64,000 nucleotides of DNA, taken from the NCBI RefSeq assembly GCF_009193135.1, contig NZ_VUKC01000006.1, positions 62,001 to 126,000 on the forward strand, given 5' to 3'. Made by a program: the position numbers and the translations under genes. The DNA comes from Georgenia satyanarayanai (GTDB lineage Bacteria; Actinomycetota; Actinomycetes; Actinomycetales; Actinomycetaceae). Shown one piece after another: positions 1-64,000 of this stretch (within the stretch, counting starts at the first letter, position 1; every line of letters begins with the position of its first letter). Below the pieces are notes generated by a model. The model did no database searches. It saw only the letters and a list, made by a program, of their open reading frames with translations, and was not told where the DNA came from.

Positions 1-303
1 CCGCGTTGAGGACGACGACGTCGCTCGCGATCACCTCGATCTCACCGGTCGCCAGGTTGGGGTTGGCGTTGCCCTCGGGCCGCTGGGCGACCTCCCCGGT
101 GACCTGGATGACGAACTCGGCGCGCAGCTCGTGGGCCACGTCCTCGTCCCGGATGACCACCTGGGCGATGCCCGAGGCGTCTCGCAGGTCGATGAAGGCG
201 ACCCCGCCGTGGTCACGGCGGCGGTCCACCCACCCGGCGAGGGTGACGGTGGTGGCGATGTCGGCGGAACGCAGCGAACCTGCGTCGCGAGTGCGGAGCA
301 CGA
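1..303 (-). CDS. aspS: aspartate--tRNA ligase, N-terminal part (runs off window)
   Basis: This is the first 101 codons of a class II aspartyl-tRNA synthetase, which charges tRNA-Asp in the cytoplasm. The visible part is the OB-fold anticodon-binding domain, with the family-typical stretches [20 protein letters not shown] and [15 protein letters not shown]. The GTG start at 303-301 is chosen because AAGGGAAGG lies a few bases upstream and the protein then begins [10 protein letters not shown], as usual for the family. The catalytic domain lies outside the window, so I cannot tell the discriminating from the non-discriminating (Asp/Asn) type. The gene is divergent from the MFS gene, with about 120 bp of shared upstream DNA. 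Confidence 0.93.
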
Positions 304-426
304 GGATCCTTCCCTTGGTCGGGCGCACCGCTAGACGGGCGGGCGCTCGGGCAATCCTAGTTGGCCCGCCGGGCCCGGCGACCACCCGGTTACCGCGGGT
401 GGCGCCCGAGGCGGAATGATCCGGGT

Positions 427-1806
427 ATGACCCGCCCGTCCGCCCGGACGACCGCTCCGCCCGACCTCGTGCGGCTCCTGCTCGTCGCCTCCGTCACCCT
501 CATCACGCTCGTCGCCTTCGAGAACCTGGCCGCCAGTGCCGCCCTGCCCGCCGTGAGCGAGGAGCTGCGGGGCCTGCGGCTCTACCCGGTCGCGGCCGGT
601 GCGCCCCTCGCAGCGCAGCTCGTCGCGACGGCGGTGGCCGGCCGGTGGGCCGACGCCCGCGGCCCGCGGCCGGTCCTCCTGCTCGGGCTCGTCCTGTTCC
701 CCCTCGGCCTCGTGCTCGCGGGCACCGCCCCGACGATGGAGGCCCTCGCCCTCGGGCGGGGCGTGCAGGGGCTGGGCGGCGGGTTCCTCATCGTGCCGCT
801 GTACGTGCTCGTCGGTGCCATCGTGCCCGCCGCGCGCCAGCCGGGGTTCTTCGCGTGGTTCTCGGCGGCGTGGGTGCTGCCGGCGCTCGGGGGTCCGGCC
901 CTCACTGGGCTCGTCGTGGACCACGCCTCGTGGCGGTGGGTGTTCCTCGGCGCGGCACTTCTCGTCGCGGCGGCCGCACTCGCCTTCGCCCCGCTCCTGC
1001 GTCACATGCCCGGCCGCGGGACCGCACGCGCGGCCGGCGCCGCCGCGCGCGGCCTCGTCCTCGCCGCCACCGGCGCGGGTGCCGCCGTCGCCGTCCTCCA
1101 GGTGGCCGGCAGCGCCCAGGACGAGTGGTCGCTGCCCGCCGTGGGGGTGGCGCTCGTCGTCCTCGCCCTGTGCCTGCCGCGGCTGCTGCCGGCCGGGACC
1201 GTGCGGCTGCGGGCCGGCGTCCCGGCCGCCGTCGCCTGCCGGGCGCTGCTCAACGCGACGTTCATGACGAGCCAGACGTTCCTGCCGCTCCTCCTCGTGC
1301 GGGAGTACGGGTGGTCGGTGACGGCGGCCGGCTTCGTCGTCGCGGCCTCCTCCCTCACCTGGGCGGTCGGCGCCTTCGTCCAGGGGCGCGTGACGAGCGC
1401 CGCGGGACGGGCGCGGCTCACGTGGGCCGGGCCGCTCGTCCTCGCGCTCGGGACGCTCGTGACGGCGGGCGCGGCGCTCCCGGGCGCGAGCCCGTGGCTG
1501 GCGGTGCCGGGCTCCGCCGTCGCCGGCCTCGGTATCGGGTTCGTCTACCCGGCACTCACCGTGCTCGCGCTCGGGCTGACGCCTGCTGAGCAGCACGGTG
1601 AGGTCAGCGCCTCCCTCCAGGTGGCCGACGCTCTCGGTGCGGCCACTGGCCTGGCGGCGTCGGGGGCGATCGTCCTCGCGCTCATCGACTCGGGCGGGAC
1701 GGTCGCCTACCTCGCCGGCCTGCTCCTGGCCACCGCCGTCGGGCTCCTCGCCACCGCCGCCGGTGCCCGTGCTCCGGGGAAGAGCCCCGCTCTCGGCGCC
1801 AGGTGA
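427..1806 (+). CDS. MFS transporter, multidrug-efflux-like
   Basis: A 459-residue, strongly hydrophobic polytopic membrane protein of the major facilitator superfamily. Motif-A-like [14 protein letters not shown] follows the second helix, and a motif-C-like run with [17 protein letters not shown] lies near residue 160. These fit a proton-coupled drug/H+ antiporter (DHA-like). The substrate cannot be read from the sequence. The ATG at 427 is preferred over an in-frame TTG at 361 because the 22 extra residues are Arg/Pro-rich and unlike an MFS N-terminus, and GAGGCGG lies upstream of the ATG. It is monocistronic and divergent from aspS. A short tandem repeat begins right after its stop codon. 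Confidence 0.85.
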
Positions 1807-1868
1807 GCTGTCGGCAAGTCGGCTGTCGGCGGCAAGTCGGCTGTCGGCGGCAAGTCGGCTGTCGGCGG
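1807..1868 (+). repeat. 18-bp tandem repeat after the MFS gene
   Basis: The unit GCTGTCGGCGGCAAGTCG occurs twice in full (1822-1839, 1840-1857). It is preceded by a 15-bp copy lacking one GGC (1807-1821) and followed by an 11-bp partial copy (1858-1868). It starts at the base after the MFS stop codon. It has no spacers, so it is not a CRISPR. The rest of the gap to the helicase (1869-2062) shows no gene. Confidence 0.85.
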
Positions 1869-2062
1869 AGGGGGTGGTCGGGCGTGTGCGGAGGGTCACC
1901 GCGGTCTCTCCCGCCGCTCGGGGCACCGTGCCGGTAGGCTGGGGGCTTCCTGGAGTGTGTAAGTGCCGCCTCAGGTCCCGTGCGGAAGTGTCGCTGGTCG
2001 GGGCCCATCGCGGAGGGTGCGTCGCCTGCCTGGCGAACGCGTGAGCCCCACTCCGCTACCTG

Positions 2063-3835
2063 ATGGGTTGTCTTTTCTTGACTGCTGTTCTCACTGACCT
2101 TGCCCCCGCACGCCCGGAGACCGGTTTCGCCGACCTCGGGCTGCCCGCTGACCTCCTCTCCGCGGTCACCGACCTCGGCTTCACCACGCCCACCGGCATC
2201 CAGACCGAGGCGATCCCGCTGCTGCTCGCCGGACGCGACGTCGTCGGCGTCGCCCAGACCGGTACCGGCAAGACGGCCGCTTTCGGCCTGCCGCTGCTCG
2301 CCGCCGTCGACCCCAAGCTCCGCGCCGTCCAGGCCCTCGTCCTGGCCCCCACCCGTGAGCTCGCGCTCCAGGTGAGCGACGCCATCGCGACCTTCGCCTC
2401 GCACCAGCGCGGCCTCACCGTGCTGCCGATCTACGGCGGCTCGAGCTTCACCCCGCAGCTGCGCGGCCTGCGCGACGGCGCCCAGGTGGTCGTCGGCACG
2501 CCCGGCCGCGTCATGGACCTCATGGAGAAGGGGAGCCTCGACCTGTCGAGCGTCCGCTTCCTCGTCCTCGACGAGGCCGACGAGATGCTGCGCATGGGCT
2601 TCGCCGAGGACGTCGAGCAGATCGCCGCCCGCGTCCCCGCCGGCCGCCGCACCGCCCTCTTCTCCGCGACCATGCCGGCCGCCATCAAGCGCGTCGCCGC
2701 CACCCACCTCACCGACCCGGTCCGCGTCAGCGTCACCCCGGCGTCGTCCACGGTGAGCAACATCGAGCAGACCTACGCCGTCGTGCCTTTCCGGCACAAG
2801 ACCGGCGCGCTGGCCCGTGTCCTCGCGATCAGCGACGCCGACGCCGCCATCGTCTTCGTCCGTACCAAGTCCGCCGCCGACGAGGTCGCCATCGAGCTCG
2901 CGGGCCGCGGCATCCAGGCCGCCGCGATCTCCGGTGACGTCGCCCAGAAGGACCGCGAGAAGCTCATCGACCGGCTCCGCTCGGGCACCCTCGACGTCCT
3001 CGTCGCGACCGACGTCGCCGCCCGCGGCCTCGACGTCGAGCGCATCGGCCTCGTCGTCAACTTCGACGTGCCGCGCGAGACCGAGACCTACGTGCACCGG
3101 ATCGGCCGGACCGGCCGCGCCGGCCGCAGCGGCGCCGCGCTCACCTTCCTCACCCCCCGCGAGCGGGGCCAGCTGAGCCAGATCGAGCGCGCGACGGGTA
3201 GCCGCCTCAAGGAGGCCGACATCCCCAGCCCGGCGGACGTCTCCGCCCACCGGGCCACCTCCATGCTCGCCAAGGTCGGGGACCGGCTCGCCGCCGGCCG
3301 TCTCGACCTCTACCGCGAGATCCTCGACGGGTCCGAGCACGACCTGCGCGAGATGGCCGCCGCCCTCCTGGCGATCGCCGTCGGCGACGCCGGCCCCGCG
3401 CCCCGCGAGGAGCGGAGCGTCGAGGAGACCGGCCCGCGCAAGCGCCGCGAGGAGCGCTACGACGCCTCGGGCGAGTTCGTCGGCGCCACCTTCGAGGAGG
3501 GCCGCGACAACAGCCACCGCCACACCGGCCCGCGCACCGGCCGCGCCGGCACCCGTTCCCACCACCGCGACGGCTCGGGCACCCGCTACCGGGTCGAGGT
3601 CGGCCACCGCGACGGCGTCCAGGCCGGCGCCATCGTCGGTGCGATCACCGGCGAGGGGGGCCTGCGTGGCCAGGACCTCGGCAAGATCGACATCTTCCCG
3701 AGCTTCTCCCTCGTGGAGATCAGCCAGGAGCTGAGCCCGGAGACGAGCCGGCGCATCGCCGCCGCGCGTGTCGCGGGCCGCCCTCTGCGGATCCGTCCCG
3801 ACACGGGCCCCGGGCCGCGCAAGCCGCGCCGCTGA
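2063..3835 (+). CDS. deaD: DEAD-box ATP-dependent RNA helicase, DeaD/CsdA type
   Basis: An ATP-dependent RNA-unwinding protein of about 590 residues that acts in ribosome assembly or mRNA decay. All core motifs are visible in order: Q motif (GFTTPTGIQTEAIP), Walker A AQTGTGKT, PTRELA, TPGR, DEAD box (VLDEADEML), SAT, the helicase C motif ATDVAARGLD, and HRIGRTGRAG. The last ~75 residues (from YRVEVGHRDG to the RPLRIRP stretch) match the DbpA/CsdA RNA-binding domain, preceded by a charged linker. The start is uncertain: the ATG at 2063 has no clear ribosome-binding site, and a TTG at 2078 is a close alternative. It converges on the GTPase operon, with a shared terminator between them. Confidence 0.93.
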   Translation: MGCLFLTAVLTDLAPARPETGFADLGLPADLLSAVTDLGFTTPTGIQTEAIPLLLAGRDVVGVAQTGTGKTAAFGLPLLAAVDPKLRAVQALVLAPTRELALQVSDAIATFASHQRGLTVLPIYGGSSFTPQLRGLRDGAQVVVGTPGRVMDLMEKGSLDLSSVRFLVLDEADEMLRMGFAEDVEQIAARVPAGRRTALFSATMPAAIKRVAATHLTDPVRVSVTPASSTVSNIEQTYAVVPFRHKTGALARVLAISDADAAIVFVRTKSAADEVAIELAGRGIQAAAISGDVAQKDREKLIDRLRSGTLDVLVATDVAARGLDVERIGLVVNFDVPRETETYVHRIGRTGRAGRSGAALTFLTPRERGQLSQIERATGSRLKEADIPSPADVSAHRATSMLAKVGDRLAAGRLDLYREILDGSEHDLREMAAALLAIAVGDAGPAPREERSVEETGPRKRREERYDASGEFVGATFEEGRDNSHRHTGPRTGRAGTRSHHRDGSGTRYRVEVGHRDGVQAGAIVGAITGEGGLRGQDLGKIDIFPSFSLVEISQELSPETSRRIAAARVAGRPLRIRPDTGPGPRKPRR

Positions 3836-3850
3836 CTCGTCAGCGTCCCT

Positions 3851-3889
3851 GAGAGCCGGTCGTCCGCAGCAGCGGGCGGCCGGCTCTCG
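3851..3889. terminator. bidirectional hairpin terminator
   Basis: GAGAGCCGGTCGTCCGC and GCGGGCGGCCGGCTCTC form a long, nearly perfect stem around a 4-5 nt loop. It lies between the convergent helicase and GTPase genes. There is no strong U-run, as is common in high-GC actinobacteria. Confidence 0.75.
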
Positions 3890-3892
3890 GCG

Positions 3893-5467
3893 TCACCGGG
3901 CGGCGAGCTCCACCGCGGCGGAGAACTGGCCGTAGCGGTCGAGGTCCTCGCTCAGCGGCTCGACCATCACCCGACGCACCGTGTCCTCGACGGCGGAGGA
4001 CAGCCGCCCGCGTGCGCGACGTGCCGCGCGCCGCGCGCCGACCCGCGCGAGCAGGCGCCCCGCCACGGCGAGCAGCAGCCCGGCGGCGAGGCCGCCGAGG
4101 AGCAGGGCGGTGGGCCACGGCAGCGGCCCCGCCATCGGCGTCTGCGGCTCGGGCAGACGCAGGTAGCCCATCAGCGCGAGCGCACCCAGCCACGCCGCCC
4201 CGGCCAGCGCCGTCGCGAAGAGGAGGATCCCGAGCGCCGACCACAGCCGCCACCAGCGCGGGCGGTGCTCGGCGCCCAGGTCGGTGCCGGCGACGGCGGT
4301 GTCGAGCGCGTCGACGAGCACCGGCACGCGGTCCTCGACCCGCTGGGTGACGGCAGCCCGCCAGGGTTCGGCCATCCCCTCGGTCGCGGTCCAGGCGAGG
4401 TCGTGGACGCCGGTGCGCACGCCTGCCGCCTGGACCGGCGTGGGAGCGGGCAGCGACGAGGCACCTGCTGCCGTCTCCAGGTGCAGGCGCCGCAGCGGGT
4501 CGGGGCGCAGCCGTCCCAGCCAGCGCAGCGGCGGCCAGCCCACGTGCCGGCCCGCGCGGCGGCGGGAGGACCGCTCGACGGCGGTGACGACCTCCCGCAC
4601 GCCGGCCGCGGACGCGCACGCGGCGACCAGCGTCCCGGGGTCCGGTGCTGCGGCTCGTCCGCCGGTCGCGTCGCGGAGGGCCCCGGCGACGGTGCGCACG
4701 TCCGCCTCGAGCCGGTCCCGCGCCGCCCGGCCCTCCTCCGCCAGGCGGGCGAGCCGGGCACGGAGCTCCGGCACGCCGACCCCTGTCCGGGCGGAGGTGG
4801 TGAGGACCTCGACACCAGCCATCCCGTCGTCGGCCAGCACCCGACCGAGGTGGGCGAGCACGCCGGGCAGCTGGTCGGCGGGCAGCCGGTCGGCCTGGTT
4901 GAGGACGACGACGCTCACGGTCGCGTGCTCGCGCAGCGGGCGCAGGTACTCCTCGTGGACGACGGCGTCGGCGTACTTCTGCGGGTCCAGCACCCACACC
5001 AGGGCGTCCACCCGCTCGGCGAGGCGTGCGGCCACGGCGCGGTTCTCCACCCGGGTCGAGTCGATGTCGGGGAGGTCGAGGAGGACGAGACCGGACAGCC
5101 GTGGGTCGGCGGGCCGCAGCCGCCGGTCGGGGACCTCGAGCCAGTCGAGCAGGCCGGCGGCGCCGGCGCCCGGCGCGTCCCAGACGGCGGCCAGCGGCCG
5201 GGTGGTCGTGGGGCGGCGCGCGTGGACGGCGGCCAGCGGCTCGCCGACGAGCGCGTTGAACAGGCTCGACTTCCCCGAGCCCGTCGCGCCGAGGAGCGCG
5301 GCGACCGTGACGCCGGGCGCGAGTGCGCTGCGGGCACCGGCCCTCTCCAGGACCTCGCGGGCCGGCAGGAGACGGGCCGGCGGGACCACGCCCTCTGCCG
5401 ACTCCACCGCTGCTGCCAGGGCGGTGAGGCGCTCCTCGAGGAGGGGCGCACGGGAGCGACGCCTCAT
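3893..5467 (-). CDS. membrane-associated dynamin-like GTPase (second of pair)
   Basis: A 524-residue P-loop GTPase with G1 GATGSGKS (around residue 60), a conserved Thr-rich switch I (RRPTTTRPL), G3 DLPDIDS and a G4-like NQAD. Two hydrophobic segments lie near residues 415-445 and 455-480, so it is probably anchored in the membrane. Length and layout resemble bacterial dynamin-like or Era/YfjP-like GTPases. Its start overlaps the upstream GTPase stop as ATGA (5464-5467), so the two are translationally coupled and probably work as a heteromeric pair. Paired dynamin-like GTPases with membrane roles are known in actinobacteria (DynA/DynB, IniA/IniC). Orthology to either pair is not shown. Confidence 0.8.
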   Translation of the reverse strand: MRRRSRAPLLEERLTALAAAVESAEGVVPPARLLPAREVLERAGARSALAPGVTVAALLGATGSGKSSLFNALVGEPLAAVHARRPTTTRPLAAVWDAPGAGAAGLLDWLEVPDRRLRPADPRLSGLVLLDLPDIDSTRVENRAVAARLAERVDALVWVLDPQKYADAVVHEEYLRPLREHATVSVVVLNQADRLPADQLPGVLAHLGRVLADDGMAGVEVLTTSARTGVGVPELRARLARLAEEGRAARDRLEADVRTVAGALRDATGGRAAAPDPGTLVAACASAAGVREVVTAVERSSRRRAGRHVGWPPLRWLGRLRPDPLRRLHLETAAGASSLPAPTPVQAAGVRTGVHDLAWTATEGMAEPWRAAVTQRVEDRVPVLVDALDTAVAGTDLGAEHRPRWWRLWSALGILLFATALAGAAWLGALALMGYLRLPEPQTPMAGPLPWPTALLLGGLAAGLLLAVAGRLLARVGARRAARRARGRLSSAVEDTVRRVMVEPLSEDLDRYGQFSAAVELAAR

Positions 5468-7209
5468 CGGGCGCCCTCGCCGGTCCGCACGGCGTCCGCG
5501 GCGGCGCGCAGGCCGTCCGCGGCGTCGGGGTCCACCCCGAGCGCTGCCACCCGCTCGAGCCAGGGGCGGCGGTGCTCGTCGAGGAGACGGCCGACCCGCT
5601 CGCCGAGGTCGCGCTGCGCGTGGCGGGCGAGCTCCCGCACGGCCTGGTCCCCGAAGACCATCTCGAGCACCTTCTGGCCGACGACGGCCGTGCCGCCCGC
5701 CACGCCCACCTCGATGCCGGTGAGACCGCCGGAGAACGCGAAGACGACGAGCATGAGCGTGACACCGGAGACGTTGACGCCGAGCGAGAGCATGCGGGCC
5801 CGCACGCGACGGTCCTCGCCCTCGGCGCGGACCCGCTCGAGCAGGGCGCGCTGCCAGTCGCGGACCTCGGCGGCGACCTCATCAGCGAGGCGGGGACGGT
5901 CGGCCGCGGCGGGGCGCGGCGGCAGCCCCTCGAGGGCTGTCGTCCCGCCGGGCAGGGTCTGCCAGGCCCGCCGGGTCTCGTGCTCGGCGCGCTCGACCTC
6001 GGAGACGACGAGGGTGACGAGCCCGCTCTCGATCGCCTCCTCGGCGCGCGCCTGCGTGGCCGGGCGCCCACGCAGGAACCCGGCGACGCGGTCGCGCAGC
6101 CGGCCGATCGCGGCCTCGACGCCGCGCAGCCACTCCCCCGTGCCGACGAACTCCTGCCACCGGGCGAGCACCTCCCCGCGCAGGAGCGTGCCGTCCTCGG
6201 TGGCCTCCATGACGGCCCGCGACGCCGCCGCGTGGTGCTCGACGGCGGCCGCCGAGAGGCCGTCCGCGGCGTGTGCCTGGGCGCCCGCGGCGGCGGCGAC
6301 GCCGGCGGTGCCGCGCAGCACCCCGGCGACCGCGCCCGCGAGGGTCTGGCGGGCGACGCTCGCGCGGGTGCCCGCGTCGGCGACGAGGCCGGTGAGCCAG
6401 CTGCGCACGGGGCCGATGTCCGCGTCGGGCAGGCGGCGTGCGGTCTCGGCGGGCTGCTCGGAGACGACGAAGAGCGGGGCGTGCGCGAGGCCCTCGGCGG
6501 CGAGCCGGTCGGCGAGGTCCGCACGGACCTCCCCGGCCGTGCCGGGCGGGACCCGGTCCAGGACGACGGCGACGACGACCCGCCGGGCCGCCGCCTCGTG
6601 CAGCAGCTCCCACGGCACGGCGTCGGCGTAGCGGGCCGCCGTCGTGACGAAGATCCACAGGTCGGCGGCCGCGAGGAGCTGGGTGGCGAGCCGGCGGTTC
6701 GCGGCGACGACGGAGTCGATGTCCGGCGCGTCGAGCAGCGCGAGCCCCCGCGGGACGGTGTCGGCCGCGACGAGGCCGAGCTCGGTGATCGGGCCTTCCT
6801 CGGCGGTGTGCGGCGTGGCCGGTGCGACGCCCTGGACCCGGGCGAGCCCGGGCAGGACGCGGTCCCCGGTGAACCAGGCGGCGTCGTCGGGGTGGTGGAC
6901 GAGGACGGGGCGGCGCGTCGTCGGCCGGATCGCCGACGCGCGCGACACCTCCTGCCCGACGAGGGAGTTGACGAGGGTGGACTTGCCGGCACCCGTCGAG
7001 CCGCCGACGACGGCGAGCAGGGGCGCGTCGAGGCGCTCGGCCCGGGGCAGGACGTAGTCCTCGAGCTGGTCGACGAGACTGCGCTGCAGCCGCCTGGACT
7101 CCTCCGCACCGGGCAGGTCCAGCGGGAGCGCCGTGCGAGCGAGACGCTCGTCCAGCGTGCGCAGGCGCGTGACGACGTCGTCACGCGGCTCCCCGGAGGC
7201 CTGGCTCAT
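5464..7209 (-). CDS. dynamin-family GTPase (first of pair)
   Basis: A 581-residue GTPase with G1 GGSTGAGKST, a Thr-rich switch I (IRPTTRRPVLVH), G3 DAPDIDS, a long alpha-helical middle, and a hydrophobic hairpin near residues 470-520 (LGVNVSGVTLMLVVFAFSGG). This layout fits a bacterial dynamin-like membrane-remodelling protein. The ATG at 7209 lies 2 bp after the hisS stop. Its frame stays open upstream across hisS, but that part is only hisS read in another frame. The order is hisS, GTPase 1, GTPase 2. Being cotranscribed with a tRNA synthetase says little about function. Confidence 0.82.
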   Translation of the reverse strand: MSQASGEPRDDVVTRLRTLDERLARTALPLDLPGAEESRRLQRSLVDQLEDYVLPRAERLDAPLLAVVGGSTGAGKSTLVNSLVGQEVSRASAIRPTTRRPVLVHHPDDAAWFTGDRVLPGLARVQGVAPATPHTAEEGPITELGLVAADTVPRGLALLDAPDIDSVVAANRRLATQLLAAADLWIFVTTAARYADAVPWELLHEAAARRVVVAVVLDRVPPGTAGEVRADLADRLAAEGLAHAPLFVVSEQPAETARRLPDADIGPVRSWLTGLVADAGTRASVARQTLAGAVAGVLRGTAGVAAAAGAQAHAADGLSAAAVEHHAAASRAVMEATEDGTLLRGEVLARWQEFVGTGEWLRGVEAAIGRLRDRVAGFLRGRPATQARAEEAIESGLVTLVVSEVERAEHETRRAWQTLPGGTTALEGLPPRPAAADRPRLADEVAAEVRDWQRALLERVRAEGEDRRVRARMLSLGVNVSGVTLMLVVFAFSGGLTGIEVGVAGGTAVVGQKVLEMVFGDQAVRELARHAQRDLGERVGRLLDEHRRPWLERVAALGVDPDAADGLRAAADAVRTGEGAR

Positions 7210-7211
7210 CG

Positions 7212-8540
7212 TCAGGTCCGCTGCACCGTGGGCAGGAGGTCCTCCGCGGGTGGGGTCCAGCTCGCGGGGTCGGCGGGCGCCTGGTCCCCGGAGCGGATGT
7301 CCTTGACCTCGTCGCCCTCCGCGCCCGGGAACCACACGTAGGGGATCCCCAGCCGGTCCGCGTGGCGGATCTGCTTGCCGAACTTCGCGGCGGTCGGGGC
7401 GACGTCGGTCGGGATGCCGCGGGCCCGCAGGGCGGCGGCGACGTCCTCGCTGCGGCGGCGCTCCTCCTCCGAGCCGACGGCGACGAGGACGGCGGTGGGC
7501 ACGGCGCGGCTGGCGGCGGCCAGGCCCGCGCCGAGGATGCGGGCGACGAGGCGCGACACCCCGATCGACAGGCCCACGCCGGGGTAGGTGCGCGAGCCGT
7601 CGGAGGCGAGGGAGTCGTAGCGGCCACCGGAGCAGATCGAGCCGAGGTCCTCGTGGCCGACGAGCGTGGTCTCGTAGACCGAACCGGTGTAGTAGTCCAG
7701 CCCGCGGGCGATGGACAGGTCGGCGACGACGGTGCCCGGGACGCGGTCCTCGGCCGCCTCGACGAGGGCGACGAGCTCGGCCAGGCCCTCCTCCAGCAGC
7801 GGGGTGGTCACGCCGAGCGCACGGACACGCTCGGCGACGCTCGCGTCGCGGCCGCTGATCGCGGCGAGCTCGAGGGCCTGGCGGGCCTGCTCGGGGGTGG
7901 CGCCGGCATCCTTCACCAGGAGCTCGGCGACGGCGTCGGGGCCGATCTTGGCGAGCTTGTCGATGGCACGGAGCGCGCCCTCGACGTCGCTGAGCCCGAT
8001 GCCCGTGTAGAAGCCCTCGGCGATCTTGCGGTTGTTGACGGCGATGCGCACCGGCGGGACGGGCAGCGCGGACAGCGCCTCGGCCATGACGAGGGGCAGC
8101 TCGACCTCGTAGTGGAAGGGCAGCGTCTCGGAGCCGACGACGTCGACGTCCGCCTGCGTGAACTCCCGGAAACGGCCCTCCTGCGGGCGCTCCCCGCGCC
8201 ACACCTTCTGGATCTGGTAGCGCTTGAACGGGAAGACGAGCTTGCCGGCGTGCTCGAGCACGTACCGGGCGAGCGGCACGGTGAGGTCGAAGTGCAGGCC
8301 CAGACGCTTCTCGGAGGAGGCGCCGCCGTCCTCGTCGTGGAGGCGGCCGACCGCGTAGACCTCCTTGGAGGTCTCCCCCTTGCGCAGGAGCTCCTCGACG
8401 GGCTCGACGGCGCGGGTCTCGATGCCCGCGAAGCCGTGCAGCTCGAAGGTGCGGCGCAGGACGTCGAGCACGTGGGTCTCGACGGCACGCTCGGCGGGCA
8501 GCCACTCGGGGAAGCCGGACAGGGGGGTGGGACGGGCCAT
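7212..8540 (-). CDS. hisS: histidine--tRNA ligase
   Basis: A class II synthetase of 442 residues that charges tRNA-His with histidine. Visible signatures are motif 2 (KLVFPFKRYQIQKVWRGERP), the histidine-specific loop ARGLDYYTGSVYE, CSGGRYD, and motif 3 (GVGLSIGVSRLVARIL), followed by an anticodon-binding C-terminal domain. Length is normal. ATG start at 8540. It heads an operon with the two dynamin-like GTPases. The MBL hydrolase gene starts about 750 bp upstream on the same strand and ends 39 bp before hisS, so readthrough is possible. Confidence 0.96.
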   Translation of the reverse strand: MARPTPLSGFPEWLPAERAVETHVLDVLRRTFELHGFAGIETRAVEPVEELLRKGETSKEVYAVGRLHDEDGGASSEKRLGLHFDLTVPLARYVLEHAGKLVFPFKRYQIQKVWRGERPQEGRFREFTQADVDVVGSETLPFHYEVELPLVMAEALSALPVPPVRIAVNNRKIAEGFYTGIGLSDVEGALRAIDKLAKIGPDAVAELLVKDAGATPEQARQALELAAISGRDASVAERVRALGVTTPLLEEGLAELVALVEAAEDRVPGTVVADLSIARGLDYYTGSVYETTLVGHEDLGSICSGGRYDSLASDGSRTYPGVGLSIGVSRLVARILGAGLAAASRAVPTAVLVAVGSEEERRRSEDVAAALRARGIPTDVAPTAAKFGKQIRHADRLGIPYVWFPGAEGDEVKDIRSGDQAPADPASWTPPAEDLLPTVQRT

Positions 8541-8579
8541 GGGTGCGATCCTAGTGACGTTCGGAGGCTGGGCCCGTGC

Positions 8580-9290
8580 TCAGGCCAGCGCGCGGGCGAT
8601 GAAGGGGTTGGTCGCGAGCTCGCGCGCCGTCGTCGTCGCCGGTCCGTGGCCGGGCACGAGCAGGGCGTCGGCGGGCAGCGTGGAGGCGAGCTCGCGCAGC
8701 GTCCGGCGCATCGTGGCCTCGTCCCCGCCCGGGAGGTCGCTGCGCCCGACGGAGCCGGCGAAGACGACGTCACCGGTGAGGACGACGGGACCGTCGTGGG
8801 AGGTGACCCCGGCCTCGGCGAACGCGGGCCCGGCCAGGGAGGCGACGCCGTCGAGCCGCCACACGGTGCTGCCGGGCGTGTGGCCGGGCGCCGCGACGGC
8901 GTGCAGGACGACGCCGGGGACCGGCTCGTGGCGACCGGGGGCGACGGGCCGGACCTCGGCCACCGGCTGCCACGGTCCACCCGCGAGAGCGGCGAAGGAA
9001 GCGCCGACGACGCCGAGGTGGGCAGCGGGGTCGACGAGCCGGTCGGCGTCGCCGGCGCCGACGAGGACGGGGGCGTCACCCGCCATCGCGGCACAGTCCC
9101 ACAGGTGGTCGGCGTGCCCGTGGGTGAGGACGACGGCGCCCACGTGGAGGCCGTGACGGTCGAGCACCTCACGGAGCAGCGGGGCCGAGCCGGCGCCGGG
9201 GTCGACGACGACCGCGGGGCCGTCGGCACCCGCCGCGAGGACGAGGGTGTTGGTGCCGAAGACCGGCGAACGCAGGCCGTGGAGGAGCAT
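8580..9290 (-). CDS. metallo-beta-lactamase-fold hydrolase, glyoxalase II-like
   Basis: A 236-residue cytoplasmic MBL-fold enzyme. The zinc-binding signature HGHADH is present (LTHGHADHLWD), followed by a second His in APGHTPGS, the metal-bridging Asp in LTGDVVFAGS and a C-terminal PGHGP. These fit hydroxyacylglutathione-hydrolase-like or persulfide-dioxygenase-like thiolesterases. The substrate is not readable, and with mycothiol as the usual actinobacterial thiol a glutathione substrate is unlikely. ATG start at 9290. This gene sits next to hisS/ppi/rel in many actinobacteria (from memory). Confidence 0.85.
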   Translation of the reverse strand: MLLHGLRSPVFGTNTLVLAAGADGPAVVVDPGAGSAPLLREVLDRHGLHVGAVVLTHGHADHLWDCAAMAGDAPVLVGAGDADRLVDPAAHLGVVGASFAALAGGPWQPVAEVRPVAPGRHEPVPGVVLHAVAAPGHTPGSTVWRLDGVASLAGPAFAEAGVTSHDGPVVLTGDVVFAGSVGRSDLPGGDEATMRRTLRELASTLPADALLVPGHGPATTTARELATNPFIARALA

Positions 9291-9444
9291 CCGACCACCC
9301 TAGCCAGCGGTCCGGACGACGCCCGCTGCACGGGTCACTCGCCCCTCGAGCGTGAGGACGGTCACGGCGGGGCCCGGTTCCGCCTAGACTTGACGGCGTT
9401 CGTGACGTTTGCGGTGCCGCCGGGCACCACCACCAGGAGAATTC

Positions 9445-10242
9445 GTGACCCGCAGCAGCAAGCAGGAGCGCGCGTACCAGAAGCGTCGCCAGGAGAGCTG
9501 GGACAAGCGCAGCCGCGAGAAGGCCGCGCGCCGCAGGCGTACGACGATGGTCGTCGCCACGATCGTCGGCCTCGCTGTCGTGGCCGCCGTCATCGCCCTC
9601 CTCCTGGTCAACCGCCCCGACGACGAGCCGAGCACGCAGCCGACGGACGCGGTCCCGACGGAGACCACGACGACGGCGCCCGCGGACGAAGCCGCTCCGT
9701 TGCCGACGACCGACCCGGAGCTCTACGACTCCGCTCCCGATCCCGCGGAGGCGGAGGGGCGCACGTGGCAGGTGACCGTGCAGACGAGCGCCGGTGACAT
9801 CGGGATGGAGATCGACGGGGTGAACGCGCCTCAGGCGGCGGCGAACTTCCTGCGGCTGGCGCGCGACGGCTTCTACGACGGCACGGCCTGCCACCGCCTG
9901 CTGCCGTCCTCCCTGCTCCAGTGCGGCGACCCGACCGCGACGGGGACGGGCGGTCCCGGCTACGGCTTCGGCCCGGTGGAGAACGCTCCCGAGGACGACC
10001 TCTACCCGGCGGGCACGCTCGCCATGGCACGACAGAGCAACAATGCAGAGTCGATGGGCAGCCAGTTCTTCATGGTGTTCGCCGACGTCCCACTTCCGTC
10101 GGACACCGCCGGCGGTTACAGCGTCTTCGGTCGTGTGACCGAAGGGCTGGACATCCTCCAGCAGGTCGGCTCGGCGGGCACCGTCGAGGGCACCGAGCAG
10201 CCGGCCCTTCCCGTCACCATCGAAGGAGTGACCATTGACTGA
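9445..10242 (+). CDS. membrane-anchored cyclophilin-type peptidyl-prolyl isomerase
   Basis: A 265-residue protein with a basic cytoplasmic N-terminus, one transmembrane helix at about residues 36-55, a Thr/Pro/Glu-rich linker, and a cyclophilin domain from about residue 105 to the end. Active-site stretches are recognisable: ACHRLL (catalytic Arg), LLQCGDPTATGTGGPGYGF and GSQFFMVF. It probably helps fold proteins at the outer face of the membrane. The GTG at 9445 is supported by AGGAGA 5 bp upstream, which rules out the longer frame from 9409. Its last bases overlap the start of the DUF349 gene, so the two are coupled. Confidence 0.9.
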   Translation: MTRSSKQERAYQKRRQESWDKRSREKAARRRRTTMVVATIVGLAVVAAVIALLLVNRPDDEPSTQPTDAVPTETTTTAPADEAAPLPTTDPELYDSAPDPAEAEGRTWQVTVQTSAGDIGMEIDGVNAPQAAANFLRLARDGFYDGTACHRLLPSSLLQCGDPTATGTGGPGYGFGPVENAPEDDLYPAGTLAMARQSNNAESMGSQFFMVFADVPLPSDTAGGYSVFGRVTEGLDILQQVGSAGTVEGTEQPALPVTIEGVTID

Positions 10243-12070
10243 GCAGCAGACCCCGCACCCGGCGGACGAGCCGACAGCGGACGCGATCGAGAGCGTCGCG
10301 CTGACGGAGCAGGGGGGATTGCCGCCCGCGCCTGCTGCCACGCAGGACGCTCCCGCCGAGCAGCCCGAGGCTGCCGGGCAGCCCGAGGCACCCGCCGAGC
10401 AGGCCGAGGCTGCCGAGCAGCCCGAGGCACCCGCCGAGCAGGCCGAGGCTGCCGAGCAGCCCGAGGCACCCGCCGAGCAGGCCGAGGCTGCCGAGCAGCC
10501 CGAGGCACCCGCCGAGCAGGCCGAGGCTGACGAGCAGCCCGAGGCACCCGCCGAGCAGCCCGAGGCTGCCGAGCAGCCCGAGGCTCCCGCGGAGTCGCCC
10601 GAGGTTCCTGCCGAGCAGGCCGACGCCTCGAGCGAGCCGGCCACGGCCGAGCCGGGCGGCACATCCGGGACGGAGGCCGCGCAGGCCCCGGCGCCGGCCC
10701 CGCGCCCCGCTGCCGTCCCCCGGCCGCTGCCCAAGCCGTCCGCGCTCCGCAAGCCCGCGGCGCGCGCACCGCAGGGTGCCGCACCCGCGCCTGCCGTGGT
10801 CGCCCCCGTCCTCGACGACGCCAAGGAGGCCGCGGCCGCGGCCGCCTGGGGCCGGGTGGACCCGGACGGCACCGTCTGGGTGCGCGAGGCTGCCGGTGAG
10901 CGGACGGTGGGCCAGTACACCGGTGCGGACATGGAGGAGGCCCTCGCCTTCTACGTGCGCCGTTTCCTCGACCTCCAGGCCCAGGTGCTGCTCTTCGAGA
11001 CCCGCCTGCCGCAGCTGCAGACCAAGGAGATCGACCAGACGCTGGCCACCCTCACCGAGGCGCTGGCCGAGCCTGCAGCCGTCGGTGACCTCGACGGCCT
11101 GCGCGCCCGTGTCGAGACCCTGCGGGAGCGGGCCGCGGCGCGCCGCAAGGAGGTCAGCGCCGAGCGCGAGGCCGCCAAGGCCAAGGCGCTCGAGGAGCGC
11201 ACCGCGGTCGTCGAGCGCGCCGAGGCCATCGCCGCCGCGGACCCGGCGAGCACCCACTGGCGGTCGAGCGGCGACGAGCTGCGCACGCTGCTGGACCAGT
11301 GGAAGCAGGCCCAGCGGTCGGGCCCGCGCCTGGACCGCCCCACCGAGGACGCACTGTGGAAGCGCTTCTCGCGGGCGCGGACGACCTTCGACCGCAACCG
11401 GGGCCACTTCTTCTCCCAGCTGGACGCCACCCAGTCGGAGGTCAAGCGGGCCAAGGAGCAGCTCATCGCCGAGGCCGAGGCGCTCTCGACCTCGACCGAC
11501 TGGGGGCGCACGTCCGCCGCGTACCGCGACCTGATGGACCGGTGGAAGGCCGCGGGCCGCGCCAGCCGCAAGGAGGACGACGCGCTGTGGGCCCGCTTCC
11601 GCGCCGCTCGGCAGGCGTTCTACGAGGCTCGGGAGAACGAGAACGCCCAGATCGATGCCGAGTACGCGGCCAACCTCGAGGTCAAGCTCGCGCTGCTCGA
11701 GCAGGCGGAGGCGCTGCTCCCGGTCACCGACCCTGAGGCCGCCAAGGCGGCGCTGCGCCCCATCCAGGACAAGTGGGACGAGGCGGGCAAGGTCCCGCGC
11801 AACGACGTCCAGCGGGTGGAGGGCCGCATGCGCGCGGTCGAGCAGGCCGTGCGTGACGCGGACCAGGAGCGGTGGAGCCGCAGCGACCCCGAGAAGAAGG
11901 CCCGCGCCGAGGGCGCGGCGGCCCAGCTCTACGAGGCGATCGAGGCTCTCGAGCAGCAGCTGGCCCAGGCGCGTGCCGCCGGTGACGCCCGGGCCGAGAA
12001 GGAGGCGGCGGCAGCGCTCGAGGCCCGCAAGACCTGGCTCGACCAGATCCTGCGCTCCACGGGAGCCTGA
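10235..12070 (+). CDS. DUF349 protein with repeat-rich acidic N-terminus
   Basis: A 611-residue protein of unknown biochemical role, conserved beside rel in actinobacteria. Residues 1-170 are a Pro/Glu/Ala-rich disordered tail containing a 13-residue repeat. Residues ~205-610 are alpha-helical with three DUF349 units around WRSSGDELRTLLDQWKQA, WGRTSAAYRDLMDRWKAAG and LRPIQDKWDEAGKVP. The start is TTG at 10235, chosen because GAAGGAG lies 6 bp upstream and because it overlaps the cyclophilin stop by 8 bp. A strong hairpin follows the stop. A link to the stringent response is suggested by position only. Confidence 0.85.
   Translation: MTEQQTPHPADEPTADAIESVALTEQGGLPPAPAATQDAPAEQPEAAGQPEAPAEQAEAAEQPEAPAEQAEAAEQPEAPAEQAEAAEQPEAPAEQAEADEQPEAPAEQPEAAEQPEAPAESPEVPAEQADASSEPATAEPGGTSGTEAAQAPAPAPRPAAVPRPLPKPSALRKPAARAPQGAAPAPAVVAPVLDDAKEAAAAAAWGRVDPDGTVWVREAAGERTVGQYTGADMEEALAFYVRRFLDLQAQVLLFETRLPQLQTKEIDQTLATLTEALAEPAAVGDLDGLRARVETLRERAAARRKEVSAEREAAKAKALEERTAVVERAEAIAAADPASTHWRSSGDELRTLLDQWKQAQRSGPRLDRPTEDALWKRFSRARTTFDRNRGHFFSQLDATQSEVKRAKEQLIAEAEALSTSTDWGRTSAAYRDLMDRWKAAGRASRKEDDALWARFRAARQAFYEARENENAQIDAEYAANLEVKLALLEQAEALLPVTDPEAAKAALRPIQDKWDEAGKVPRNDVQRVEGRMRAVEQAVRDADQERWSRSDPEKKARAEGAAAQLYEAIEALEQQLAQARAAGDARAEKEAAAALEARKTWLDQILRSTGA
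10367..10600 (+). repeat. six in-frame 39-bp repeats inside the DUF349 gene
   Basis: Six tandem 39-bp units encode variants of EAAEQPEAPAEQA. The three central copies are identical at the protein level and nearly so in DNA. The unit is divisible by three, so copy-number change would keep the reading frame and only alter the length of the disordered tail. Confidence 0.9.
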
Positions 12071-12077
12071 GCGCCGG

Positions 12078-12110
12078 CGAGGCGGCGGCGTCACGGACGC
12101 CGCCGCCTCG
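12078..12110. terminator. bidirectional hairpin terminator
   Basis: CGAGGCGGCGGCGTC, a 3-nt loop and GACGCCGCCGCCTCG form a perfect 15-bp stem. It lies between the convergent DUF349 gene and the leftward 12091-12660 gene, whose stop codon sits inside the hairpin. Confidence 0.85.
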
Positions 12111-12660
12111 CTGCGTCCTCGGCCACCGTGAGGAGGGCCGTGCCGCGCCGGACCGGCGCCCGGCGGCCGGGACGTGTGAGCGCCTCGTGGACGAGGGCGG
12201 GGGCGAGCCCGGCGAGGACGAGGGCGCACGTGCCGGCGACGGCGTCCTCCTCCTCCGCGAAGCACAGCAGGTCCACGGCGGTGCGCAGCGGCGTCGTCGT
12301 CGGTACCCCGCCGAGGACCACGACGTCCGCCTCCTCGACGCGCTGGCGGTGGACGACGGCGCCGGCGTGCAACCGGCGAGCGGGGTCGATGACCACGTCG
12401 GCCCGCTCCGGCCCCAGACGCCCGGTGTGGACCCACACCGCAGACCGCCGCGCCAGCGCCGCCCCCGGCGGTACCGCGCCGCGCAGGGACCACGCCCTGC
12501 CCGCCGGGCTCACGAGCAGGTCCGCGGGGGCCAGGCCGCCGCCGGGTGTGTCGACGAGCAGGCCGTCGTACCGCTCGCCGGAGAGGCGCGCCTGCACGGG
12601 GAGGACCGCCTCCACCGGGGTGGGCCGGGGCGGCTCCAGCCAGGCCAGCGCACGCGTCAT
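12091..12660 (-). CDS. hypothetical protein, AbiEi-like C-terminal region (tentative)
   Basis: A protein of about 189 residues, with an ATG at 12660 (a longer start at 12705 is possible but gives a Cys/Arg-rich extension). It has no membrane segment. The stretch GGVPTTTPLRTAVDLLCF, followed by a short helical tail, resembles the second half of actinobacterial AbiEi-like/DUF559-type proteins, which often read VTTPARTAVDL. The usual N-terminal winged helix and the C-terminal DUF559 nuclease core are not evident, so the function is unknown. It is convergent with the DUF349 gene and lies 95 bp downstream of rel on the same strand. Confidence 0.6.
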   Translation of the reverse strand: MTRALAWLEPPRPTPVEAVLPVQARLSGERYDGLLVDTPGGGLAPADLLVSPAGRAWSLRGAVPPGAALARRSAVWVHTGRLGPERADVVIDPARRLHAGAVVHRQRVEEADVVVLGGVPTTTPLRTAVDLLCFAEEEDAVAGTCALVLAGLAPALVHEALTRPGRRAPVRRGTALLTVAEDAARRRRP

Positions 12661-12755
12661 GCACCGAGCGTGCCCCCGTCCGCGGACGACCCGCCGCGTC
12701 GTCACCGGCCGCTGTGGACGGCACCGCCTCCAGGCGGGCGCTGTGGAGGAGCCGG

Positions 12756-15056
12756 CTACGTCGCCCGGGCGTCCGAGCGGGCGCCGGTGATCCGGTAGAC
12801 GTCGAAGACGCCGTCGATACGCCGCACCGCGGCCAGGACGTGCCCGAGGTGGGACGGCTCAGCCATCTCGAAGACGAACTTCGACAGCGCCACACGGTCA
12901 CGGCTCGTCTGCACCGACGCCGAGAGGATGTTGACGTGGTTGTCCGACAGCACCCGGGTGACGTCGGAGAGCAGACCGGCGCGGTCGAGCGCCTCGACCT
13001 GGATCTGGACGAGGAAGGAGCTCTGGCCGTGCAGCGACCACTCGACGTCGACCATGCGCTCGGGCTCGTTGCGCATGCTCTCGAGGTTGCCGCAGTCGGT
13101 GCGGTGCACGGAGACGCCCGAGCCGCGCGTGACGAACCCGACGACCGGGTCCCCGGGTACCGGGGTGCAGCAGCGGGCCAGCTTGACCCACAGGTCGCCG
13201 GAGTCCATGCCCTTGACGACGATCCCCGGGTCTCCCGCACGCAGCCGGGGCCGGGTCTCCCCCGGCATGGTGGCCTCGGCGAGGTCCTCCTCGGCCCCGG
13301 ACTCCCCACCCATCGACTGGACGAGCTTCTGGACGACGTTCGTCGCCGACACCTGGCTCTCACCGACCGCCGCGTACAGCGCCGACACGTCGGCGTAGTT
13401 CATCTCGTGCGCGAGAGCGGTGAGGCTGTCGTGGGACATGAGCCGCTGGATCGGCAGGTTCTGCTTGCGCATCGCCCGGGCGATGAGGCCCTTGCCGGCC
13501 TCGATGGCCTCCTCGCGACGCTCCTTGGTGAACCAGGCCCGGATCTTGTTCCGGGCTCGCGGGGTGGTGACGAAGTTGAGCCAGTCTCGGCTCGGGCCGG
13601 CCGACTCCGACTTGGAGGTGAAGACCTCGACGGTGTCACCGTTCTCGAGGCGGGACTCCAGGGAGACAAGGCGTCCGTTGACGCGCGCGCCCACCGTGCG
13701 GTGCCCCACCTCCGTGTGGACCGCGTAGGCGAAGTCGACCGGTGTCGCACCGGGCGCCAGGGCCATGACGTCACCCTTGGGGGTGAAGACGTAGACCTGG
13801 GAGCCCGAGATCTCGAAGCGCAACGAGTCGAGGAACTCACCGGGGTCGGCGGTCTCCCGCTGCCAGTCGACGAGCTGGCGCAGCCAGCCCATCTCCTCGG
13901 CGCCCTTGGGGGCGTCGACCGTGCGCCCGCGGGCGGCCTCCTTGTACTTCCAGTGCGCCGCGACGCCGTACTCCGCGCGCCGGTGCATGTCGTGGGTGCG
14001 GATCTGGATCTCCACCGGCTTGCCACCCGGGCCGATGACGGTCGTGTGGAGCGACTGGTAGAGGTTGAACTTCGGCATCGCGATGTAGTCCTTGAACCGC
14101 CCCGGCAGGGGGTTCCACCGCGCGTGCATCGTCCCGAGGACGGCGTAGCAGTCCTTGACCGAGTCGACGAGCACCCGCACGCCGACGAGGTCGAAGATGT
14201 CGTCGAAGTCGCGGCCGCGGACGATCATCTTCTGATAGATCGAGTAGTAGTGCTTGGGCCGGCCGGTGACCGTCGCGCGGATCTTGTTCGAGCGCAGGTC
14301 CGACTCGATCTGACTGCGGACGGAGGACAGGTACTCGTCGCGCGCCGGTGCCCGCTCGGCGACGAGGTGGACGATCTCGTCGTAGACCTTGGGGTACAGG
14401 GTCGCGAAGGACAGGTCCTCCAGCTCCCACTTGATCGTGTTCATCCCCAGCCGGTGAGCGAGCGGGGCGTAGATCTCGAGTGTCTCGCGAGCCTTGCGGC
14501 TGGCGGACGTCGCAGAGACGTACTTCCACGTGCGGGCGTTGTGCAACCGGTCGGCGAGCTTGATGACGAGGACGCGGATGTCGCGTGCCATCGCCACGAC
14601 CATCTTGCGCACGGTCTCGGCCTCGGCGGCCTCCCCGTAGGTGACCTTGTCGAGCTTGGTGACGCCGTCGACGAGGAGGGCGATCTCCTCCCCGAACTCG
14701 CTGCGCAGCTGCTCGAGGGAGTAGTCGGTGTCCTCGACCGTGTCGTGGAGCAGTGCGGCGGCCAACGTCGGCACCGTCATCCCGAGCTCGGCGAGGATCG
14801 TCGTCACCGCGACGGGGTGGGTGATGTACGGGTCACCGCTCTTGCGCATCTGCCCGCGGTGGGCACGCTCGGCGACCGTGAACGCCCGCTCGATCAGCGC
14901 CGTGTCGGCGCGCGGGTGGTTGGACCGCAGGGCGTGGAGGACCGGCTCGATCGCCGGGGAGGAGGTGTGCCCACGCGAGCCGAGCAACGCGAAGCGCGAC
15001 CGCACCCTGGGTCCGCGTGCGTCCGGGCCTGCGCCGGTGACCGTCTCCTCCGTCAT
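12756..15056 (-). CDS. rel: bifunctional (p)ppGpp synthetase/hydrolase
   Basis: A 766-residue long RelA/SpoT homologue that makes and degrades (p)ppGpp in the stringent response. The N-terminal hydrolase HD motif is intact (LLHDTVEDT near residue 105, and DRLHNART). The synthetase domain holds [15 protein letters not shown] and [11 protein letters not shown], the latter of the bifunctional RxKD type. TGS ([16 protein letters not shown]) and a C-terminal ACT domain follow. Both activities are therefore expected. ATG start at 15056. The downstream order apt, secF, secD, yajC matches the classical actinobacterial arrangement. Confidence 0.97.
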
Positions 15057-15103
15057 CGCCCCATTCTAGGCAGCGTCGCGGCGGATCCGAGCACCGGGGC
15101 GTC

Positions 15104-15640
15104 TCAGTAGCGCAGGATGCTGTCCAGCGAGTAGCCCGTCAGCTGCTCACGGCCGCGCAGCTCGTCGAGCTCGAGGAGCATCGTCAGGCCGGCCACCCGC
15201 GCGCCGGCCCCTTCGACGAGCTCGATCGCGGCCCGGGCGGTGCCGCCGGTGGCGAGGACGTCGTCGATGATGAGGACGCGCTGGCCCGCCGTCACGGTCT
15301 CCGGGCGCACCTCGAGGCGGGCCGTGCCGTACTCGAGGGTGTAGTCGACGCCGGTCACCGGACCCGGCAGCCGCCCGGCCTTGCGGATGGTGATCATCCC
15401 GACGCCCAGGGCGTGGGCCAGCGGCGCCGCGAGGATGAAGCCGCGCGACTCGAGCCCGGCGACGGCGTCGACCCGGCCGCGGTACCGCTCGGCGAGCGCG
15501 TCGACGAGCGCCGCGAAGGCGGGACCGTCGGCGAGCAGCGGGGTGATGTCGCGGAAGAGGACACCCGGCTCGGGGAAGTCGGGCACCTCACGCACGTGGG
15601 AGTCGAGGAGCTCGGTCAGCTCCGCGGGGAAGTCGGTCAT
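15104..15640 (-). CDS. apt: adenine phosphoribosyltransferase
   Basis: Converts adenine and PRPP to AMP (purine salvage). The PRPP-binding motif VLIIDDVLATGGTA is present near residue 125. GLESRGFILAAPLAHALGVG and the FRDITPLL stretch are typical of Apt. The protein has 178 residues from the second of two adjacent ATGs; the ATG at 15640 is preferred because it gives better spacing from AAGGG. Start and secF stop overlap (ATGATGA), so apt is coupled to secDF. Confidence 0.95.
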   Translation of the reverse strand: MTDFPAELTELLDSHVREVPDFPEPGVLFRDITPLLADGPAFAALVDALAERYRGRVDAVAGLESRGFILAAPLAHALGVGMITIRKAGRLPGPVTGVDYTLEYGTARLEVRPETVTAGQRVLIIDDVLATGGTARAAIELVEGAGARVAGLTMLLELDELRGREQLTGYSLDSILRY

Positions 15641-16716
15641 CATCGCCCTTTCCGGCGCTTGGGCTGGGCCGCCTGCCCACGGTGGGTCCCGGCGACGATG
15701 CTCTCCTCGGCCACCGCGGCGGACACGGCGTCCCCGCCCGTCCGGCGCCGGCGGCGCTCGTGGACGTCCTCGGTGTGCTGGCGGATCTCCTCGCTGCGCT
15801 GCTGGAGGACCACCTGCAGCGGCGTCGCGACGAAGACCGAGGACACGGTGGAGACGAACATGCCGACGAACAGGGCGAGCGCGATGTCGCGCAGCGTCCC
15901 GGCCCCGAGCAGGAGGGCGCCGACGAAGAGGATCGAGCCGACCGGCAGCAGCGAGGTGAGCGAGGTGTTGATCGACCGGACGAGCGTCTGGTTGACGGCG
16001 AGGTTGGACAGCTCGGCGTAGGTCCGCTCGTCCTGCTCGGCCAGGTCCTGGGTGTTCTCACGGACCTTGTCGAAGACGACGACGGTGTCGTACAGCGAGT
16101 ACCCGAGGATGGTGAGCAGGCCGATGACGGTGGCCGGCGTGACCTCCCAGCCGATGAGGGCGTACACACCGACCGTCAGCACGAGGTCGTTGACGAGCGA
16201 GACGAGCGCCGCGCCGGCCATCTGCCAGCTGCGGAAGTACACCGACAGGACGATCGTCACGAGGACGATGAAGACGAGCAGACCCTGCAGCGCCTGGCGC
16301 GTGATGTCCTGCCCCCAGGACGGGCCGATGAAGGTCGAGGCGACGTCCGCCTCCGGCACGTCGTACGCCTCCGCGAGGCCCTGACGCACGGCGTCGGTCT
16401 GCTCGGTGGTCAGCTCCTCGGTCTGCACGCGCACCGACGACGACCCGACGGTCGTCACCCGGGCCACCTGCCCCGTTCCCACCTCCGCGACGACGTCGTG
16501 GGCGGGCTGCTCCTCCACCGTCTCGGTACCCGTGACGGTGAACTGAGAGCCCCCGGTGAACTCGATGCCGGCGTTGATGCCCTTGAACGCGACGAGCAGC
16601 ACGGAGACCAGGACGAGCACGGCGGCCGCGGTGAGCCACGTGCGACGGCGCTCGACGAACGGGAAGGAGCGCTCTTCGGTGTGGAGCTTGTTGCCCAGCT
16701 CGGACAGGCGGCTCAT
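15640..16716 (-). CDS. secF: protein translocase subunit SecF
   Basis: A 358-residue accessory subunit of the Sec translocon. It works with SecD and YajC to use the proton gradient to drive late steps of export. The N-terminal helix is followed by the conserved GIEFTGGSQFTV, and the C-terminal helices contain ILGYSLYDTVVVFDKVRENT and the Asn-rich NQTLVRSINTSLTSLLPV region. A ~40-residue basic cytoplasmic tail follows. ATG at 16716 overlaps the secD stop by 4 bp. Confidence 0.96.
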   Translation of the reverse strand: MSRLSELGNKLHTEERSFPFVERRRTWLTAAAVLVLVSVLLVAFKGINAGIEFTGGSQFTVTGTETVEEQPAHDVVAEVGTGQVARVTTVGSSSVRVQTEELTTEQTDAVRQGLAEAYDVPEADVASTFIGPSWGQDITRQALQGLLVFIVLVTIVLSVYFRSWQMAGAALVSLVNDLVLTVGVYALIGWEVTPATVIGLLTILGYSLYDTVVVFDKVRENTQDLAEQDERTYAELSNLAVNQTLVRSINTSLTSLLPVGSILFVGALLLGAGTLRDIALALFVGMFVSTVSSVFVATPLQVVLQQRSEEIRQHTEDVHERRRRRTGGDAVSAAVAEESIVAGTHRGQAAQPKRRKGR

Positions 16717-18680
16717 CGGCCCTCCTCCTCGGTGGTCGCCTGCTCGGCGGCGCGGCGCTCGGCCGCCCGCCTCTCCGCGATGGTCGTCCGGCCGGCCCCC
16801 ACGGGCTGCTTGTCGCGCGCGGGCTCCTTCCGGGACGTCGGCTCGGGACGCCGACGTGGCTCGCCGACGCGCCCGCGCCCGCGGTAGCGCGACGGGTCGA
16901 CGCCGATGCTCTCGGGGTTGAGCCCCGACAGGCGGTGCCCCTCCCCGAAGAAGCGGGTGCGGATGAGCAGCTGCATGGTCGGGTGGGTGAACAGGAACAC
17001 GACGACGAGGTCGATCAGGGTCGTGAGGCCGAGGGTGAAGGCGAAGCCTCGCACCCCGCCGACGGCGAGGAAGTAGAGGATGACCGCGGCCAGCAGCGTG
17101 ACGAGGTCGGAGACGACGATCGTCCGCTTGGCGCGGCTCCAGCCGTGCTCGATGCCTCCCTCGAGGGTGCGTCCGTCGCGGATCTCGTCGCGGATGCGTT
17201 CGAAGTAGAGGATGAACGAGTCAGCCGTGATACCGACGGCGACGATGAGGCCCGCCACGCCGGCGAGCGACAGGCGGTAGCCCTGCAGCCACGAGAGCAC
17301 GATGATCGCACCGTAGGTGGTGAGGGCGGCGATGAGCAGGCTGCTCACGGCCACGACCGCGAGCCCGCGGTACTGCCACAGGAGGTACAGCGCCACGAGC
17401 AGCAGGCCGCCGATACCGGCGATGAGGCCGCTGCGCAGGTGCTCCGCGCCGAGCGTCGCGGAGATCTGGTCCTCGCTCTGCACCTCGAAGTTGAGCGGCA
17501 GGGAACCGAAGTTCAGCTGGTTGGCCAGGGTGTTCGCGCTTTCGCGGGTGAAGCTGCCGGAGATCTGGGCCTGGCCGTCGGGGATCACCACGTTCATCCG
17601 GGGTGCGGAGACGACGAGCCCGTCCAGGACGATGCCGAACTGGTTCTGCGGGCTGGGCTGGGCGACGAGCCGCTCGGAGACCTCTCGGAAGATCTCGGTG
17701 CCCTCGCGGTTGAACCTGATGTCGACGACCCAGTTGTTGGTCGTCACCCCGCCCTGGGTCACCTCGAGTCCGGAGCCCGCGGAATCGACCTGCGTGCCCT
17801 CGACGTCCACCGGGCCGAGGACGAACTTCGTGGTGCCGTCCTGGGCACAGGACACGAGCGGCTGCTCGGGGTCGTCCAGCACACCACCGACGAGGTTCGC
17901 CGGATCGGTGCAGTCGAGTGTGTAGAGGTCGTAGACGAGCTGCTCGGTGATCCACGCGACGTCGCTGTTGCTCGTCGGCTCCGTCGCCGGCGTGCTCGCG
18001 AGCTCCCCGTCGCCGTTCTCGTCGGCGACGGCGAAGGCCGCCTCCTCGATCGCCGCGCGGTCCGCGTCGGCGGGCTCCTCGCCCTCGGCGGGCTCCTCCG
18101 CGCCGTCCTCGGTGGCCGCGCCCTCGGCGGGCTCCTCGGTCGCCTCGTCGGTGGCGGTCTCCTCGGCGGCGGCCCCCTCATCGTCCTGCGGCGTGCCGGC
18201 CTCGGCGTCGCCCTCGGGCCCGGTGGGCAGACCCTCCTGGCCGGGGTCGATCGGCGTGGGGTCCGTCATCGTGAGGACCGGGCGGAAGCGCAGCTGCGCC
18301 GACTGGCGCACGAGGTCGAGGGTGGCCTCGTCAGGCCGGCCGGGCAGACCGACGACGATGTTCGCCGAGCCCTGGCGGGTGATCTCGGCCTCGGCGACGC
18401 CGGAGGCGTCCACGCGCTGGCGGATGATCTCGATCGCCTGGTCGATGTCGTCGTCGGTGATCTCCCCGTCGCCTCCCTCGGCGTCAGGGTCGAGCCGCGG
18501 GGTGAGGATGAGCTGGACGCCGCCCTCGAGGTCGAGGGCGAGGCCGGGCGCGAAGGACGCGCCCCCCTCGCCGTCGTCGTCGCCCAGCTGCTGGGCGATC
18601 GCGACGGATCCGAACATCGCCGCGACGATGACGAGCAGGACGATGATCCTGCGCAGGGGGCGTGGGGCGGTTGTCGCCAA
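16713..18680 (-). CDS. secD: protein translocase subunit SecD
   Basis: The SecDF partner protein, 655 residues. It has an N-terminal helix (residues 10-30), GLALDLEGGVQLIL (the family D1 motif), a P1 head domain and a six-helix RND-like membrane domain (AGVAGLIVAVGITADSFILYFERIRDE). Residues ~143-225 form a Glu/Ala/Asp-rich acidic insertion in the extracellular domain, much larger than in E. coli SecD. A basic Arg-rich tail ends the protein. The start is probably TTG at 18680 behind AGAGAGAAG. Confidence 0.95.
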   Translation of the reverse strand: MATTAPRPLRRIIVLLVIVAAMFGSVAIAQQLGDDDGEGGASFAPGLALDLEGGVQLILTPRLDPDAEGGDGEITDDDIDQAIEIIRQRVDASGVAEAEITRQGSANIVVGLPGRPDEATLDLVRQSAQLRFRPVLTMTDPTPIDPGQEGLPTGPEGDAEAGTPQDDEGAAAEETATDEATEEPAEGAATEDGAEEPAEGEEPADADRAAIEEAAFAVADENGDGELASTPATEPTSNSDVAWITEQLVYDLYTLDCTDPANLVGGVLDDPEQPLVSCAQDGTTKFVLGPVDVEGTQVDSAGSGLEVTQGGVTTNNWVVDIRFNREGTEIFREVSERLVAQPSPQNQFGIVLDGLVVSAPRMNVVIPDGQAQISGSFTRESANTLANQLNFGSLPLNFEVQSEDQISATLGAEHLRSGLIAGIGGLLLVALYLLWQYRGLAVVAVSSLLIAALTTYGAIIVLSWLQGYRLSLAGVAGLIVAVGITADSFILYFERIRDEIRDGRTLEGGIEHGWSRAKRTIVVSDLVTLLAAVILYFLAVGGVRGFAFTLGLTTLIDLVVVFLFTHPTMQLLIRTRFFGEGHRLSGLNPESIGVDPSRYRGRGRVGEPRRRPEPTSRKEPARDKQPVGAGRTTIAERRAAERRAAEQATTEEEGR

Positions 18681-18711
18681 CGCGGTCTTCTCTCTGTGTG
18701 GAGGGGCGCGC

Positions 18712-19125
18712 TCAGGCGCGGCGCTCGTCGCTCTCGTCGCCGGGGCGCTCGTCGTTCACGACGGGCTCGTCCGCGCTGGTGAGCGAGGAGGCGTCGTCGG
18801 GGACCTCGACCGTCGCGTCGTCGGGGACCTCCACCGTCGTGTCGTCGTCGGCGGTGTCCTCGTCCACGACGGCGAAGGGCGGCTCGGTGACGGAGTGGAT
18901 CGCCTCGCGCTTCCACATGGTCTCGACGCCGGGGGTGGACTCGAGGGTGATGACGTCGCCGTCGACGTCGACGATCGTGCCGAAGAAGCCGGACGCGGTC
19001 ATGACCTGCTGGCCGACCTCGAGGCTGTTGCGCACGGCTGCGGCTGCGTCACGCTGCTTCTTCGCCCCTCGGGACATCATCCACATCATGAGTCCGAACA
19101 CGGCGATGAGGATGAGGAACTCCAC
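18712..19125 (-). CDS. yajC: Sec translocon accessory subunit YajC
   Basis: A 137-residue protein with one N-terminal membrane helix (FLILIAVFGLMMWMMSRGAKKQR) followed by the YajC core (LEVGQQVMTASGFFGTIVDVDGD). The C-terminal ~45 residues are Asp/Glu-rich and longer than in the usual ~110-residue YajC. The GTG at 19125 is supported by AAGGGAG. It begins the yajC-secD-secF-apt transcription unit, separated from ruvB by a hairpin. Confidence 0.93.
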   Translation of the reverse strand: MEFLILIAVFGLMMWMMSRGAKKQRDAAAAVRNSLEVGQQVMTASGFFGTIVDVDGDVITLESTPGVETMWKREAIHSVTEPPFAVVDEDTADDDTTVEVPDDATVEVPDDASSLTSADEPVVNDERPGDESDERRA

Positions 19126-19205
19126 GGCACTACTCCCTTGGTGGCGGTGGGATCGCGACAGGGCACGTCACACCGGCGGCAAAATACTGATTGAGTCTAG
19201 GTGAC

Positions 19206-19237
19206 GGGGCTGACAGGACGAAACCGTCCTCAGCCCC
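19206..19237 (-). terminator. hairpin at the end of ruvCAB
   Basis: GGGGCTG-(AC)-AGGACG, loop AAAC, CGTCCT-CAGCCCC. The stem has a 2-nt bulge and overlaps the ruvB stop codon. It probably separates ruvB from yajC. Confidence 0.6.
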
Positions 19238-20252
19238 ACAGGGCGCCGTCGTCGGGGCGGGCGAGACCGAGGTGCTCGTACGCGGCGGCCGTGGCGACCC
19301 GTCCGCGGGGGGTGCGGGAGACGAGCCCCTCGCGCACGAGGAAGGGCTCGGCGACCGTCTCGACGGTCTCCGGCTCCTCCCCCACGGCGACGGCGAGGGT
19401 GGACAGGCCCACCGGTCCCCCGCCGAAGCGCTCGCACAGGGCGCGCAGCACGGAACGGTCCAGGCGGTCCAGGCCGCGCTCGTCGACCTCGAAGAGCGCG
19501 AGGGCGGCGTGGGTGGCCGCCAGGTCGAGGGAGCCGGTCCCCCGGACCTGCGCCCAGTCCTGGACGCGCCGCAGCAGGCGGTTGGCGATCCGGGGTGTGC
19601 CGCGGGAGCGGCCGGCGAGCTCGGCGCCCGCCGCCGGCTCGAGCTCGGCGCCGAGGAGCCGGGCGCTGCGGCCGAGCACCTGCTCGAGCTCGGCGGGCGT
19701 GTAGAACTCGAGGTGGCCGGTGAAGCCGAAGCGGTCCCGCAGCGGGGCGGGCAGCAGGCCGGCGCGGGTGGTGGCGCCGACGACCGTGAAGCGCGGCAGG
19801 GTGAGCGGGATCGCGGTGGCCCCCGGGCCCTTGCCGACGACGACGTCGACGCGGAAGTCCTCCATCGCGAGGTAGAGCATCTCCTCCACCGGGCGCGCCA
19901 GGCGGTGGATCTCGTCGATGAACAGGACGTCATGCTCCTGGAGGGAGGACAGGATGGCGGCGAGGTCCCCCGGGTGCTGGACGGCGGGCCCGGACGTGAG
20001 CCGCAGGGAGCCTTCGAGCTCGGCGGCGATGATCATCGCGAGCGTCGTCTTGCCCAGCCCGGGCGGCCCGGAGAGCAGGACGTGGTCGGGTGCGGAGCCG
20101 CGTGCCTTGGCGGCGTCGAGGACGAGCGCGAGCTGGTCGCGCACCACGGCCTGGCCGACGAAGTCTGCGAGTCGGCGCGGGCGCAGGGCGGCCTCGGCGG
20201 CCCGCTCGAGCTCATCGGCCTCGGCGTCGAGGAAGGCGGCGTCGTCAGCCAC
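19230..20252 (-). CDS. ruvB: Holliday junction branch migration ATPase RuvB
   Basis: A 340-residue AAA+ motor that drives branch migration with RuvA. Visible are Walker [10 protein letters not shown], Walker [10 protein letters not shown], sensor 1 GATTRAG, and the arginine-finger region PLRDRFGF. A winged-helix C-terminus ends the protein. The GTG start at 20252 overlaps ruvA by 8 bp and gives the normal length; the frame continues upstream only as a shadow of ruvA. Confidence 0.96.
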
Positions 20253-20844
20253 GGCCGTGGCCTCCCAGGTGCTGGAGCGCGCCGCGCAGCACCGCGGCGA
20301 CGTCACGGTCCGCGGCGGGCTCCGCGAGGACGGCGCTGACGGCGTCCTCCGCGGCCTTGGCGGACCAGCCGAGCTGGACGAGCGCGTCGACGACCTCGGG
20401 CTGGGCGTCGGTCGGCGCCGGGGCGGCGCGCACCTCGCCCCGCGCGGGTCCGAGCTTGTCACCGATCTCGAGGAGGATGCGCTGGGCTCCCTTCTTCCCG
20501 ATGCCGGGCACGCGGGTGAGCGCGACGACGTCCTCGGCCGCGACGGCGGTGCGCAGCTCGTCGGGCTGGTGGACGGCGAGCACCGCGAGGGCCAGGCGCG
20601 GGCCCACGCCGCTGACGGTCTGGAGGATCTCGAAGACCTCACGCTCGTCGTCGTCGGCGAAGCCGAACAGGGTGAGGGAGTCCTCCCGCACGACGAGGGC
20701 CGTGGCGAGGCGGGCGTCCGAACCGGGACGCAGACCGGCCAGGGTGGCGGGGGTGGCCTGCAGGCGCAGCCCGATCCCGCCGACCTCGACGACGGCGGAG
20801 TCGAGCCGCACGGACTCGACGGTCCCCCGGACGCTGGCGATCAC
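20245..20844 (-). CDS. ruvA: Holliday junction DNA-binding protein RuvA
   Basis: A 199-residue protein that forms the tetramer holding the four-way junction. It starts as [11 protein letters not shown] (OB-fold domain I). It contains the two helix-hairpin-helix motifs ([16 protein letters not shown] and [16 protein letters not shown]) and a C-terminal UBA-like domain III that contacts RuvB. GTG start at 20844. Confidence 0.95.
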
Positions 20845-20897
20845 GGCTGCTCCAATCCCGACCCGGAGCGGACCGGGCGAACGTGTGTGCGAAAAGG

Positions 20898-21476
20898 TTA
20901 CCGGCTGCGGGTGACAGGCCGGGACCGACGCGCCGCGAGCTCGGCCCGGGCCCAGGCCTCCTGGGCCGGCGTCGCGTGCCGGGCCGCCGGGCCGGCGGCG
21001 GGCGCGCCGCCGCGCCACAGGTGGCACACCGCCAGGGCCAGGGCGTCGGCCGCGTCCGCGGGCTCGGGCCGCTCGGCGAGGCGGAGGATGCGGCGCACCA
21101 TCTCCTGCACCTGGGGCTTGTCGGCCCGGCCGGAGCCGGTCACCGCGGCCTTGACCTCGCTGGGGGTGTGCATCCCCAGGGGCAGGCCGGCGCGTGCGGC
21201 GGCGACCATGGCGAGCCCGGCGACCTGCGCCGTGCCCATGACCGAGGCGACGTTGTGCTGGGCGAAGACCCGTTCGACGGCGACGGCGTCGACGTCGTGG
21301 CGCACGATCCACTCCTCGATGCCGGCCGAGATGGTGAGCAGCCGCTGCTGGATCGGCATGTCGGTCGGGGTGCGCAGCACGCCCACCTCGACGAGCGACA
21401 GGGAACGCCGGGAGTCGGAGTCGACGATGCCCAGGCCACAGCGGGTGAGGCCGGGGTCGACTCCGAGGACGCGCAT
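20898..21476 (-). CDS. ruvC: Holliday junction endonuclease RuvC
   Basis: A 192-residue resolvase. The four acidic catalytic positions are visible: Asp in VLGVDPGLT, Glu in [10 protein letters not shown], and the Asp pair in [13 protein letters not shown]. It starts [10 protein letters not shown] at 21476, as usual, and has a slightly long Arg/Ala-rich C-terminus. It is first in the ruvC-ruvA-ruvB order, 53 bp before ruvA. Confidence 0.95.
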
Positions 21477-21528
21477 GGCCCCAGTGTCGCAGCCGGGTGG
21501 GACGTGCCGCGGGAGCGACACCGCCGGG

Positions 21529-22287
21529 TCAGTCCTCGTCGAGCGCGGCGAGCACCTCGTCGGAGGCGTCGAAGTTCGCGAAGACGTTCTGCACGTCGTC
21601 ACAGTCCTCGAGGGCGTCGATGAGGCGCAGCACCTTGCGGGCGCCCTCGACGTCGACCTCGACCTCCATCGAGGGGACGAACTGTGCCTCGGCGGAGTCG
21701 TAGTCCAGGCCCGCCTCCTGCAGCGCCGTGCGCACGGCGACGACGTCGCTGGCCTCGCTGAGGACCTGGAAGGCCTCGCCGTGGTCGTTGACCTCCTCGG
21801 CACCGGCGTCGAGGACGGCGGAGAGGACGTCGTCCTCGGTGAGGCCGTCGGTCTTCGGGACGATGACGACGCCACGCCGGGTGAACAGGTAGGAGACCGA
21901 GCCCGGGTCGGCGAGCGTGCCGCCGTTGCGCGTGAAGGCGACGCGGACGTCGGAGGCGGCGCGGTTGCGGTTGTCGGTGAGGCACTCGACGAGCACGGCG
22001 ACACCGCCGGAGGCGTAGCCCTCGTACATGATGGTCTCGTAGTCCGCGCCGCCGGCCTCGGCTCCGGAGCCGCGCTTGACCGCGCGGTCGATGTTGTCGG
22101 CTGGGACCGAGTTCCGCTTCGCCTTCTGGATGGCATCGAAGAGGGTGGGGTTGCCGGCCGGGTCGCCTCCGCCCGTGCGGGCGGCCACCTCGATGTTCTT
22201 GACGAGGCGCGCGAAGAGCTTGCCCCGCTTCGCGTCGATCGCGGCCTTCTTGTGCTTGGTGGTTGCCCACTTGGAGTGACCGGACAC
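21529..22287 (-). CDS. yebC: YebC/TACO1-family protein
   Basis: A 252-residue protein of the YebC family, known as a transcriptional regulator or as a translation factor that relieves ribosome stalling, depending on the homologue. The N-terminal signature [14 protein letters not shown] is intact, and a typical GGxGANxxxxDxA-like region is replaced by [21 protein letters not shown] start at 22287 with AAGGAG upstream. It sits between pdxT and ruvC, the standard actinobacterial location. Confidence 0.94.
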
Positions 22288-22342
22288 TGTGTGCTCCTTG
22301 CTGACGACGGCGTCCCCGCGGGGACGGTGGGGACAGGTGGCG

Positions 22343-22948
22343 CTAGGCGTGCGCACGCACCAGGTCGACGAACGCACGGTGCACCCGTGCGTCGTCGCTG
22401 ATCTCCGGGTGGAAGGCGGTGACGAGCAGCGCGCCCTGTCGAGCTGCCACGATCCTACCGGCGGCGGGTCCCGACCTCACGCGTGCGAGGACCTCGACGC
22501 CCTCACCGGCCTCCTCCGCCCACGGTGCCCGGATGTACACCGCGCGGAGGGGGTCGCCCGTGATGCCGAGCCCGGGGGCCAGGAGGTCCTCCTCGAAGGA
22601 GTCGACCTGGCGCCCGAAGGCGTTGCGCCGGACCGTGACGTCCATCCCGCCCACGAGGGGGCCGTGCGCGTCGGCCACCCGGTCGGCGAGCAGCACCATC
22701 CCGGCACACGAGCCGTAGACGGGCAGGCCCGCGCCGATCCTCTCGCGCAGCTGCTCGAGGAGCCCGAAGGCGACGAGCAGCTTGCCGATCGTCGTCGACT
22801 CCCCGCCCGGGAGAACCAGCCCGTCGACGGCGGCGAGCTCACCCGCGCGCCGCACCGGCACGCCGCGGGCGCCGGCGGCGTCAAGTGCCGCGATGTGCTC
22901 GCGCACGTCACCCTGGAGAGCAAGCACGCCGATGGTCGGGGAGGTCAC
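22343..22948 (-). CDS. pdxT: pyridoxal 5'-phosphate synthase glutaminase subunit
   Basis: A 201-residue class I glutamine amidotransferase that supplies ammonia to PdxS. The nucleophile Cys lies in [11 protein letters not shown]. The His/Glu pair lies in [10 protein letters not shown]. The oxyanion-loop motif GGESTT is present. GTG start at 22948. It is separated from pdxS by the NUDIX gene, a common actinobacterial arrangement. Confidence 0.94.
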
Positions 22949-22978
22949 GAACCACCAGTCTACGACGCCGCGGGAGTG

Positions 22979-23515
22979 CTACTCGACGACGTGCTCGCTC
23001 GTCCCGTCCCACCCGCCGGCCAGGCGGCGCGCGAGCCCAGGCAGCAGGCGCGGGTAGACGACCGCGCCGGCCGCCACGGCGGCGTCGAGCTCGTCGAGCC
23101 CCCACCAGCGCAGCTCGTCGAGGACGTCGCGCTCGAGCTCGGTCCAGCCGGTGTCGTCCAGGTGCGTGTCTGTGCCGCGGGCGACGAAGAACTCCTCGTC
23201 CTGGCGGCAGGTGACGGCCGCGAAGTCGAAGACCGCGCTGCGGGTGAGCACGGGGCCCTCCAGCTGCGTGGCCGACAGCCGGAGGCCGGTCTCCTCGCGC
23301 AGCTCCCGCAGGGCGCCCGCGCGGGGGTCCTCCCCCGGCTCGAGCCCTCCCCCGACCGTGAACCACCAGGAACGGCTCGTCTCGGCCGAGTCGTGGCCAC
23401 GGACGAGGAGCACCCGGTCGGCGTCGTCGAGGAGGATGACGCGCGCGGCGCGCCGGAACGGCACGCCGTCAGGGCCGGGCACCCAGTCGGGGCCCAGCCC
23501 GTAGGTGGTCACCAA
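22979..23515 (-). CDS. NUDIX hydrolase
   Basis: A 178-residue hydrolase of nucleoside-diphosphate-linked compounds. The full NUDIX box is present ([23 protein letters not shown], around residues 57-79), so Mg2+-dependent catalysis is expected. The substrate is unknown. Start at 23515 overlaps the pdxS stop by 7 bp and the gene ends 30 bp before pdxT, so it is embedded in the PLP operon. Confidence 0.9.
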
Positions 23516-24420
23516 CCGCGCTCGGCGAGGCGGTGCGGCACGGGGACCTCGTCGACGTTGAGGCCGACCATCGCCTCGCCCAGCCCCCGGGAGACGTCCG
23601 CGACGACCGAGGGGTCGTCGAAGAACGTCGTCGCGCGGACGATGGCGGCGGCGCGCTGCGCCGGGTTGCCGGACTTGAAGATGCCCGAGCCGACGAAGAC
23701 GCCCTGGGCGCCCAGCTGCATCATCATCGCGGCGTCGGCCGGGGTGGCGATGCCGCCGGCGGTGAAGAGGACGACGGGCAGCTGCCCGGTCCGCGCCACC
23801 TCGACGACGAGGTCGTAGGGAGCCTGCAGCTCCTTGGCGGCGACGAAGAGCTCGTCCTCCGGCAGCGAGGTGAGGCGGCGGATGTCCTGGCGGATGCGCC
23901 GCATGTGGGTGGTGGCGTTGGACACGTCGCCGGTACCGGCCTCGCCCTTCGAGCGGATCATCGCCGCGCCCTCGGAGATGCGGCGCAGCGCCTCACCGAG
24001 GTTGGTCGCGCCGCACACGAAGGGCACGGTGAACTGCCACTTGTCGATGTGGTGCTCGTAGTCGGCGGGGCTGAGGACCTCGGACTCGTCGACGTAGTCG
24101 ACACCGAGGCTCTGGAGGACCTGCGCCTCGACGAAGTGCCCGATGCGGGCCTTGGCCATCACGGGGATCGAGACGGCGGAGATGATCCCGTCGATCATGT
24201 CCGGGTCGCTCATCCGCGACACCCCGCCCTGGGAGCGGATGTCGGCGGGCACGCGCTCGAGGGCCATGACGGCGACGGCGCCGGCGTCCTCGGCGATGCG
24301 GGCCTGCTCCGGGGTGACGACGTCCATGATGACGCCACCCTTGAGCATCTCGGCCATGCCCCGCTTGACGCGGGCGGTGCCGACCTGGGGCGCGGCGGGC
24401 GTGCTGGGCTCTTGCGACAC
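23509..24420 (-). CDS. pdxS: pyridoxal 5'-phosphate synthase lyase subunit
   Basis: A 303-residue (beta/alpha)8 enzyme that builds PLP from ribose 5-phosphate, glyceraldehyde 3-phosphate and ammonia. Highly conserved stretches include [35 protein letters not shown] and [15 protein letters not shown]. The GTG at 24420 gives the usual short Ser/Thr/Pro N-terminal tail before the [11 protein letters not shown] core. The frame stays open much further upstream but only as a shadow of the next gene. Confidence 0.96.
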
Positions 24421-24548
24421 GGTTGACCTCTGTGCTGTGTGAAGGAGGGACAGAAACATTCTAGGTGAGCGGCCGGTCCCGCAGGGCACGTGGTCAGCTG
24501 CTGGGTCACGTCCGGGTCCGGGAACCGGATGCCGGCGGCCGACGCTGC

Positions 24549-25607
24549 TCAGACCGCTGTTCGCGAACGGTGGAGCGCGCGCGCCACCCGCTCGACGTCG
24601 TCCTCGTCGTTCCACAGGTGGTAGGCGAGCCGCAGGCGCCCGGCACGACCGCTCGCCCGGATCCCCGCGGTGGCGAGCGCCCGGAGCTTCTCCCCGCGCT
24701 CGTCCGCGACGGTCACGATGGCCTGCTGCTGCGCCGGCTCGCCGAGCGCCTCGAGGGTCATCGCCCCCAGGCCCGTTGCGTGCCGCCAGACCGCGCCGAT
24801 GTCCAGCGACGTGAAGAGCTCGAGCGCGGGCACAGCCCCCACCCAGGCGGACCAGACCGGCGACACGTCGAAGCGGCGTGCACCCGGCGCCAGGTCCATC
24901 GTGGTGCCGTAGACGGACGACCACACGTCGCGTCCGGCGTACCACCCCGCCTGGACGGGTCTGATGAGCTGCTGCAGCTCCTCGCGGACGGTGAGGAACG
25001 CCGCACCGCGCGGGGCGCAGAGCCACTTGTAGGCGTGGCACACGGTGAGGTCGAGCTGCGTGGCGTCCACGGGGTGGATGCCCGCCGCCTGCGTGAGGTC
25101 GCAGAAGGTGCGTGCGCCGTGCCGCGCTGCCTCCCGCACGACGGCGTCGACATCGGCGGCGTCACCCGTCGCGGACTGGATGTAGGAGAAGGCGACGAGC
25201 GTCGTCCCGCTGTGGACGGCCGTAGCGAGGTCGGCAAGCGGGACCGCCCGGACGGTGAGGTCCGGACGGACGAGGAAGGGGTAGGTCATGGAGGTGAACT
25301 CGCCCTCGACGGTCAGGACCTCCGAGCCCGCCGGGAGCCAGGCGGCGACCACTCCGGCGAGCACCGACGTCTGGGAGCCGATCGCGACGTCCTGCGCGTC
25401 GACCCCGACGAGCGCGGCGTACAGCGACCGCCCGGTGGCTACGACCTCCTCGTAGTCGGCCGGCGTGCGACGGCCGTCGAAGGTGGCGGAGAGCTCCTCG
25501 CGGAGGGCCGTGACGGTCCCCCGGCACGGCAGCCCCATCGAGGCGGAGGCCAGGTAGCCGGCCGTACCGCCGAACTCCGCGCGGGCGCGGTCGAGGTCGA
25601 GTGCCAT
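24549..25607 (-). CDS. class V aminotransferase-fold PLP enzyme
   Basis: A 352-residue PLP enzyme of the cysteine desulfurase/kynureninase-like class V fold. The Schiff-base lysine is K194 in [12 protein letters not shown], and D170 in [13 protein letters not shown] should contact the pyridine nitrogen. The substrate cannot be assigned, and no cysteine-desulfurase active-site loop is evident. ATG start at 25607. Lying just upstream of pdxS (same strand, ~130 bp apart), it is a plausible PLP consumer near the PLP synthase genes, although this link is inference. Confidence 0.82.
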
Positions 25608-25688
25608 GGGTCCAGAGTGTTCCCACCCGGGCCCGCGCACAAGCATGTCGACCTCGGGCGGCGCCCGTCCTCGCGCGAGCGGAGACTG

Positions 25689-26918
25689 TCAGCGAGCCTG
25701 GGTGAGCGCCTGGAGAAAGGCGCTGCGTGAGGTGGTGACGCGGTCGAGGAGGACCCTCTCGTCATGGTGGTAGCTGGCCTCGCCGCGGCCGGTGGCGAAG
25801 CGCTGGCGGCCCAGCGCGAGGGAGGTCGCCGACCGCTGGAAGGTCCTCATCGCGGCCTTCGCGGAGGGGCCCCCGCGCGCGGCCCACGACATGGCCGCCC
25901 GCCGGCCCGGGAAGGAGCCGAGCATGGTCACCTCGTGCGGGGCCAGCCACCCGGCGCGGGCGTACTCGGCGAGCCGCCCGGTGATGACGCTCCGCTCCCG
26001 GCGCCGCAACCAGACGACGAGGATGATCCCCGCGACGAACAACGGCACCTGGACGATGACGTAGAGCCCGAAGAACGAGCCGGTGAAGGTGCTGCCGTTC
26101 CACAGCCCGTGGAGCAGCACCGCCACGAGCCACCCGAGGGGCAGCGCCCCGACCCACGCGACGGAGGAGCGGCTGCGGGCCGCGAGCCCGAGCGCGATGC
26201 CGATCGCGACCGTGAACATCACGTGGGCGAAGGGGGACAGGATCCCGCGCATGACGAAGATCTGCGGGAGGATCTCGATCGAGCGGCCGAAGTAGAGGAT
26301 GTTCTCGACGAAGGCGAAGCCTGCCGCGACGGTCGCGGCGTAGACGATCCCGTCGACCGGCCCGTCGAAGTACCGGCGCCGGGCGAGGAAGAGGACGAGC
26401 ACGCCCAGCCCCTTGGCGGTCTCCTCGATGACCGGAGCGCCGAGCGCGGCGCCGAGGACCTCGGCCGTCTCGACGTTGCCGGTGCTGTAGTAGACGGCGG
26501 TGGAGAAGGCGGTGTTGAGCCAGATCGACACGAGCGTCGACACCCCGGCACCCCAGAGGAACGCGAAGAGCAGCGCGTACCGCGGCTCCGGCTCCCACCG
26601 GTCGATCCAGCGGATGCCGAGGAGGACGGCGACGAGCGGGACGAGCGCCACGATCCCGCCGGTGAGCGCCGCCCCGGCGCTCGTGAGGCTCGCGATCTGG
26701 GCGATCGTGGCGATGAGCGCGAGGACGCCGACGCCGGTGCCGACGACGACGAACACGGTCCCGCCCCGCCGCGCCCGCGGGGGCTGCCAGGGCGCCTGGG
26801 CGGGTGCCGGCGGCCCGCCCGTTCCCCAGGGCGCGGTCTGCGGGTGCTGGCCGGCGAGGGAGGCGGTGGGCTGCGCCGGGCGCCCGGACGGCGGGTAGGG
26901 CTCAGGGGGGAAGGCCAT
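25689..26918 (-). CDS. PrsW-family intramembrane metalloprotease
   Basis: A 409-residue multi-pass membrane protein. A Pro-rich cytoplasmic N-terminus (residues 1-52) precedes about eight helices. PrsW/CPBP-type motifs are visible: EETAK at 165-169, FVEN at 203-206, a His in SPFAHVMF near 232 and a further HGLWNG near 275. PrsW in Bacillus cleaves an anti-sigma factor, and here the target is unknown. The C-terminal ~60 residues are a soluble basic tail. ATG start at 26918. Confidence 0.85.
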   Translation of the reverse strand: MAFPPEPYPPSGRPAQPTASLAGQHPQTAPWGTGGPPAPAQAPWQPPRARRGGTVFVVVGTGVGVLALIATIAQIASLTSAGAALTGGIVALVPLVAVLLGIRWIDRWEPEPRYALLFAFLWGAGVSTLVSIWLNTAFSTAVYYSTGNVETAEVLGAALGAPVIEETAKGLGVLVLFLARRRYFDGPVDGIVYAATVAAGFAFVENILYFGRSIEILPQIFVMRGILSPFAHVMFTVAIGIALGLAARSRSSVAWVGALPLGWLVAVLLHGLWNGSTFTGSFFGLYVIVQVPLFVAGIILVVWLRRRERSVITGRLAEYARAGWLAPHEVTMLGSFPGRRAAMSWAARGGPSAKAAMRTFQRSATSLALGRQRFATGRGEASYHHDERVLLDRVTTSRSAFLQALTQAR

Positions 26919-26997
26919 GGCGATCAGCGTAGGGGCAGCCGCCGACGGCGCCCGCGCGGGGCGCCGGTCGCGCCCACCGCGGGGCAGCGGACCGTGC

Positions 26998-27588
26998 TCA
27001 GCGTGCGGGCCGGGCGTCGTCCATGTCGAAGGCGTGTGGCATCGGCGCCCTGCCGGCGAGGTGGAGGACCCGCACAACGGGGTTGGCGCGCATGCGCCGC
27101 ACCTCGGCGACGTGGGCGTTGTGGAACCGGCGGGCGAGCTCGAGCCGGTACCAGGCGGCGTCGAGCCGGTGGAGCGGGTCGACGGCCAGCGGGTTCTCCC
27201 CCAGCGGCTCGGTGTCGGCGTGGGACTCGAGCAGGGCGCGCAGGGTGCGGGACAGCTCGGACTCCACGAGGGAGCGGTCGACGTCCGCGGCGGGCTCGTC
27301 GACGTCGGACTCCCCCTCGAGCCCGTCTCGGACGACGGGGCCGGGGGCGACAGCGCTGGCGCGCTGGGCGACGTCGGCGAGGAGGACGGCCTCGACGGGG
27401 TCCAGGGCCCCGCTCATCGCGAGCTCGTGGGCAGCGGCGGTGCGCTGGGCGAGCTGGAGCTCGAGGGTGGCGCGGGAGCGCAGCACCTTGCGGTGCAGGC
27501 GGTCCACCCGCGAGGCGAGCAGCCACAGCACCCACCCGAGCACGAGCACGAGCAGCACGACGACGAGCGTCCAGCCCTCCCAGGTCAC
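26998..27588 (-). CDS. hypothetical membrane-anchored protein in the PI-mannoside operon
   Basis: A 196-residue protein with one N-terminal transmembrane helix (residues 6-24), then a basic amphipathic coiled-coil-like helix and a C-terminal helical domain ending RRFHNAHVAEVRRMRAN. That ending faintly recalls the LemA-type RRFYN motif. The start overlaps the pimA stop by 4 bp, so it is the last coupled gene of the thrS-to-pimA cluster. In mycobacteria the same slot holds a membrane protein with a NUDIX domain; no NUDIX box is present here. The function is unknown. Confidence 0.75.
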   Translation of the reverse strand: MTWEGWTLVVVLLVLVLGWVLWLLASRVDRLHRKVLRSRATLELQLAQRTAAAHELAMSGALDPVEAVLLADVAQRASAVAPGPVVRDGLEGESDVDEPAADVDRSLVESELSRTLRALLESHADTEPLGENPLAVDPLHRLDAAWYRLELARRFHNAHVAEVRRMRANPVVRVLHLAGRAPMPHAFDMDDARPAR

Positions 27589-28778
27589 TCGGCCACCTCC
27601 GTCCGGCCGTCCAGCGCCGCACGCAGGCGGCCCACGACCGTCTGGGAGCGGGGGTCCTCACGCACCTGCCCACCGCTCGCCGTCACCATCTCGTAGACGG
27701 CGAGCACCTGCCGGGTGACGACGGACCAGTCGAAGCGGCGCACGCCCTCGCTGGCCGCCTCACGCACCTCCCGGGAGGCGTGCCGGTCGCGCAGGGCGGG
27801 GACGAGCGCGGCGGCGAGTGCGGCCGCGTCACCGGTCGGGAAGAGCGTGCCGAAGCGCCCGCCGTCGAGCACGGCGCGGAAGGCGGGGATGTCGCTGGCG
27901 ACGACGTGCGCGCCCGCGCTCATCGCCTCGACGAGGACGATCCCGAAGCTCTCCCCGCCGGTGTGCGGGGCGACGTAGACGTCGGCGGATGCTAGGAGGG
28001 ACTCCTTCTCCGCGTCGCTCACCGGGCCGAGGAAGGTGACGGCGTCACCCAGGTGACCAAGGGTGCTGCGGTACTCGGTGACGTCCCCGCGGCCGGCGAC
28101 GAGGAAGCGGGCGCCGGGAACCTGGGCGAGCACCTGCGGGATCGCCTCGGCGAGGATGGGCAGGCCCTTGCGCGCCTCGTCCAGCCGGCCGAGGAAGGCG
28201 ACGGTGGGCCGCTCGTCGGTCCCGCACCACGCCTCGGCGCGCGGGGCCTGGGCGAAACGGTCGACGAAGACGCCGTTGGGCACGACGACGGCGTCCCCGC
28301 CGAGGTGCTCGACGACGGTGCGGCGAGCCTCCTCCGACACCGCGATGCGGCCGGCGATCTTCTCCAGCAGCGGCCGCACGAGCGGGGAGGCGACCTGCAG
28401 GGCGCGCGAGCGGTCCATGGCGGTGTGGAAGGTGCCGACGATCGGGCCGTCGGCGATCCACAGCGCGAGCATCGACAGGCTCGGGGTGATGGGCTCGTGG
28501 AGGTGGAGCACGTCGAAGTCTCCCTCCTCGAGCCAGCGGCGGGTGCGGGCGGCGGAGACGGGCCCGAAGTTGAGCCGGGCCACCGAGCCGTTGTACGGCA
28601 GCGCGACGGTCCGCCCGGCGGGCACGACGTAGTCGGGGACGGGGGTGGTGTCCTCCGCCGGGGCGAGGACGCTGACGTCGTGCCCGGTCGCGATGAGGTG
28701 CTCGGCGAGGTCCCGGACGTGGAACTGCACGCCGCCCGGCACGTCGAAGGAGTAGCCGCAGACGATCCCGATGCGCAT
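27585..28778 (-). CDS. pimA: phosphatidylinositol alpha-mannosyltransferase PimA
   Basis: A 397-residue GT4 glycosyltransferase (GT-B fold) that transfers the first mannose from GDP-mannose to phosphatidyl-myo-inositol at the cytoplasmic face of the membrane. Typical stretches are MRIGIVCGYSFDVPGGVQ at the N-terminus, the membrane-binding/catalytic region around FHTAMDRS, and the C-terminal nucleotide-sugar motif GGESFGIVLVEAMSAG. Start at 28778 shares one base with the patA stop (TGATG). The context pgsA-patA-pimA confirms the pathway. Confidence 0.94.
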   Translation of the reverse strand: MRIGIVCGYSFDVPGGVQFHVRDLAEHLIATGHDVSVLAPAEDTTPVPDYVVPAGRTVALPYNGSVARLNFGPVSAARTRRWLEEGDFDVLHLHEPITPSLSMLALWIADGPIVGTFHTAMDRSRALQVASPLVRPLLEKIAGRIAVSEEARRTVVEHLGGDAVVVPNGVFVDRFAQAPRAEAWCGTDERPTVAFLGRLDEARKGLPILAEAIPQVLAQVPGARFLVAGRGDVTEYRSTLGHLGDAVTFLGPVSDAEKESLLASADVYVAPHTGGESFGIVLVEAMSAGAHVVASDIPAFRAVLDGGRFGTLFPTGDAAALAAALVPALRDRHASREVREAASEGVRRFDWSVVTRQVLAVYEMVTASGGQVREDPRSQTVVGRLRAALDGRTEVAE

Positions 28779-29728
28779 CAGGCCACGCTCCCCGCGGGCG
28801 TGAGGCGCGTGGGGTCGAGGTCGCGCACGAAGAGCGGCTGGAGCATGTGCCAGTCCTCCGGGTGGGCGCGGACCGCCGCACCGAGCTCGTCGACCCACGC
28901 CTGGGTGAGGGCGGCGACCGTCCTCTCCCGGGAGGCGCCGTCCGGCGGGGTCAGGGGGTCACCGAAGGTGATGACGATGCCCCACCGGCTGCCTGCCGCC
29001 TGGCGGCGGGGCCCGCGGAGGCGCTCGTAGTGGATCCCGACGAAGGCGATGGCGCTGCCGGTGGCGACCGCGAGCGTGGCGGGGCCCGGTGCCACGCGGG
29101 CGCGCTCCCCCAGCAGCTCGACGTCGACGTTCGTGCGCGACAGGTCACGGTCGGCCAGCAGCGGTACGAGCGGGGCGCCGGCCCGGGTCTCGCGCAGCAG
29201 CTCGCGGAACGTGGAGCCGTCGCGCTCGAGCGGGATGATCGTCATCCCCAGCCCGCGCCGGAAGTCGAGGAAGCTCTGGAAGAGCTCCTCGGGCTCGAGG
29301 TGCTCGGCGACGGTGACGACAGGAGCGAGGAAACGGGTGGCCCAGGCGCCGGCGAGGTCCCAGTTGCCCAGGTGTCCCAGGGCGACGACGACCGGTCTGC
29401 CGGCAGCGAGCTCGGCGCGGACCCAGCCGTCGTTGACGGCTCGCACGCGCTGGCCCAGCTGCGCCTCCGAGACGGTGGGCAGGCGCAGGGACTCCTCGTA
29501 GTAGCGCATGTAGGAGCGCATGCCGCGGCGGGTGAGGCGCCGCAGCTCTCGCGGGGACGCCTCGGGGACGGCGCGCGCGATGTTGGCGCGCAGCTGCCCC
29601 ACCCCGGCCACGCCGGTGAGGGCGGCGAGCTCGGCGGCGCCGGCGAACAGGCCGGCGGACAGCCAGGCGGGCAGCCGGGGCACGACGCGGGCAGCGGTGA
29701 GCAGCAGGGCTGCCGGGTCCGGGCTCAT
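28778..29728 (-). CDS. patA: phosphatidylinositol mannoside acyltransferase
   Basis: A 316-residue LpxL/HtrB-like acyltransferase that acylates mannose of PIM on the inner leaflet. The HX4D catalytic motif is H119LGNWD124. The further conserved ERDGSTFRELLRE and LLADRDLS regions (substrate/acyl pocket) are present. ATG at 29728 overlaps the upstream pgsA stop (ATGA). Assignment to PIM rather than another lipid rests on its position between pgsA and pimA. Confidence 0.92.
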   Translation of the reverse strand: MSPDPAALLLTAARVVPRLPAWLSAGLFAGAAELAALTGVAGVGQLRANIARAVPEASPRELRRLTRRGMRSYMRYYEESLRLPTVSEAQLGQRVRAVNDGWVRAELAAGRPVVVALGHLGNWDLAGAWATRFLAPVVTVAEHLEPEELFQSFLDFRRGLGMTIIPLERDGSTFRELLRETRAGAPLVPLLADRDLSRTNVDVELLGERARVAPGPATLAVATGSAIAFVGIHYERLRGPRRQAAGSRWGIVITFGDPLTPPDGASRERTVAALTQAWVDELGAAVRAHPEDWHMLQPLFVRDLDPTRLTPAGSVA

Positions 29729-30345
29729 GCCGTGTCCCCCAGGTCCCCGCGGGTCTGCCGGTGCACGGCCACCATCCGCTGGCCGACGGTGTAGAGGCTG
29801 GCGAGGGCGAGCAGCCCGAGCGCGGCGACGAGCACGACGACGGGCGCACCCAGCCCCACGGCGAGCACCGCTGCGAGGGCGACGAACAGGCGGTCGGCGC
29901 GCTCGGCGATCCCGCCCGAGGCGGTCATCCCCAGGCCCTCGGCGCGGGCCTTGGCGTAGGGGACGACGCTGCCGAGGACGAGGCAGGCCAGCGCGGTGCC
30001 GAGCACCCACATCTCCTCCGCGCGGATGCTCCACAGGAGGATCCCGGAGAAGATCGCGGCGTCGGCGAGGCGGTCGAGGGTGGAGTCGAGGAAGGCGCCC
30101 CACCGGGTGGAGCGGCCGAGCATCCGGGCCATGAGCCCGTCGACGCTGTCGATGAGGACGACGACGGTGATGGCGAGCGGGCCGGCGACGAAGTGCCCGG
30201 ACGGCAGCAGCCACAGGGCCACGGCGACGGTGAGGACCGTCCCGGTGGCGGTGACGGTGTCGGGGCTGACCCCGGCGCGGACGAGGGTGCGCGCGACGGG
30301 ACCGAAGATCGCGTTGGTGACCACGCGCCCCTTGGAGCTCAGCAC
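29725..30345 (-). CDS. pgsA: CDP-alcohol phosphatidyltransferase (PI-phosphate synthase)
   Basis: A 206-residue six-helix membrane enzyme. The full CDP-alcohol signature is present in DSVDGLMARMLGRSTRWGAFLDSTLDR (DGxxAR-x8-GxxxD-xxxD). In this operon it should make phosphatidylinositol phosphate from CDP-diacylglycerol and inositol phosphate, as known for mycobacterial PgsA1. GTG start at 30345, overlapping the HIT gene by 7 bp. Confidence 0.92.
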   Translation of the reverse strand: MLSSKGRVVTNAIFGPVARTLVRAGVSPDTVTATGTVLTVAVALWLLPSGHFVAGPLAITVVVLIDSVDGLMARMLGRSTRWGAFLDSTLDRLADAAIFSGILLWSIRAEEMWVLGTALACLVLGSVVPYAKARAEGLGMTASGGIAERADRLFVALAAVLAVGLGAPVVVLVAALGLLALASLYTVGQRMVAVHRQTRGDLGDTA

Positions 30346-30905
30346 GTCGCCCCCGGCCACGCCGCGGCGAGCAGCTCCCGGGTCTCCCCGAGCACCTGCG
30401 GCAGGGCCTTGGTGCCGGCGACGATCGGGAAGAAGTTCGCGTCCCCGCCCCACCGCGGGACGACGTGCTGGTGGAGGTGGGCGGCGATCCCGGCACCGGC
30501 GGCCGCGCCCTGGTTCATCCCGAGGTTGAACCCGTGGGGGTGGCTCACCTCGCGCAGCACGGTCATCGCGGTGGCGCTGAGCGCGCCGACCTCGTCGCGC
30601 TCCGCCGTCGTCAGCTCGGTGAGGTCGGCGACGTGGCGGTAGGGGCACACGAGGAGGTGCCCGGGGTTGTACGGGTAGAGGTTGAGAACGACGTAGGCCT
30701 GCTCGCCCCGGTGGACGATGAGCGCGTCGGCGTCCTCCCGCCGTGGTGCGAGGCAGAAGGGGCACTGGCCGGTGCTCGCGTCGTCGGGCCTGTCGTGACC
30801 GTCGACGTAGACCATCCGGTGCGGGGTCCACAGCCGCTGGAACGCGTCGGGGACGCCGACGAGCCCCTCCGCCGGCTCGCCGCTCGGCGGCGACACGTCA
30901 CTCAC
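30339..30905 (-). CDS. HIT-family hydrolase/phosphorylase
   Basis: A 188-residue histidine-triad protein with motif [10 protein letters not shown] and an upstream Cys pair (CPFC near residue 48) of the zinc-binding kind. In mycobacteria the orthologous slot (next to thrS and pgsA1) encodes an Ap4A phosphorylase; the same role here is inference. GTG at 30905 overlaps the thrS stop, so this gene links thrS with the PI-mannoside genes. Confidence 0.9.
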
Positions 30906-32959
30906 GCCGTCGACACCTGCCGGCGCTCGGCGATGGCCGCGGTGATGAGCTCGACCGCCTCGGCCACGGGGACCCCGTTGCGCTGGGAGCCGTCCCGGAA
31001 GCGGAAGGAGACCGCTCCGGCGTCGGCGTCCTCCCCGCCCGCGATGAGGATGAAGGGGACCTTCTCCTTCGTCGCGTTGCGGATCTTCTTGTTGAAGCGG
31101 TCGTCACTGCGGTCGAGCTCGGCGCGCACACCACGCGCCCGCAGCTGGGCCACGACGTCGGCGAGGTAGTCGTCGAAGACGTCCGCGACCGGCACGGCGA
31201 CGGCCTGGACGGGCGCGAGCCACGCGGGGAACGCGCCGGCGTAGTGCTCGAGGAGCACGCCGAAGAAGCGCTCGATGGACCCGAAGAGGGCGCGGTGGAT
31301 CATGACCGGGCGCTGGCGGGTGCCGTCGGCGGCCTGGTACTCGAGGTCGAAGAGCTCGGGGAGGTTGAAGTCGAGCTGGATGGTCGACATCTGCCAGGTG
31401 CGGCCGATGGCGTCCTTGGCCTGGACGGAGATCTTCGGTCCGTAGAAGGCGGCGCCGCCCGGGTCGGGGACGAGGTCGAGCCCGGAGGCGGTGGCGACCT
31501 CCTCGAGCACGCGGGTGGCCTCCTCCCACGTCGCCTCGTCACCGACGGACTTCTCCGGGTCACGGGTGGACAGCTCGAGGTAGAAGTCGTCGAGCCCGTA
31601 GTCCTTGAGGAGGTCGAGGACGAAGGTGAGCAGGGAGTCCAGCTCGTCCTTCATCTGCTCGCGGGTGCAGTAGATGTGGGCGTCGTCCTGGGTGAAGCCG
31701 CGGGCGCGGGTGAGGCCGTGCACCACCCCGGACTTCTCGTACCGGTAGACGGTGCCGAACTCGAAGAGCCGCAGCGGCAGCTCGCGGTAGGACCGGCCGC
31801 GGGAGCCGAAGACGAGGTTGTGCATGGGGCAGTTCATCGGCTTGAGGTAGTAGTCCTGCCCCTGCCGCTTGACGTTGCCCTCGGCGTCGCGCTCCTCGTC
31901 CAGATGCATCGGGGGGTACATGCCCTCCCGGTACCAGTCGAGGTGCCCGGAGACCTCGAAGAGGTGGCCCTTGGTGATGTGCGGGGTGTTGACGAAGGAG
32001 TAGCCGGCCTCGACGTGGCGGCGGCGGGAGTACTCCTCCATCTCCATCCGGATCATCGCGCCTCTCGGGTGGAAGACCGGCAGGCCGGAGCCGATCTCGT
32101 CGGGGAAGGAGAAGAGGTCCATCTCCGAGCCGAGACGGCGGTGGTCGCGCCGCTCGGCCTCGGCCAGGCGCTCCTGGTAGGCCTTGAGCTCGTCCTTGGT
32201 CGGCCACGCGGTGCCGTAGATGCGCTGGAGCTGGGGGTTCTTCTCGCTGCCGCGCCAGTAGGCGGCGGCCGAGCGCATCAGGGCGAAGCCGTTGCCGATG
32301 AGCTTGGTGCTCGGCAGGTGGGGGCCGCGGCACAGGTCCTTCCAGGCGACCTCTCCCCCGCGGCGGACGTTGTCGTAGATCGTCAGCTCGCCGGCACCGA
32401 CCTCCACCGAGGCGCCCTCGGCGGCGTCCTCGGCGCTGGAGCCCTTGAGGCCGATGAGCTCGAGCTTGTACGGCTCGTCGGCGAGCTCGGCGCGGGCCTC
32501 CTCGTCGGTGACGACGCGCCGCACGAAGGTCTGGCCCTCGCGGATGATCCGGTTCATCTGCTTCTCGAGGTCCTTGAGGTCCTCGGGCGTGAACGGCGTC
32601 TCGACGTCGAAGTCGTAGTAGAAGCCGTCCGTGATCGGCGGGCCGATGCCGAGCTTGGCGTCGGCGCGCACCTGCTGCACGGCCTGGGCGAGGACGTGGG
32701 CGGCGGAGTGGCGCAGGATGGCCAGGCCGTCCTCGCTGGCGATGTCGACCCGCTCGACGACGGCGCCGGCCGGGAGCCGCGACACGTCGGTGGCGAGGTC
32801 CGTGAGCTCGCCGTCCACCCGGAGGGCGACGACGGCGCGGTCCTCGCCGAACAGGTCCGTCCCGGTGGCGCCCTCGGTGACCGTCCGCTCGGCGCCGTCG
32901 ACGACAAGGACCTGCTCAGAGACGGATGACACAGTGCGCTCCCGCTGACGTTCGGACAT
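30902..32959 (-). CDS. thrS: threonine--tRNA ligase
   Basis: A 685-residue class II synthetase with TGS and editing domains at the N-terminus (zinc/editing motifs [11 protein letters not shown] and CRGPHLP), then the catalytic core ([10 protein letters not shown], the zinc Cys, and [13 protein letters not shown]) and an anticodon-binding domain. The ATG at 32959 gives a short basic extension before the TGS domain; a GTG 11 codons later is an alternative. It is first gene of the coupled thrS-HIT-pgsA-patA-pimA unit. Confidence 0.96.
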
Positions 32960-33070
32960 GACTGACCGATCGTACTCAGGTTGCCCGCGCCGCCCCGGCC
33001 TCGTCCCGCGCACGCGCCGAATCGTCACCGATCCGTTGCCGGAGTAGCGCGGGTCACGGATTGGCCACGG

Positions 33071-33553
33071 TCACAGCACGAGCTTCAAGCCCTCGTGGCT
33101 CGCGTCGTAACCGAGGCGCCGGTAGAACCGCTGGGCGTCCGCTCGTCGTTTGTCCGTGGTCAGCTGAGCCACGCTCGCGCCCCGGCTGCGTCCGTACTCG
33201 TGCGCCCACGCGAACAGGGCCGAGCCCACCCCCGCACCGCGGACGTCCGGGGCGAGCCGGACCGCCTCGATCTGCAGCCGGGTCGCGCCCGCCCGGGCGA
33301 GGCTCGGCAGCAGGGTGAGCTGCATCGTGCCGACCACCCGGTCCCCGTCCCGGACGACGACAAGGAGGTGCCGCGGCTCCGCGTCGATCTCACGGAACGC
33401 CGTGAGGTACGGCTCCAGGTCCGCTGTCTCCCGCTCCGCACCGAAGGCGTCGTCGGCGAGCAGCCCGACGATCGCCGGCACGTCCTGGGCCGTCGCCCGC
33501 GCGACGGTGTAGGACCGCCCGCCGGCCAGCAGTGTCTCCATGCCCGCGAGCAT
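33071..33553 (-). CDS. GNAT-family N-acetyltransferase
   Basis: A 160-residue acetyl-CoA-dependent transferase. Motif A is visible as LAPDVRGAGVGSALFAWAHEYG near residues 105-126, followed by the typical RFYRRLGYDAS in the C-terminal region. The acceptor substrate is unknown. ATG at 33553 is chosen for its distance from GAGGGACG; an ATG at 33541 and a GTG at 33583 are alternatives. It follows the methyltransferase gene on the same strand by about 10 bp, so the two are probably cotranscribed. Confidence 0.85.
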   Translation of the reverse strand: MLAGMETLLAGGRSYTVARATAQDVPAIVGLLADDAFGAERETADLEPYLTAFREIDAEPRHLLVVVRDGDRVVGTMQLTLLPSLARAGATRLQIEAVRLAPDVRGAGVGSALFAWAHEYGRSRGASVAQLTTDKRRADAQRFYRRLGYDASHEGLKLVL

Positions 33554-33563
33554 GCCAGCACCG

Positions 33564-34172
33564 TCACGTCCCTCGCTCGTCACGCAGCCGCAGCCGGTAC
33601 CACTGCGGCCTGGTCCGGTTCATCGGGAAGCCCAGGCCCGCGGTCTCGGCAGGGTCCACGGCGAGGAGCTCCCACCGCGGGAAGGCGGCGACCACCTCCG
33701 CCTCCGAGACGCCCCCGGCCAGCCGGCGGAACCACGTGGGCCCGAAGGCCAGCATGAGCAGGGTGGCGCCCGGCTCGGCAAGGGCGGTGACGCCGCGGCC
33801 CTGGGCACGCCGCTGCTCCTCCGTGAAACCCTGGAAGCATCCGACGTCGAGGAAGAAGTCGAAGCGCCCGAGCCCGCGGCCACCGAGGTTCGTCGCGTCC
33901 CCGACGACGTACGTCACCTCCGGTGGACCCGCGCGCCTGGCGGCCTCGATCGCGGCCGGCACGAGGTCGACACCGACGGCCTGCCAGCCGCGCCGGGCGA
34001 GCCCAGGGGTGTACTGCCCCCGCCCGCAGCCGATGTCCAGAGCACGGCCCGGTGGCCGTCCCCTCTCCGCCTCCTCGCGGTCCAGGAGCGCGTTGACACT
34101 GCCCGACGCGCGCTCCCGGTACCCCTCCCAGGGCGTGAGGCCGAGCCGGTACATGCGGTGGTAGTTCGTCAT
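33564..34172 (-). CDS. class I SAM-dependent methyltransferase
   Basis: A 202-residue methyltransferase with SAM-binding motif I ALDIGCGRGQY near residues 43-53 and motif II acid in AVGVDLVPAAI, with the GDATNL and FDFFLDVGCFQGF stretches following. This type methylates small molecules, and its substrate is not evident. ATG start at 34172. The frame is open further upstream but that is a shadow of the neighbouring MDMPI gene. Confidence 0.87.
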   Translation of the reverse strand: MTNYHRMYRLGLTPWEGYRERASGSVNALLDREEAERGRPPGRALDIGCGRGQYTPGLARRGWQAVGVDLVPAAIEAARRAGPPEVTYVVGDATNLGGRGLGRFDFFLDVGCFQGFTEEQRRAQGRGVTALAEPGATLLMLAFGPTWFRRLAGGVSEAEVVAAFPRWELLAVDPAETAGLGFPMNRTRPQWYRLRLRDERGT

Positions 34173-34287
34173 GGGCACCCCGGCGGAGCGGGCGCGAGGT
34201 GGCGCCTGCCCCCCGAGCGTACGGCGCCCTACCGGGCGGATGGAGGTCCGACCTCGCCGCGCCGCCACCACCAGCCGCGGACTGCCG

Positions 34288-34908
34288 TCAGAGCAGCGAG
34301 AAGCCGTCGGGCAGCGGCGTGCGGCCGGTGAGCGCGGCGAGCACCGCCGGGCCACGTCCGGAGGCGGCCGCTGTCTGCGCGGCGAGCCCGAGGGCGGCCG
34401 CGACCCCGTCGCGCGGCACGAGGTCCGCCGGCGCACCGACCGCCCGTACGAGGTCCAGCCCGTGGACGACCAGCTCGAACGTCCGGGTGCGCAGGTACTC
34501 CTCGAGCCGCAGCGTCCCGAACCGGGTGGCGACCAGCTGCTGCGGGCGGGCCCCTGCCAGGGCACGCTCCGCCTCGGACACGAGCGAGGACACGGCGAGT
34601 GCGGGGTCGACGCCGAGCTCGGTCCCGGCGAGGTGCCCGCGCACCGCGACCGCCTCGTCGGCAGCGGCCTTGTCGTCCGACGCCACGAAGCGGGCGAAGT
34701 ACTCCGGTGCGGTGATGACGTCGGCGCTGTCCGGTGCCGCGCCGGCGAGGTACTCGACGACGGTGGTCAGCGCTCGCGTCGTGTGCCCGACGAGCGCGCG
34801 CACGTCCCACTCCCCGAGTCCGGGACGGGTCCAGTCCGCCGGGCCCACGGCCCGGACGAGCTCGACGTAGGCGCGGGCACACCGCAGGAACAGGTCGGTC
34901 TCGTTCAT
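34288..34908 (-). CDS. maleylpyruvate isomerase family mycothiol-dependent enzyme
   Basis: A 206-residue DinB/MDMPI-like four-helix protein. The N-terminal part GEWDVRALVGHTTRALTTVVEYL carries the conserved His after the WxVRxLVGH pattern. A second His in RTFELVVHGLDLVRAVG completes the metal site. Members use or modify the actinobacterial thiol mycothiol, and the precise reaction is unknown. ATG at 34908. It is the last chromosomal gene before the tRNA junction. Confidence 0.85.
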   Translation of the reverse strand: MNETDLFLRCARAYVELVRAVGPADWTRPGLGEWDVRALVGHTTRALTTVVEYLAGAAPDSADVITAPEYFARFVASDDKAAADEAVAVRGHLAGTELGVDPALAVSSLVSEAERALAGARPQQLVATRFGTLRLEEYLRTRTFELVVHGLDLVRAVGAPADLVPRDGVAAALGLAAQTAAASGRGPAVLAALTGRTPLPDGFSLL

Positions 34909-34943
34909 CGCACTCTCCGATCAGCCGTGGCCGGACGTGCTCG

Positions 34944-34973
34944 AAGGCCCCCGACCTGCTGGTCGGGGGCCTT
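34944..34973. terminator. hairpin terminator of the tRNA
   Basis: AAGGCCCCCGACC, loop TGCT, GGTCGGGGGCCTT: a perfect 13-bp stem. It lies 3 bp downstream (on the minus strand) of the CCA end of the tRNA remnant, where a tRNA terminator is expected, and also ahead of the MDMPI gene. Confidence 0.85.
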
Positions 34974-34976
34974 CTC

Positions 34977-35001
34977 TGGTGGGCGATACTGGGATCGAAC
35001 C
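34977..35001 (-). other. tRNA 3'-end remnant, probable attachment (att) site
   Basis: Read on the minus strand, the 25 nt give GGTTCGATCC, then CAGT, ATCGCCC and ACCA: T loop, 3' T-stem strand, 3' acceptor strand and CCA end of a tRNA. From memory the acceptor GGGCGAT/ATCGCCC best matches actinobacterial tRNA-Val(CAC), but the anticodon is absent. The bases beyond 35001 do not complete the T stem (ATCA in place of the expected pairing strand), and no anticodon arm or D arm follows. This is the pattern left when an element integrates into a tRNA 3' end. The restored tRNA should lie at the element's other end, outside the window. Confidence 0.72.
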
Positions 35002-35572
35002 TGATACCTGTAGCTCGCTCACCTGCATCTTTGCTGCCTCTGGAACCTCCGTGGGCCCCTGGTGGGCCTACGTCTCGATCGTTACCGAGCGCGAAGTCGC
35101 CGAACTGGTGTTCCCACGCACAGCGTGCGCTGGAACCGTCTCCCAGACTACCGCGGGGAATCGGACCGGTCAGAACATGATCCTGCGAACCCCCTGACCG
35201 CCCGGACGGATCCGGGTCACCACACATCCTCGGAAACTCGCGGATTTCCTTGGGGCTAGAGGGAACCGGACGGTTCATTCGCTCCGAGTGTCGTTGGTTC
35301 GCGTGTCGCCAACGGTTGATTTCGCTGACTAAGCGGTAGGCCGTGCCTTGCACAGAGCAGGCTTCGTCAGGCCGAGCGAGTGGCAGTAGAACTCGGCACA
35401 CCGCTCCCCCGTCGCCGCCTAAGCCGCACTGTCAGCCGACCTGTGGGTCTACCGAGGCCTTCGGGAGACGTGCGGCGCCCGCGGGTTATGGCCGCAATTT
35501 GTCGGTGCCCCTCCATAGACTCACCAGAGGCACGGTTCTTAGGCCGGTCTCATGATGAGCAAGGGAGCGTTC
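35002..35572. other. 571-bp region without a convincing gene
   Basis: It lies between the tRNA remnant and the OLD nuclease gene. Short open frames occur on both strands, but none has good codon bias together with a ribosome-binding site. If the att reading is right, this is the left end of the integrated element. No integrase or excisionase gene is visible here. AAGGGAG at 35561-35567 is the ribosome-binding site of the next gene. Confidence 0.6.
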
Positions 35573-37927
35573 GTGCGAGTACGACAGGTCTGGGTCCGGT
35601 TCTACAAGTCGTTCAACTTCGACTACGAGCTGAAAGCACTGCCAGGTGCGAAGCCCGTTCCGTGGCAGCAGGTTGAGGGCGTCTGGATGCCGCACGTGCG
35701 GATCCCGATCGAGCCCGACATCACGGCCGTCGTCGGTGCGAACGAGTCGGGCAAGACCCACTTGCTCGACGCCATCAGGATCGCGCTCACAGGGGCTGGT
35801 CTCCGCCAGCGCGACTTCTGCAGGTCGTCGACGCTGTTCTCGGTCGAACACGGCTCCCGTCGGTTTCCGGAAGTCGGCTTGACTCTCGAGCTCGACGCCG
35901 ACGAGGCGGACGCAGTGGACGAACAGGACATCCCGCGACGCAAGAACGGGGATCTCGTGCTGCTGCGTCCGGAGCCAGACGTGGTTGCGGTGGTGAACCG
36001 CGATGAGGAGCGAGTCACCCTCACGGACGAGCAGGCAGCCGCCCTCCAAGACCTTCTGCCGCACCCGCATGAACTGAACACCGAGATCGCCCTCCCCGAC
36101 TCCGTCTCGATTGCGAAGCTCGCCAACAACGGCGGCGACCTCGCCGGCCGGAAGAAGCGATCCGAGCTCCTCGCGCTGTTCACCTCTGCCACCACAGCCG
36201 ACGACATCACGAGGAACGCGTCGAGCGTGCTGGCGCTCGTCAACGAGGGCGAGACGACGGAGTGCGCGAAGAGGCAGCAGGAGCAGCAGCTCGGTATCGA
36301 TCTGCTCGTGAAGATCGCGCGGATCGAAGAGTCGAGCTTCAAGGAACTCCAGAGCGCAATCGTTGACGAGCGCGAAGGTCTGGTCAACGGCCTCATCCAG
36401 GAGATGAACAACTCGATCGCTCGCCACCTGAACGTCTCACGGTGGTGGAGTCAGGACGCGGAGTTCCAGCTCCGCATCTCGCCGAGAGAGCACGAGCTCG
36501 TGTTCACGATCCGCGACCGCACCGGAACCGACTATTCGTTCACGGAGCGGAGCCGGGGGCTGCGGTACTTCCTCAGCTACTACGTGCAACTGCTCGCCCA
36601 TGACCGGCCTGCCGCGAAGCCGGAGGTTCTCCTTATGGACGAGCCCGATGCTTACCTCTCCGCCTCGGGGCAGCAAGACCTACTCCGCGTGCTCGAGCAT
36701 CACGCACGGCCGGACGACAAGCACCGCGAAGATCAGGTCGTGTATGTGACGCACTCGCCGTTCCTAATCAACCGTAACGCCGGCCACCGGGTGCGAGTGG
36801 TCGACAAGGGGTCGCGCGACGAGGGCACCCGGCACGTGAAGGACGCGACGCGCAACCACTACGAGCCGCTGCGCACGTCTCTCGGGGCGTTCGTCGCCGA
36901 GACCGCCTTCATCGGCGGCGACAACCTCTTCGTTGAGGGCATCGCCGATCAGGTCCTCCTCGCTGGCATGAACATGCGGCTGCTGCGCGCGGGGACGGCG
37001 CCCAGTAGATGCCTCGACCTCAACCAGGTGACCATCGTCCCGGGCGGGTCGAATGTGCCCTACATGCTCTACCTCGCTCGTGGTCGCGATCAGGTCAGGC
37101 CGGCGTGCGTCGTGCTGGTCGACGGCGACCCCGCCGGCGAGACGGCACGCAAGCAGATCAGAAGGGGCGGCGCGCACGGCAAACCTTCTGTCGCCGACGA
37201 CCTGGTCGTTCAGGTGGCCGAGTGGTCGGCCACCGTCTCCCTAGAGGTCACAGAAGGCGTCGTCGTCCGCGAACCCGAGGACCTGGTTCCCGCGTCGGTC
37301 GCGGTCACAGCCGCTAGACGGTACGCGCGCGCGTTCCTCGGACTCGACGAAGAGTCTGCGAAGCGGCTCAGTGAGAACGACGTGACAGGCGGGCTCGAGG
37401 CCTCGGACGGGAGCCTCTGGGACGCACTGGACAAGGCGTTCGAGTCCGCCTTCGACACGCGGATCAGCAAGGCGGGGTTCGCGAAGGAGCTCCTGGCCTT
37501 CCTGGGCGATTCAGAGGGAGACGCGAGCCGCCCCGCCGGAGTCCCGGCGCTGGACAGGAACTTCGGCCTACTGATCGAGCATCTCGCTGACAAGCTGGGC
37601 CTGGCGCGGGAGCGCGAGTCCGAGAGCCGCCGCGACCAGCGTCTCGATCGCATCATCGACACCTTCACCGCGGACTATTCAGGCGGCTGCACGCGCGACC
37701 GAGCCCTTACGGTGCTCAAGCGCATCGACGGGGCTGTGGACGACAGCACAGCAGGCGACGTCGTCCGCGCCGAGACCGCACGGATGCGGCGCGAGTTCAA
37801 GCTCACCTCCGAGCCGCTCAAGAGCGTCGACGAATACACGGACTTCCTGGAGCGGCTCGGCAACGTGCGCCACCTCGAACGTCTCCGGGATCAGGGTGTC
37901 CTGGCTGGAGCCCGACAAGACCGGTGA
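35573..37927 (+). CDS. OLD-family ATP-dependent nuclease (AAA ATPase + TOPRIM)
   Basis: A 784-residue protein with an ABC/SMC-type ATPase (Walker A GANESGKT at ~55-62; a signature-like region near ERSRGLRYFLSYY; Walker B EVLLMDEPDAYLS at ~350-362; THSPFLI switch His) and a TOPRIM nuclease domain (FVEGIADQ near 453; VVLVDGDPAG near 512). OLD-family proteins (P2 Old, GajA) cut DNA and act in phage defence. The start is GTG 35573, set by AAGGGAG 5 bp upstream; ATGs at 35552/35555 have no such site. No UvrD-like GajB partner follows. It lies 115 bp upstream of a toxin-antitoxin pair on the same strand. The phage-defence role is inference. Confidence 0.85.
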   Translation: MRVRQVWVRFYKSFNFDYELKALPGAKPVPWQQVEGVWMPHVRIPIEPDITAVVGANESGKTHLLDAIRIALTGAGLRQRDFCRSSTLFSVEHGSRRFPEVGLTLELDADEADAVDEQDIPRRKNGDLVLLRPEPDVVAVVNRDEERVTLTDEQAAALQDLLPHPHELNTEIALPDSVSIAKLANNGGDLAGRKKRSELLALFTSATTADDITRNASSVLALVNEGETTECAKRQQEQQLGIDLLVKIARIEESSFKELQSAIVDEREGLVNGLIQEMNNSIARHLNVSRWWSQDAEFQLRISPREHELVFTIRDRTGTDYSFTERSRGLRYFLSYYVQLLAHDRPAAKPEVLLMDEPDAYLSASGQQDLLRVLEHHARPDDKHREDQVVYVTHSPFLINRNAGHRVRVVDKGSRDEGTRHVKDATRNHYEPLRTSLGAFVAETAFIGGDNLFVEGIADQVLLAGMNMRLLRAGTAPSRCLDLNQVTIVPGGSNVPYMLYLARGRDQVRPACVVLVDGDPAGETARKQIRRGGAHGKPSVADDLVVQVAEWSATVSLEVTEGVVVREPEDLVPASVAVTAARRYARAFLGLDEESAKRLSENDVTGGLEASDGSLWDALDKAFESAFDTRISKAGFAKELLAFLGDSEGDASRPAGVPALDRNFGLLIEHLADKLGLARERESESRRDQRLDRIIDTFTADYSGGCTRDRALTVLKRIDGAVDDSTAGDVVRAETARMRREFKLTSEPLKSVDEYTDFLERLGNVRHLERLRDQGVLAGARQDR

Positions 37928-38042
37928 AATTGTCGCACGCGACGCAAATCCGTCTCATCGTGTGTCCGGCGTGTGAGCCGCACAACTCGGGCATACTCTC
38001 AAACAGGATCGGGTTAGACTGTAACGAGATCGGTGACACTGA

Positions 38043-38345
38043 GTGCGCGTAGACTACAAGGACAACAAGCTCGCGAAACTGTGCACTGACGAGCGCGAGA
38101 TGCAGAAGAAGCGGCCTGACCTCAAGAAGAAGCTCCGACTGCGGATCAAGGCGCTCGAGAACTCGGACACGCTCGGCGACCTGCCCGAGGACGACCCGGG
38201 AGGAGCATGGCACGACCTCACAGGCAAGCGTGCGGGGACATGGGCCGGCGAGCTCAGCGGAAACTGGCGGCTGCTCGTGGAGCCGAATCCCAACTCGCTG
38301 AGCGCGGTCGCCGCGACCGTTGTCGGCATCGAGGACTACCACTGA
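38043..38345 (+). CDS. higB: HigB/RelE-superfamily toxin
   Basis: A 100-residue basic protein of the RelE/ParE superfamily, HigB type, expected to cleave mRNA on the ribosome. The typical layout is visible: N-terminal basic helices, then HDLTGKRAGTWAGELSGNWRLLVEP and a final beta strand. The GTG start at 38043 lacks a strong ribosome-binding site. The imperfect palindrome GTTA-N5-TAAC at 38013-38025 overlaps a TAGACT -10-like box, a plausible operator. Toxin-before-antitoxin order is characteristic of higBA. Gap to the antitoxin gene: 13 bp. Confidence 0.82.
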   Translation: MRVDYKDNKLAKLCTDEREMQKKRPDLKKKLRLRIKALENSDTLGDLPEDDPGGAWHDLTGKRAGTWAGELSGNWRLLVEPNPNSLSAVAATVVGIEDYH

Positions 38346-38358
38346 GGAAGGAGTGACC

Positions 38359-39456
38359 ATGACCGCCACCAACTACGCTGTCGCTCCCGGGGAGTACCTC
38401 GAGGAGTGGATCGACGATCATGGCCTGTCCCAGCAGCGAGTGGCCGAGCTCCTCGGAAGCAGCCGCAAGCAGGTGAACGAGATCGTCAATGGACGTGCAC
38501 CGATCACGAGCGACACCGCGATGCGCCTCGAGCGAGTCGTCGGCATCCCCGCGAGGACTTGGCTGAAGTACGAGGCGCTGTACCGAGCCGACCTCGCCCG
38601 CATCGCCGACGAGGAGCACCTCGCCAAGTTTGTCGACGAGATCGCGCCGTCTGCGGTCACGTACCTGCGCAGCATCGGTGCGACCACGGCAACCAAGCGG
38701 TCCCCCGGAAGGCTGGTGTCCGACTTCCTCGCGTTCCACCGTTGCGGGACGTGGGATGCGTATGTCCACCTGCACGAGGAGGCGTCCACGGGCGACTATG
38801 CGCTGGCGGCGCTGAAGGACGCGGGCACGACGTTGGACAGGACGCTACTGACGACGTGGCTGCGGGCCGCCGAGCTGCTGGAGCCCTTCGAGCGCGGCCG
38901 CGGGTTCGAGTACGACCCCGATCGGCTCCACGCGGCCCTTCCCGAACTCCGTGCCCGAGCGGCGGCGCCCGACACCACGATGCTCCGGGACCTCGCGAAC
39001 ATGCTTGCCGACGTAGGTGTCGTCTTCATGGTGGTCGAGCCCCCGAAGAAGCTCCCTTTGCTCGGTATTACGCGCTGGATCGACAAGCGGGTACCCGTCA
39101 TCCAGCAGACCGGACGGTGGGGCAAGGACGGATTCGTCATCTGGACGCTCTTCCACGAGATCGGCCATCTCCTCAATGACCCCCGTGGCGAGATGCACGT
39201 GGAGTACAGCACGGAGAAGAAGCGGAACTCCGCAGCGGAGAAGGCGGCGAACGCGTTCGCTATGGACATCCTTTTCGGAGATGGCGGAGTCTCGCAGTTC
39301 AGCGGCTTGACCTACGACCGCGACATCGCCGCCAAGGCTCGGGAGATCGGCATAGCACCCGGGGTTGCCGTTCACCAGATGCACCGCCGCAGGCTGCTGG
39401 ACTACAGCTTCGGCAATCGACTCTGCGTCGACCTTGCCGGCAGTTTCACCGAGTGA
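38359..39456 (+). CDS. higA: HigA-type antitoxin fused to an M78 (ImmA/IrrE) metallopeptidase
   Basis: A 365-residue protein. Residues ~10-75 are a HigA-like HTH (LSQQRVAELLGSSRKQVNEI). Residues ~210-330 are an ImmA/IrrE-like peptidase domain with HEIGH at 266-270 and the third-ligand region EKAANAFAMD near 294. A normal HigA has only ~100 residues. ImmA/IrrE proteins cleave repressors, so this antitoxin may be able to cut a regulator (or itself) in response to a signal; that is inference. Start ATG with GAAGGAG 5-6 bp upstream. The upstream toxin is only 13 bp away. Confidence 0.85.
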   Translation: MTATNYAVAPGEYLEEWIDDHGLSQQRVAELLGSSRKQVNEIVNGRAPITSDTAMRLERVVGIPARTWLKYEALYRADLARIADEEHLAKFVDEIAPSAVTYLRSIGATTATKRSPGRLVSDFLAFHRCGTWDAYVHLHEEASTGDYALAALKDAGTTLDRTLLTTWLRAAELLEPFERGRGFEYDPDRLHAALPELRARAAAPDTTMLRDLANMLADVGVVFMVVEPPKKLPLLGITRWIDKRVPVIQQTGRWGKDGFVIWTLFHEIGHLLNDPRGEMHVEYSTEKKRNSAAEKAANAFAMDILFGDGGVSQFSGLTYDRDIAAKAREIGIAPGVAVHQMHRRRLLDYSFGNRLCVDLAGSFTE

Positions 39457-40070
39457 CGAGTCACAGCTGGTCCCGGGAGTCCTCGAACCTGGGTCTTCTC
39501 GATACCAATGTGCCGCGACGACGCCATCGCGGCTCCCTGGCGAACCAGTTCGTCCACAGCGGTCAGACTTGACTCTTCGAACCGACCCTCATCTGCAGGT
39601 TCGCCATTAGCCGGGAGGCTGTGGGGGAACCATGGGGGAATCGGGCCGTGTGCGCTCCCCCGCCAAGACGGAGGTGGCGAGACCCTGACGGTAACGTCGT
39701 GATCTCGGGTGGGCAGCGCACCCACCATCGACCACCCCAGCCAGGCCGCGGGCGACCAGGTCGGCGAAGAACTCGTTCCATGCCGCCCCGGTCTCCGAGG
39801 TGGCAACCCGCATGCCCAGGACCTCGCGGTGGCCGTCGCCGTTGACACCGGTGGCGATCAGAAAGCGGTAGCCGAACTCCGGGTCGTCCCCCGGTGAGCG
39901 CATTATGACGTATCGGCGGCGACGGGGCGGGGCCCTGGTTTCCATTCTTGGCTCGCCCCCCTCGCTCGCTGAGCGATCACACGAGCCCGGGTCGCCACCA
40001 GCCCAACATCGCGCCCGCCCGCCGGCTACGGGCCAGTGCAGAACTCCGCACCCGAGTACAGTCCACGAAC
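39457..40070. other. 614-bp region holding only an IS relic
   Basis: Between higA and the next rightward gene there is no intact gene. The only recognisable content is a fragment of an IS256-family transposase on the minus strand (39733-39864). The flanking frames are interrupted and not coding-like. Confidence 0.65.
39733..39864 (-). pseudogene. IS256 (Mutator)-family transposase fragment
   Basis: A 44-codon fragment reads FLIATGVNGDGHREVLGMRV and then ATSETGAAWNEFFADLVARG, a hallmark segment of IS256-family transposases near the catalytic core. The upstream and downstream transposase parts are gone, as are inverted repeats. It is a dead remnant that marks past insertion in this zone. Confidence 0.75.
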
Positions 40071-40580
40071 ATGGCGAGTATCACAGTGCAGACAGCCACC
40101 TGGCCTCCTCCCGTTGACGCAGCCCGTCTCGAGCGCCTCGCGCAAGCTATCAACGCCGCCGGCCACGCCGTCAAGGTTGCGGAGCGCCCTAAACAGGTTG
40201 AAAGGCCTCCCATCAGTCATGGCGCAGACTATCTTGATGTGCTGATTTATATCGGATCAGGAATGGGGGGAGCCGCTCTTACCCTCCTCACACAAGACCT
40301 CTACCGGGTAACGAAGAACTGGTTTCGAAAAGAGCAACGAAAGCCTGATGCGCCCAAGAGTGAGCAGGGCTTCTTACGGTTCTCCATCATGGACCCCGAC
40401 GGACAGATCTTACGCTGCTGGCAAATGGACGATGTCGGAACAAAGGTCGGAATTGAGTTCGGCTTGACGCTTGGCAGGGGCGTAAACGATCCGGTGCGAA
40501 ACGGAGAACCCACGGGTCTCATCGAGGATGACGATGGCCGCCCGAGCGACGGTGACGGCACCCCCTGGAAGGCGCCATGA
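40071..40580 (+). CDS. hypothetical protein, possibly membrane-associated
   Basis: A 169-residue protein that I do not recognise. A hydrophobic stretch (DVLIYIGSGMGGAALTLLT, about residues 50-70) may be a membrane helix, followed by a basic segment and a C-terminal domain with LRFSIMDPDG and IEFGLTLGRG. The ATG at 40071 is the best start. Codon third positions are much less GC-rich than those of the chromosomal genes, which suggests recent transfer. It sits alone between the IS relic and the methyltransferase/helicase cassette, facing that cassette. It could be a defence effector, but nothing in the sequence shows this. Confidence 0.6.
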   Translation: MASITVQTATWPPPVDAARLERLAQAINAAGHAVKVAERPKQVERPPISHGADYLDVLIYIGSGMGGAALTLLTQDLYRVTKNWFRKEQRKPDAPKSEQGFLRFSIMDPDGQILRCWQMDDVGTKVGIEFGLTLGRGVNDPVRNGEPTGLIEDDDGRPSDGDGTPWKAP

Positions 40581-40702
40581 TATCCGATCCACCGAAGGCG
40601 GCATCGAGCCGGGACATCCACGTCCGGGCTGGTGCGCCGTCTCATAAATGATCGTTATTGGACTATCCTTCCTTCCTTTCGGGAGTCGCCAGCCACGTCG
40701 GC

Positions 40703-43465
40703 TCAGATGTCAAGCACTTCCTGACCTGTGAGCTTGGCGTAGCGTCGAAAAAGGTGCTTTTGGCGGTCGTCCTCCGTGGCGCCAGGCTTAAGGTCGAAGA
40801 TCCGGTCCATCACCCGGTCGAGTTCAGCATGGGCCTCCAGGAGGTCAGCTGGTATCCCATCCGGCGCGTAGAGGTCCGCGAGGGAGGCACTCAAGTGTTG
40901 GCTGCGGGCGTCCACGATGCCTTGGGCTGCGGCGACCACGGCGCCCCGCTGGCGGTCACTGAGGGGCGGCAGCGGGAAGGTGTTGTAGGTGAAGGTGTTG
41001 GAGAACCGCAAGTCCGACTTGATCCGCCCGCCGATCGCCCGCATCCAGGCGATGAACATGGACGAAGACAGGACGCCCAGGACGAAGCCGTCCGGATCGG
41101 CCACCATGAAGTTCGCGTTCCCGTTGATGACCTCGCTGTCGTATCGGGCTGCGGTGAAGTAGCGGCGATGTTCGCCGACGTGCGCGGGGATCGCCAGATA
41201 GCTCGTATCGGGCTGCCGTCGTTCATCGAACAGGTGGGGCGTGGCTGCCTTCTTCCTCGTGGCGGCCTTTGAGCTGGCCTGACGCATCGCGCGCACTGCC
41301 GCGACACGGCTTCGCAGGACCGGACTGGAGTTGATCTCTTCCTGCGTGGCTCCCACGAGCCATAGGCACCAGCGGTCCTTGTCGTGGAGGAGTTCCTTGG
41401 CGCCGACGAATCGGCGCAAGTACTTACTTGCGGTGGGGTCGGCCTGGACAATGGGGAGGTCTGTCGCCGAGACGAAGAAGTGGCCGCCGTCGGTGGGCTT
41501 GTTGCCATACCCGACCGCCGGCATGGACGGGGAGATAGGTCGGGTTCGACTGCTGACGAGGAGGATCGGGGCGTCTGCCACGAGGTAGGGGTTAATCTTG
41601 CTCGCGACGTGGGGCGTTCCCTTGCCAACGCCACCCCATGGGTATGTCCAAAGCGTAGGTCTGGGGGTCGTTGCCTTGTCGAAACCGATGATGGAGACAT
41701 GCACCGCGGCCCCGCCTTTGGCTTCTGTCACCCAGCGGAAGGAGCGGTGGGCGAAGCGGCAGCGCCACCCTGCCTCGAGGATGGGGCGCCAGAGGAACTC
41801 GACGGCTTCGCCTTGGCAGATGGAGTTGGTGGAGACGAAGGCCCACCGGCCCTTGTGGGAGCCGTAGTGGTCGATGGCTTTGGCGTACCAGCAGGTAACG
41901 TAGTCGAGGTAGCCGTTGTACCGCGGTCCCCAGATTGCCTTGGTGTCGGCGGTCTGCTGGGCGGTTTTGGTGTACTGGCCGATGAATGGCGGGTTACCCA
42001 CGACGATGGTGTCGTCACTTGGCGGCACGATGTGGCGCCAGTCCAGGTGTAGCGCGTTGTCGTGCACGATCGTGGGGGCGATTTTGATAGGGAGCCGGTC
42101 GGGAGGGTTGCCGAACTCCTCCTGCATCGCCTGGTTGGCCAGGTGATCGACCAGCAGCATCGCGACTTCGGCGATCCGGGCCGGCCATTCCTCGATCTCG
42201 ATGCCGTAGAAGTGATCCAGGGTGACCTTGATGTCGCCGGTGACGTCCAGTGTCATCTGTGACCGGCTCCAGTTGAGGTCGGCCTCATCCAGCTGGCGCC
42301 GGCGCTTGAGGATTTCTAGCTCGATGGCGCGCAGTTCGCGGTAGGCGACGATGAGGAAGTTGCCGCACCCACAGGCGGGGTCCATGATCCTGAGCCGGCC
42401 GAGGTCGTTGTGGAGCCGAGTGAGCTGGCCCTTGTCGTCCCATGCCTGGTCGAGGCGGTCGCGGTACTCGTCGAGGAAGAGCGGGTTGATGGTTTTGAGG
42501 ATGTTTTCCTCGGTGGTGTAGTGCTCTCCGCCTTCGCGGCGGGCTTCCTTGTCCTTCACGACCTGGAACATGGACCCGAAGACGGCGGGAGAGATGAGTG
42601 ACCAGTCAAAGTCGCACGCATCAAGGAGGCCAGCTCGAAAGCCGGCGCTCAATTCGCTCAGGTGGAGCTGGTCGCGGTACAGACCGCCGTTGACATATCG
42701 GAACTCAGCAAGGGGAGAGCCCGGCGGCAGGCCTCGCAACTTCTCGTCCTTGTTCAACACGTCGAACAGGTCGATGAGGTCGGTGTGCAGGGTGGTGTCA
42801 GTGGTGTAGGTGGCGAGCCAGTCGCGGAACATGTTGGTGCGCCACATGCCGGAGTCGTCACCGAAGAGCAGGAAGAGCAGGCGCGCGAGCAGGAGCGTGG
42901 CGTCGTGCGTGCTGAGCTCGGATGCCTCGAGCTCGGTGTACAGGCGTGCCATGAGCCGGGCGGCCGCCACAGAGGCGGCCTCGGCCTCGACGTCGAAGGC
43001 TGACCGCATGCGGGCTAGGACCTCAACGAGGGTTGGGTCCTCATCAAAGTCGATGGTGATCGCATCGAGCTGGTCAATCAGGTGGGTGTCGTCCTCACCG
43101 ACCTTGTGGGCGTGGACGAGCAGCTTGGCGTTGACGCCGCCGGTCTGGGCTCGGCGTGGCCAGCGCCATTCCTGCTCGGTGTCGCTGGTGAAGATCACCA
43201 GACGTTCGAAGTTGTCCTTCTCCAAAGCCTGGTCGAGGGCGCGCTGGATGCGCCGGCCGGGCAGTTCAGAGCAGTGCCAGATCCGCATGCCCTTGTAGCC
43301 GGCCACCTGGGTGAGGGTGTAAGTGGAGTTCTCGAAGGCGACGGTGCGGTCGGGCTGGTCAGGGTTGTCCCAGCCAAGCTCCTCGATGAACAACTTGCGG
43401 AAGTCGCGGCGGTCGACCAGTGGCAGCAGACGGGCGGAGGTGAGCGTCGCGGAGGTGGCGGTCAT
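40703..43465 (-). CDS. Eco57I/MmeI-like class I DNA methyltransferase
   Basis: A 920-residue DNA adenine-methyltransferase-type protein. Residues 1-~120 are an N-terminal domain (VDRRDFRKLFIEELGW, then GMRIWHCSELPGRRIQRALD) that I associate with Eco57I/MmeI-like enzymes. Motif I is DPACGCGNF at ~362-370, motif IV NPPF at ~490-493, and the C-terminal third (from AVGYGNKPTDGG) looks like a target-recognition domain. No clear PD-(D/E)XK nuclease triad is evident, so cutting may be done by the partner gene. The start overlaps the upstream helicase stop by 4 bp (ATGA). Probable role: protective or signalling methylation in a restriction-like system. Confidence 0.8.
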   Translation of the reverse strand: MTATSATLTSARLLPLVDRRDFRKLFIEELGWDNPDQPDRTVAFENSTYTLTQVAGYKGMRIWHCSELPGRRIQRALDQALEKDNFERLVIFTSDTEQEWRWPRRAQTGGVNAKLLVHAHKVGEDDTHLIDQLDAITIDFDEDPTLVEVLARMRSAFDVEAEAASVAAARLMARLYTELEASELSTHDATLLLARLLFLLFGDDSGMWRTNMFRDWLATYTTDTTLHTDLIDLFDVLNKDEKLRGLPPGSPLAEFRYVNGGLYRDQLHLSELSAGFRAGLLDACDFDWSLISPAVFGSMFQVVKDKEARREGGEHYTTEENILKTINPLFLDEYRDRLDQAWDDKGQLTRLHNDLGRLRIMDPACGCGNFLIVAYRELRAIELEILKRRRQLDEADLNWSRSQMTLDVTGDIKVTLDHFYGIEIEEWPARIAEVAMLLVDHLANQAMQEEFGNPPDRLPIKIAPTIVHDNALHLDWRHIVPPSDDTIVVGNPPFIGQYTKTAQQTADTKAIWGPRYNGYLDYVTCWYAKAIDHYGSHKGRWAFVSTNSICQGEAVEFLWRPILEAGWRCRFAHRSFRWVTEAKGGAAVHVSIIGFDKATTPRPTLWTYPWGGVGKGTPHVASKINPYLVADAPILLVSSRTRPISPSMPAVGYGNKPTDGGHFFVSATDLPIVQADPTASKYLRRFVGAKELLHDKDRWCLWLVGATQEEINSSPVLRSRVAAVRAMRQASSKAATRKKAATPHLFDERRQPDTSYLAIPAHVGEHRRYFTAARYDSEVINGNANFMVADPDGFVLGVLSSSMFIAWMRAIGGRIKSDLRFSNTFTYNTFPLPPLSDRQRGAVVAAAQGIVDARSQHLSASLADLYAPDGIPADLLEAHAELDRVMDRIFDLKPGATEDDRQKHLFRRYAKLTGQEVLDI

Positions 43466-46400
43466 CGGATTCCCATGCTGGAGACGATGCGGATCGGGTC
43501 GTTGCTGGTGCGGCTCTCAATCACAAGCTGGTCATCGCGGTGTAAGGCGGTGACGCGGGCGGCGAGAGCCTCATCGTTGACGGCGGAGCGGATCGCGCTG
43601 CGGAGGCGCCGCTCCGCCTCTCGCGTCAGGGGATGCTGGTAGAGAGCTTCCAAGGCGGCCTGGGTGTCGGGGCTGCGGGTGGCATACTCCAGGGTTTCCC
43701 CGAGCCGGTTCCACACCTGTCGGCGCACCCCGCGCAGTCGGCCCGCGATGGCCTGGGGCGTGGCGAGTGGGCCGCGCACGAGACCGACGATCAGGTCCTC
43801 GTGGTCCTCGCGGAGTTCGAGCCCTTCCTCGGTGGGGGCCGCTTCGAACAGGCGCAGTGCCTCGTGACCGGTGAGGAGCCGCGGCTCTTTCCCTAGGGGT
43901 GCGAATCCGAACCCGTCGATGCCGCTGGCGGTGCGCACGAAGCACACCACACCGGCCTCTCGGTCGGTCACGCGTTGGGCGCGGGTGGCGTCGATGAGGT
44001 CTGGTAGTTGCGCGATCTTCTTCGCCAGGGCCGGGTCGGCCTTCTCGGCGTTGGACCAATACTGGAACGCGAGCGAGGAGGCATCGACGTCGTCGATACT
44101 GTCGGTGCCGTCGTGGTCGTCGAGGTTGCCGTTGTACAGGTCGCTGATGACGTGTACCTCGCCTTCGGTGCCGAAGAACTGCTCATCGGAACCAAAGGCC
44201 TCAGCATTCGCGGACAGTCGTGCAGCGATCCGCCGGCGCAGCGAGATCACGTTCTCGAGGGACTCGTGGAAGAAGGAGTAGATGAACACCTCGTCGGCGC
44301 TCTGCCCGACCCTGTCGACACGGCCGGCGCGCTGGATGAGCCGGATGATGGCCCACGGCAGGTCATAGTTGACGATGATGTGAGCGTCCTGCAGGTTCTG
44401 GCCCTCGGACAGGACGTCGGTGGCGACCAAGACCCGCAACTCATCCTCAGGCGCCACGCCCGGGTCCTTGCCGGGCAGAGAGTTGGACCGAGGCGAGAAC
44501 CGGTGGGCCAGCCGGGTGGGATCTTCACTGGCACCAGTCACAGCGGCGACATCGGTGATGCCGACCGCGGCGAGCTCTGCAGCGACGTAAAGCGCGGTGT
44601 CCTTGTACTCGGTGAACACCAGGATCTTGTCGTGCGGGTGGCGCTGTGTGAGCAGGTCGATGAGGGCGTGGAGCTTCGAGTCCCGGCTGGCGTCCCAGTC
44701 TCCGAAGGAGTCCAGCAGCTCGGATAGAGCGGTGGTGTCACGTTCCAGTGCATCGCGTAGTGCAGGGGTAAAGAGCCCAGGACGGACCCAGGTGACCCCC
44801 GTGGGACTTGCCGCCTGCAGAGCTTCGTACCGCCTGGCTGGCTCCGCCCCGAGCACATCAGCACCCTCGGCGTCAGCGGTGGTTTCGTCCTCGTCCCACG
44901 CCATGTTCACGTCCAGGATCGTCCCGGTCGGCACGGGCAAGCCTTTGTCGATGGCATAGAGGAACAACTCGTTGCGGGCCACGTGGCGGTGGAGGGACAG
45001 GGTGAAGGCATACCCACCGGAGGACAAGCGCTTGTAGAAGGTGGTCTTCACGAACCCAGCTACCTGCCCGCGGCCACGAGCGATGTCCTCCACCCACGCG
45101 CGCTCCTCCTCCGTCAGGAGAACCGACCGGTTCAGGTACCGCGCTAAGTCATAGCGGGGTAGGGAAAGCGCGTCGATCGTCGCGAGCGCCTCGTCTGATG
45201 CCATGGCGCGAGCTGGGTCGCTGGCTCCGAAGTCGTGCGCGAGGGGGCGCGCCACCCGGTCGGGGAAGGTGAAGCGGGTGCCGTCGGCGAACTCGAGATA
45301 GTCCCGACCGTGCTCGTCTTGGGCGGTGTAGTTGGACCTAATGAAGGACCGCGTCCGGCGCACCAGGTGCTCGGACATGAGCCGCTTCCAGTCATCGGGG
45401 TCTTCTGAGCGGCGGAACGCGGCCAGTGTGCTGATTTTCCCGTCGACCTTGTCACGCAGCTGAGGGTCAGCGGCCAGCGCGTTTGTCGGAGAGATGCCAA
45501 GGTCGTCGTCCTCTTCGATGTAGAGGCCGAGCTGGTTGGCGACGTCGGTGAACTGGATGTTGTAGGGGGTTGCGGTCAGCCCCAGGACCTTGGAGTCGTT
45601 CGCGCGGATGTAGTCGCGGATGGCGGCATAGTCGCGTCGTTCGTTGTTGCGCAGTGTGTGGGACTCATCGACGATCACGAAGGGGTAGCGGCGCAGTTCC
45701 GGTAGGACGTTGTGGACCATGGAGTACGGCACGACTTTGCCGTGCAGGTCGTACGCCCCGAGGTGTTCCTCCCACATACGCACCAAGTTCTTCGGGCAGA
45801 CCACCAACGGCATGTATCCGTGCTCGTCCCTGAGCATCAACGCGACCGCGATGGCAGTGAGTGTCTTACCGAGGCCCACGACGTCACCGAGCATGGTTCC
45901 GCCCCGGGTGACGATGCGTCGGGCGAGCGTGCGCACCGCGGTGGTCTGGTAGTCGAGCAGCAAGGAGGCGATCTCCGGCGGGATGGAGTACTCAGCTTCG
46001 CCATCGCGCACGTCGCGGGACAGGTCGTAGCAAACCTTGAGAAACACCTCGTACGGCCGGCGCGGCTCAGGTGTTGCCCAGGACTCGTCGATCAGGTCCA
46101 GCAGCTCTGTGGTTACTGGCCGGCTGAAGCGGTCGTTCCACCGGTCCTCGAACCACTGCGCGAGGTCGGCCGACGCGGCCGAATCGACGACGTCGACGTT
46201 CAGCTCGAGGTTCGACGTCAACCCGGGGGCAGTCAGGTTGGATGAGCCGACGAATCCGATGATCGGGGTATTGAGGTCCTGACGATGGAAGACGTAGGTC
46301 TTCCCGTGCAGCGGCCTGCGGGTGAAGACCTTCACCTCGACCTTCCCCTCGGCGAGCAGGTCCCGTAGGGACCGCAGGGTGCTACGGTCGGCGGCGGTCG

Positions 46401-46743
46401 GCAAACCCCGCATCAGTTGGACGCGCAACTGCTCCAGCAACTGGTCACGTCGAGCGCGCGCCGCGGTGTTGTCCGCCTCGTGGCTCGGGGCGTCATCCAC
46501 TTCCGATTGCAGGGAGTCCAACGCCTCCTGCTGAGGTCCACCGGTGACCATCCCGATCAGAATCCGGGCTACCGGCTTCCCACCACCCCCCGGTTCAACC
46601 TTCTCGCGGACGAGGTCATCAAAGGCACTCCACCCGCGCAGGTTGAAGTAGCCCACCGCCACGTCGAGCCGGTCAAACTCCTGCAGCGTGGCCTGAAGGT
46701 GCGTGCCCAGCTGGTTGTGGATGTTGTCGAAGATCCGCGTCAC
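43462..46743 (-). CDS. PLD-nuclease/SNF2-helicase fusion protein
   Basis: A 1093-residue protein. The N-terminal ~250 residues hold one phospholipase D-type motif (HGK at 146-148, GSSNLT at 166-171). An SNF2/DEAD-type helicase follows: Walker A GLGKT at 290-294, DESH at 359-362, TATPYN, and in the second lobe VFTEYKD, TDVLSEGQNLQ and QRAGRVDRVGQ. It is probably a DNA translocase/nuclease. GTG at 46743 is the most likely start because the family core begins there (VTRIFDNIHNQLG), but its ribosome-binding site is weak. It is translationally coupled to the methyltransferase. The domain set (helicase, PLD, methyltransferase) recalls DISARM, but DrmA and DrmB are absent, so that name is not used. 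Confidence 0.82.
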   Translation of the reverse strand: MTRIFDNIHNQLGTHLQATLQEFDRLDVAVGYFNLRGWSAFDDLVREKVEPGGGGKPVARILIGMVTGGPQQEALDSLQSEVDDAPSHEADNTAARARRDQLLEQLRVQLMRGLPTAADRSTLRSLRDLLAEGKVEVKVFTRRPLHGKTYVFHRQDLNTPIIGFVGSSNLTAPGLTSNLELNVDVVDSAASADLAQWFEDRWNDRFSRPVTTELLDLIDESWATPEPRRPYEVFLKVCYDLSRDVRDGEAEYSIPPEIASLLLDYQTTAVRTLARRIVTRGGTMLGDVVGLGKTLTAIAVALMLRDEHGYMPLVVCPKNLVRMWEEHLGAYDLHGKVVPYSMVHNVLPELRRYPFVIVDESHTLRNNERRDYAAIRDYIRANDSKVLGLTATPYNIQFTDVANQLGLYIEEDDDLGISPTNALAADPQLRDKVDGKISTLAAFRRSEDPDDWKRLMSEHLVRRTRSFIRSNYTAQDEHGRDYLEFADGTRFTFPDRVARPLAHDFGASDPARAMASDEALATIDALSLPRYDLARYLNRSVLLTEEERAWVEDIARGRGQVAGFVKTTFYKRLSSGGYAFTLSLHRHVARNELFLYAIDKGLPVPTGTILDVNMAWDEDETTADAEGADVLGAEPARRYEALQAASPTGVTWVRPGLFTPALRDALERDTTALSELLDSFGDWDASRDSKLHALIDLLTQRHPHDKILVFTEYKDTALYVAAELAAVGITDVAAVTGASEDPTRLAHRFSPRSNSLPGKDPGVAPEDELRVLVATDVLSEGQNLQDAHIIVNYDLPWAIIRLIQRAGRVDRVGQSADEVFIYSFFHESLENVISLRRRIAARLSANAEAFGSDEQFFGTEGEVHVISDLYNGNLDDHDGTDSIDDVDASSLAFQYWSNAEKADPALAKKIAQLPDLIDATRAQRVTDREAGVVCFVRTASGIDGFGFAPLGKEPRLLTGHEALRLFEAAPTEEGLELREDHEDLIVGLVRGPLATPQAIAGRLRGVRRQVWNRLGETLEYATRSPDTQAALEALYQHPLTREAERRLRSAIRSAVNDEALAARVTALHRDDQLVIESRTSNDPIRIVSSMGIR

Positions 46744-47042
46744 GCCGTCAGCCCGCCCGTTCTCATTGCCTCTTTGGTGCTCTACAGCGAGCACGCCTGC
46801 TGAGCCGATTCTGCCCGACAGGTGTGGCACATCGCTGGGTCGTTCCGCCTTGAGTCTTCCACCATGTTGCCCGAACTCTCGACGCGGCCACATCGAGTTC
46901 GCCACGATGCGTCTGATGCATGTCGGCGATGAAGACGGCCACGGCCGTTACGGCGTACTCGACGGAGACGTCGAGGGTCTCCTAAGCCATGAGGGAGCCC
47001 GGCAGTCACGCCATTCTGCCGACGTCGCGTACGTGGTGTGCC
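46744..47042. other. 299-bp gap, no gene seen
   Basis: Between the helicase start and the small 47043-47519 gene (same strand). Short open frames occur, but none is supported by codon bias, ribosome-binding site or a recognisable protein. It probably contains the promoter of the helicase/methyltransferase cassette. Confidence 0.5.
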
Positions 47043-47519
47043 CTAGCTTCGCTTGCCTAGACCAGGCAGTCCCCCACTGACCGTCCTGACCGAGGTGGAC
47101 GCGGCCCCATCGAAACGCCCCGGACGGCTGACGCCGGCTGCCGACCGAATCACCGCCGCATCTTGCGCGGCAGCTCGCTGGCGGGCTGCGCGCCGAGCCT
47201 GCGCCTTCTTCTTGGCACGATTGCGCTCACGTTGCCTACTGCCCCGCAGGACGGCCAAGATGCGTCGATCGTCGTCACGGTCAAGGTTCCCCGGGATTCC
47301 GCGTTGAGCGCGCAGCCAGCGCATGACGTGCTTGACCGTGTCGCCGGCGTCGAGCCGCCGGCCGACGGCCGCAACCACATCGAAGCCCGCACTCCGACTA
47401 AGCTCCGCGCACATCGTCTTGGGCAACATCGCGGCGCGGACAGCACGGTCATGCACTGAGGTCGCGGGGGCGTCTGGTGCTTGACTCATCTGGATAACAC
47501 TATTGCTGAGCGTCGACAC
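47043..47519 (-). CDS. small basic hypothetical protein
   Basis: A protein of up to 158 residues (GTG 47519; an ATG at 47489 gives 148). It is rich in Arg and Ala with a long basic helix (RQRERNRAKKKAQARRAARQRAAA), so it probably binds nucleic acid. The start overlaps the upstream membrane-protein gene by 20 bp. I do not recognise the family. Position downstream of the relaxase gene suggests an accessory mobilisation protein, but this is inference. Confidence 0.55.
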   Translation of the reverse strand: MSTLSNSVIQMSQAPDAPATSVHDRAVRAAMLPKTMCAELSRSAGFDVVAAVGRRLDAGDTVKHVMRWLRAQRGIPGNLDRDDDRRILAVLRGSRQRERNRAKKKAQARRAARQRAAAQDAAVIRSAAGVSRPGRFDGAASTSVRTVSGGLPGLGKRS

Positions 47520-47916
47520 TCTCGACGGATACCCGTGCGTTGGGCACCATTGGCGAGTGCCCGGGCCACCGCGGGTATGCCCCGAACTGGCGCGCGGCGG
47601 GCTGGCGTAGCGTCCGGCGAACCCAGACGAACGGGCTGCGGATTGCGACGTGTGCGAACTTGATTGTGTTCATCGCGCCCCACAGCGTCGGGACCCACCA
47701 CCAGCCGGAGTTGTCGACGTTAAGGTGCCCTCCGCTCCAGGTCATCGCTATGTAGTACAGGGGTGTGAGAGCGGCACCGATGGGAAGGCCCCACTTGATC
47801 CCGCGGTCGGTCTTGACCCAGCGGACCAGGTGGCTGGTCGGCATCCACGCACGGACGTAGGCGTAGACGCGGAGTGCGAGCGCGAACCAGAACCGGAGGA
47901 TGAGGTAGAAGAGCAC
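47500..47916 (-). CDS. small membrane protein often found with conjugative relaxases
   Basis: A 138-residue protein with two or three hydrophobic segments (residues 1-20, ~45-65 and ~70-90) and the aromatic pattern WMPTSHLVRWVKTDRGIKWGLPIG. Similar small proteins are annotated in actinobacterial elements as 'sulfate permease', but the size rules out a real permease. GTG start at 47916 follows AGAGGCGG. It lies about 200 bp downstream of the relaxase stop. Role unknown. Confidence 0.6.
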   Translation of the reverse strand: MLFYLILRFWFALALRVYAYVRAWMPTSHLVRWVKTDRGIKWGLPIGAALTPLYYIAMTWSGGHLNVDNSGWWWVPTLWGAMNTIKFAHVAIRSPFVWVRRTLRQPAARQFGAYPRWPGHSPMVPNARVSVESVDAQQ

Positions 47917-48122
47917 GATGCCGCCTCTCGCTCATGGCCGGCTGGGGATGAGCCAGCCTCTAGCGGTGAAGGGTGGGCGCTACCGGTTCGCTGTGCGTCG
48001 GTAGACGGTGAGGTTGTGGACAACTCGTGTATCCACAGATTCCTTGCCAGTGGCCCCGTGGTCGGGCACTTTCGCCCACGCTGGGTTCCATGCGTGCGAT
48101 TACGGCAGGGGCGTGGGGCGTC

Positions 48123-51100
48123 CTAGAGACTGCACGCGTGCGTGTGCGAACGGCTCGCTGCGCGCCTGCGGGCCTGTGCGGTGGCCTCGGCTCGGCGGAG
48201 TGCTTCGGCGGCGCGGCCCCGGTCGCGTTCTTGGACGAGTGTCTGGGACGAGGCGCCGAGTGGCGCGGGCCCGGTGATGCCGTGACGGTCACGATAGGCC
48301 GCAACGACCGCCAGTTCGTCGAGCCACCGTTCGCGATCGCCGGCACTGAGCGGTCGCTCACCGATACGAGACAGCCACGGCGCCTGTTCGCGGACTGCAG
48401 CCTCGGCGAGCGTACGGGCGCGGGTTTCGATGAGCTCGCGGCGTTCGGCCAGCGCGCGAGCTGCGTCGGCGCGCAGCGGACCTATGACGGCGGGGATGAG
48501 TCCGGTGATGAGATCCGGCCTCGTACCGGGTGCGGGCCTTGCTGTGGCTCGGGCGAGGCGGGCGGTGAGAACGGCAGCGACGTCGCCGGCGTCGAGCAGC
48601 GTGCGCTGGGCGACGAGCCGCGGAAGCAGGGTGTCGACGTCGTAGCGGTTCGCCTCGGCGCGGCGCAGCTCGGCCATCAAGACGGTGAAGGCTCCGGAGG
48701 CGATGACCTGGCCGGCTTCGGCGGTCGTGAGCGCGCCCGCGCGTACGAGCGCGTCGGTGACGAGCCCTGTCCAGCGGTCGCGTTGGGCGGTGGCGGCGAT
48801 GGTCTCGTACTCGGCCGCGACCTGCGCGATGCCGGTCCACCGCTCCTGCTCGGCGGTGATGGTCTGGTGCGCGGTCAACTCGAGCCCAGAGTGGCTGAGG
48901 ACGCCGAAGAGGACGGTGCGCGCGGAGGTGTCGGCGTCGGCCGGGGTGGCATGCAGCGGGTCGGGCTTGTCGAGGGCGACGTAGGCGGTGTTGGCGCGTC
49001 GGCCGCGGGTCATGGAGACGTACAGGTTTTCGCGGGTGGTCGACGGGGAGACGACGACGTGCGCGGTGTCGACGGTGATGCCCTGGGCACGGTGGGCGGT
49101 GACGGCGTAGCCGAGGTCGACGTGTCGGCCGACGTACCCGGCCGGGAGCGTCAGGCCCGCCCCGCTGGGGTCGCCGACTCGGCGCACGTCGAGCGTCCCG
49201 TCGCTTCCGACGTGGGTGACGGTCCAGCGGTCACCGTTACGGACCCACGTGTCTGGGCTGGGCCGCAGGCGACGGTCGTTGCGGCGCGTGATGATGACAT
49301 CACCGGCAGACGCCCGGACGTCGTCGCGCAGAGGGACCTCACGCCGCGCGGATGTGAGGCCCGACTGGATGCGTTCGGCACGGGCACGCTCATTGAGGTG
49401 CCGCACGGACTCGGCGGCCTCGGTGACGAGGATGGACGAATGCCCGACGCGCAGGTCCTCCTGCCATGCCTCGTACGCGGCGTCAATCATGGCCTCGGTG
49501 GTGCCCTCGAGGATGCGGCCGTGGCTCTCGTACGCATCGATCGCAGCGACGTCGCCGTCACGCAGCGCGAGGGACGCGTCCTTCTCCCACTCGTGCATGA
49601 AGCGTCGCACCTCGACCAGCCGTGCGATGTCGCCGTCGCGGGCCTCGACGAGCAGGGAGAACGCTCCGCCGGCGTCGACGGACTGGAGCTGGGCCGGGTC
49701 ACCGACGAGCACGACCTTCGCGCCGACCTCGGCCGCGCGGGTCGCGATGGTCTCCAGGGTCCGCGTGGAGGCGAGGGTGGCCTCGTCGAGGATGACGAGT
49801 TGCCCAGGGCGGAAGTCGGCCTTGCCGCGCCGGTGGTCGTGAACCCACTTGGCTGTGTTGTCGCAGCCGATGCCAAGGTCTTCGGCGAGCACCTGCGCGG
49901 CGGCGGCCGACGGCGCCATGCCGACTACGGACCCAGGCCCGTGCTGGGCGGTCCAGGCACCGAGAAGGGCGGCCATCGCAGTGGACTTACCGGTGCCCGC
50001 CGGGCCGACCAGCAAGTCCAGGCGCCGTCCAGACGCGAGGACCCGGGAAAGCGCGGCGGCCTGCTCGCCGTCGATCGCCACGCCATCGACACGGGCGCTG
50101 GGCACGTTCTCGACGATGTGCTGCGGGCCGACGAGGGCCGGGAGTCGGTCCTCGGACAGCGCGAGCAGCCGATCCTCCGCGGTGAGCAGGTGCTCGCTCG
50201 TGTAGTACGTCGAGTGTCGAGGTCGCAGGGTGCTGGTGCCGTCCTCCCGCCGCATGGCGGCCGGCGTGATGGTGGCCTCGCCTGGGGTGAGGGGGACCGA
50301 CTGCCGGGTGGCGGCATCGGTGATGAGCGCGACGACGAGGTCGCGGTGCTCCACGGTCTCGAAGCGCCAGCCCATCGTGCGGCGCGAGGCCTCGGCCCAC
50401 AGGTTCCAGTGCCGCCAGGTCGACCGCTTCTCAGCGACCGCGTCCACGACGTCGGCAGCGGCCTGGTCGATCAGGTACATCGGCACGGAGTCGTGGGTGA
50501 GGACCTGCGCGGGCGGACTCTTGGTGAGTTCGCGCGCCCACTCGGTCGGGTCGCCCCGGACGATCTTCTGTGCGCGTGCCCGCCACTCGGCGGTCAGATC
50601 CGCCAAAGCGCGAATGTTCTTCTCCGGCCGCGTGTCGAGCGTGGCCTGGGCGCGCATCCGCACGATGCGCCGGTCGGAGGGGTAGTGGCCGTGCTCGCCG
50701 ACGTAGTCGGCGATCTTGGCGTCGGTGGCAATGTCGATCGCGCGGGCACGGCTGGAGAATGCGGCGACGAGGTCCTCGCTGACGCCCTGGATCTCCCACT
50801 GGGCGCAGCGGTCCTCACCACGCTCGCGCCGCTCCCACGACAGGCCAAAGGTCCCGGTGAGCCGGTCGGCCAGGACGGCGTTGTAGTGCTCGGACAGCGC
50901 GACAATCGAGTGGTGGACGGCCTTGCTGTCCAGCGTGCGCCACTGCCCGTCATGAGCGGTCAAAACCTTATTGGACACGACCACGTGGGTGTGGAGCTGT
51001 GGGTCGTTGGCGCGGGAGTCCCAATGGTCGTACGCCGCGGCGGCGATCCCGACGACGGGCACCTGCGCGATGCCGGCGTGGCCGGTGCGGGTGGCCGCGA

Positions 51101-51653
51101 CCTCGCGCTCGAAGAGGTCGAGGACCTGGGCGACGGCGGCGTGGTGGGCCGCGACGATCAGCTCCTGGGTGTTCGCGTCGGCGACGCCCCACAACACGGA
51201 GACCGACTTGGGCACGGAGAAGGTCAGGTCGAACCCGGCGGTCGCGGTGCGCGGTCCGCGGACGGCTTGCTCGGCCTGGATGCGGGTCACTTCGGTGTCG
51301 AACTCCTCGACAGGCAGGGTCCGGTCGATGCGAGAGATCATCGCGGAGGTGCGCTCAGTCACGGTCGGGTACTCCCGAAAGGGCTGGCCGAGGTTCTCTC
51401 CGGTGACCGGGTCGTCGCCACGTCCCAGAAGCGCCTGGAGGTGCTCGGGCCTTACCGTCATGCCGGGGCGCAGCTCACCTGTCCCGAAGTACGCCACGCC
51501 TTTGCCCATCCACACACCGGGCGGGGTGCCGGCCTCCGTGAAGTACCGCGTAAACCCGGTCGCCTGGGCAGCGTCTCCGTCGCCTTGCACGACCGAGCGG
51601 AGCAGGTAGCCGTAACCGCTACCCGCCGAGACCACGCGCATCGAGACCGTCAC
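48123..51653 (-). CDS. MobF-family relaxase/helicase (TraI/TrwC-like)
   Basis: A 1176-residue conjugative relaxase. The start at GTG 51653 gives VTVSMRVVSAGSGYGYLL, typical of actinobacterial MobF proteins; Tyr14 and Tyr16 are the probable catalytic tyrosines. The three-His metal site is H210, H221 and H223 (DHWDSRANDPQLHTH). The middle holds a TraI-type superfamily 1 helicase (Walker A VGPAGTGKST near 555, LVILDEATLAS, AVTAHRAQGITVD). A helical C-terminus ends the protein. It should nick the oriT strand and unwind it for transfer. The long open frame on the opposite strand is a shadow. The gene is divergent from the Tad operon. Confidence 0.93.
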   Translation of the reverse strand: MTVSMRVVSAGSGYGYLLRSVVQGDGDAAQATGFTRYFTEAGTPPGVWMGKGVAYFGTGELRPGMTVRPEHLQALLGRGDDPVTGENLGQPFREYPTVTERTSAMISRIDRTLPVEEFDTEVTRIQAEQAVRGPRTATAGFDLTFSVPKSVSVLWGVADANTQELIVAAHHAAVAQVLDLFEREVAATRTGHAGIAQVPVVGIAAAAYDHWDSRANDPQLHTHVVVSNKVLTAHDGQWRTLDSKAVHHSIVALSEHYNAVLADRLTGTFGLSWERRERGEDRCAQWEIQGVSEDLVAAFSSRARAIDIATDAKIADYVGEHGHYPSDRRIVRMRAQATLDTRPEKNIRALADLTAEWRARAQKIVRGDPTEWARELTKSPPAQVLTHDSVPMYLIDQAAADVVDAVAEKRSTWRHWNLWAEASRRTMGWRFETVEHRDLVVALITDAATRQSVPLTPGEATITPAAMRREDGTSTLRPRHSTYYTSEHLLTAEDRLLALSEDRLPALVGPQHIVENVPSARVDGVAIDGEQAAALSRVLASGRRLDLLVGPAGTGKSTAMAALLGAWTAQHGPGSVVGMAPSAAAAQVLAEDLGIGCDNTAKWVHDHRRGKADFRPGQLVILDEATLASTRTLETIATRAAEVGAKVVLVGDPAQLQSVDAGGAFSLLVEARDGDIARLVEVRRFMHEWEKDASLALRDGDVAAIDAYESHGRILEGTTEAMIDAAYEAWQEDLRVGHSSILVTEAAESVRHLNERARAERIQSGLTSARREVPLRDDVRASAGDVIITRRNDRRLRPSPDTWVRNGDRWTVTHVGSDGTLDVRRVGDPSGAGLTLPAGYVGRHVDLGYAVTAHRAQGITVDTAHVVVSPSTTRENLYVSMTRGRRANTAYVALDKPDPLHATPADADTSARTVLFGVLSHSGLELTAHQTITAEQERWTGIAQVAAEYETIAATAQRDRWTGLVTDALVRAGALTTAEAGQVIASGAFTVLMAELRRAEANRYDVDTLLPRLVAQRTLLDAGDVAAVLTARLARATARPAPGTRPDLITGLIPAVIGPLRADAARALAERRELIETRARTLAEAAVREQAPWLSRIGERPLSAGDRERWLDELAVVAAYRDRHGITGPAPLGASSQTLVQERDRGRAAEALRRAEATAQARRRAASRSHTHACSL

Positions 51654-52018
51654 ACCACCCAGGTGCGCCTCGGGTGCCAGAGGTGTGAGGACCACGAAGG
51701 CCACCGCGCTCAGGGCTGTTGTTGGCGGGCTCCTGCGGTCGGTTCGGCCGCGGGGCGGATTCCGACAAGGAAGGGTTCGAGCCCTCTCGCGAGGTCGTGC
51801 GGTGACGACTGTCGGCGGCGCCACGGCGGTCCCCGCACACCTAGTCATCGGACGAGCTCGCTGCTGCTCGTTGGAACGCGGGATGGGCTGGCTTGGATCG
51901 CGGCAGGAGGGTGGTAATCGGACCCATGGATCTGCAACACTTCACGCGTCGGCCTCCGCGCGAGGTCGTCCGCGTACACAGGGCACGCAAGAAGTACTCG
52001 AACAAGGGCGTCGAGGGC
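51654..52018. other. 365-bp divergent intergenic region, possible oriT
   Basis: It lies between the relaxase start and the Tad-cluster lipoprotein start. It should carry promoters for both directions. For MobF systems oriT commonly lies beside the relaxase gene, so this is the best place to look, but I do not see a textbook nic site or strong inverted-repeat array. Short open frames here are not convincing. Confidence 0.35.
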
Positions 52019-52660
52019 ATGCACCTTGGGGGTCGAGGTAGGGCACTAACAGCGGCGACGATCCTGGCGCTCGTCGTCACCTCCGCCTGCTCAGGCTCGC
52101 CCGAACCGACAACCACGCCGACTCCCACAGTAGCGACCTCCGCGCCTCCTTCGCCCACACCGTCGCAGAGCCCGTCATCAACTTCCGCTTCGGCCTCCGA
52201 AATCGCGGCGCGGGATGCCGAGGCGGTGCTACGGGAGTACTACCAGGTCATCGATGAGCTCCGTGCCAATCCGAACGCGGATCTCTCCATCCTTGACAAC
52301 GTCGCGGTCAGCGCCGCCCTGGTGTCGCGTCAGCGACAAGTTGAGCGTGAGCGCGGCGAAGGTTGGCACCAGACCGGCGAGACGAGGATCGTCGAGCTCG
52401 AACCCAAGGGCGTCAACCTCGACAACACGGACGGCGGAGGCACGACGGTACCGGTGGTCCAGCTCGATGTCTGCATCGACGTCGGCGATGTCGATATCGT
52501 CGACGCGAACGGCAGCTCCGTCGTTGCTGATGAACGGCCAACCCGGGGATGGGAACGGCACACCGTCGCGAACTACGACTGGGAGAACGACCCAGCCGGT
52601 GGGTGGCGAGTGTCGACTAGCCAGACTCTTGAGCAGCAGCCATGCGACTCCGCCGACTGA
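52019..52660 (+). CDS. secreted lipoprotein
   Basis: A 213-residue lipoprotein. The signal peptide ends in the lipobox VTSAC, followed by a Ser/Thr/Pro-rich linker (residues ~24-65) and a globular domain with a helical part (AVLREYYQVIDELR) and a beta-rich part ending near QLDVCIDVGDVDIVD. ATG 52019 is chosen because the signal peptide starts there. The fold is unassigned and may be related to small actinobacterial lipoproteins that sit at the start of pilus operons. Its stop lies 18 bp inside the next gene. Confidence 0.75.
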   Translation: MHLGGRGRALTAATILALVVTSACSGSPEPTTTPTPTVATSAPPSPTPSQSPSSTSASASEIAARDAEAVLREYYQVIDELRANPNADLSILDNVAVSAALVSRQRQVERERGEGWHQTGETRIVELEPKGVNLDNTDGGGTTVPVVQLDVCIDVGDVDIVDANGSSVVADERPTRGWERHTVANYDWENDPAGGWRVSTSQTLEQQPCDSAD

Positions 52661-53541
52661 CGCGTGGCGTCGCCACACTTCTCGCCTTGCCGTGCTTCTT
52701 CGCGTTCGGTGTCGGAGCCACTGAGGCCGCTCCTAAGTGCCTCCAGGTCGACCTCGTTACAGGCATCTGCGTTATCAGGATCGACGTACCGGCGGCTCCT
52801 CCCTCGAACGAGAACATCTCCGATGAGCGGGGACCGGCTGATACTGGCTCGGACTTGCCATGCTGGCAGGACCCTTCCAGTTTCACGAGGCTTGATCCGC
52901 AACCTGAACCTGGTGACCCCCTCTGGGGCGGGCGTGATCCGGCTGACGGTGGGGCGATCTACCACTGTCATATCCCCGACCCAGAGTCGCTTATCAGCAA
53001 CATCTTCATCTGGCTCGCCGAGCCACCCGCGGCGGTGGCACCGGTGCCCTCCCCGCGGGACCTTGCCCAGACCGCGGTGGACTCGATGGGGCTGGAAGCG
53101 ATTGAGATCGGGATCGTCCCCGAGCCGGGTGCCGGGTCTCTCGGTCTGGTGGGCATGCCGGTGTGGATGTGGGCGGCGGAGCCGGGCCCAAGCACGGTGG
53201 GACCCATCTCGGCGTCGGCGTCGGCCGGCGGCGTCACGGTGACCGCGACCGCACGCGTCAGCACGATCACCTGGGACATGGGTGACGGCAACACGGTCGT
53301 GTGCCACGGAGGCGGTACGGCGTACCACCCGAGCCACGGACGGCAGCAGTCACCGGACTGCGGTCATGTCTACACGACGTCGTCCGCCGGCGAGCCAGGG
53401 GACAGGTTCACCGTCACGGCGACCTCGGACTGGGTCATCACCTGGGAAGGCGCAGGGCAAAGCGGAACTATCCGGATGGACGGGCTCTCTCAGTCGGTGC
53501 AGGTCGCGGTCGGGGAAGCGCAGGTGCTCGTGACCTCGTAA
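52642..53541 (+). CDS. secreted protein with Ig/PKD-like C-terminal domain
   Basis: A 299-residue exported protein with a Sec signal peptide (cleavage after ATEAA, ~residue 30), a Pro/Asp-rich middle and a C-terminal beta-sandwich-like domain with ITWDMGDGNTVVCHGGG and SPDCGHVYTT. Several Cys residues could form disulfides. This type is common near the Tad-type cluster of actinobacterial elements (from memory). It may be a surface component of the pilus or an adhesin; function not proven. ATG 52642. Confidence 0.7.
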   Translation: MRLRRLTRGVATLLALPCFFAFGVGATEAAPKCLQVDLVTGICVIRIDVPAAPPSNENISDERGPADTGSDLPCWQDPSSFTRLDPQPEPGDPLWGGRDPADGGAIYHCHIPDPESLISNIFIWLAEPPAAVAPVPSPRDLAQTAVDSMGLEAIEIGIVPEPGAGSLGLVGMPVWMWAAEPGPSTVGPISASASAGGVTVTATARVSTITWDMGDGNTVVCHGGGTAYHPSHGRQQSPDCGHVYTTSSAGEPGDRFTVTATSDWVITWEGAGQSGTIRMDGLSQSVQVAVGEAQVLVTS

Positions 53542-53568
53542 GCGAGCACCGCGACGAAAGTGGGGGAA

Positions 53569-54228
53569 ATGACTAGCACAACGACACGGCCCGACGAGAC
53601 GACGGGCGAGCGGACCTCACCGCCGGGCGCACCGCCACGGCTGCGACGCCGGCCCGCGATCGCCGCGGTCGGTGCGGTGGTGGCCCTCGCCAGCGCCGGT
53701 GGCATTGGGTGGTTGTTCTCCCGGACCGACGACGCGGTTGAGATCATCGTCGCCGCACAGGACGTCGGACGCGGCGAGGTGCTCGAGGCCGGTGACCTGA
53801 CTACCGCTCGCATCACGCTCGACCCGGCCTTGTCGCCGATCGCGGCGTCGAGGGCTGCTGAGATCGTCGGTCAACGGGTCTCCATTCCGCTCACGGCGGG
53901 AGGGCTGGTCACTGAGGCCATGCTCGCGCCCGAGGCCCTGCCGCCCGACGGCATGTCGCTGCTGCCTGTGACGCTTCCGGCCGAGCGCGCCGACGGCCTG
54001 GATCTCCAGCCCGGTGACCGGGTCAAGATCGTCGTGACTCCTGAACCCGGTCAGGAGCCCACAGGCATCCCGCCCTTCTCCACGGCCGAGGTCGCGACGG
54101 TAGCCCTCAGTGCGGACACCGTCTCGACGGTGGTGACACTCCTGGTGCCCGAGGTCGACGGGCCTGTGCTTGCCGCCCGGCTCGCCGCCGGGAACTTCTA
54201 CCTCGTTCTGGACTCGCGGGAGCGGTGA
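53569..54228 (+). CDS. SAF-domain (CpaB/RcpC-like) pilus assembly protein
   Basis: A 219-residue protein with one membrane helix at ~30-50 and an extracellular SAF domain from ~57 (AAQDVGRGEVLEAGDLTTARI, GQRVSIPLTAGGLVT). CpaB/RcpC proteins help export Flp pilins. ATG 53569 is supported by GGGGG 4-5 bp upstream. It begins the coupled tad-like gene run; 7 bp separate it from tadZ. Confidence 0.85.
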   Translation: MTSTTTRPDETTGERTSPPGAPPRLRRRPAIAAVGAVVALASAGGIGWLFSRTDDAVEIIVAAQDVGRGEVLEAGDLTTARITLDPALSPIAASRAAEIVGQRVSIPLTAGGLVTEAMLAPEALPPDGMSLLPVTLPAERADGLDLQPGDRVKIVVTPEPGQEPTGIPPFSTAEVATVALSADTVSTVVTLLVPEVDGPVLAARLAAGNFYLVLDSRER

Positions 54229-54235
54229 ATGAGCC

Positions 54236-55015
54236 ATGGCAGTGATCACGCTGTGCTCGGCGTCGGGGTCTCCGGGTGTCACCACGACAGCGGTCGGGCT
54301 CGCGATGTGTTGGCCTCGCCCGGTGCTGGTGGTGGAAGCCGACCCGTCCGGGTCCAACGGGCTCCTGGCTGGGATCTTCCGCGGTGCCCGGGAGTATGAC
54401 GGCGGCCTGCTCGAGCTCGCGTCCTCCCCGCTGGCGGTCTCCGACGCGCTGCGTGATGTCGTGCGGCCGATCGAGACGACGGGAGTGTCCTTCGTGGTGG
54501 GCACTCAGACGCACTCGCAAGCGGCCGCGCTGAGCGGGTTGTGGGCGCCGCTGGCCGAGGCGCTGGCTGACCTGGAACGCAGCGGGCAGGACGTCATCGT
54601 CGATGCGGGACGGCTGGGTCTGGTCGGCTCCCCCGAGCCGCTGCTGTCGTGGGCGGACCTGACGCTCCTGGTCACCCGGACCACCCTTCCCGCCCTCGCG
54701 GGCGCCCGGACATGGGCCGAAGACCTGCGATCGCCGTCGTCCAGCACTTGGCGCGAGTCTGGCCTCCTGCTCGTTGGTGACGGGCCGTACACGAAGCGGG
54801 AGGTCGGCAGGGCGCTCACCCTGCCGGTGGTCGCCACGGTCGCCGAGGATGCCGTCGCAGCAGCCGTCTACCACCGGGGCGCGCCTCCCCCGCGGCGCTT
54901 CGAGTCCGGCCCGTACGCGCGGTCGCTTCACGCTGCTACGCAGGCCATCACCTCGACCGTGACTCGCTTGCGCGAGCAACGGACCGCTGATCTGACCGGG
55001 GACGCGACCTTATGA
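54236..55015 (+). CDS. tadZ: TadZ/CpaE-like ParA-family protein with altered P-loop
   Basis: A 259-residue ParA/MinD-like protein expected to place the Tad machine. The P-loop is SGSPGVTTTA (residues 10-19): the conserved Lys of KGGxGKT is missing, so ATP hydrolysis is doubtful. TadZ proteins of other bacteria are also often atypical. Walker B-like EADPSGSNG and AGRLGLVG follow. The ATG at 54236 is 7 bp after the SAF gene; its stop overlaps tadA by 4 bp. Confidence 0.82.
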   Translation: MAVITLCSASGSPGVTTTAVGLAMCWPRPVLVVEADPSGSNGLLAGIFRGAREYDGGLLELASSPLAVSDALRDVVRPIETTGVSFVVGTQTHSQAAALSGLWAPLAEALADLERSGQDVIVDAGRLGLVGSPEPLLSWADLTLLVTRTTLPALAGARTWAEDLRSPSSSTWRESGLLLVGDGPYTKREVGRALTLPVVATVAEDAVAAAVYHRGAPPPRRFESGPYARSLHAATQAITSTVTRLREQRTADLTGDATL

Positions 55016-56391
55016 CCACCACCGACTCCACACGCCACACCGCATCCGGCATCGCGGCCCAGGACATCGACTGGCCGCTCGTCGCCCAGCTCCGGGCCCG
55101 CGCCTCGAGCCAGCTCTCCGACGCGGTCGGACAGCACGGCACGCTGTCGAAGCGAGCGCAGGAGGAGCTCGGCCGGTCGATCATCCTTGCCCTGCTCGAA
55201 GCTGAAGTCGCTGACCGCATCGACTCCGGTCTACCAACATGGAACCTGCTTCAGCAGCAGGCGATCGCACGCGCGGTATTCGACGCCCTGTTCCGCCTCG
55301 GCCGGCTCCAGCCGCTCGTCGACCATGACGACGTCGAAAACATCATGATCGACGGGTTCGACAACGTGATCCTGGAGATGTCCGACGGCCGTCGAGTCCA
55401 AGGTCCACCGGTAGCGGACTCCAACGGCGAACTGATCGAGTTCCTCTCGTTCCTCGCCTCCCGGTCGGAGGCCAACGCACGAGAGTTCTCCGAGGCGAAC
55501 CCGACCCTGGACATGCGCCTGGACGGCGGATCCCGGTTGGCGGCGTCGGCCTGGGTGTGCCCGCGCCCTCAGGTCAACATTCGCCGTCACCGATTGGTGG
55601 AGGTCTCTCTCGAAGACCTGGTGCTCCTGGGAATGCTGACTCCGTTGGCGTCCTCGTTCCTGATCGCCGCCGTCCGGGCACGCAAATCGATCGTCGTCTC
55701 CGGCGCCCAGGGCGCGGGCAAGACGACGCTCGTACGAGCGCTGTGCGCCGAGATCGACGAGTGGGAGCCCATCGGGACGTTCGAGACCGAGCTCGAGCTC
55801 TTCCTGCACGAACTGCGTCACCGGCACCACATGGTCCGCTCATGGGAGCACCGCCCCGGCACCGGGGAGATCGGACCGAACGGACGCCGACCGGGTGAGT
55901 TCACGCTCGACCAGGCGTTGTCAGCCTCGCACCGCTACAACCTGTCACGGCAAATCGTCGGTGAGGTCCGTGGCTCCGAGGTCTGGCCGATGATCAAGGC
56001 GATGGAGTCCGGCACCGGCTCGATCTCCACCACGCACGCCTCGGACGCCGTGGCGGCGATCCGCAAGCTCGTGACCTGCGCGATGGAGGCCGGTCCGCAC
56101 GTCACCGCCGAGCTGGCCACCACAAAGCTCGCAGCGACAATCGACCTGATCGTCCACGTCGACATGTCCACCACGAGGACCGACGGCCAGACGACCCGCA
56201 CCCGACGGGTGGCCGAGATCGTCGCCGTCGCCCCCGGCGAGCAGGCCACCGGGTATGCAACCACGCACGTCTTCGCCGCAGGGCCCGACGGCGTCGCCGT
56301 GCCCGGCGTCCTGCCCGACGAATACCGAAGGCTGGCCCGGTTCGGGTTCGACCTCACCGGTTACCTCGCAGACCGGCCAGAGGTGACGTGA
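55012..56391 (+). CDS. tadA: TadA/CpaF-type secretion ATPase
   Basis: A 459-residue hexameric motor of the type II/IV secretion ATPase family. Visible are Walker A GAQGAGKTT near 231, the Asp/Glu box GTFETELELFL, Walker B-like SRQIVGEVRGSEVWPMIKAM, and the His box GSISTTHASDAVAAI. It should power Tad-type pilus assembly. It overlaps the tadZ stop by 4 bp and is followed directly by tadB. Confidence 0.93.
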   Translation: MTTTDSTRHTASGIAAQDIDWPLVAQLRARASSQLSDAVGQHGTLSKRAQEELGRSIILALLEAEVADRIDSGLPTWNLLQQQAIARAVFDALFRLGRLQPLVDHDDVENIMIDGFDNVILEMSDGRRVQGPPVADSNGELIEFLSFLASRSEANAREFSEANPTLDMRLDGGSRLAASAWVCPRPQVNIRRHRLVEVSLEDLVLLGMLTPLASSFLIAAVRARKSIVVSGAQGAGKTTLVRALCAEIDEWEPIGTFETELELFLHELRHRHHMVRSWEHRPGTGEIGPNGRRPGEFTLDQALSASHRYNLSRQIVGEVRGSEVWPMIKAMESGTGSISTTHASDAVAAIRKLVTCAMEAGPHVTAELATTKLAATIDLIVHVDMSTTRTDGQTTRTRRVAEIVAVAPGEQATGYATTHVFAAGPDGVAVPGVLPDEYRRLARFGFDLTGYLADRPEVT

Positions 56392-57233
56392 TGCTCCTCG
56401 TCATCATTTCCGGCGCCGCCCTGGGCATGGGTCTGGTCGCGGTCGTCGTCGGCCTCACTCCCACGCCGCCAGCGCCACCTCGGCCGTCGGGCAGCGGCAC
56501 CCGGTTCGCCATGTCGAAGCGGTCGCGCCTGACGCTCTTGGCCGGCCTGGGCGGCGGCCTGCTCGCCTGGCAGATCACCGGCTGGGTGCTCGCCATCGTC
56601 GTCGTCCCGGTTGCCGTACTCGGCCTACCCGCCCTGCTGTCGGGGTCGGATGCGAAGACCCAGATCCTCAAATTGGAGGCGATGGCCGAGTGGACCCGCG
56701 CCCTGGCCAGCGTGCTCACCGTGGGGATTGGGCTCGAGCAGGCACTGCTCATCTCCGTGCGGTCGGCGCCGGCGGCGATCGAGCCAGAGGTGCGCCGCCT
56801 GACCTCCCGGCTTCGCGCCCGGTGGCGCACCGAGGACGCGTTGCGCGCCTTCGCCAACGAGCTGGACGACGCCACCGGCGACCTCATCGCGATGAACCTC
56901 GTTCTGGCCGCCCGCAAGCGTGGTACCGGCCTGGCTTCGGTGCTCGAAGCTCTCGCGGAGTCCGTCGCCGAGGACGTACGGGCGCGTCGCCAGATCGAGG
57001 CCGACCGAGCCAAGCCCCGGGCGACGGCCCGCTGGGTCACGGCCATCTCCGTCGCCGTGTTCGCGGTGCTCTCACTGACCAGCTCCTACAGCACCGCCTA
57101 CCGGTCCCCAGTCGGTCAGGTGGTGCTCGTCGTGCTGCTCTCGGCCTACGTCGCAGCGTTGGTCTGGCTCAAGCGCATGGCGGCCGGGGAACCGTGGCCC
57201 CGCCTACTCACCCAAGACGGGATCCGCCCATGA
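56391..57233 (+). CDS. tadB: TadB-like type II secretion F-domain membrane protein
   Basis: A 280-residue inner-membrane platform protein. Hydrophobic helices are present at the N-terminus (two), with the cytoplasmic T2SSF domain (MAEWTRALASVLTVGIGLEQALL ... RKRGTGLASVLEALAESV), and two more at the C-terminus. Start ATG at 56391 overlaps the tadA stop (GTGATG); a GTG at 56388 is possible. The stop overlaps tadC by 4 bp. Confidence 0.9.
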   Translation: MLLVIISGAALGMGLVAVVVGLTPTPPAPPRPSGSGTRFAMSKRSRLTLLAGLGGGLLAWQITGWVLAIVVVPVAVLGLPALLSGSDAKTQILKLEAMAEWTRALASVLTVGIGLEQALLISVRSAPAAIEPEVRRLTSRLRARWRTEDALRAFANELDDATGDLIAMNLVLAARKRGTGLASVLEALAESVAEDVRARRQIEADRAKPRATARWVTAISVAVFAVLSLTSSYSTAYRSPVGQVVLVVLLSAYVAALVWLKRMAAGEPWPRLLTQDGIRP

Positions 57234-58138
57234 GCCCACCGCTGCTCCTCGTCATGGTGCTCGGCGCTCTCGCCGGCGCGAGCCTCGTCCTGCTGTGCAC
57301 CCAACTCCCACCCGCGCACGTCGAGCTGCACGACGCGTTCGACCGCATGACTCCCGCTCGTCACCGCAAGCTCGCCGACCTGCAGACCCCGGCAGACGCG
57401 GGACGCAAGGAGCGGCTCGGAGTGTGGGCGATGCGGGCACTGCCACCGGCGGTGTGGGTGCGCACCCCGGCCCGCGAGCTCGCCCTGCTGCGCATCCCAC
57501 TGGCGCGGTTCTACGGCGAGAAGCTCCAGTTCGCCGCCCTCGGGCTGCTCATCCCACCCCTGATGAGCACGTTCTTCGCCCTCCTCGGACTGGATCTGCC
57601 GTTCGCGATGCCCGCTGTCGCCGCCCCCGCACTGGCAGCGGTCATGTTCTTCATCCCGAACTACAACGCACTCGATGGCGCCAAGAAGGCGCGCGGGGAG
57701 TTCCGGCGCGCCATGGCCGCCTACATCGACCTCGTCGCCACCGAACGGCACAACGGCGCGGCCACACGCCAGGCGATGGAGTCCGCAGCCGAGGTCTCGC
57801 ACAACTGGGTCTTCAGGCGCATCGCCGAAGAGCTGCGCCGGTCGGGGTTCTCCGGCGTCCCGCCGTGGGACGCGCTGCACGCCCTCGCCGATGAGCTCAC
57901 CCTGCCCGAACTGGCGGACTTCGCCGACATCATGCGCCTGTCCGGTGCGGAGGGTGCCGCAGTCTACGCCAACCTGCGAGCCCGCTCCGCCGCGCTGCGG
58001 ACGGCGATGCTCAGCGACGAGCTCGCCGTCGCCAACGCGCTCGGGGAGCGCATGACAATCCCCGGCTCACTCGTGGGCGTCATCTTCATGGCCCTCCTCC
58101 TCGCCCCTGCCCTGCTGGGCATGTTCACCGGCACCTGA
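57230..58138 (+). CDS. tadC: TadC-like type II secretion F-domain membrane protein
   Basis: A 302-residue paralogue of TadB. N-terminal membrane helix, then paired helices (FAALGLLIPPLMSTFFALLGL, FAMPAVAAPALAAVMFFIP), a T2SSF domain (FRRAMAAYIDLVATERHNGA ... ADIMRLSGAEGA) and a final helix (GVIFMALLLAPALLGMF). It forms the platform with TadB. ATG at 57230 overlaps tadB by 4 bp. Confidence 0.9.
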   Translation: MSPPLLLVMVLGALAGASLVLLCTQLPPAHVELHDAFDRMTPARHRKLADLQTPADAGRKERLGVWAMRALPPAVWVRTPARELALLRIPLARFYGEKLQFAALGLLIPPLMSTFFALLGLDLPFAMPAVAAPALAAVMFFIPNYNALDGAKKARGEFRRAMAAYIDLVATERHNGAATRQAMESAAEVSHNWVFRRIAEELRRSGFSGVPPWDALHALADELTLPELADFADIMRLSGAEGAAVYANLRARSAALRTAMLSDELAVANALGERMTIPGSLVGVIFMALLLAPALLGMFTGT

Positions 58139-58208
58139 CATGCCGCGCACACCTGGAAAACCGTCGGCCGCCGCGCACCTCACATCCAAACCCTGGAAGG
58201 ACGAAACC

Positions 58209-58400
58209 ATGTCGCACCTCCTCACCGCCCTGACGCTGCTCAAGGCGCACCTGACCATCCCCGACCGTCACCCGGAGCGTGGGTCGGTCACCATCGAGCA
58301 CGTGCTGTGGGCGGTCGCCGTCATCGCGATCGTCGCCATTGTCGTCGCGGCAATCACGAACTACGTCACGACACAGTCCGGGCGGATCTCAGGGCCATGA
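58209..58400 (+). CDS. Flp-like type IVb prepilin
   Basis: A 63-residue pilin. The prepilin site is G25|SVTIE, with Glu at +5 of the mature protein, followed by a long hydrophobic helix (HVLWAVAVIAIVAIVVAAITNYV). Typical size for Flp major pilins. GGAAGG lies about 10 bp upstream of the ATG at 58209. This fits the pilin of a Tad machine, and it is the only pilin of this small type in the window. Confidence 0.85.
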   Translation: MSHLLTALTLLKAHLTIPDRHPERGSVTIEHVLWAVAVIAIVAIVVAAITNYVTTQSGRISGP

Positions 58401-58804
58401 CTCCTCTACGGCTGGCCACGCATCGGCGCCGTCGGCGGTGGGAGCGGGGCTCGGTGTCGGTCGAGTTGGTGGTCTTGCTGCCGGCGATGTTCGCGATCGT
58501 GCTGCTCGGCGTCCAAGGCGCGTTGTACTACCACGCGCACACCGTGGCCATCGCCGCGGCCCAGGAAGGCGCCCGCGCAGCTGGGGCGAAGGACTCCTCC
58601 GTTGGCGCTGGCATCGCTGCCGCCACGGACTTCGTCACCGACGTCGGGCAGCACGCGATCACCGAGGTGTCGGTCGGTGGGGAGCGCGGAGACCAAGTCG
58701 CTCGCATCACCGTGACCGGCACCGCGGCTTCTATCCTGCCCGGCTTCGCCCCGCAGATCACCGCGCGGGCCGAGGCGCCGGTAGAGACGGTGACGGCACC
58801 ATGA
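58397..58804 (+). CDS. tadE: TadE-like pseudopilin 1
   Basis: A 135-residue pseudopilin. The basic leader is followed by G18|SVSVE with Glu at +5, a hydrophobic helix (LVVLLPAMFAIVLLGVQGALYYH) and a globular beta-rich C-terminus. Start ATG overlaps the pilin stop by 4 bp, and its own stop overlaps the next gene by 4 bp. Confidence 0.87.
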   Translation: MTPLRLATHRRRRRWERGSVSVELVVLLPAMFAIVLLGVQGALYYHAHTVAIAAAQEGARAAGAKDSSVGAGIAAATDFVTDVGQHAITEVSVGGERGDQVARITVTGTAASILPGFAPQITARAEAPVETVTAP

Positions 58805-59244
58805 ACCGGTTGCGCAGGGTCATGCACGCGGGCGAGCGGGGGTCAGTCTCGCTCGAGGCGGCGATCGTCGTTCCGGCGTTCATCCTCTTCGTCGGTCTGC
58901 TCATCTACGCCGGCCGCACCGCGGTCGCTCTCCAGGGCGTGGAGGCCGTCGCCTACGACGCCGCCCGGTCCGCGTCCATCGCCCGCACCCACCTCGAAGC
59001 ACAGGAACGGGCCGCGACGGCGGTCGACTACGCGTTGGCGGCACGAGGGCTGCGGTGCGCGAGCTACGACATCGACCTCGACACCTCCGGCCTGGACAAG
59101 CCCGTCGGTGTACCGGGCACGGTCACCGCGACCGTCTCCTGCACGATCGACCTGGCAGATCTCGCCGTGCCCGGTGTGCCGGGCCATCGCACGGTCTCGG
59201 CGACCATGTCCGCCGTCGTCGACGCCTATCGGGCGGCGCCATGA
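58801..59244 (+). CDS. TadE-like pseudopilin 2
   Basis: A 147-residue pseudopilin with site G14|SVSLE (Glu at +5) and a hydrophobic helix (AAIVVPAFILFVGLLIYAGR), then a C-terminal domain with two Cys (LRCASY, ATVSCTI) that could form a disulfide. ATG at 58801; overlaps both neighbours by 4 bp. Confidence 0.86.
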   Translation: MNRLRRVMHAGERGSVSLEAAIVVPAFILFVGLLIYAGRTAVALQGVEAVAYDAARSASIARTHLEAQERAATAVDYALAARGLRCASYDIDLDTSGLDKPVGVPGTVTATVSCTIDLADLAVPGVPGHRTVSATMSAVVDAYRAAP

Positions 59245-59693
59245 TCCGGCGTCGCGCCGTGTGTGGGTGGCTGGCAGGAGCCGGGCGGGAGGAGCGCGGC
59301 TCGATCTCGGTGTGGGCGGCGACATCGGCGATCATCATGATGATCTGCGTCGGGATCGCCCTGGACCTCGGCGCCCAGATCCACGCCCAGCAGCACGCAC
59401 GCGGCGTCGCCGCGCAAGCCGCCCGCGTCGGTGGCCAACAGCTGGACGCCGCCGCCGTCACCGGCGCCTACCCCTCCCTCGCCGTCGGCCACGCGCGCGT
59501 CGCCGCGCAGGCCTACCTCGACGCCTCCGGCGTGGAGGGGACCGTGACTGTCACCGGCGGGGACACCGTGCACGTGTCAGTCACCGACACCTACGACCCG
59601 CGCTTTCTCGGGATTATCGGGATCTCAGACCTCACCGTCACCGGAGACGCCACCGCCCAAGTGATTCGCACGTTGGGAGATCGGGAACAATGA
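59241..59693 (+). CDS. TadG-like pseudopilin (no Glu+5)
   Basis: A 150-residue protein with a basic leader, G20|SISVW and a hydrophobic helix (AATSAIIMMICVGIALDLG). The +5 position is Trp, not Glu. This matches TadG-like N-terminal segments, which often lack the Glu. ATG at 59241 overlaps the previous gene and its stop overlaps the LysM-BTAD gene, both by 4 bp. Confidence 0.8.
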   Translation: MIRRRAVCGWLAGAGREERGSISVWAATSAIIMMICVGIALDLGAQIHAQQHARGVAAQAARVGGQQLDAAAVTGAYPSLAVGHARVAAQAYLDASGVEGTVTVTGGDTVHVSVTDTYDPRFLGIIGISDLTVTGDATAQVIRTLGDREQ

Positions 59694-62600
59694 CGTCGCT
59701 TCAGGAACGACTTCTCGGGCTGCTCGCCACTCTCTCCCTGGGCGCATTCGCCGTCGGGTTCCCCGCGCTGCTGACGCTCATCGGTCTGAGCCCCGCCGGC
59801 ATCGCCGTCCACCCCGTGTGGACGCAGCTGCTCGATGCCGCGGACTGGAACATCGTCTGGGTCGGATTGGGCATCATGGGCTGGGGCGTGTGGGCGGTCC
59901 TGGTGTACTGCCTGCTCGTCGAGCTGACCGCTGCGATCCGTAACGTCCACGCGCCCGAGCTGCGCGGGCTGTCCCTGCCCCAGCACATGGCTCGCACCCT
60001 GATCGCGTGGGCCGCGCTGCTCTTCGTCACCGCGTCCGCGCCCGCGCCCTTCGCCGCCGCGGCCGCCGGCTCGGAAGTACCGGCCATCGCCGCCGCGGCG
60101 CCGCTGCGTTCCGACACGGTCACCCCGCCGGCCGCCCCGGTGGCCGCGACCGTGACCCATACCGGTTTCGCCGGCATTCCCGTTCATGCCCCGGCCGCGC
60201 AGCCCGCCGCTCGGACGGGCACGGTCCCGTACACCGTGGTCCGAGGTGACACGCTGTGGAAGATCGCCGAGACGATGCTCGGCGACCCGCTGCGCTACCC
60301 GGAGATCGCGGCACTCAACAGGGACGTCCTGGGTGATGAGCCCGACTTCATCACCCCGGGCATGCAGCTCTTCTTGCCCAGTGACGCACGCACGGAGGCC
60401 CCGGTCGAGACGACGGGCACCGTCGTCGTTGAGCCCGGCGACACGCTCGCTCAGATCGCGCTCGAGGAGCTCGGCGACGCCGGCCGTTACCCGGAGATCT
60501 TCGAAGCGTCCAACGACATCGTGCAGCCCGACGGCGCTCGTCTGACGGACCCCGACCTCATCCGACCCGGTTGGGAACTGACCCTGCCCGGCAGCACGAA
60601 CGTTGGCGAGGCCGATGCCGCTGCCGTGACCGGGCGACCGCCCTCGGCGGAGCCTCAACCACCTGGGCCCGCGGCCGCCGCGCCGGCGCACATCGCTCCG
60701 CCGCCGGCGCCAAAGGCCCAGCCGTCCACACCTGCTCCCAGCGCATCACCACTCATCCCGGCACCGGCGGCGCCGAGTCAGCCGCTCCCCCAGGCACCGC
60801 CGCCGGCTCAAGGCGTGGCACCAGAGTCCATGGACGGATTGCTGTGGCCCGCCCTGACCGGGGCGGGCGCCGTGCTCGCGGGCGTCCTACATCTTGTCCT
60901 GCGCGGTAACCGTCGCTCACAGCTGCGGTTCCGCACCCCGGGCATGCTCATCGCGCCCGAGCCCGGCGAAGTTGCCCCGGTCGACCGGACGACCCGGGTC
61001 GTGGGCGGTCCGGCCGCGCCGCGGCTCCAGGCACTCGACCGGCTGCTGCGGTCCTTGGCCTCCGCCTACGTCGCCCCCTCCCGATACCCGCCGCTGCTCG
61101 CCGTCGAGCTCACCGCCGACACCGCGACACTGCACCTGGCCGAGGACGCCACGCCACCCGAACCATGGACCGGTGGCGGCACGCGCTGGACCGTCCAGAT
61201 CGATGCGGACGTCCCGGACCCGGACACGCTCGCGCCCTACCCCATGCTGGTCTCCGTCGGAGCCGACGACGCGGGCACCATTTGGCTGCTCAACCTCGAA
61301 CGGTTCGGTGTCCTCAACGTCGTTGGCACGCCCGCGGACGCCCAGCGGTTCGGTCGGCACGTCGCCGCCGAACTCGCCCTGTCACCCTGGTCGACGCTCG
61401 TCCAGGTCCACACACTCGGATTCGGTGAGGAGCTGGCCGACCTCGACGAGTTCCGCCTCAGCCCCTACCCCGCCGGCGACACCAGGGCACCGGAAGCCAT
61501 CACGCGATCAGCGCGCAACTCGCACTCCTACGACCCTGAGGAGCTGCACGTCGTCGTCATCGCCGCCGGTGCCGACGCCGCGCAGGACACGGCCCAGCTC
61601 ACCGCAGCGATACACGCGCACGAGGCGCGGCCAGGGGTCGCCGTTGTCACCCTCGCCGGCGCCCCCTCACACTCCGTCGCCGTGCTCGAGGTCGACGGCT
61701 CCCACCTGCGAGTACCGGCCCTCGGGATCAACCTCCGCGCGCCCGGGCTCACGCAGGCCGAGGCAACGGCCATCGCCGAGATCGTGCGCGTCACCCGCCG
61801 GCACACGAACGTGCCCGCACCCGTCGATGAGCAGCTCACCGAGGGGTATGGGGCACTCATCACCGCGACCGGCGCGCTACGCGAGCCGCTGGTCGACGAC
61901 CGGCCAGCTCCCGACCAACCGGGTGGACCGACATCGCTGCTCCCCGAGCCGGCCACGGCATACACCGAGGTCGCCGCAACAACCGAGGACGACGTCGCCG
62001 CCCTCGCCCCACCCGTCCCGAAATCGACGACCGACGCCGTGCTCGCGGCCGACCCGACTCTGGATGAGGACCTCACGCTGTGGCGAATGGGTGACAAGTG
62101 CCCGGTGCCGCGGGTCATGCTCCTGGGAAAGCTCCGCGCGACCGCGCACGGCGTCAGCCAGGAGGTCTCCGAGCGCAAGCACCACTACATCGAACTCCTG
62201 ACCTACCTGTGGTCACACCCGCACGGTGTCACCGCAGCGACCTTGGCCGACGAGTTCGGGTACAAGCGCGAGCGCGCCCGCGTCGAGATCAGCCACCTGC
62301 GCAAGTACCTCGGCACCGACCCGCGCACAGGAGAGAGCTACCTGCCCACCGCCCCAGGCACTCGGGAGCGCACCGAGAACGGCTGGAGGGGGTACACGTT
62401 GCGCGGCGTGCTGTTCGACGTCGACCTTTTCCGCCGCCTGCGCGTGCGCGGCCAGGCACGCGGTGCGGAGGGGCTGCCTGACCTCGTCACCGCTTTGCAC
62501 CTGGTGCGCGGTGAGCCGTTCGCGGACCTGCGCGCCGACTCGTGGACGTGGATGTTCGAGGGCGAACGCCTCGACCAGGAGTTCGCCGCGGCAATTATCG

Positions 62601-62875
62601 ACGTCGCCCACCTCGTCGCCACCCGCTCCATGAACGACGGCGACCTGCCAACCGCGCGCCGCGCCGCCGAGATCGCGCTCAGTGCCTCCCCATACGACGA
62701 GATCTCCCGCCTCGACCTTGCCAGGGTCGCCGAACTCGAAGGCAACCACGCCGAAGCCGCACAGATCAGGGGCGAAGGCATCTTCAAACGCACCGACGAC
62801 TATCGCGCCCCGCTCGACCCCGCGGAGCGAACCGAGAAGATCACCGCGGCACCAAGACGCCCGGGCAAACGGTAG
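59690..62875 (+). CDS. transmembrane LysM-BTAD fusion protein
   Basis: A 1061-residue fusion. N-terminal helices (~8-33, 53-80, 102-120) precede two LysM domains (~180-230 VPYTVVRGDTLWKIAE; ~243-300 VVEPGDTLAQIALEEL). A Pro-rich linker (~315-378) and a membrane helix (~383-404) follow. The cytoplasmic part contains, from ~805, an OmpR/SARP-like winged helix (GVTAATLADEFGYKRERARVEIS), then a BTAD domain (~910-1040). The layout suggests a receptor that senses peptidoglycan outside and acts inside the cell, last gene of the Tad operon. The ATG overlaps the tadG-like stop by 4 bp. Similar LysM/BTAD proteins exist in other actinobacterial Tad-like loci; the function is unproven. Confidence 0.85.
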   Translation: MTSLQERLLGLLATLSLGAFAVGFPALLTLIGLSPAGIAVHPVWTQLLDAADWNIVWVGLGIMGWGVWAVLVYCLLVELTAAIRNVHAPELRGLSLPQHMARTLIAWAALLFVTASAPAPFAAAAAGSEVPAIAAAAPLRSDTVTPPAAPVAATVTHTGFAGIPVHAPAAQPAARTGTVPYTVVRGDTLWKIAETMLGDPLRYPEIAALNRDVLGDEPDFITPGMQLFLPSDARTEAPVETTGTVVVEPGDTLAQIALEELGDAGRYPEIFEASNDIVQPDGARLTDPDLIRPGWELTLPGSTNVGEADAAAVTGRPPSAEPQPPGPAAAAPAHIAPPPAPKAQPSTPAPSASPLIPAPAAPSQPLPQAPPPAQGVAPESMDGLLWPALTGAGAVLAGVLHLVLRGNRRSQLRFRTPGMLIAPEPGEVAPVDRTTRVVGGPAAPRLQALDRLLRSLASAYVAPSRYPPLLAVELTADTATLHLAEDATPPEPWTGGGTRWTVQIDADVPDPDTLAPYPMLVSVGADDAGTIWLLNLERFGVLNVVGTPADAQRFGRHVAAELALSPWSTLVQVHTLGFGEELADLDEFRLSPYPAGDTRAPEAITRSARNSHSYDPEELHVVVIAAGADAAQDTAQLTAAIHAHEARPGVAVVTLAGAPSHSVAVLEVDGSHLRVPALGINLRAPGLTQAEATAIAEIVRVTRRHTNVPAPVDEQLTEGYGALITATGALREPLVDDRPAPDQPGGPTSLLPEPATAYTEVAATTEDDVAALAPPVPKSTTDAVLAADPTLDEDLTLWRMGDKCPVPRVMLLGKLRATAHGVSQEVSERKHHYIELLTYLWSHPHGVTAATLADEFGYKRERARVEISHLRKYLGTDPRTGESYLPTAPGTRERTENGWRGYTLRGVLFDVDLFRRLRVRGQARGAEGLPDLVTALHLVRGEPFADLRADSWTWMFEGERLDQEFAAAIIDVAHLVATRSMNDGDLPTARRAAEIALSASPYDEISRLDLARVAELEGNHAEAAQIRGEGIFKRTDDYRAPLDPAERTEKITAAPRRPGKR

Positions 62876-63026
62876 GAGGCAGCACAGTGGATCGGACTCG
62901 GCAGCTTCGGTGTCACAGCCTCGAATCGGCTGGGCTGGTGATGGCGCGAACCAACCGAAAGGACGATGCGCGGGAACGTCCACGGCGCGCACAGTTGCGA
63001 ACGGCGCCGGAAGCGACACACGGGAC

Positions 63027-63222
63027 ATGCAGATCGAGGACGCCCGATGCTTCATGGCGCACGACGACCACGGTGAGCCCCTCCACCACCTCGAGGCGGT
63101 CAAGAGCCCCCTTGCCGGCGGCCGTCTGCGAGCTGCTTGACCTGGGCGAATCCGAGTCCGCACCCGTCGATATCCGCAACGATGCGGCACTATCCGGTGC
63201 CGGTGGGGATGGGCGGGCGTGA
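63027..63222 (+). pseudogene. possible small frameshifted gene
   Basis: An ATG at 63027 opens a frame (MQIEDARCFMAHDDHGEPLH) with coding-like GC3 that ends after ~37 codons. Another frame then takes over (AAVCELLDLGESESAPVDIR) and ends at 63222, against the start of the next gene. A run of five C at 63107-63111 sits where the frames would have to switch. Joined, they would give a ~66-residue protein. Either a frameshift mutation, a sequencing error, or chance. Upstream, 62876-63026 shows nothing convincing. Confidence 0.35.
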
Positions 63223-63536
63223 GCGGTATGAACGCGTTCCAGACCCGGCCCCAGAGTGAGCAGATGTCCACCGCGCGTCGGTTGCTCAAGCGCCGCGCCA
63301 GTCACGGTGACGAGCTCGACCTCCGCGACGGCCTCAGAGCCAACGCGGCCTTTTGGACCGTCGAGGGGCTCCACCCGCCCTATCCCCCGATCGGCGACGT
63401 CAGCGACCTGCCACTGCCGACCTTGCACGAGATCCGAGCCGCGCTGATTGCCGCCGCCCAGGCGACGAGCAACGTTCACGAGGCCAGCCTGATCGGTCAG
63501 GCGGCGGCCGAGCTCAACGGGGACGGGCTGGCATGA
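63219..63536 (+). CDS. hypothetical protein
   Basis: A 105-residue soluble protein, unrecognised. It is helical and acidic, with LHPPYPPIGDVSDLPLPTLHE and a C-terminal helix (ASLIGQAAAELN). The GTG at 63219 overlaps the end of the preceding open frame (GTGA), and an ATG lies 9 bp further in. The stop overlaps the next gene by 4 bp. Same strand as the Tad operon, so it may be a distal member. Confidence 0.55.
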   Translation: MSGMNAFQTRPQSEQMSTARRLLKRRASHGDELDLRDGLRANAAFWTVEGLHPPYPPIGDVSDLPLPTLHEIRAALIAAAQATSNVHEASLIGQAAAELNGDGLA

Positions 63537-64000
63537 CCTACCGCGAGCACAGCACCGCCCTCGCCTGGCACCTGGCCACGCTCGTCACCACCAGCTCCTC
63601 GCGTCAGCTCGACGCCACCGCGCTCGGCGTCGCGCTCCTGGCCCGGCACGAAACCCTCCGGCTCGTGCAAGAGGCGACAACCGTGGCCACCGGACGAACT
63701 CCACCCGCGCCGCACCTGCTCGCCTCGACAGCCGCCCGCACGTTGCTGGAGGACGTGGTCCTAGACCCCGTGCGTGCGTTCGAGCGCGCCATCCTCACCT
63801 ACCCAGACATCAAGCCCAGCGTCGTCTACACGGCCATCGATCCCGACCATCTCGATGAGGGCGGGCAGACCTGGCGCCTCGCCGCCCGCGCTGCCATCCT
63901 CGCGCGCCACGATCTCACAGCCGAGGCCAGCACCTACGCCGGTGACCACCGGTGGGGCCTGGTGGCGGACGCCGCGGCGCTCACGCCACTACTGCAGCGG
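63533..64000 (+). CDS. hypothetical protein, partial (runs off window)
   Basis: The first 156 codons of a gene that starts at ATG 63533, overlaps the previous stop by 4 bp and runs off the window. Begins MTYREHSTALAWHLATLV and is helical, Ala-rich and soluble. No family recognised. It belongs to the same coupled run as the 63219 gene. Confidence 0.6.
   Translation, partial: MTYREHSTALAWHLATLVTTSSSRQLDATALGVALLARHETLRLVQEATTVATGRTPPAPHLLASTAARTLLEDVVLDPVRAFERAILTYPDIKPSVVYTAIDPDHLDEGGQTWRLAARAAILARHDLTAEASTYAGDHRWGLVADAAALTPLLQR

Follow-up and report, generated by a model that had tools for sequence, protein, structure and literature searches.

To our knowledge, the SARPs described so far are soluble activators, and we know of no secretin that serves as an anchor in the Gram-positive Tad machine. 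CadC and ToxR carry a winged helix that is tethered to the membrane and joined to a part outside the cell. In EccC the layout includes further ATPase domains, and in FtsK a gamma domain. The FimV protein of P. aeruginosa localises type IV pili, according to the available part of PMC12918733. LysM and BTAD have been brought together in a Tad locus before: PAGK_2369, of plasmid pIMPLE-HL096PA1, has the Pfam entry 'LysM, BTAD' in Table 2 of a 2013 paper (PMC3666418). In the available part of that paper, the gene lies directly after three tadE genes, with LysM and BTAD as in the gene described here, it is listed as TadB, Flp pilus assembly protein, a gene called RcpB comes next, and the words LysM and BTAD appear once each, both in the table. 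Among the papers listed from open PMC full text, no other had LysM and BTAD in a Tad locus; PMC8213781 names both in injection-system loci, PMC12075869 was rejected as a source because its "BTAD" is a journal article number, and the word LysM is absent from the available text of PMC4322843 on the chromosomal tad clusters of M. luteus. Neither a functional study of a LysM-BTAD Tad protein nor a mutant of such a gene was found among the papers listed from open PMC full text.

The window, which is the whole 64,000-nucleotide stretch of Georgenia satyanarayanai DNA that was analysed, holds a tad operon whose last gene encodes a protein combining LysM domains, a pseudo-ATPase and a SARP module (Table 1). 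The start codon of this gene overlaps the stop codon of the tadG-like gene in the sequence ATGA. Among the relatives (best 80 of 192), a tadG match was found upstream in 72/80, the other 8 being cut by contig ends, and the distance between the two genes, with start codons chosen by a simple rule, was 20 nt or less in 69 of these 72; the median value was an overlap of 4 nt. One large gap (524 nt, in L144) is probably due to the start-codon rule. The gene has a regular place in the tad operon, the exception, among six Tad plasmid loci picked by hand, being the Glutamicibacter locus L171, which lacks the protein. Two further TadA-like genes are present in the G. satyanarayanai genome (33% on contig C6 and 28% on C12); the LysM-SARP protein was matched there once, at this locus, and no further copy was found. 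Because of these genes and of L171, the protein is not universal to Tad. Its correlation with TadA is confounded by species relatedness. The earlier note had offered a receptor or a pilus-base protein; the two are not exclusive, and the operon data speak for a part dedicated to the Tad machine rather than for a lone receptor.

No Pfam family was matched by the product at the tadZ/cpaE position or by the Tad-linked protein encoded upstream of rcpC. The probable pilin ORF lies where relatives have a small hypothetical gene, between tadC and tadE. A viral or phage origin of the LysM-SARP gene was considered and rejected. A first scan with the whole protein gave no match; in viral_contigs, a LysM-containing query gave 74 loci with matches confined to residues 97-322 around LysM (one of them, L012, is a LysM protein of a different build), and a query with the cytoplasmic part gave none. 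In the phage collection, the ten matches listed, out of 72, cover the LysM region.

Table 1. The tad operon and the parts of the LysM-SARP protein, by position in the window (residue numbers are those of the LysM-SARP protein).
Feature	Position	Strand	Basis or remark
Probable lipoprotein, first operon gene, start inferred by eye	52019..52660	+	ORF; tblastn, 37/80 loci (best 80 of 192)
Tad-linked protein, probably secreted (by eye)	52642..53541	+	tblastn E 1e-3, 71/80 loci (best 80 of 192)
rcpC/cpaB (SAF domain)	53560..54228	+	E 6.1e-9
tadZ/cpaE position	54236..55015	+	Gene order; tblastn match, 66/80 loci (best 80 of 192)
tadA/cpaF ATPase	55012..56391	+	T2SSE E 2.4e-18; TadA-family model
tadB (T2SSF)	56388..57233	+	Profile match E 3.7e-12
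tadC (T2SSF)	57230..58138	+	Profile match E 1e-7
Probable Flp pilin, short ORF	58140..58400	+	GSVTIE prepilin-like site, motif judged by eye
tadE-like, exact start unsettled	58397..58804	+	Pfam TadE E 1.5e-11
tadE-like	58801..59244	+	Pfam TadE E 9.1e-7
tadG-like	59241..59693	+	Pfam TadE 23.9, Tad 23.2 bits (cut-offs 22.9, 22.3)
LysM - pseudo-ATPase - SARP membrane protein, 1061 aa	59690..62875	+	Directly 3' of tadG in tad operon
TM1 (predicted), approx. 10-32, N-terminus inside	59717..59785	+	Hydropathy (segment 8-40), charge
TM2 (predicted), approx. 54-76	59849..59917	+	Hydropathy (segment 54-84), charge
TM3 (predicted), approx. 104-126	59999..60067	+	Hydropathy (segment 104-126), charge
LysM1, 181-230, predicted outside	60230..60379	+	Pfam PF01476 E 1.3e-9
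LysM2, 243-301, predicted outside	60416..60592	+	Pfam LysM 21.6 bits alone, cut-off 20.9
Pro-rich linker, 302-383, predicted outside	60593..60838	+	Mean pairwise identity 0.24
TM4 (predicted), 384-403, out to in	60839..60898	+	Kyte-Doolittle up to 1.64 in 384-404
Basic tail after TM4, 404-418, predicted cytoplasmic	60899..60943	+	Charge
FtsK/EccC-type ATPase fold without Walker A, 438-704	61001..61801	+	Predicted structure, fold comparison, alignment
OmpR-type winged helix, 805-905, recognition helix 859-874	62102..62404	+	Structure, profile comparison
BTAD, TPR-like helical domain, 906-1035	62405..62794	+	Structure, profile comparison

LysM1 belongs to the Pfam LysM family, with a score of 38.3 bits against a curated cut-off of 20.9. 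LysM2 passed this cut-off narrowly when scanned alone, as two broken Pfam stretches, and gave no separate stretch in the whole-protein scan. With simple patterns, LysM-like motifs were found in 67 (LysM1) and 69 (LysM2) of the 74 full-length relatives (from the best 80 of 192). The linker is 29% Pro, and the tail after TM4 has a mean of 6.2 K/R against 0 D/E in the 74 relatives (from the best 80 of 192). The two LysM domains, the Pro-rich linker and a membrane helix near residues 383-404, all read in the earlier note, were borne out, and its topology of LysM outside and SARP inside agrees with the charge distribution. From hydropathy and charge only, the LysM domains are predicted to lie outside and the C-terminus inside; an extracytoplasmic C-terminus was looked for, and the K/R-rich tail predicts a cytoplasmic one. 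The three N-terminal hydrophobic segments were absent from the earlier reading, as was the cytoplasmic FtsK/EccC-like domain.

Residues 438-704 have the FtsK/EccC fold, and the conjugation coupling protein TcpA is also among the fold matches. The Walker A motif [AG]xxxxGK[ST] was present in 0/75 aligned members (from the best 80 of 192, 6 truncated relatives being left out of this alignment) and in 0/17 plasmid members, and the domain is therefore not classed as an active ATPase.

By its predicted structure, the tail is a complete SARP module, a winged helix followed by BTAD: the AlphaFold2 model (pLDDT 91) matches AfsR and EmbR over 219-233 residues, and the helices of the winged-helix part, whose absence was looked for, are present in it. 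The BTAD region scored below the Pfam cut-off of 22.1 bits (12.6 in the whole protein and 15.2 alone), so that a sequence search alone would not prove BTAD. An E-value of 0.1 was reached by 4/51 close relatives (from the best 80 of 192, with 24 more left out as 85% or more redundant; best 0.017), and 0.01 by 1/11 members of the plasmid set. BTAD is nevertheless established by the structure, by profile-profile comparison (94.8%, E 5e-8, against 0.1% for two control regions) and by 2/7 distant members above the cut-off (30.1 and 23.5), which supports the fold of the SARP-like DNA-binding region proposed earlier. Equivalents of the AfsR arginines R87 and R94, which contact the DNA backbone, were kept in 74/75 and 75/75 members, and the net charge of the winged helix was positive in 75/75, that of the BTAD part averaging -8.7 (all from the best 80 of 192). 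The base-reading residues T88 and R92 of AfsR align to variable positions, V865 and H869, the backbone residue K95 aligns to a position with D/E in 44/75 (from the best 80 of 192), and the HTH loop with E76/E77/P79, the sigma contact of AfsR, is absent in the alignment.

SARP boxes are usually repeats of 6-7 nt, a size below the lower limit of 8 nt used in our repeat search. The sole direct repeat of at least 8 nt in 51700-52070 (51980/52014, with a 34-nt spacing) runs into the inferred start codon of the first gene; pYJNG gave no match to it, and it was taken as chance. No operator stood out upstream of rcpC in alignments of three clades (6, 6 and 7 loci; L143, with no rcpC match, was left out), and the conserved blocks there fall, by position, within coding regions or immediately before rcpC. 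The lack of an operator in this crude footprinting and repeat search is weak evidence. The earlier interpretation was supported in part, for topology and SARP fold, and its proposed target at 51654-52018 gained no support.

The best explanation, to which we assign a probability of about 0.5, is a Tad base protein anchored in the wall, with a SARP tail that couples the state of the machine to transcription. The protein, kept in the membrane by four helices, would belong to the base of an actinobacterial Tad (Flp) pilus machine of the plasmid/ICE type as one of its dedicated parts, and its two LysM domains, beside a flexible Pro-rich arm, may clamp peptidoglycan near the pilus exit. The catalytically dead FtsK/EccC-type domain might dock or oligomerise at the cytoplasmic face, and the SARP module would bind DNA in the cytoplasm. 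Docking to the wall or to the assembled pilus could move the SARP tails or alter how they oligomerise, and this could in turn affect transcription of the tad operon or of other genes of the element. The computation shows the domain order, the folds, the loss of Walker A, the place in the operon and, by charge, the topology; that the protein binds peptidoglycan, docks in the Tad machine and binds DNA is what we infer, and this holds above all for the coupling to transcription and its target. Proposed tentatively, at a little under even odds, is a pilus machine with a built-in transcription factor, in which a wall-anchored membrane SARP on an inactive EccC/FtsK-type platform would sense peptidoglycan docking or pilus assembly and switch genes directly, with neither kinase nor second messenger. 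If this is true, a single protein, a pilus component anchored in the wall and ending in a complete SARP, would link assembly of the machine to transcription, and Tad operons of this type occur on many plasmids of actinobacteria as well as in genomes. Even a purely structural protein would be a little-noticed part of the Gram-positive Tad machine, in which an FtsK/T7SS-type fold is reused.

A regulator function of the SARP tail is compatible with these data but unproven. Points against the best explanation include the variable base-reading positions, D/E at the K95 site, the absent HTH loop, the missing operator and the place of the gene: structural parts, more often than regulators, are encoded by a last gene whose translation is coupled to that of a machine gene. 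The main rival, which is possible if somewhat doubtful, is a purely structural scaffold like FimV/HubP. In this reading LysM would fix the base of the Tad machine to the wall, TadA/TadZ would be recruited by the dead EccC-type domain together with the TPR-like BTAD, and the winged helix would serve for contacts with other proteins and regulate nothing. Most of the points just listed fit such a scaffold, as do the single copy per Tad locus of this type and the FimV plan of LysM, membrane helix and cytoplasmic TPR, but the winged helix, beyond the TPR-like part, also keeps the SARP fold, its two backbone arginines and a positive charge opposite to that of BTAD. NCBIfam includes FimV C-terminal models, and none was among the five NCBIfam matches at E up to 1; with four hydrophobic segments as well, the protein at most works like FimV. 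In the part of the source available, P. putida FimV reportedly plays no part in pilus-dependent motility, which makes the analogy loose.

It is improbable that the winged helix, instead of regulating transcription, tethers plasmid or ICE DNA to the pilus or to the site of transfer and so serves conjugation or partition. A divergent MobF/TrwC relaxase gene adjoins the operon both here and in Microbacterium pYJNG, tblastn at E 1e-5 matched 186 plasmid records (perhaps in part via LysM alone), and the fold match to TcpA would suit a DNA tether, but a MobF neighbour was found in 1/90 loci, with short flanks, the contigs of several members exceed 1 Mb and may be chromosomal, and BTAD touches RNA polymerase in AfsR. 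A fusion or annotation artefact is refuted by the 74 full-length relatives (from the best 80 of 192) that align along the protein and has a negligible chance, since the gene is a single open frame with codon-position GC bias (0.75/0.54/0.85) and LysM, pseudo-ATPase and BTAD were present in 17/17 plasmid members examined.

Compared with known systems, the LysM-SARP protein shares with AfsR and EmbR the whole SARP fold, the order of winged helix and BTAD, and the two backbone arginines. Its SARP is C-terminal and membrane-tethered, with a shorter HTH loop; the NOD/TPR parts of AfsR and the FHA part of EmbR are absent, and LysM and a pseudo-ATPase are added. As in CadC and ToxR, an OmpR-type winged helix is tethered to the membrane with a part outside; these have the opposite domain order, no BTAD and a single membrane segment, and the CadC profile match was weak (E 1.6). 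The DUF/ATPase domains of EccC (type VII secretion) and the FtsK motor have the same fold, whereas the LysM-SARP protein has a single such domain, no Walker A and LysM outside, and its SARP stands where EccC has more ATPase domains and FtsK its gamma domain. FimV/HubP, linked to type IV pili in P. aeruginosa, has LysM outside, a membrane helix and a cytoplasmic TPR-like end in common with it (PMC12918733, in the part available), whereas the LysM-SARP protein is actinobacterial and has four membrane segments, an ATPase fold and a winged helix.

In the window, the gene order was rcpC-tadZ-tadA-tadB-tadC-flp-tadE-tadE-tadG, followed by the LysM-SARP gene, whose ATG start overlaps the stop codon of tadG and which encodes 1061 residues. 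The short ORF between tadC and tadE is a probable Flp pilin. Ten plasmid loci (L002-L011), picked out of the protein's own matches, had the same tad order with minor variations: an integrase segment breaks the operon in L006, which extends past the stretch at its rcpC end, tblastn did not pick out rcpC or tadZ in L005, L011 has one additional ORF, and in L003 the annotated LysM-SARP CDS begins about 400 nt past tadG. This annotated CDS of L003 (Nocardioides plasmid pCHL) is without the N-terminal membrane helices, and predicted resistance genes (cmx, sul1 and aadA2) lie a few kb away from the Tad operon of pCHL.

Scanning with the cytoplasmic alignment as a pattern yielded 192 genomic relatives and no match in viral contigs. 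For the best 80 of the 192 (L086-L165), the record titles all name actinobacteria. An upstream tadG match was present in 72 of these 80 loci, and the other eight (L100, L102, L104, L131, L137, L146, L152 and L159) start at contig ends. The gap from the tadG stop to the LysM-SARP start had a median of -4 nt, and was 20 nt or less in 69/72 loci. Six more plasmid loci were hand-picked out of the 60 TadA matches listed; the LysM-SARP gene was directly after the tadG position in five, and the protein was absent from one (Glutamicibacter L171). The three ORFs after tadG in L171 did not match the segment models of the LysM-SARP family. In Micrococcus L167, the tadG position and the LysM-SARP gene are separated by four genes, and an annotated A24/prepilin peptidase gene is directly 3' of the LysM-SARP gene in the L167 and Kineococcus L172 plasmids. 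The divergence of TadA was correlated with that of the LysM-SARP protein (r 0.65 over 68 loci, reached by 0/999 permutations), which species relatedness alone could account for. The ORF beginning at 52642, with no Pfam family, had a tblastn match (E 1e-3) in 71/80 related Tad loci; in many of them the counterpart precedes rcpC, and in several from Nocardioides it comes after the LysM-SARP gene.

By tblastn, the protein matched 186 plasmid records at E 1e-5, a number that rose to 223 at E 1e-3. Among the matches listed, the plasmid genera were actinobacterial, except for a short LysM-only match in Acaryochloris; most bear the NCBI name 'LysM peptidoglycan-binding domain-containing protein', and a few are called 'BTAD domain-containing putative transcriptional regulator' or have a comparable name. 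In 8 pairs of LysM-SARP copies, taken from genomes that have at least two Tad loci, identity was 39-91%. The source genome has two more TadA-like genes (contigs C6 and C12; identity 33% and 28%), and no second LysM-SARP copy was found in it.

Chromosomal-type genes (RelA/SpoT, SecD/SecF) occupy the left part of the window, and are followed by MmeI-type restriction, PLD-helicase and MobF/TrwC relaxase genes and the tad operon. Past the window end, oxidoreductase, M81 peptidase and symporter genes precede weak ParB-like and M23 peptidase genes. It is possible that an integrated conjugative or mobilisable element is present here. The MobF/TrwC neighbour was also present in Microbacterium plasmid pYJNG (54.8% identity), and in none of the remaining loci of the 90 within the short flanks covered. 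The MmeI-type and PLD/SNF2 gene pair may form a defence island carried by the same element as the tad operon, and the AAA_21/AAA_15 ATPase is possibly defence related.

Coordinates of the LysM-SARP gene and of features around the tad operon
Feature	Position	Strand	Remark
ATPase, AAA_21/AAA_15 matches	35552-37927	+	
MmeI-type restriction-modification gene beside PLD-nuclease/SNF2-helicase gene	40703-46905	-	
MobF/TrwC relaxase-helicase gene	48123-51848	-	divergent to tad operon
ORF with no Pfam family	52642-53541	+	
Short ORF, probable Flp pilin	58140-58400	+	
LysM-SARP gene	59690-62875	+	
Weak ParB-like (21.4 bits, under its cut-off of 26.3) and M23 peptidase genes	L178 (stretch beyond window end) 13935-16833		about 12-15 kb past window end

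The earlier note had described two LysM domains, a Pro-rich linker and a membrane helix near 383-404, and all three were recovered: LysM1 matched Pfam at residues 181-230 (E 1.3e-9), LysM2 (243-301) barely exceeded the cut-off if its region was scanned alone, the poorly conserved linker (302-383) is 29% proline, and hydropathy placed a fourth hydrophobic segment at 384-404, after N-terminal segments at 8-40, 54-84 and 104-126. Mean K/R and D/E counts over 74 full-length relatives were 2.2 and 0.1 for the N-terminus, 1.1 and 3.6 for loop 1, 3.8 and 1.2 for loop 2, 3.9 and 16.8 for the linker before TM4, and 6.2 and 0.0 for the tail after TM4. The positive-inside rule predicts a cytoplasmic location for the N-terminus and the C-terminal two thirds, with LysM outside, in agreement with the orientation first proposed.

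The BTAD match of the protein in the window was sub-threshold in Pfam, and the note's SARP claim therefore needed other evidence. In the AfsR-promoter complex, contacts to the DNA backbone come from R87, R94 and K95, contacts to bases from T88 and R92, and contacts to RNA polymerase from D71 and E76 (PMC10936776). Over 75 aligned members, the equivalent of R87 (R864) was Arg in 74, that of R94 (R871) was kept in all 75, that of D71 (D854) was D or E in 67, and that of K95 (K872) was D or E in 44. The equivalents of T88 and R92 fall at variable positions, and the AfsR loop bearing E76/E77/P79 has no counterpart in the LysM-SARP protein. The wHTH net charge was positive in 75/75 (+1 to +10, mean +6), with a mean of -8.7 for the BTAD part; the recognition helix had a family mean of +1.8, and +4 in both AfsR and the protein of the window. 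These features favour nucleic-acid binding and argue against a mode of activation closely copied from AfsR. Upstream of the tad operon, in the window and in three clades of relatives, no operator was found.

In view of its tight coupling to tadG, the LysM-SARP gene most likely encodes a machine component, and the retention of the SARP module makes an additional regulatory or DNA role plausible. On these two grounds the preferred reading, to which we assign a probability of about 0.5, is that the LysM-SARP protein would be a Tad base protein anchored in the wall, whose SARP tail would link machine state to transcription. The main rival, a FimV-like scaffold, is a possible though more tentative explanation.

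A Tad gene with both LysM and BTAD is listed in one table of PMC3666418 (2013), and no further paper with this combination was found among the papers listed. In the parts of the related literature consulted, no report was found of the pseudo-ATPase (an FtsK/EccC-type fold without Walker A), of a topology with four membrane helices or of the linkage to the operon across the family. The closest known working analogue of the LysM-SARP protein is FimV, which, according to PMC12918733, binds peptidoglycan by its outside LysM and has a TPR inside end; FimV helps to position type IV pili in P. aeruginosa, and reportedly has no role in pilus-dependent motility in P. putida.
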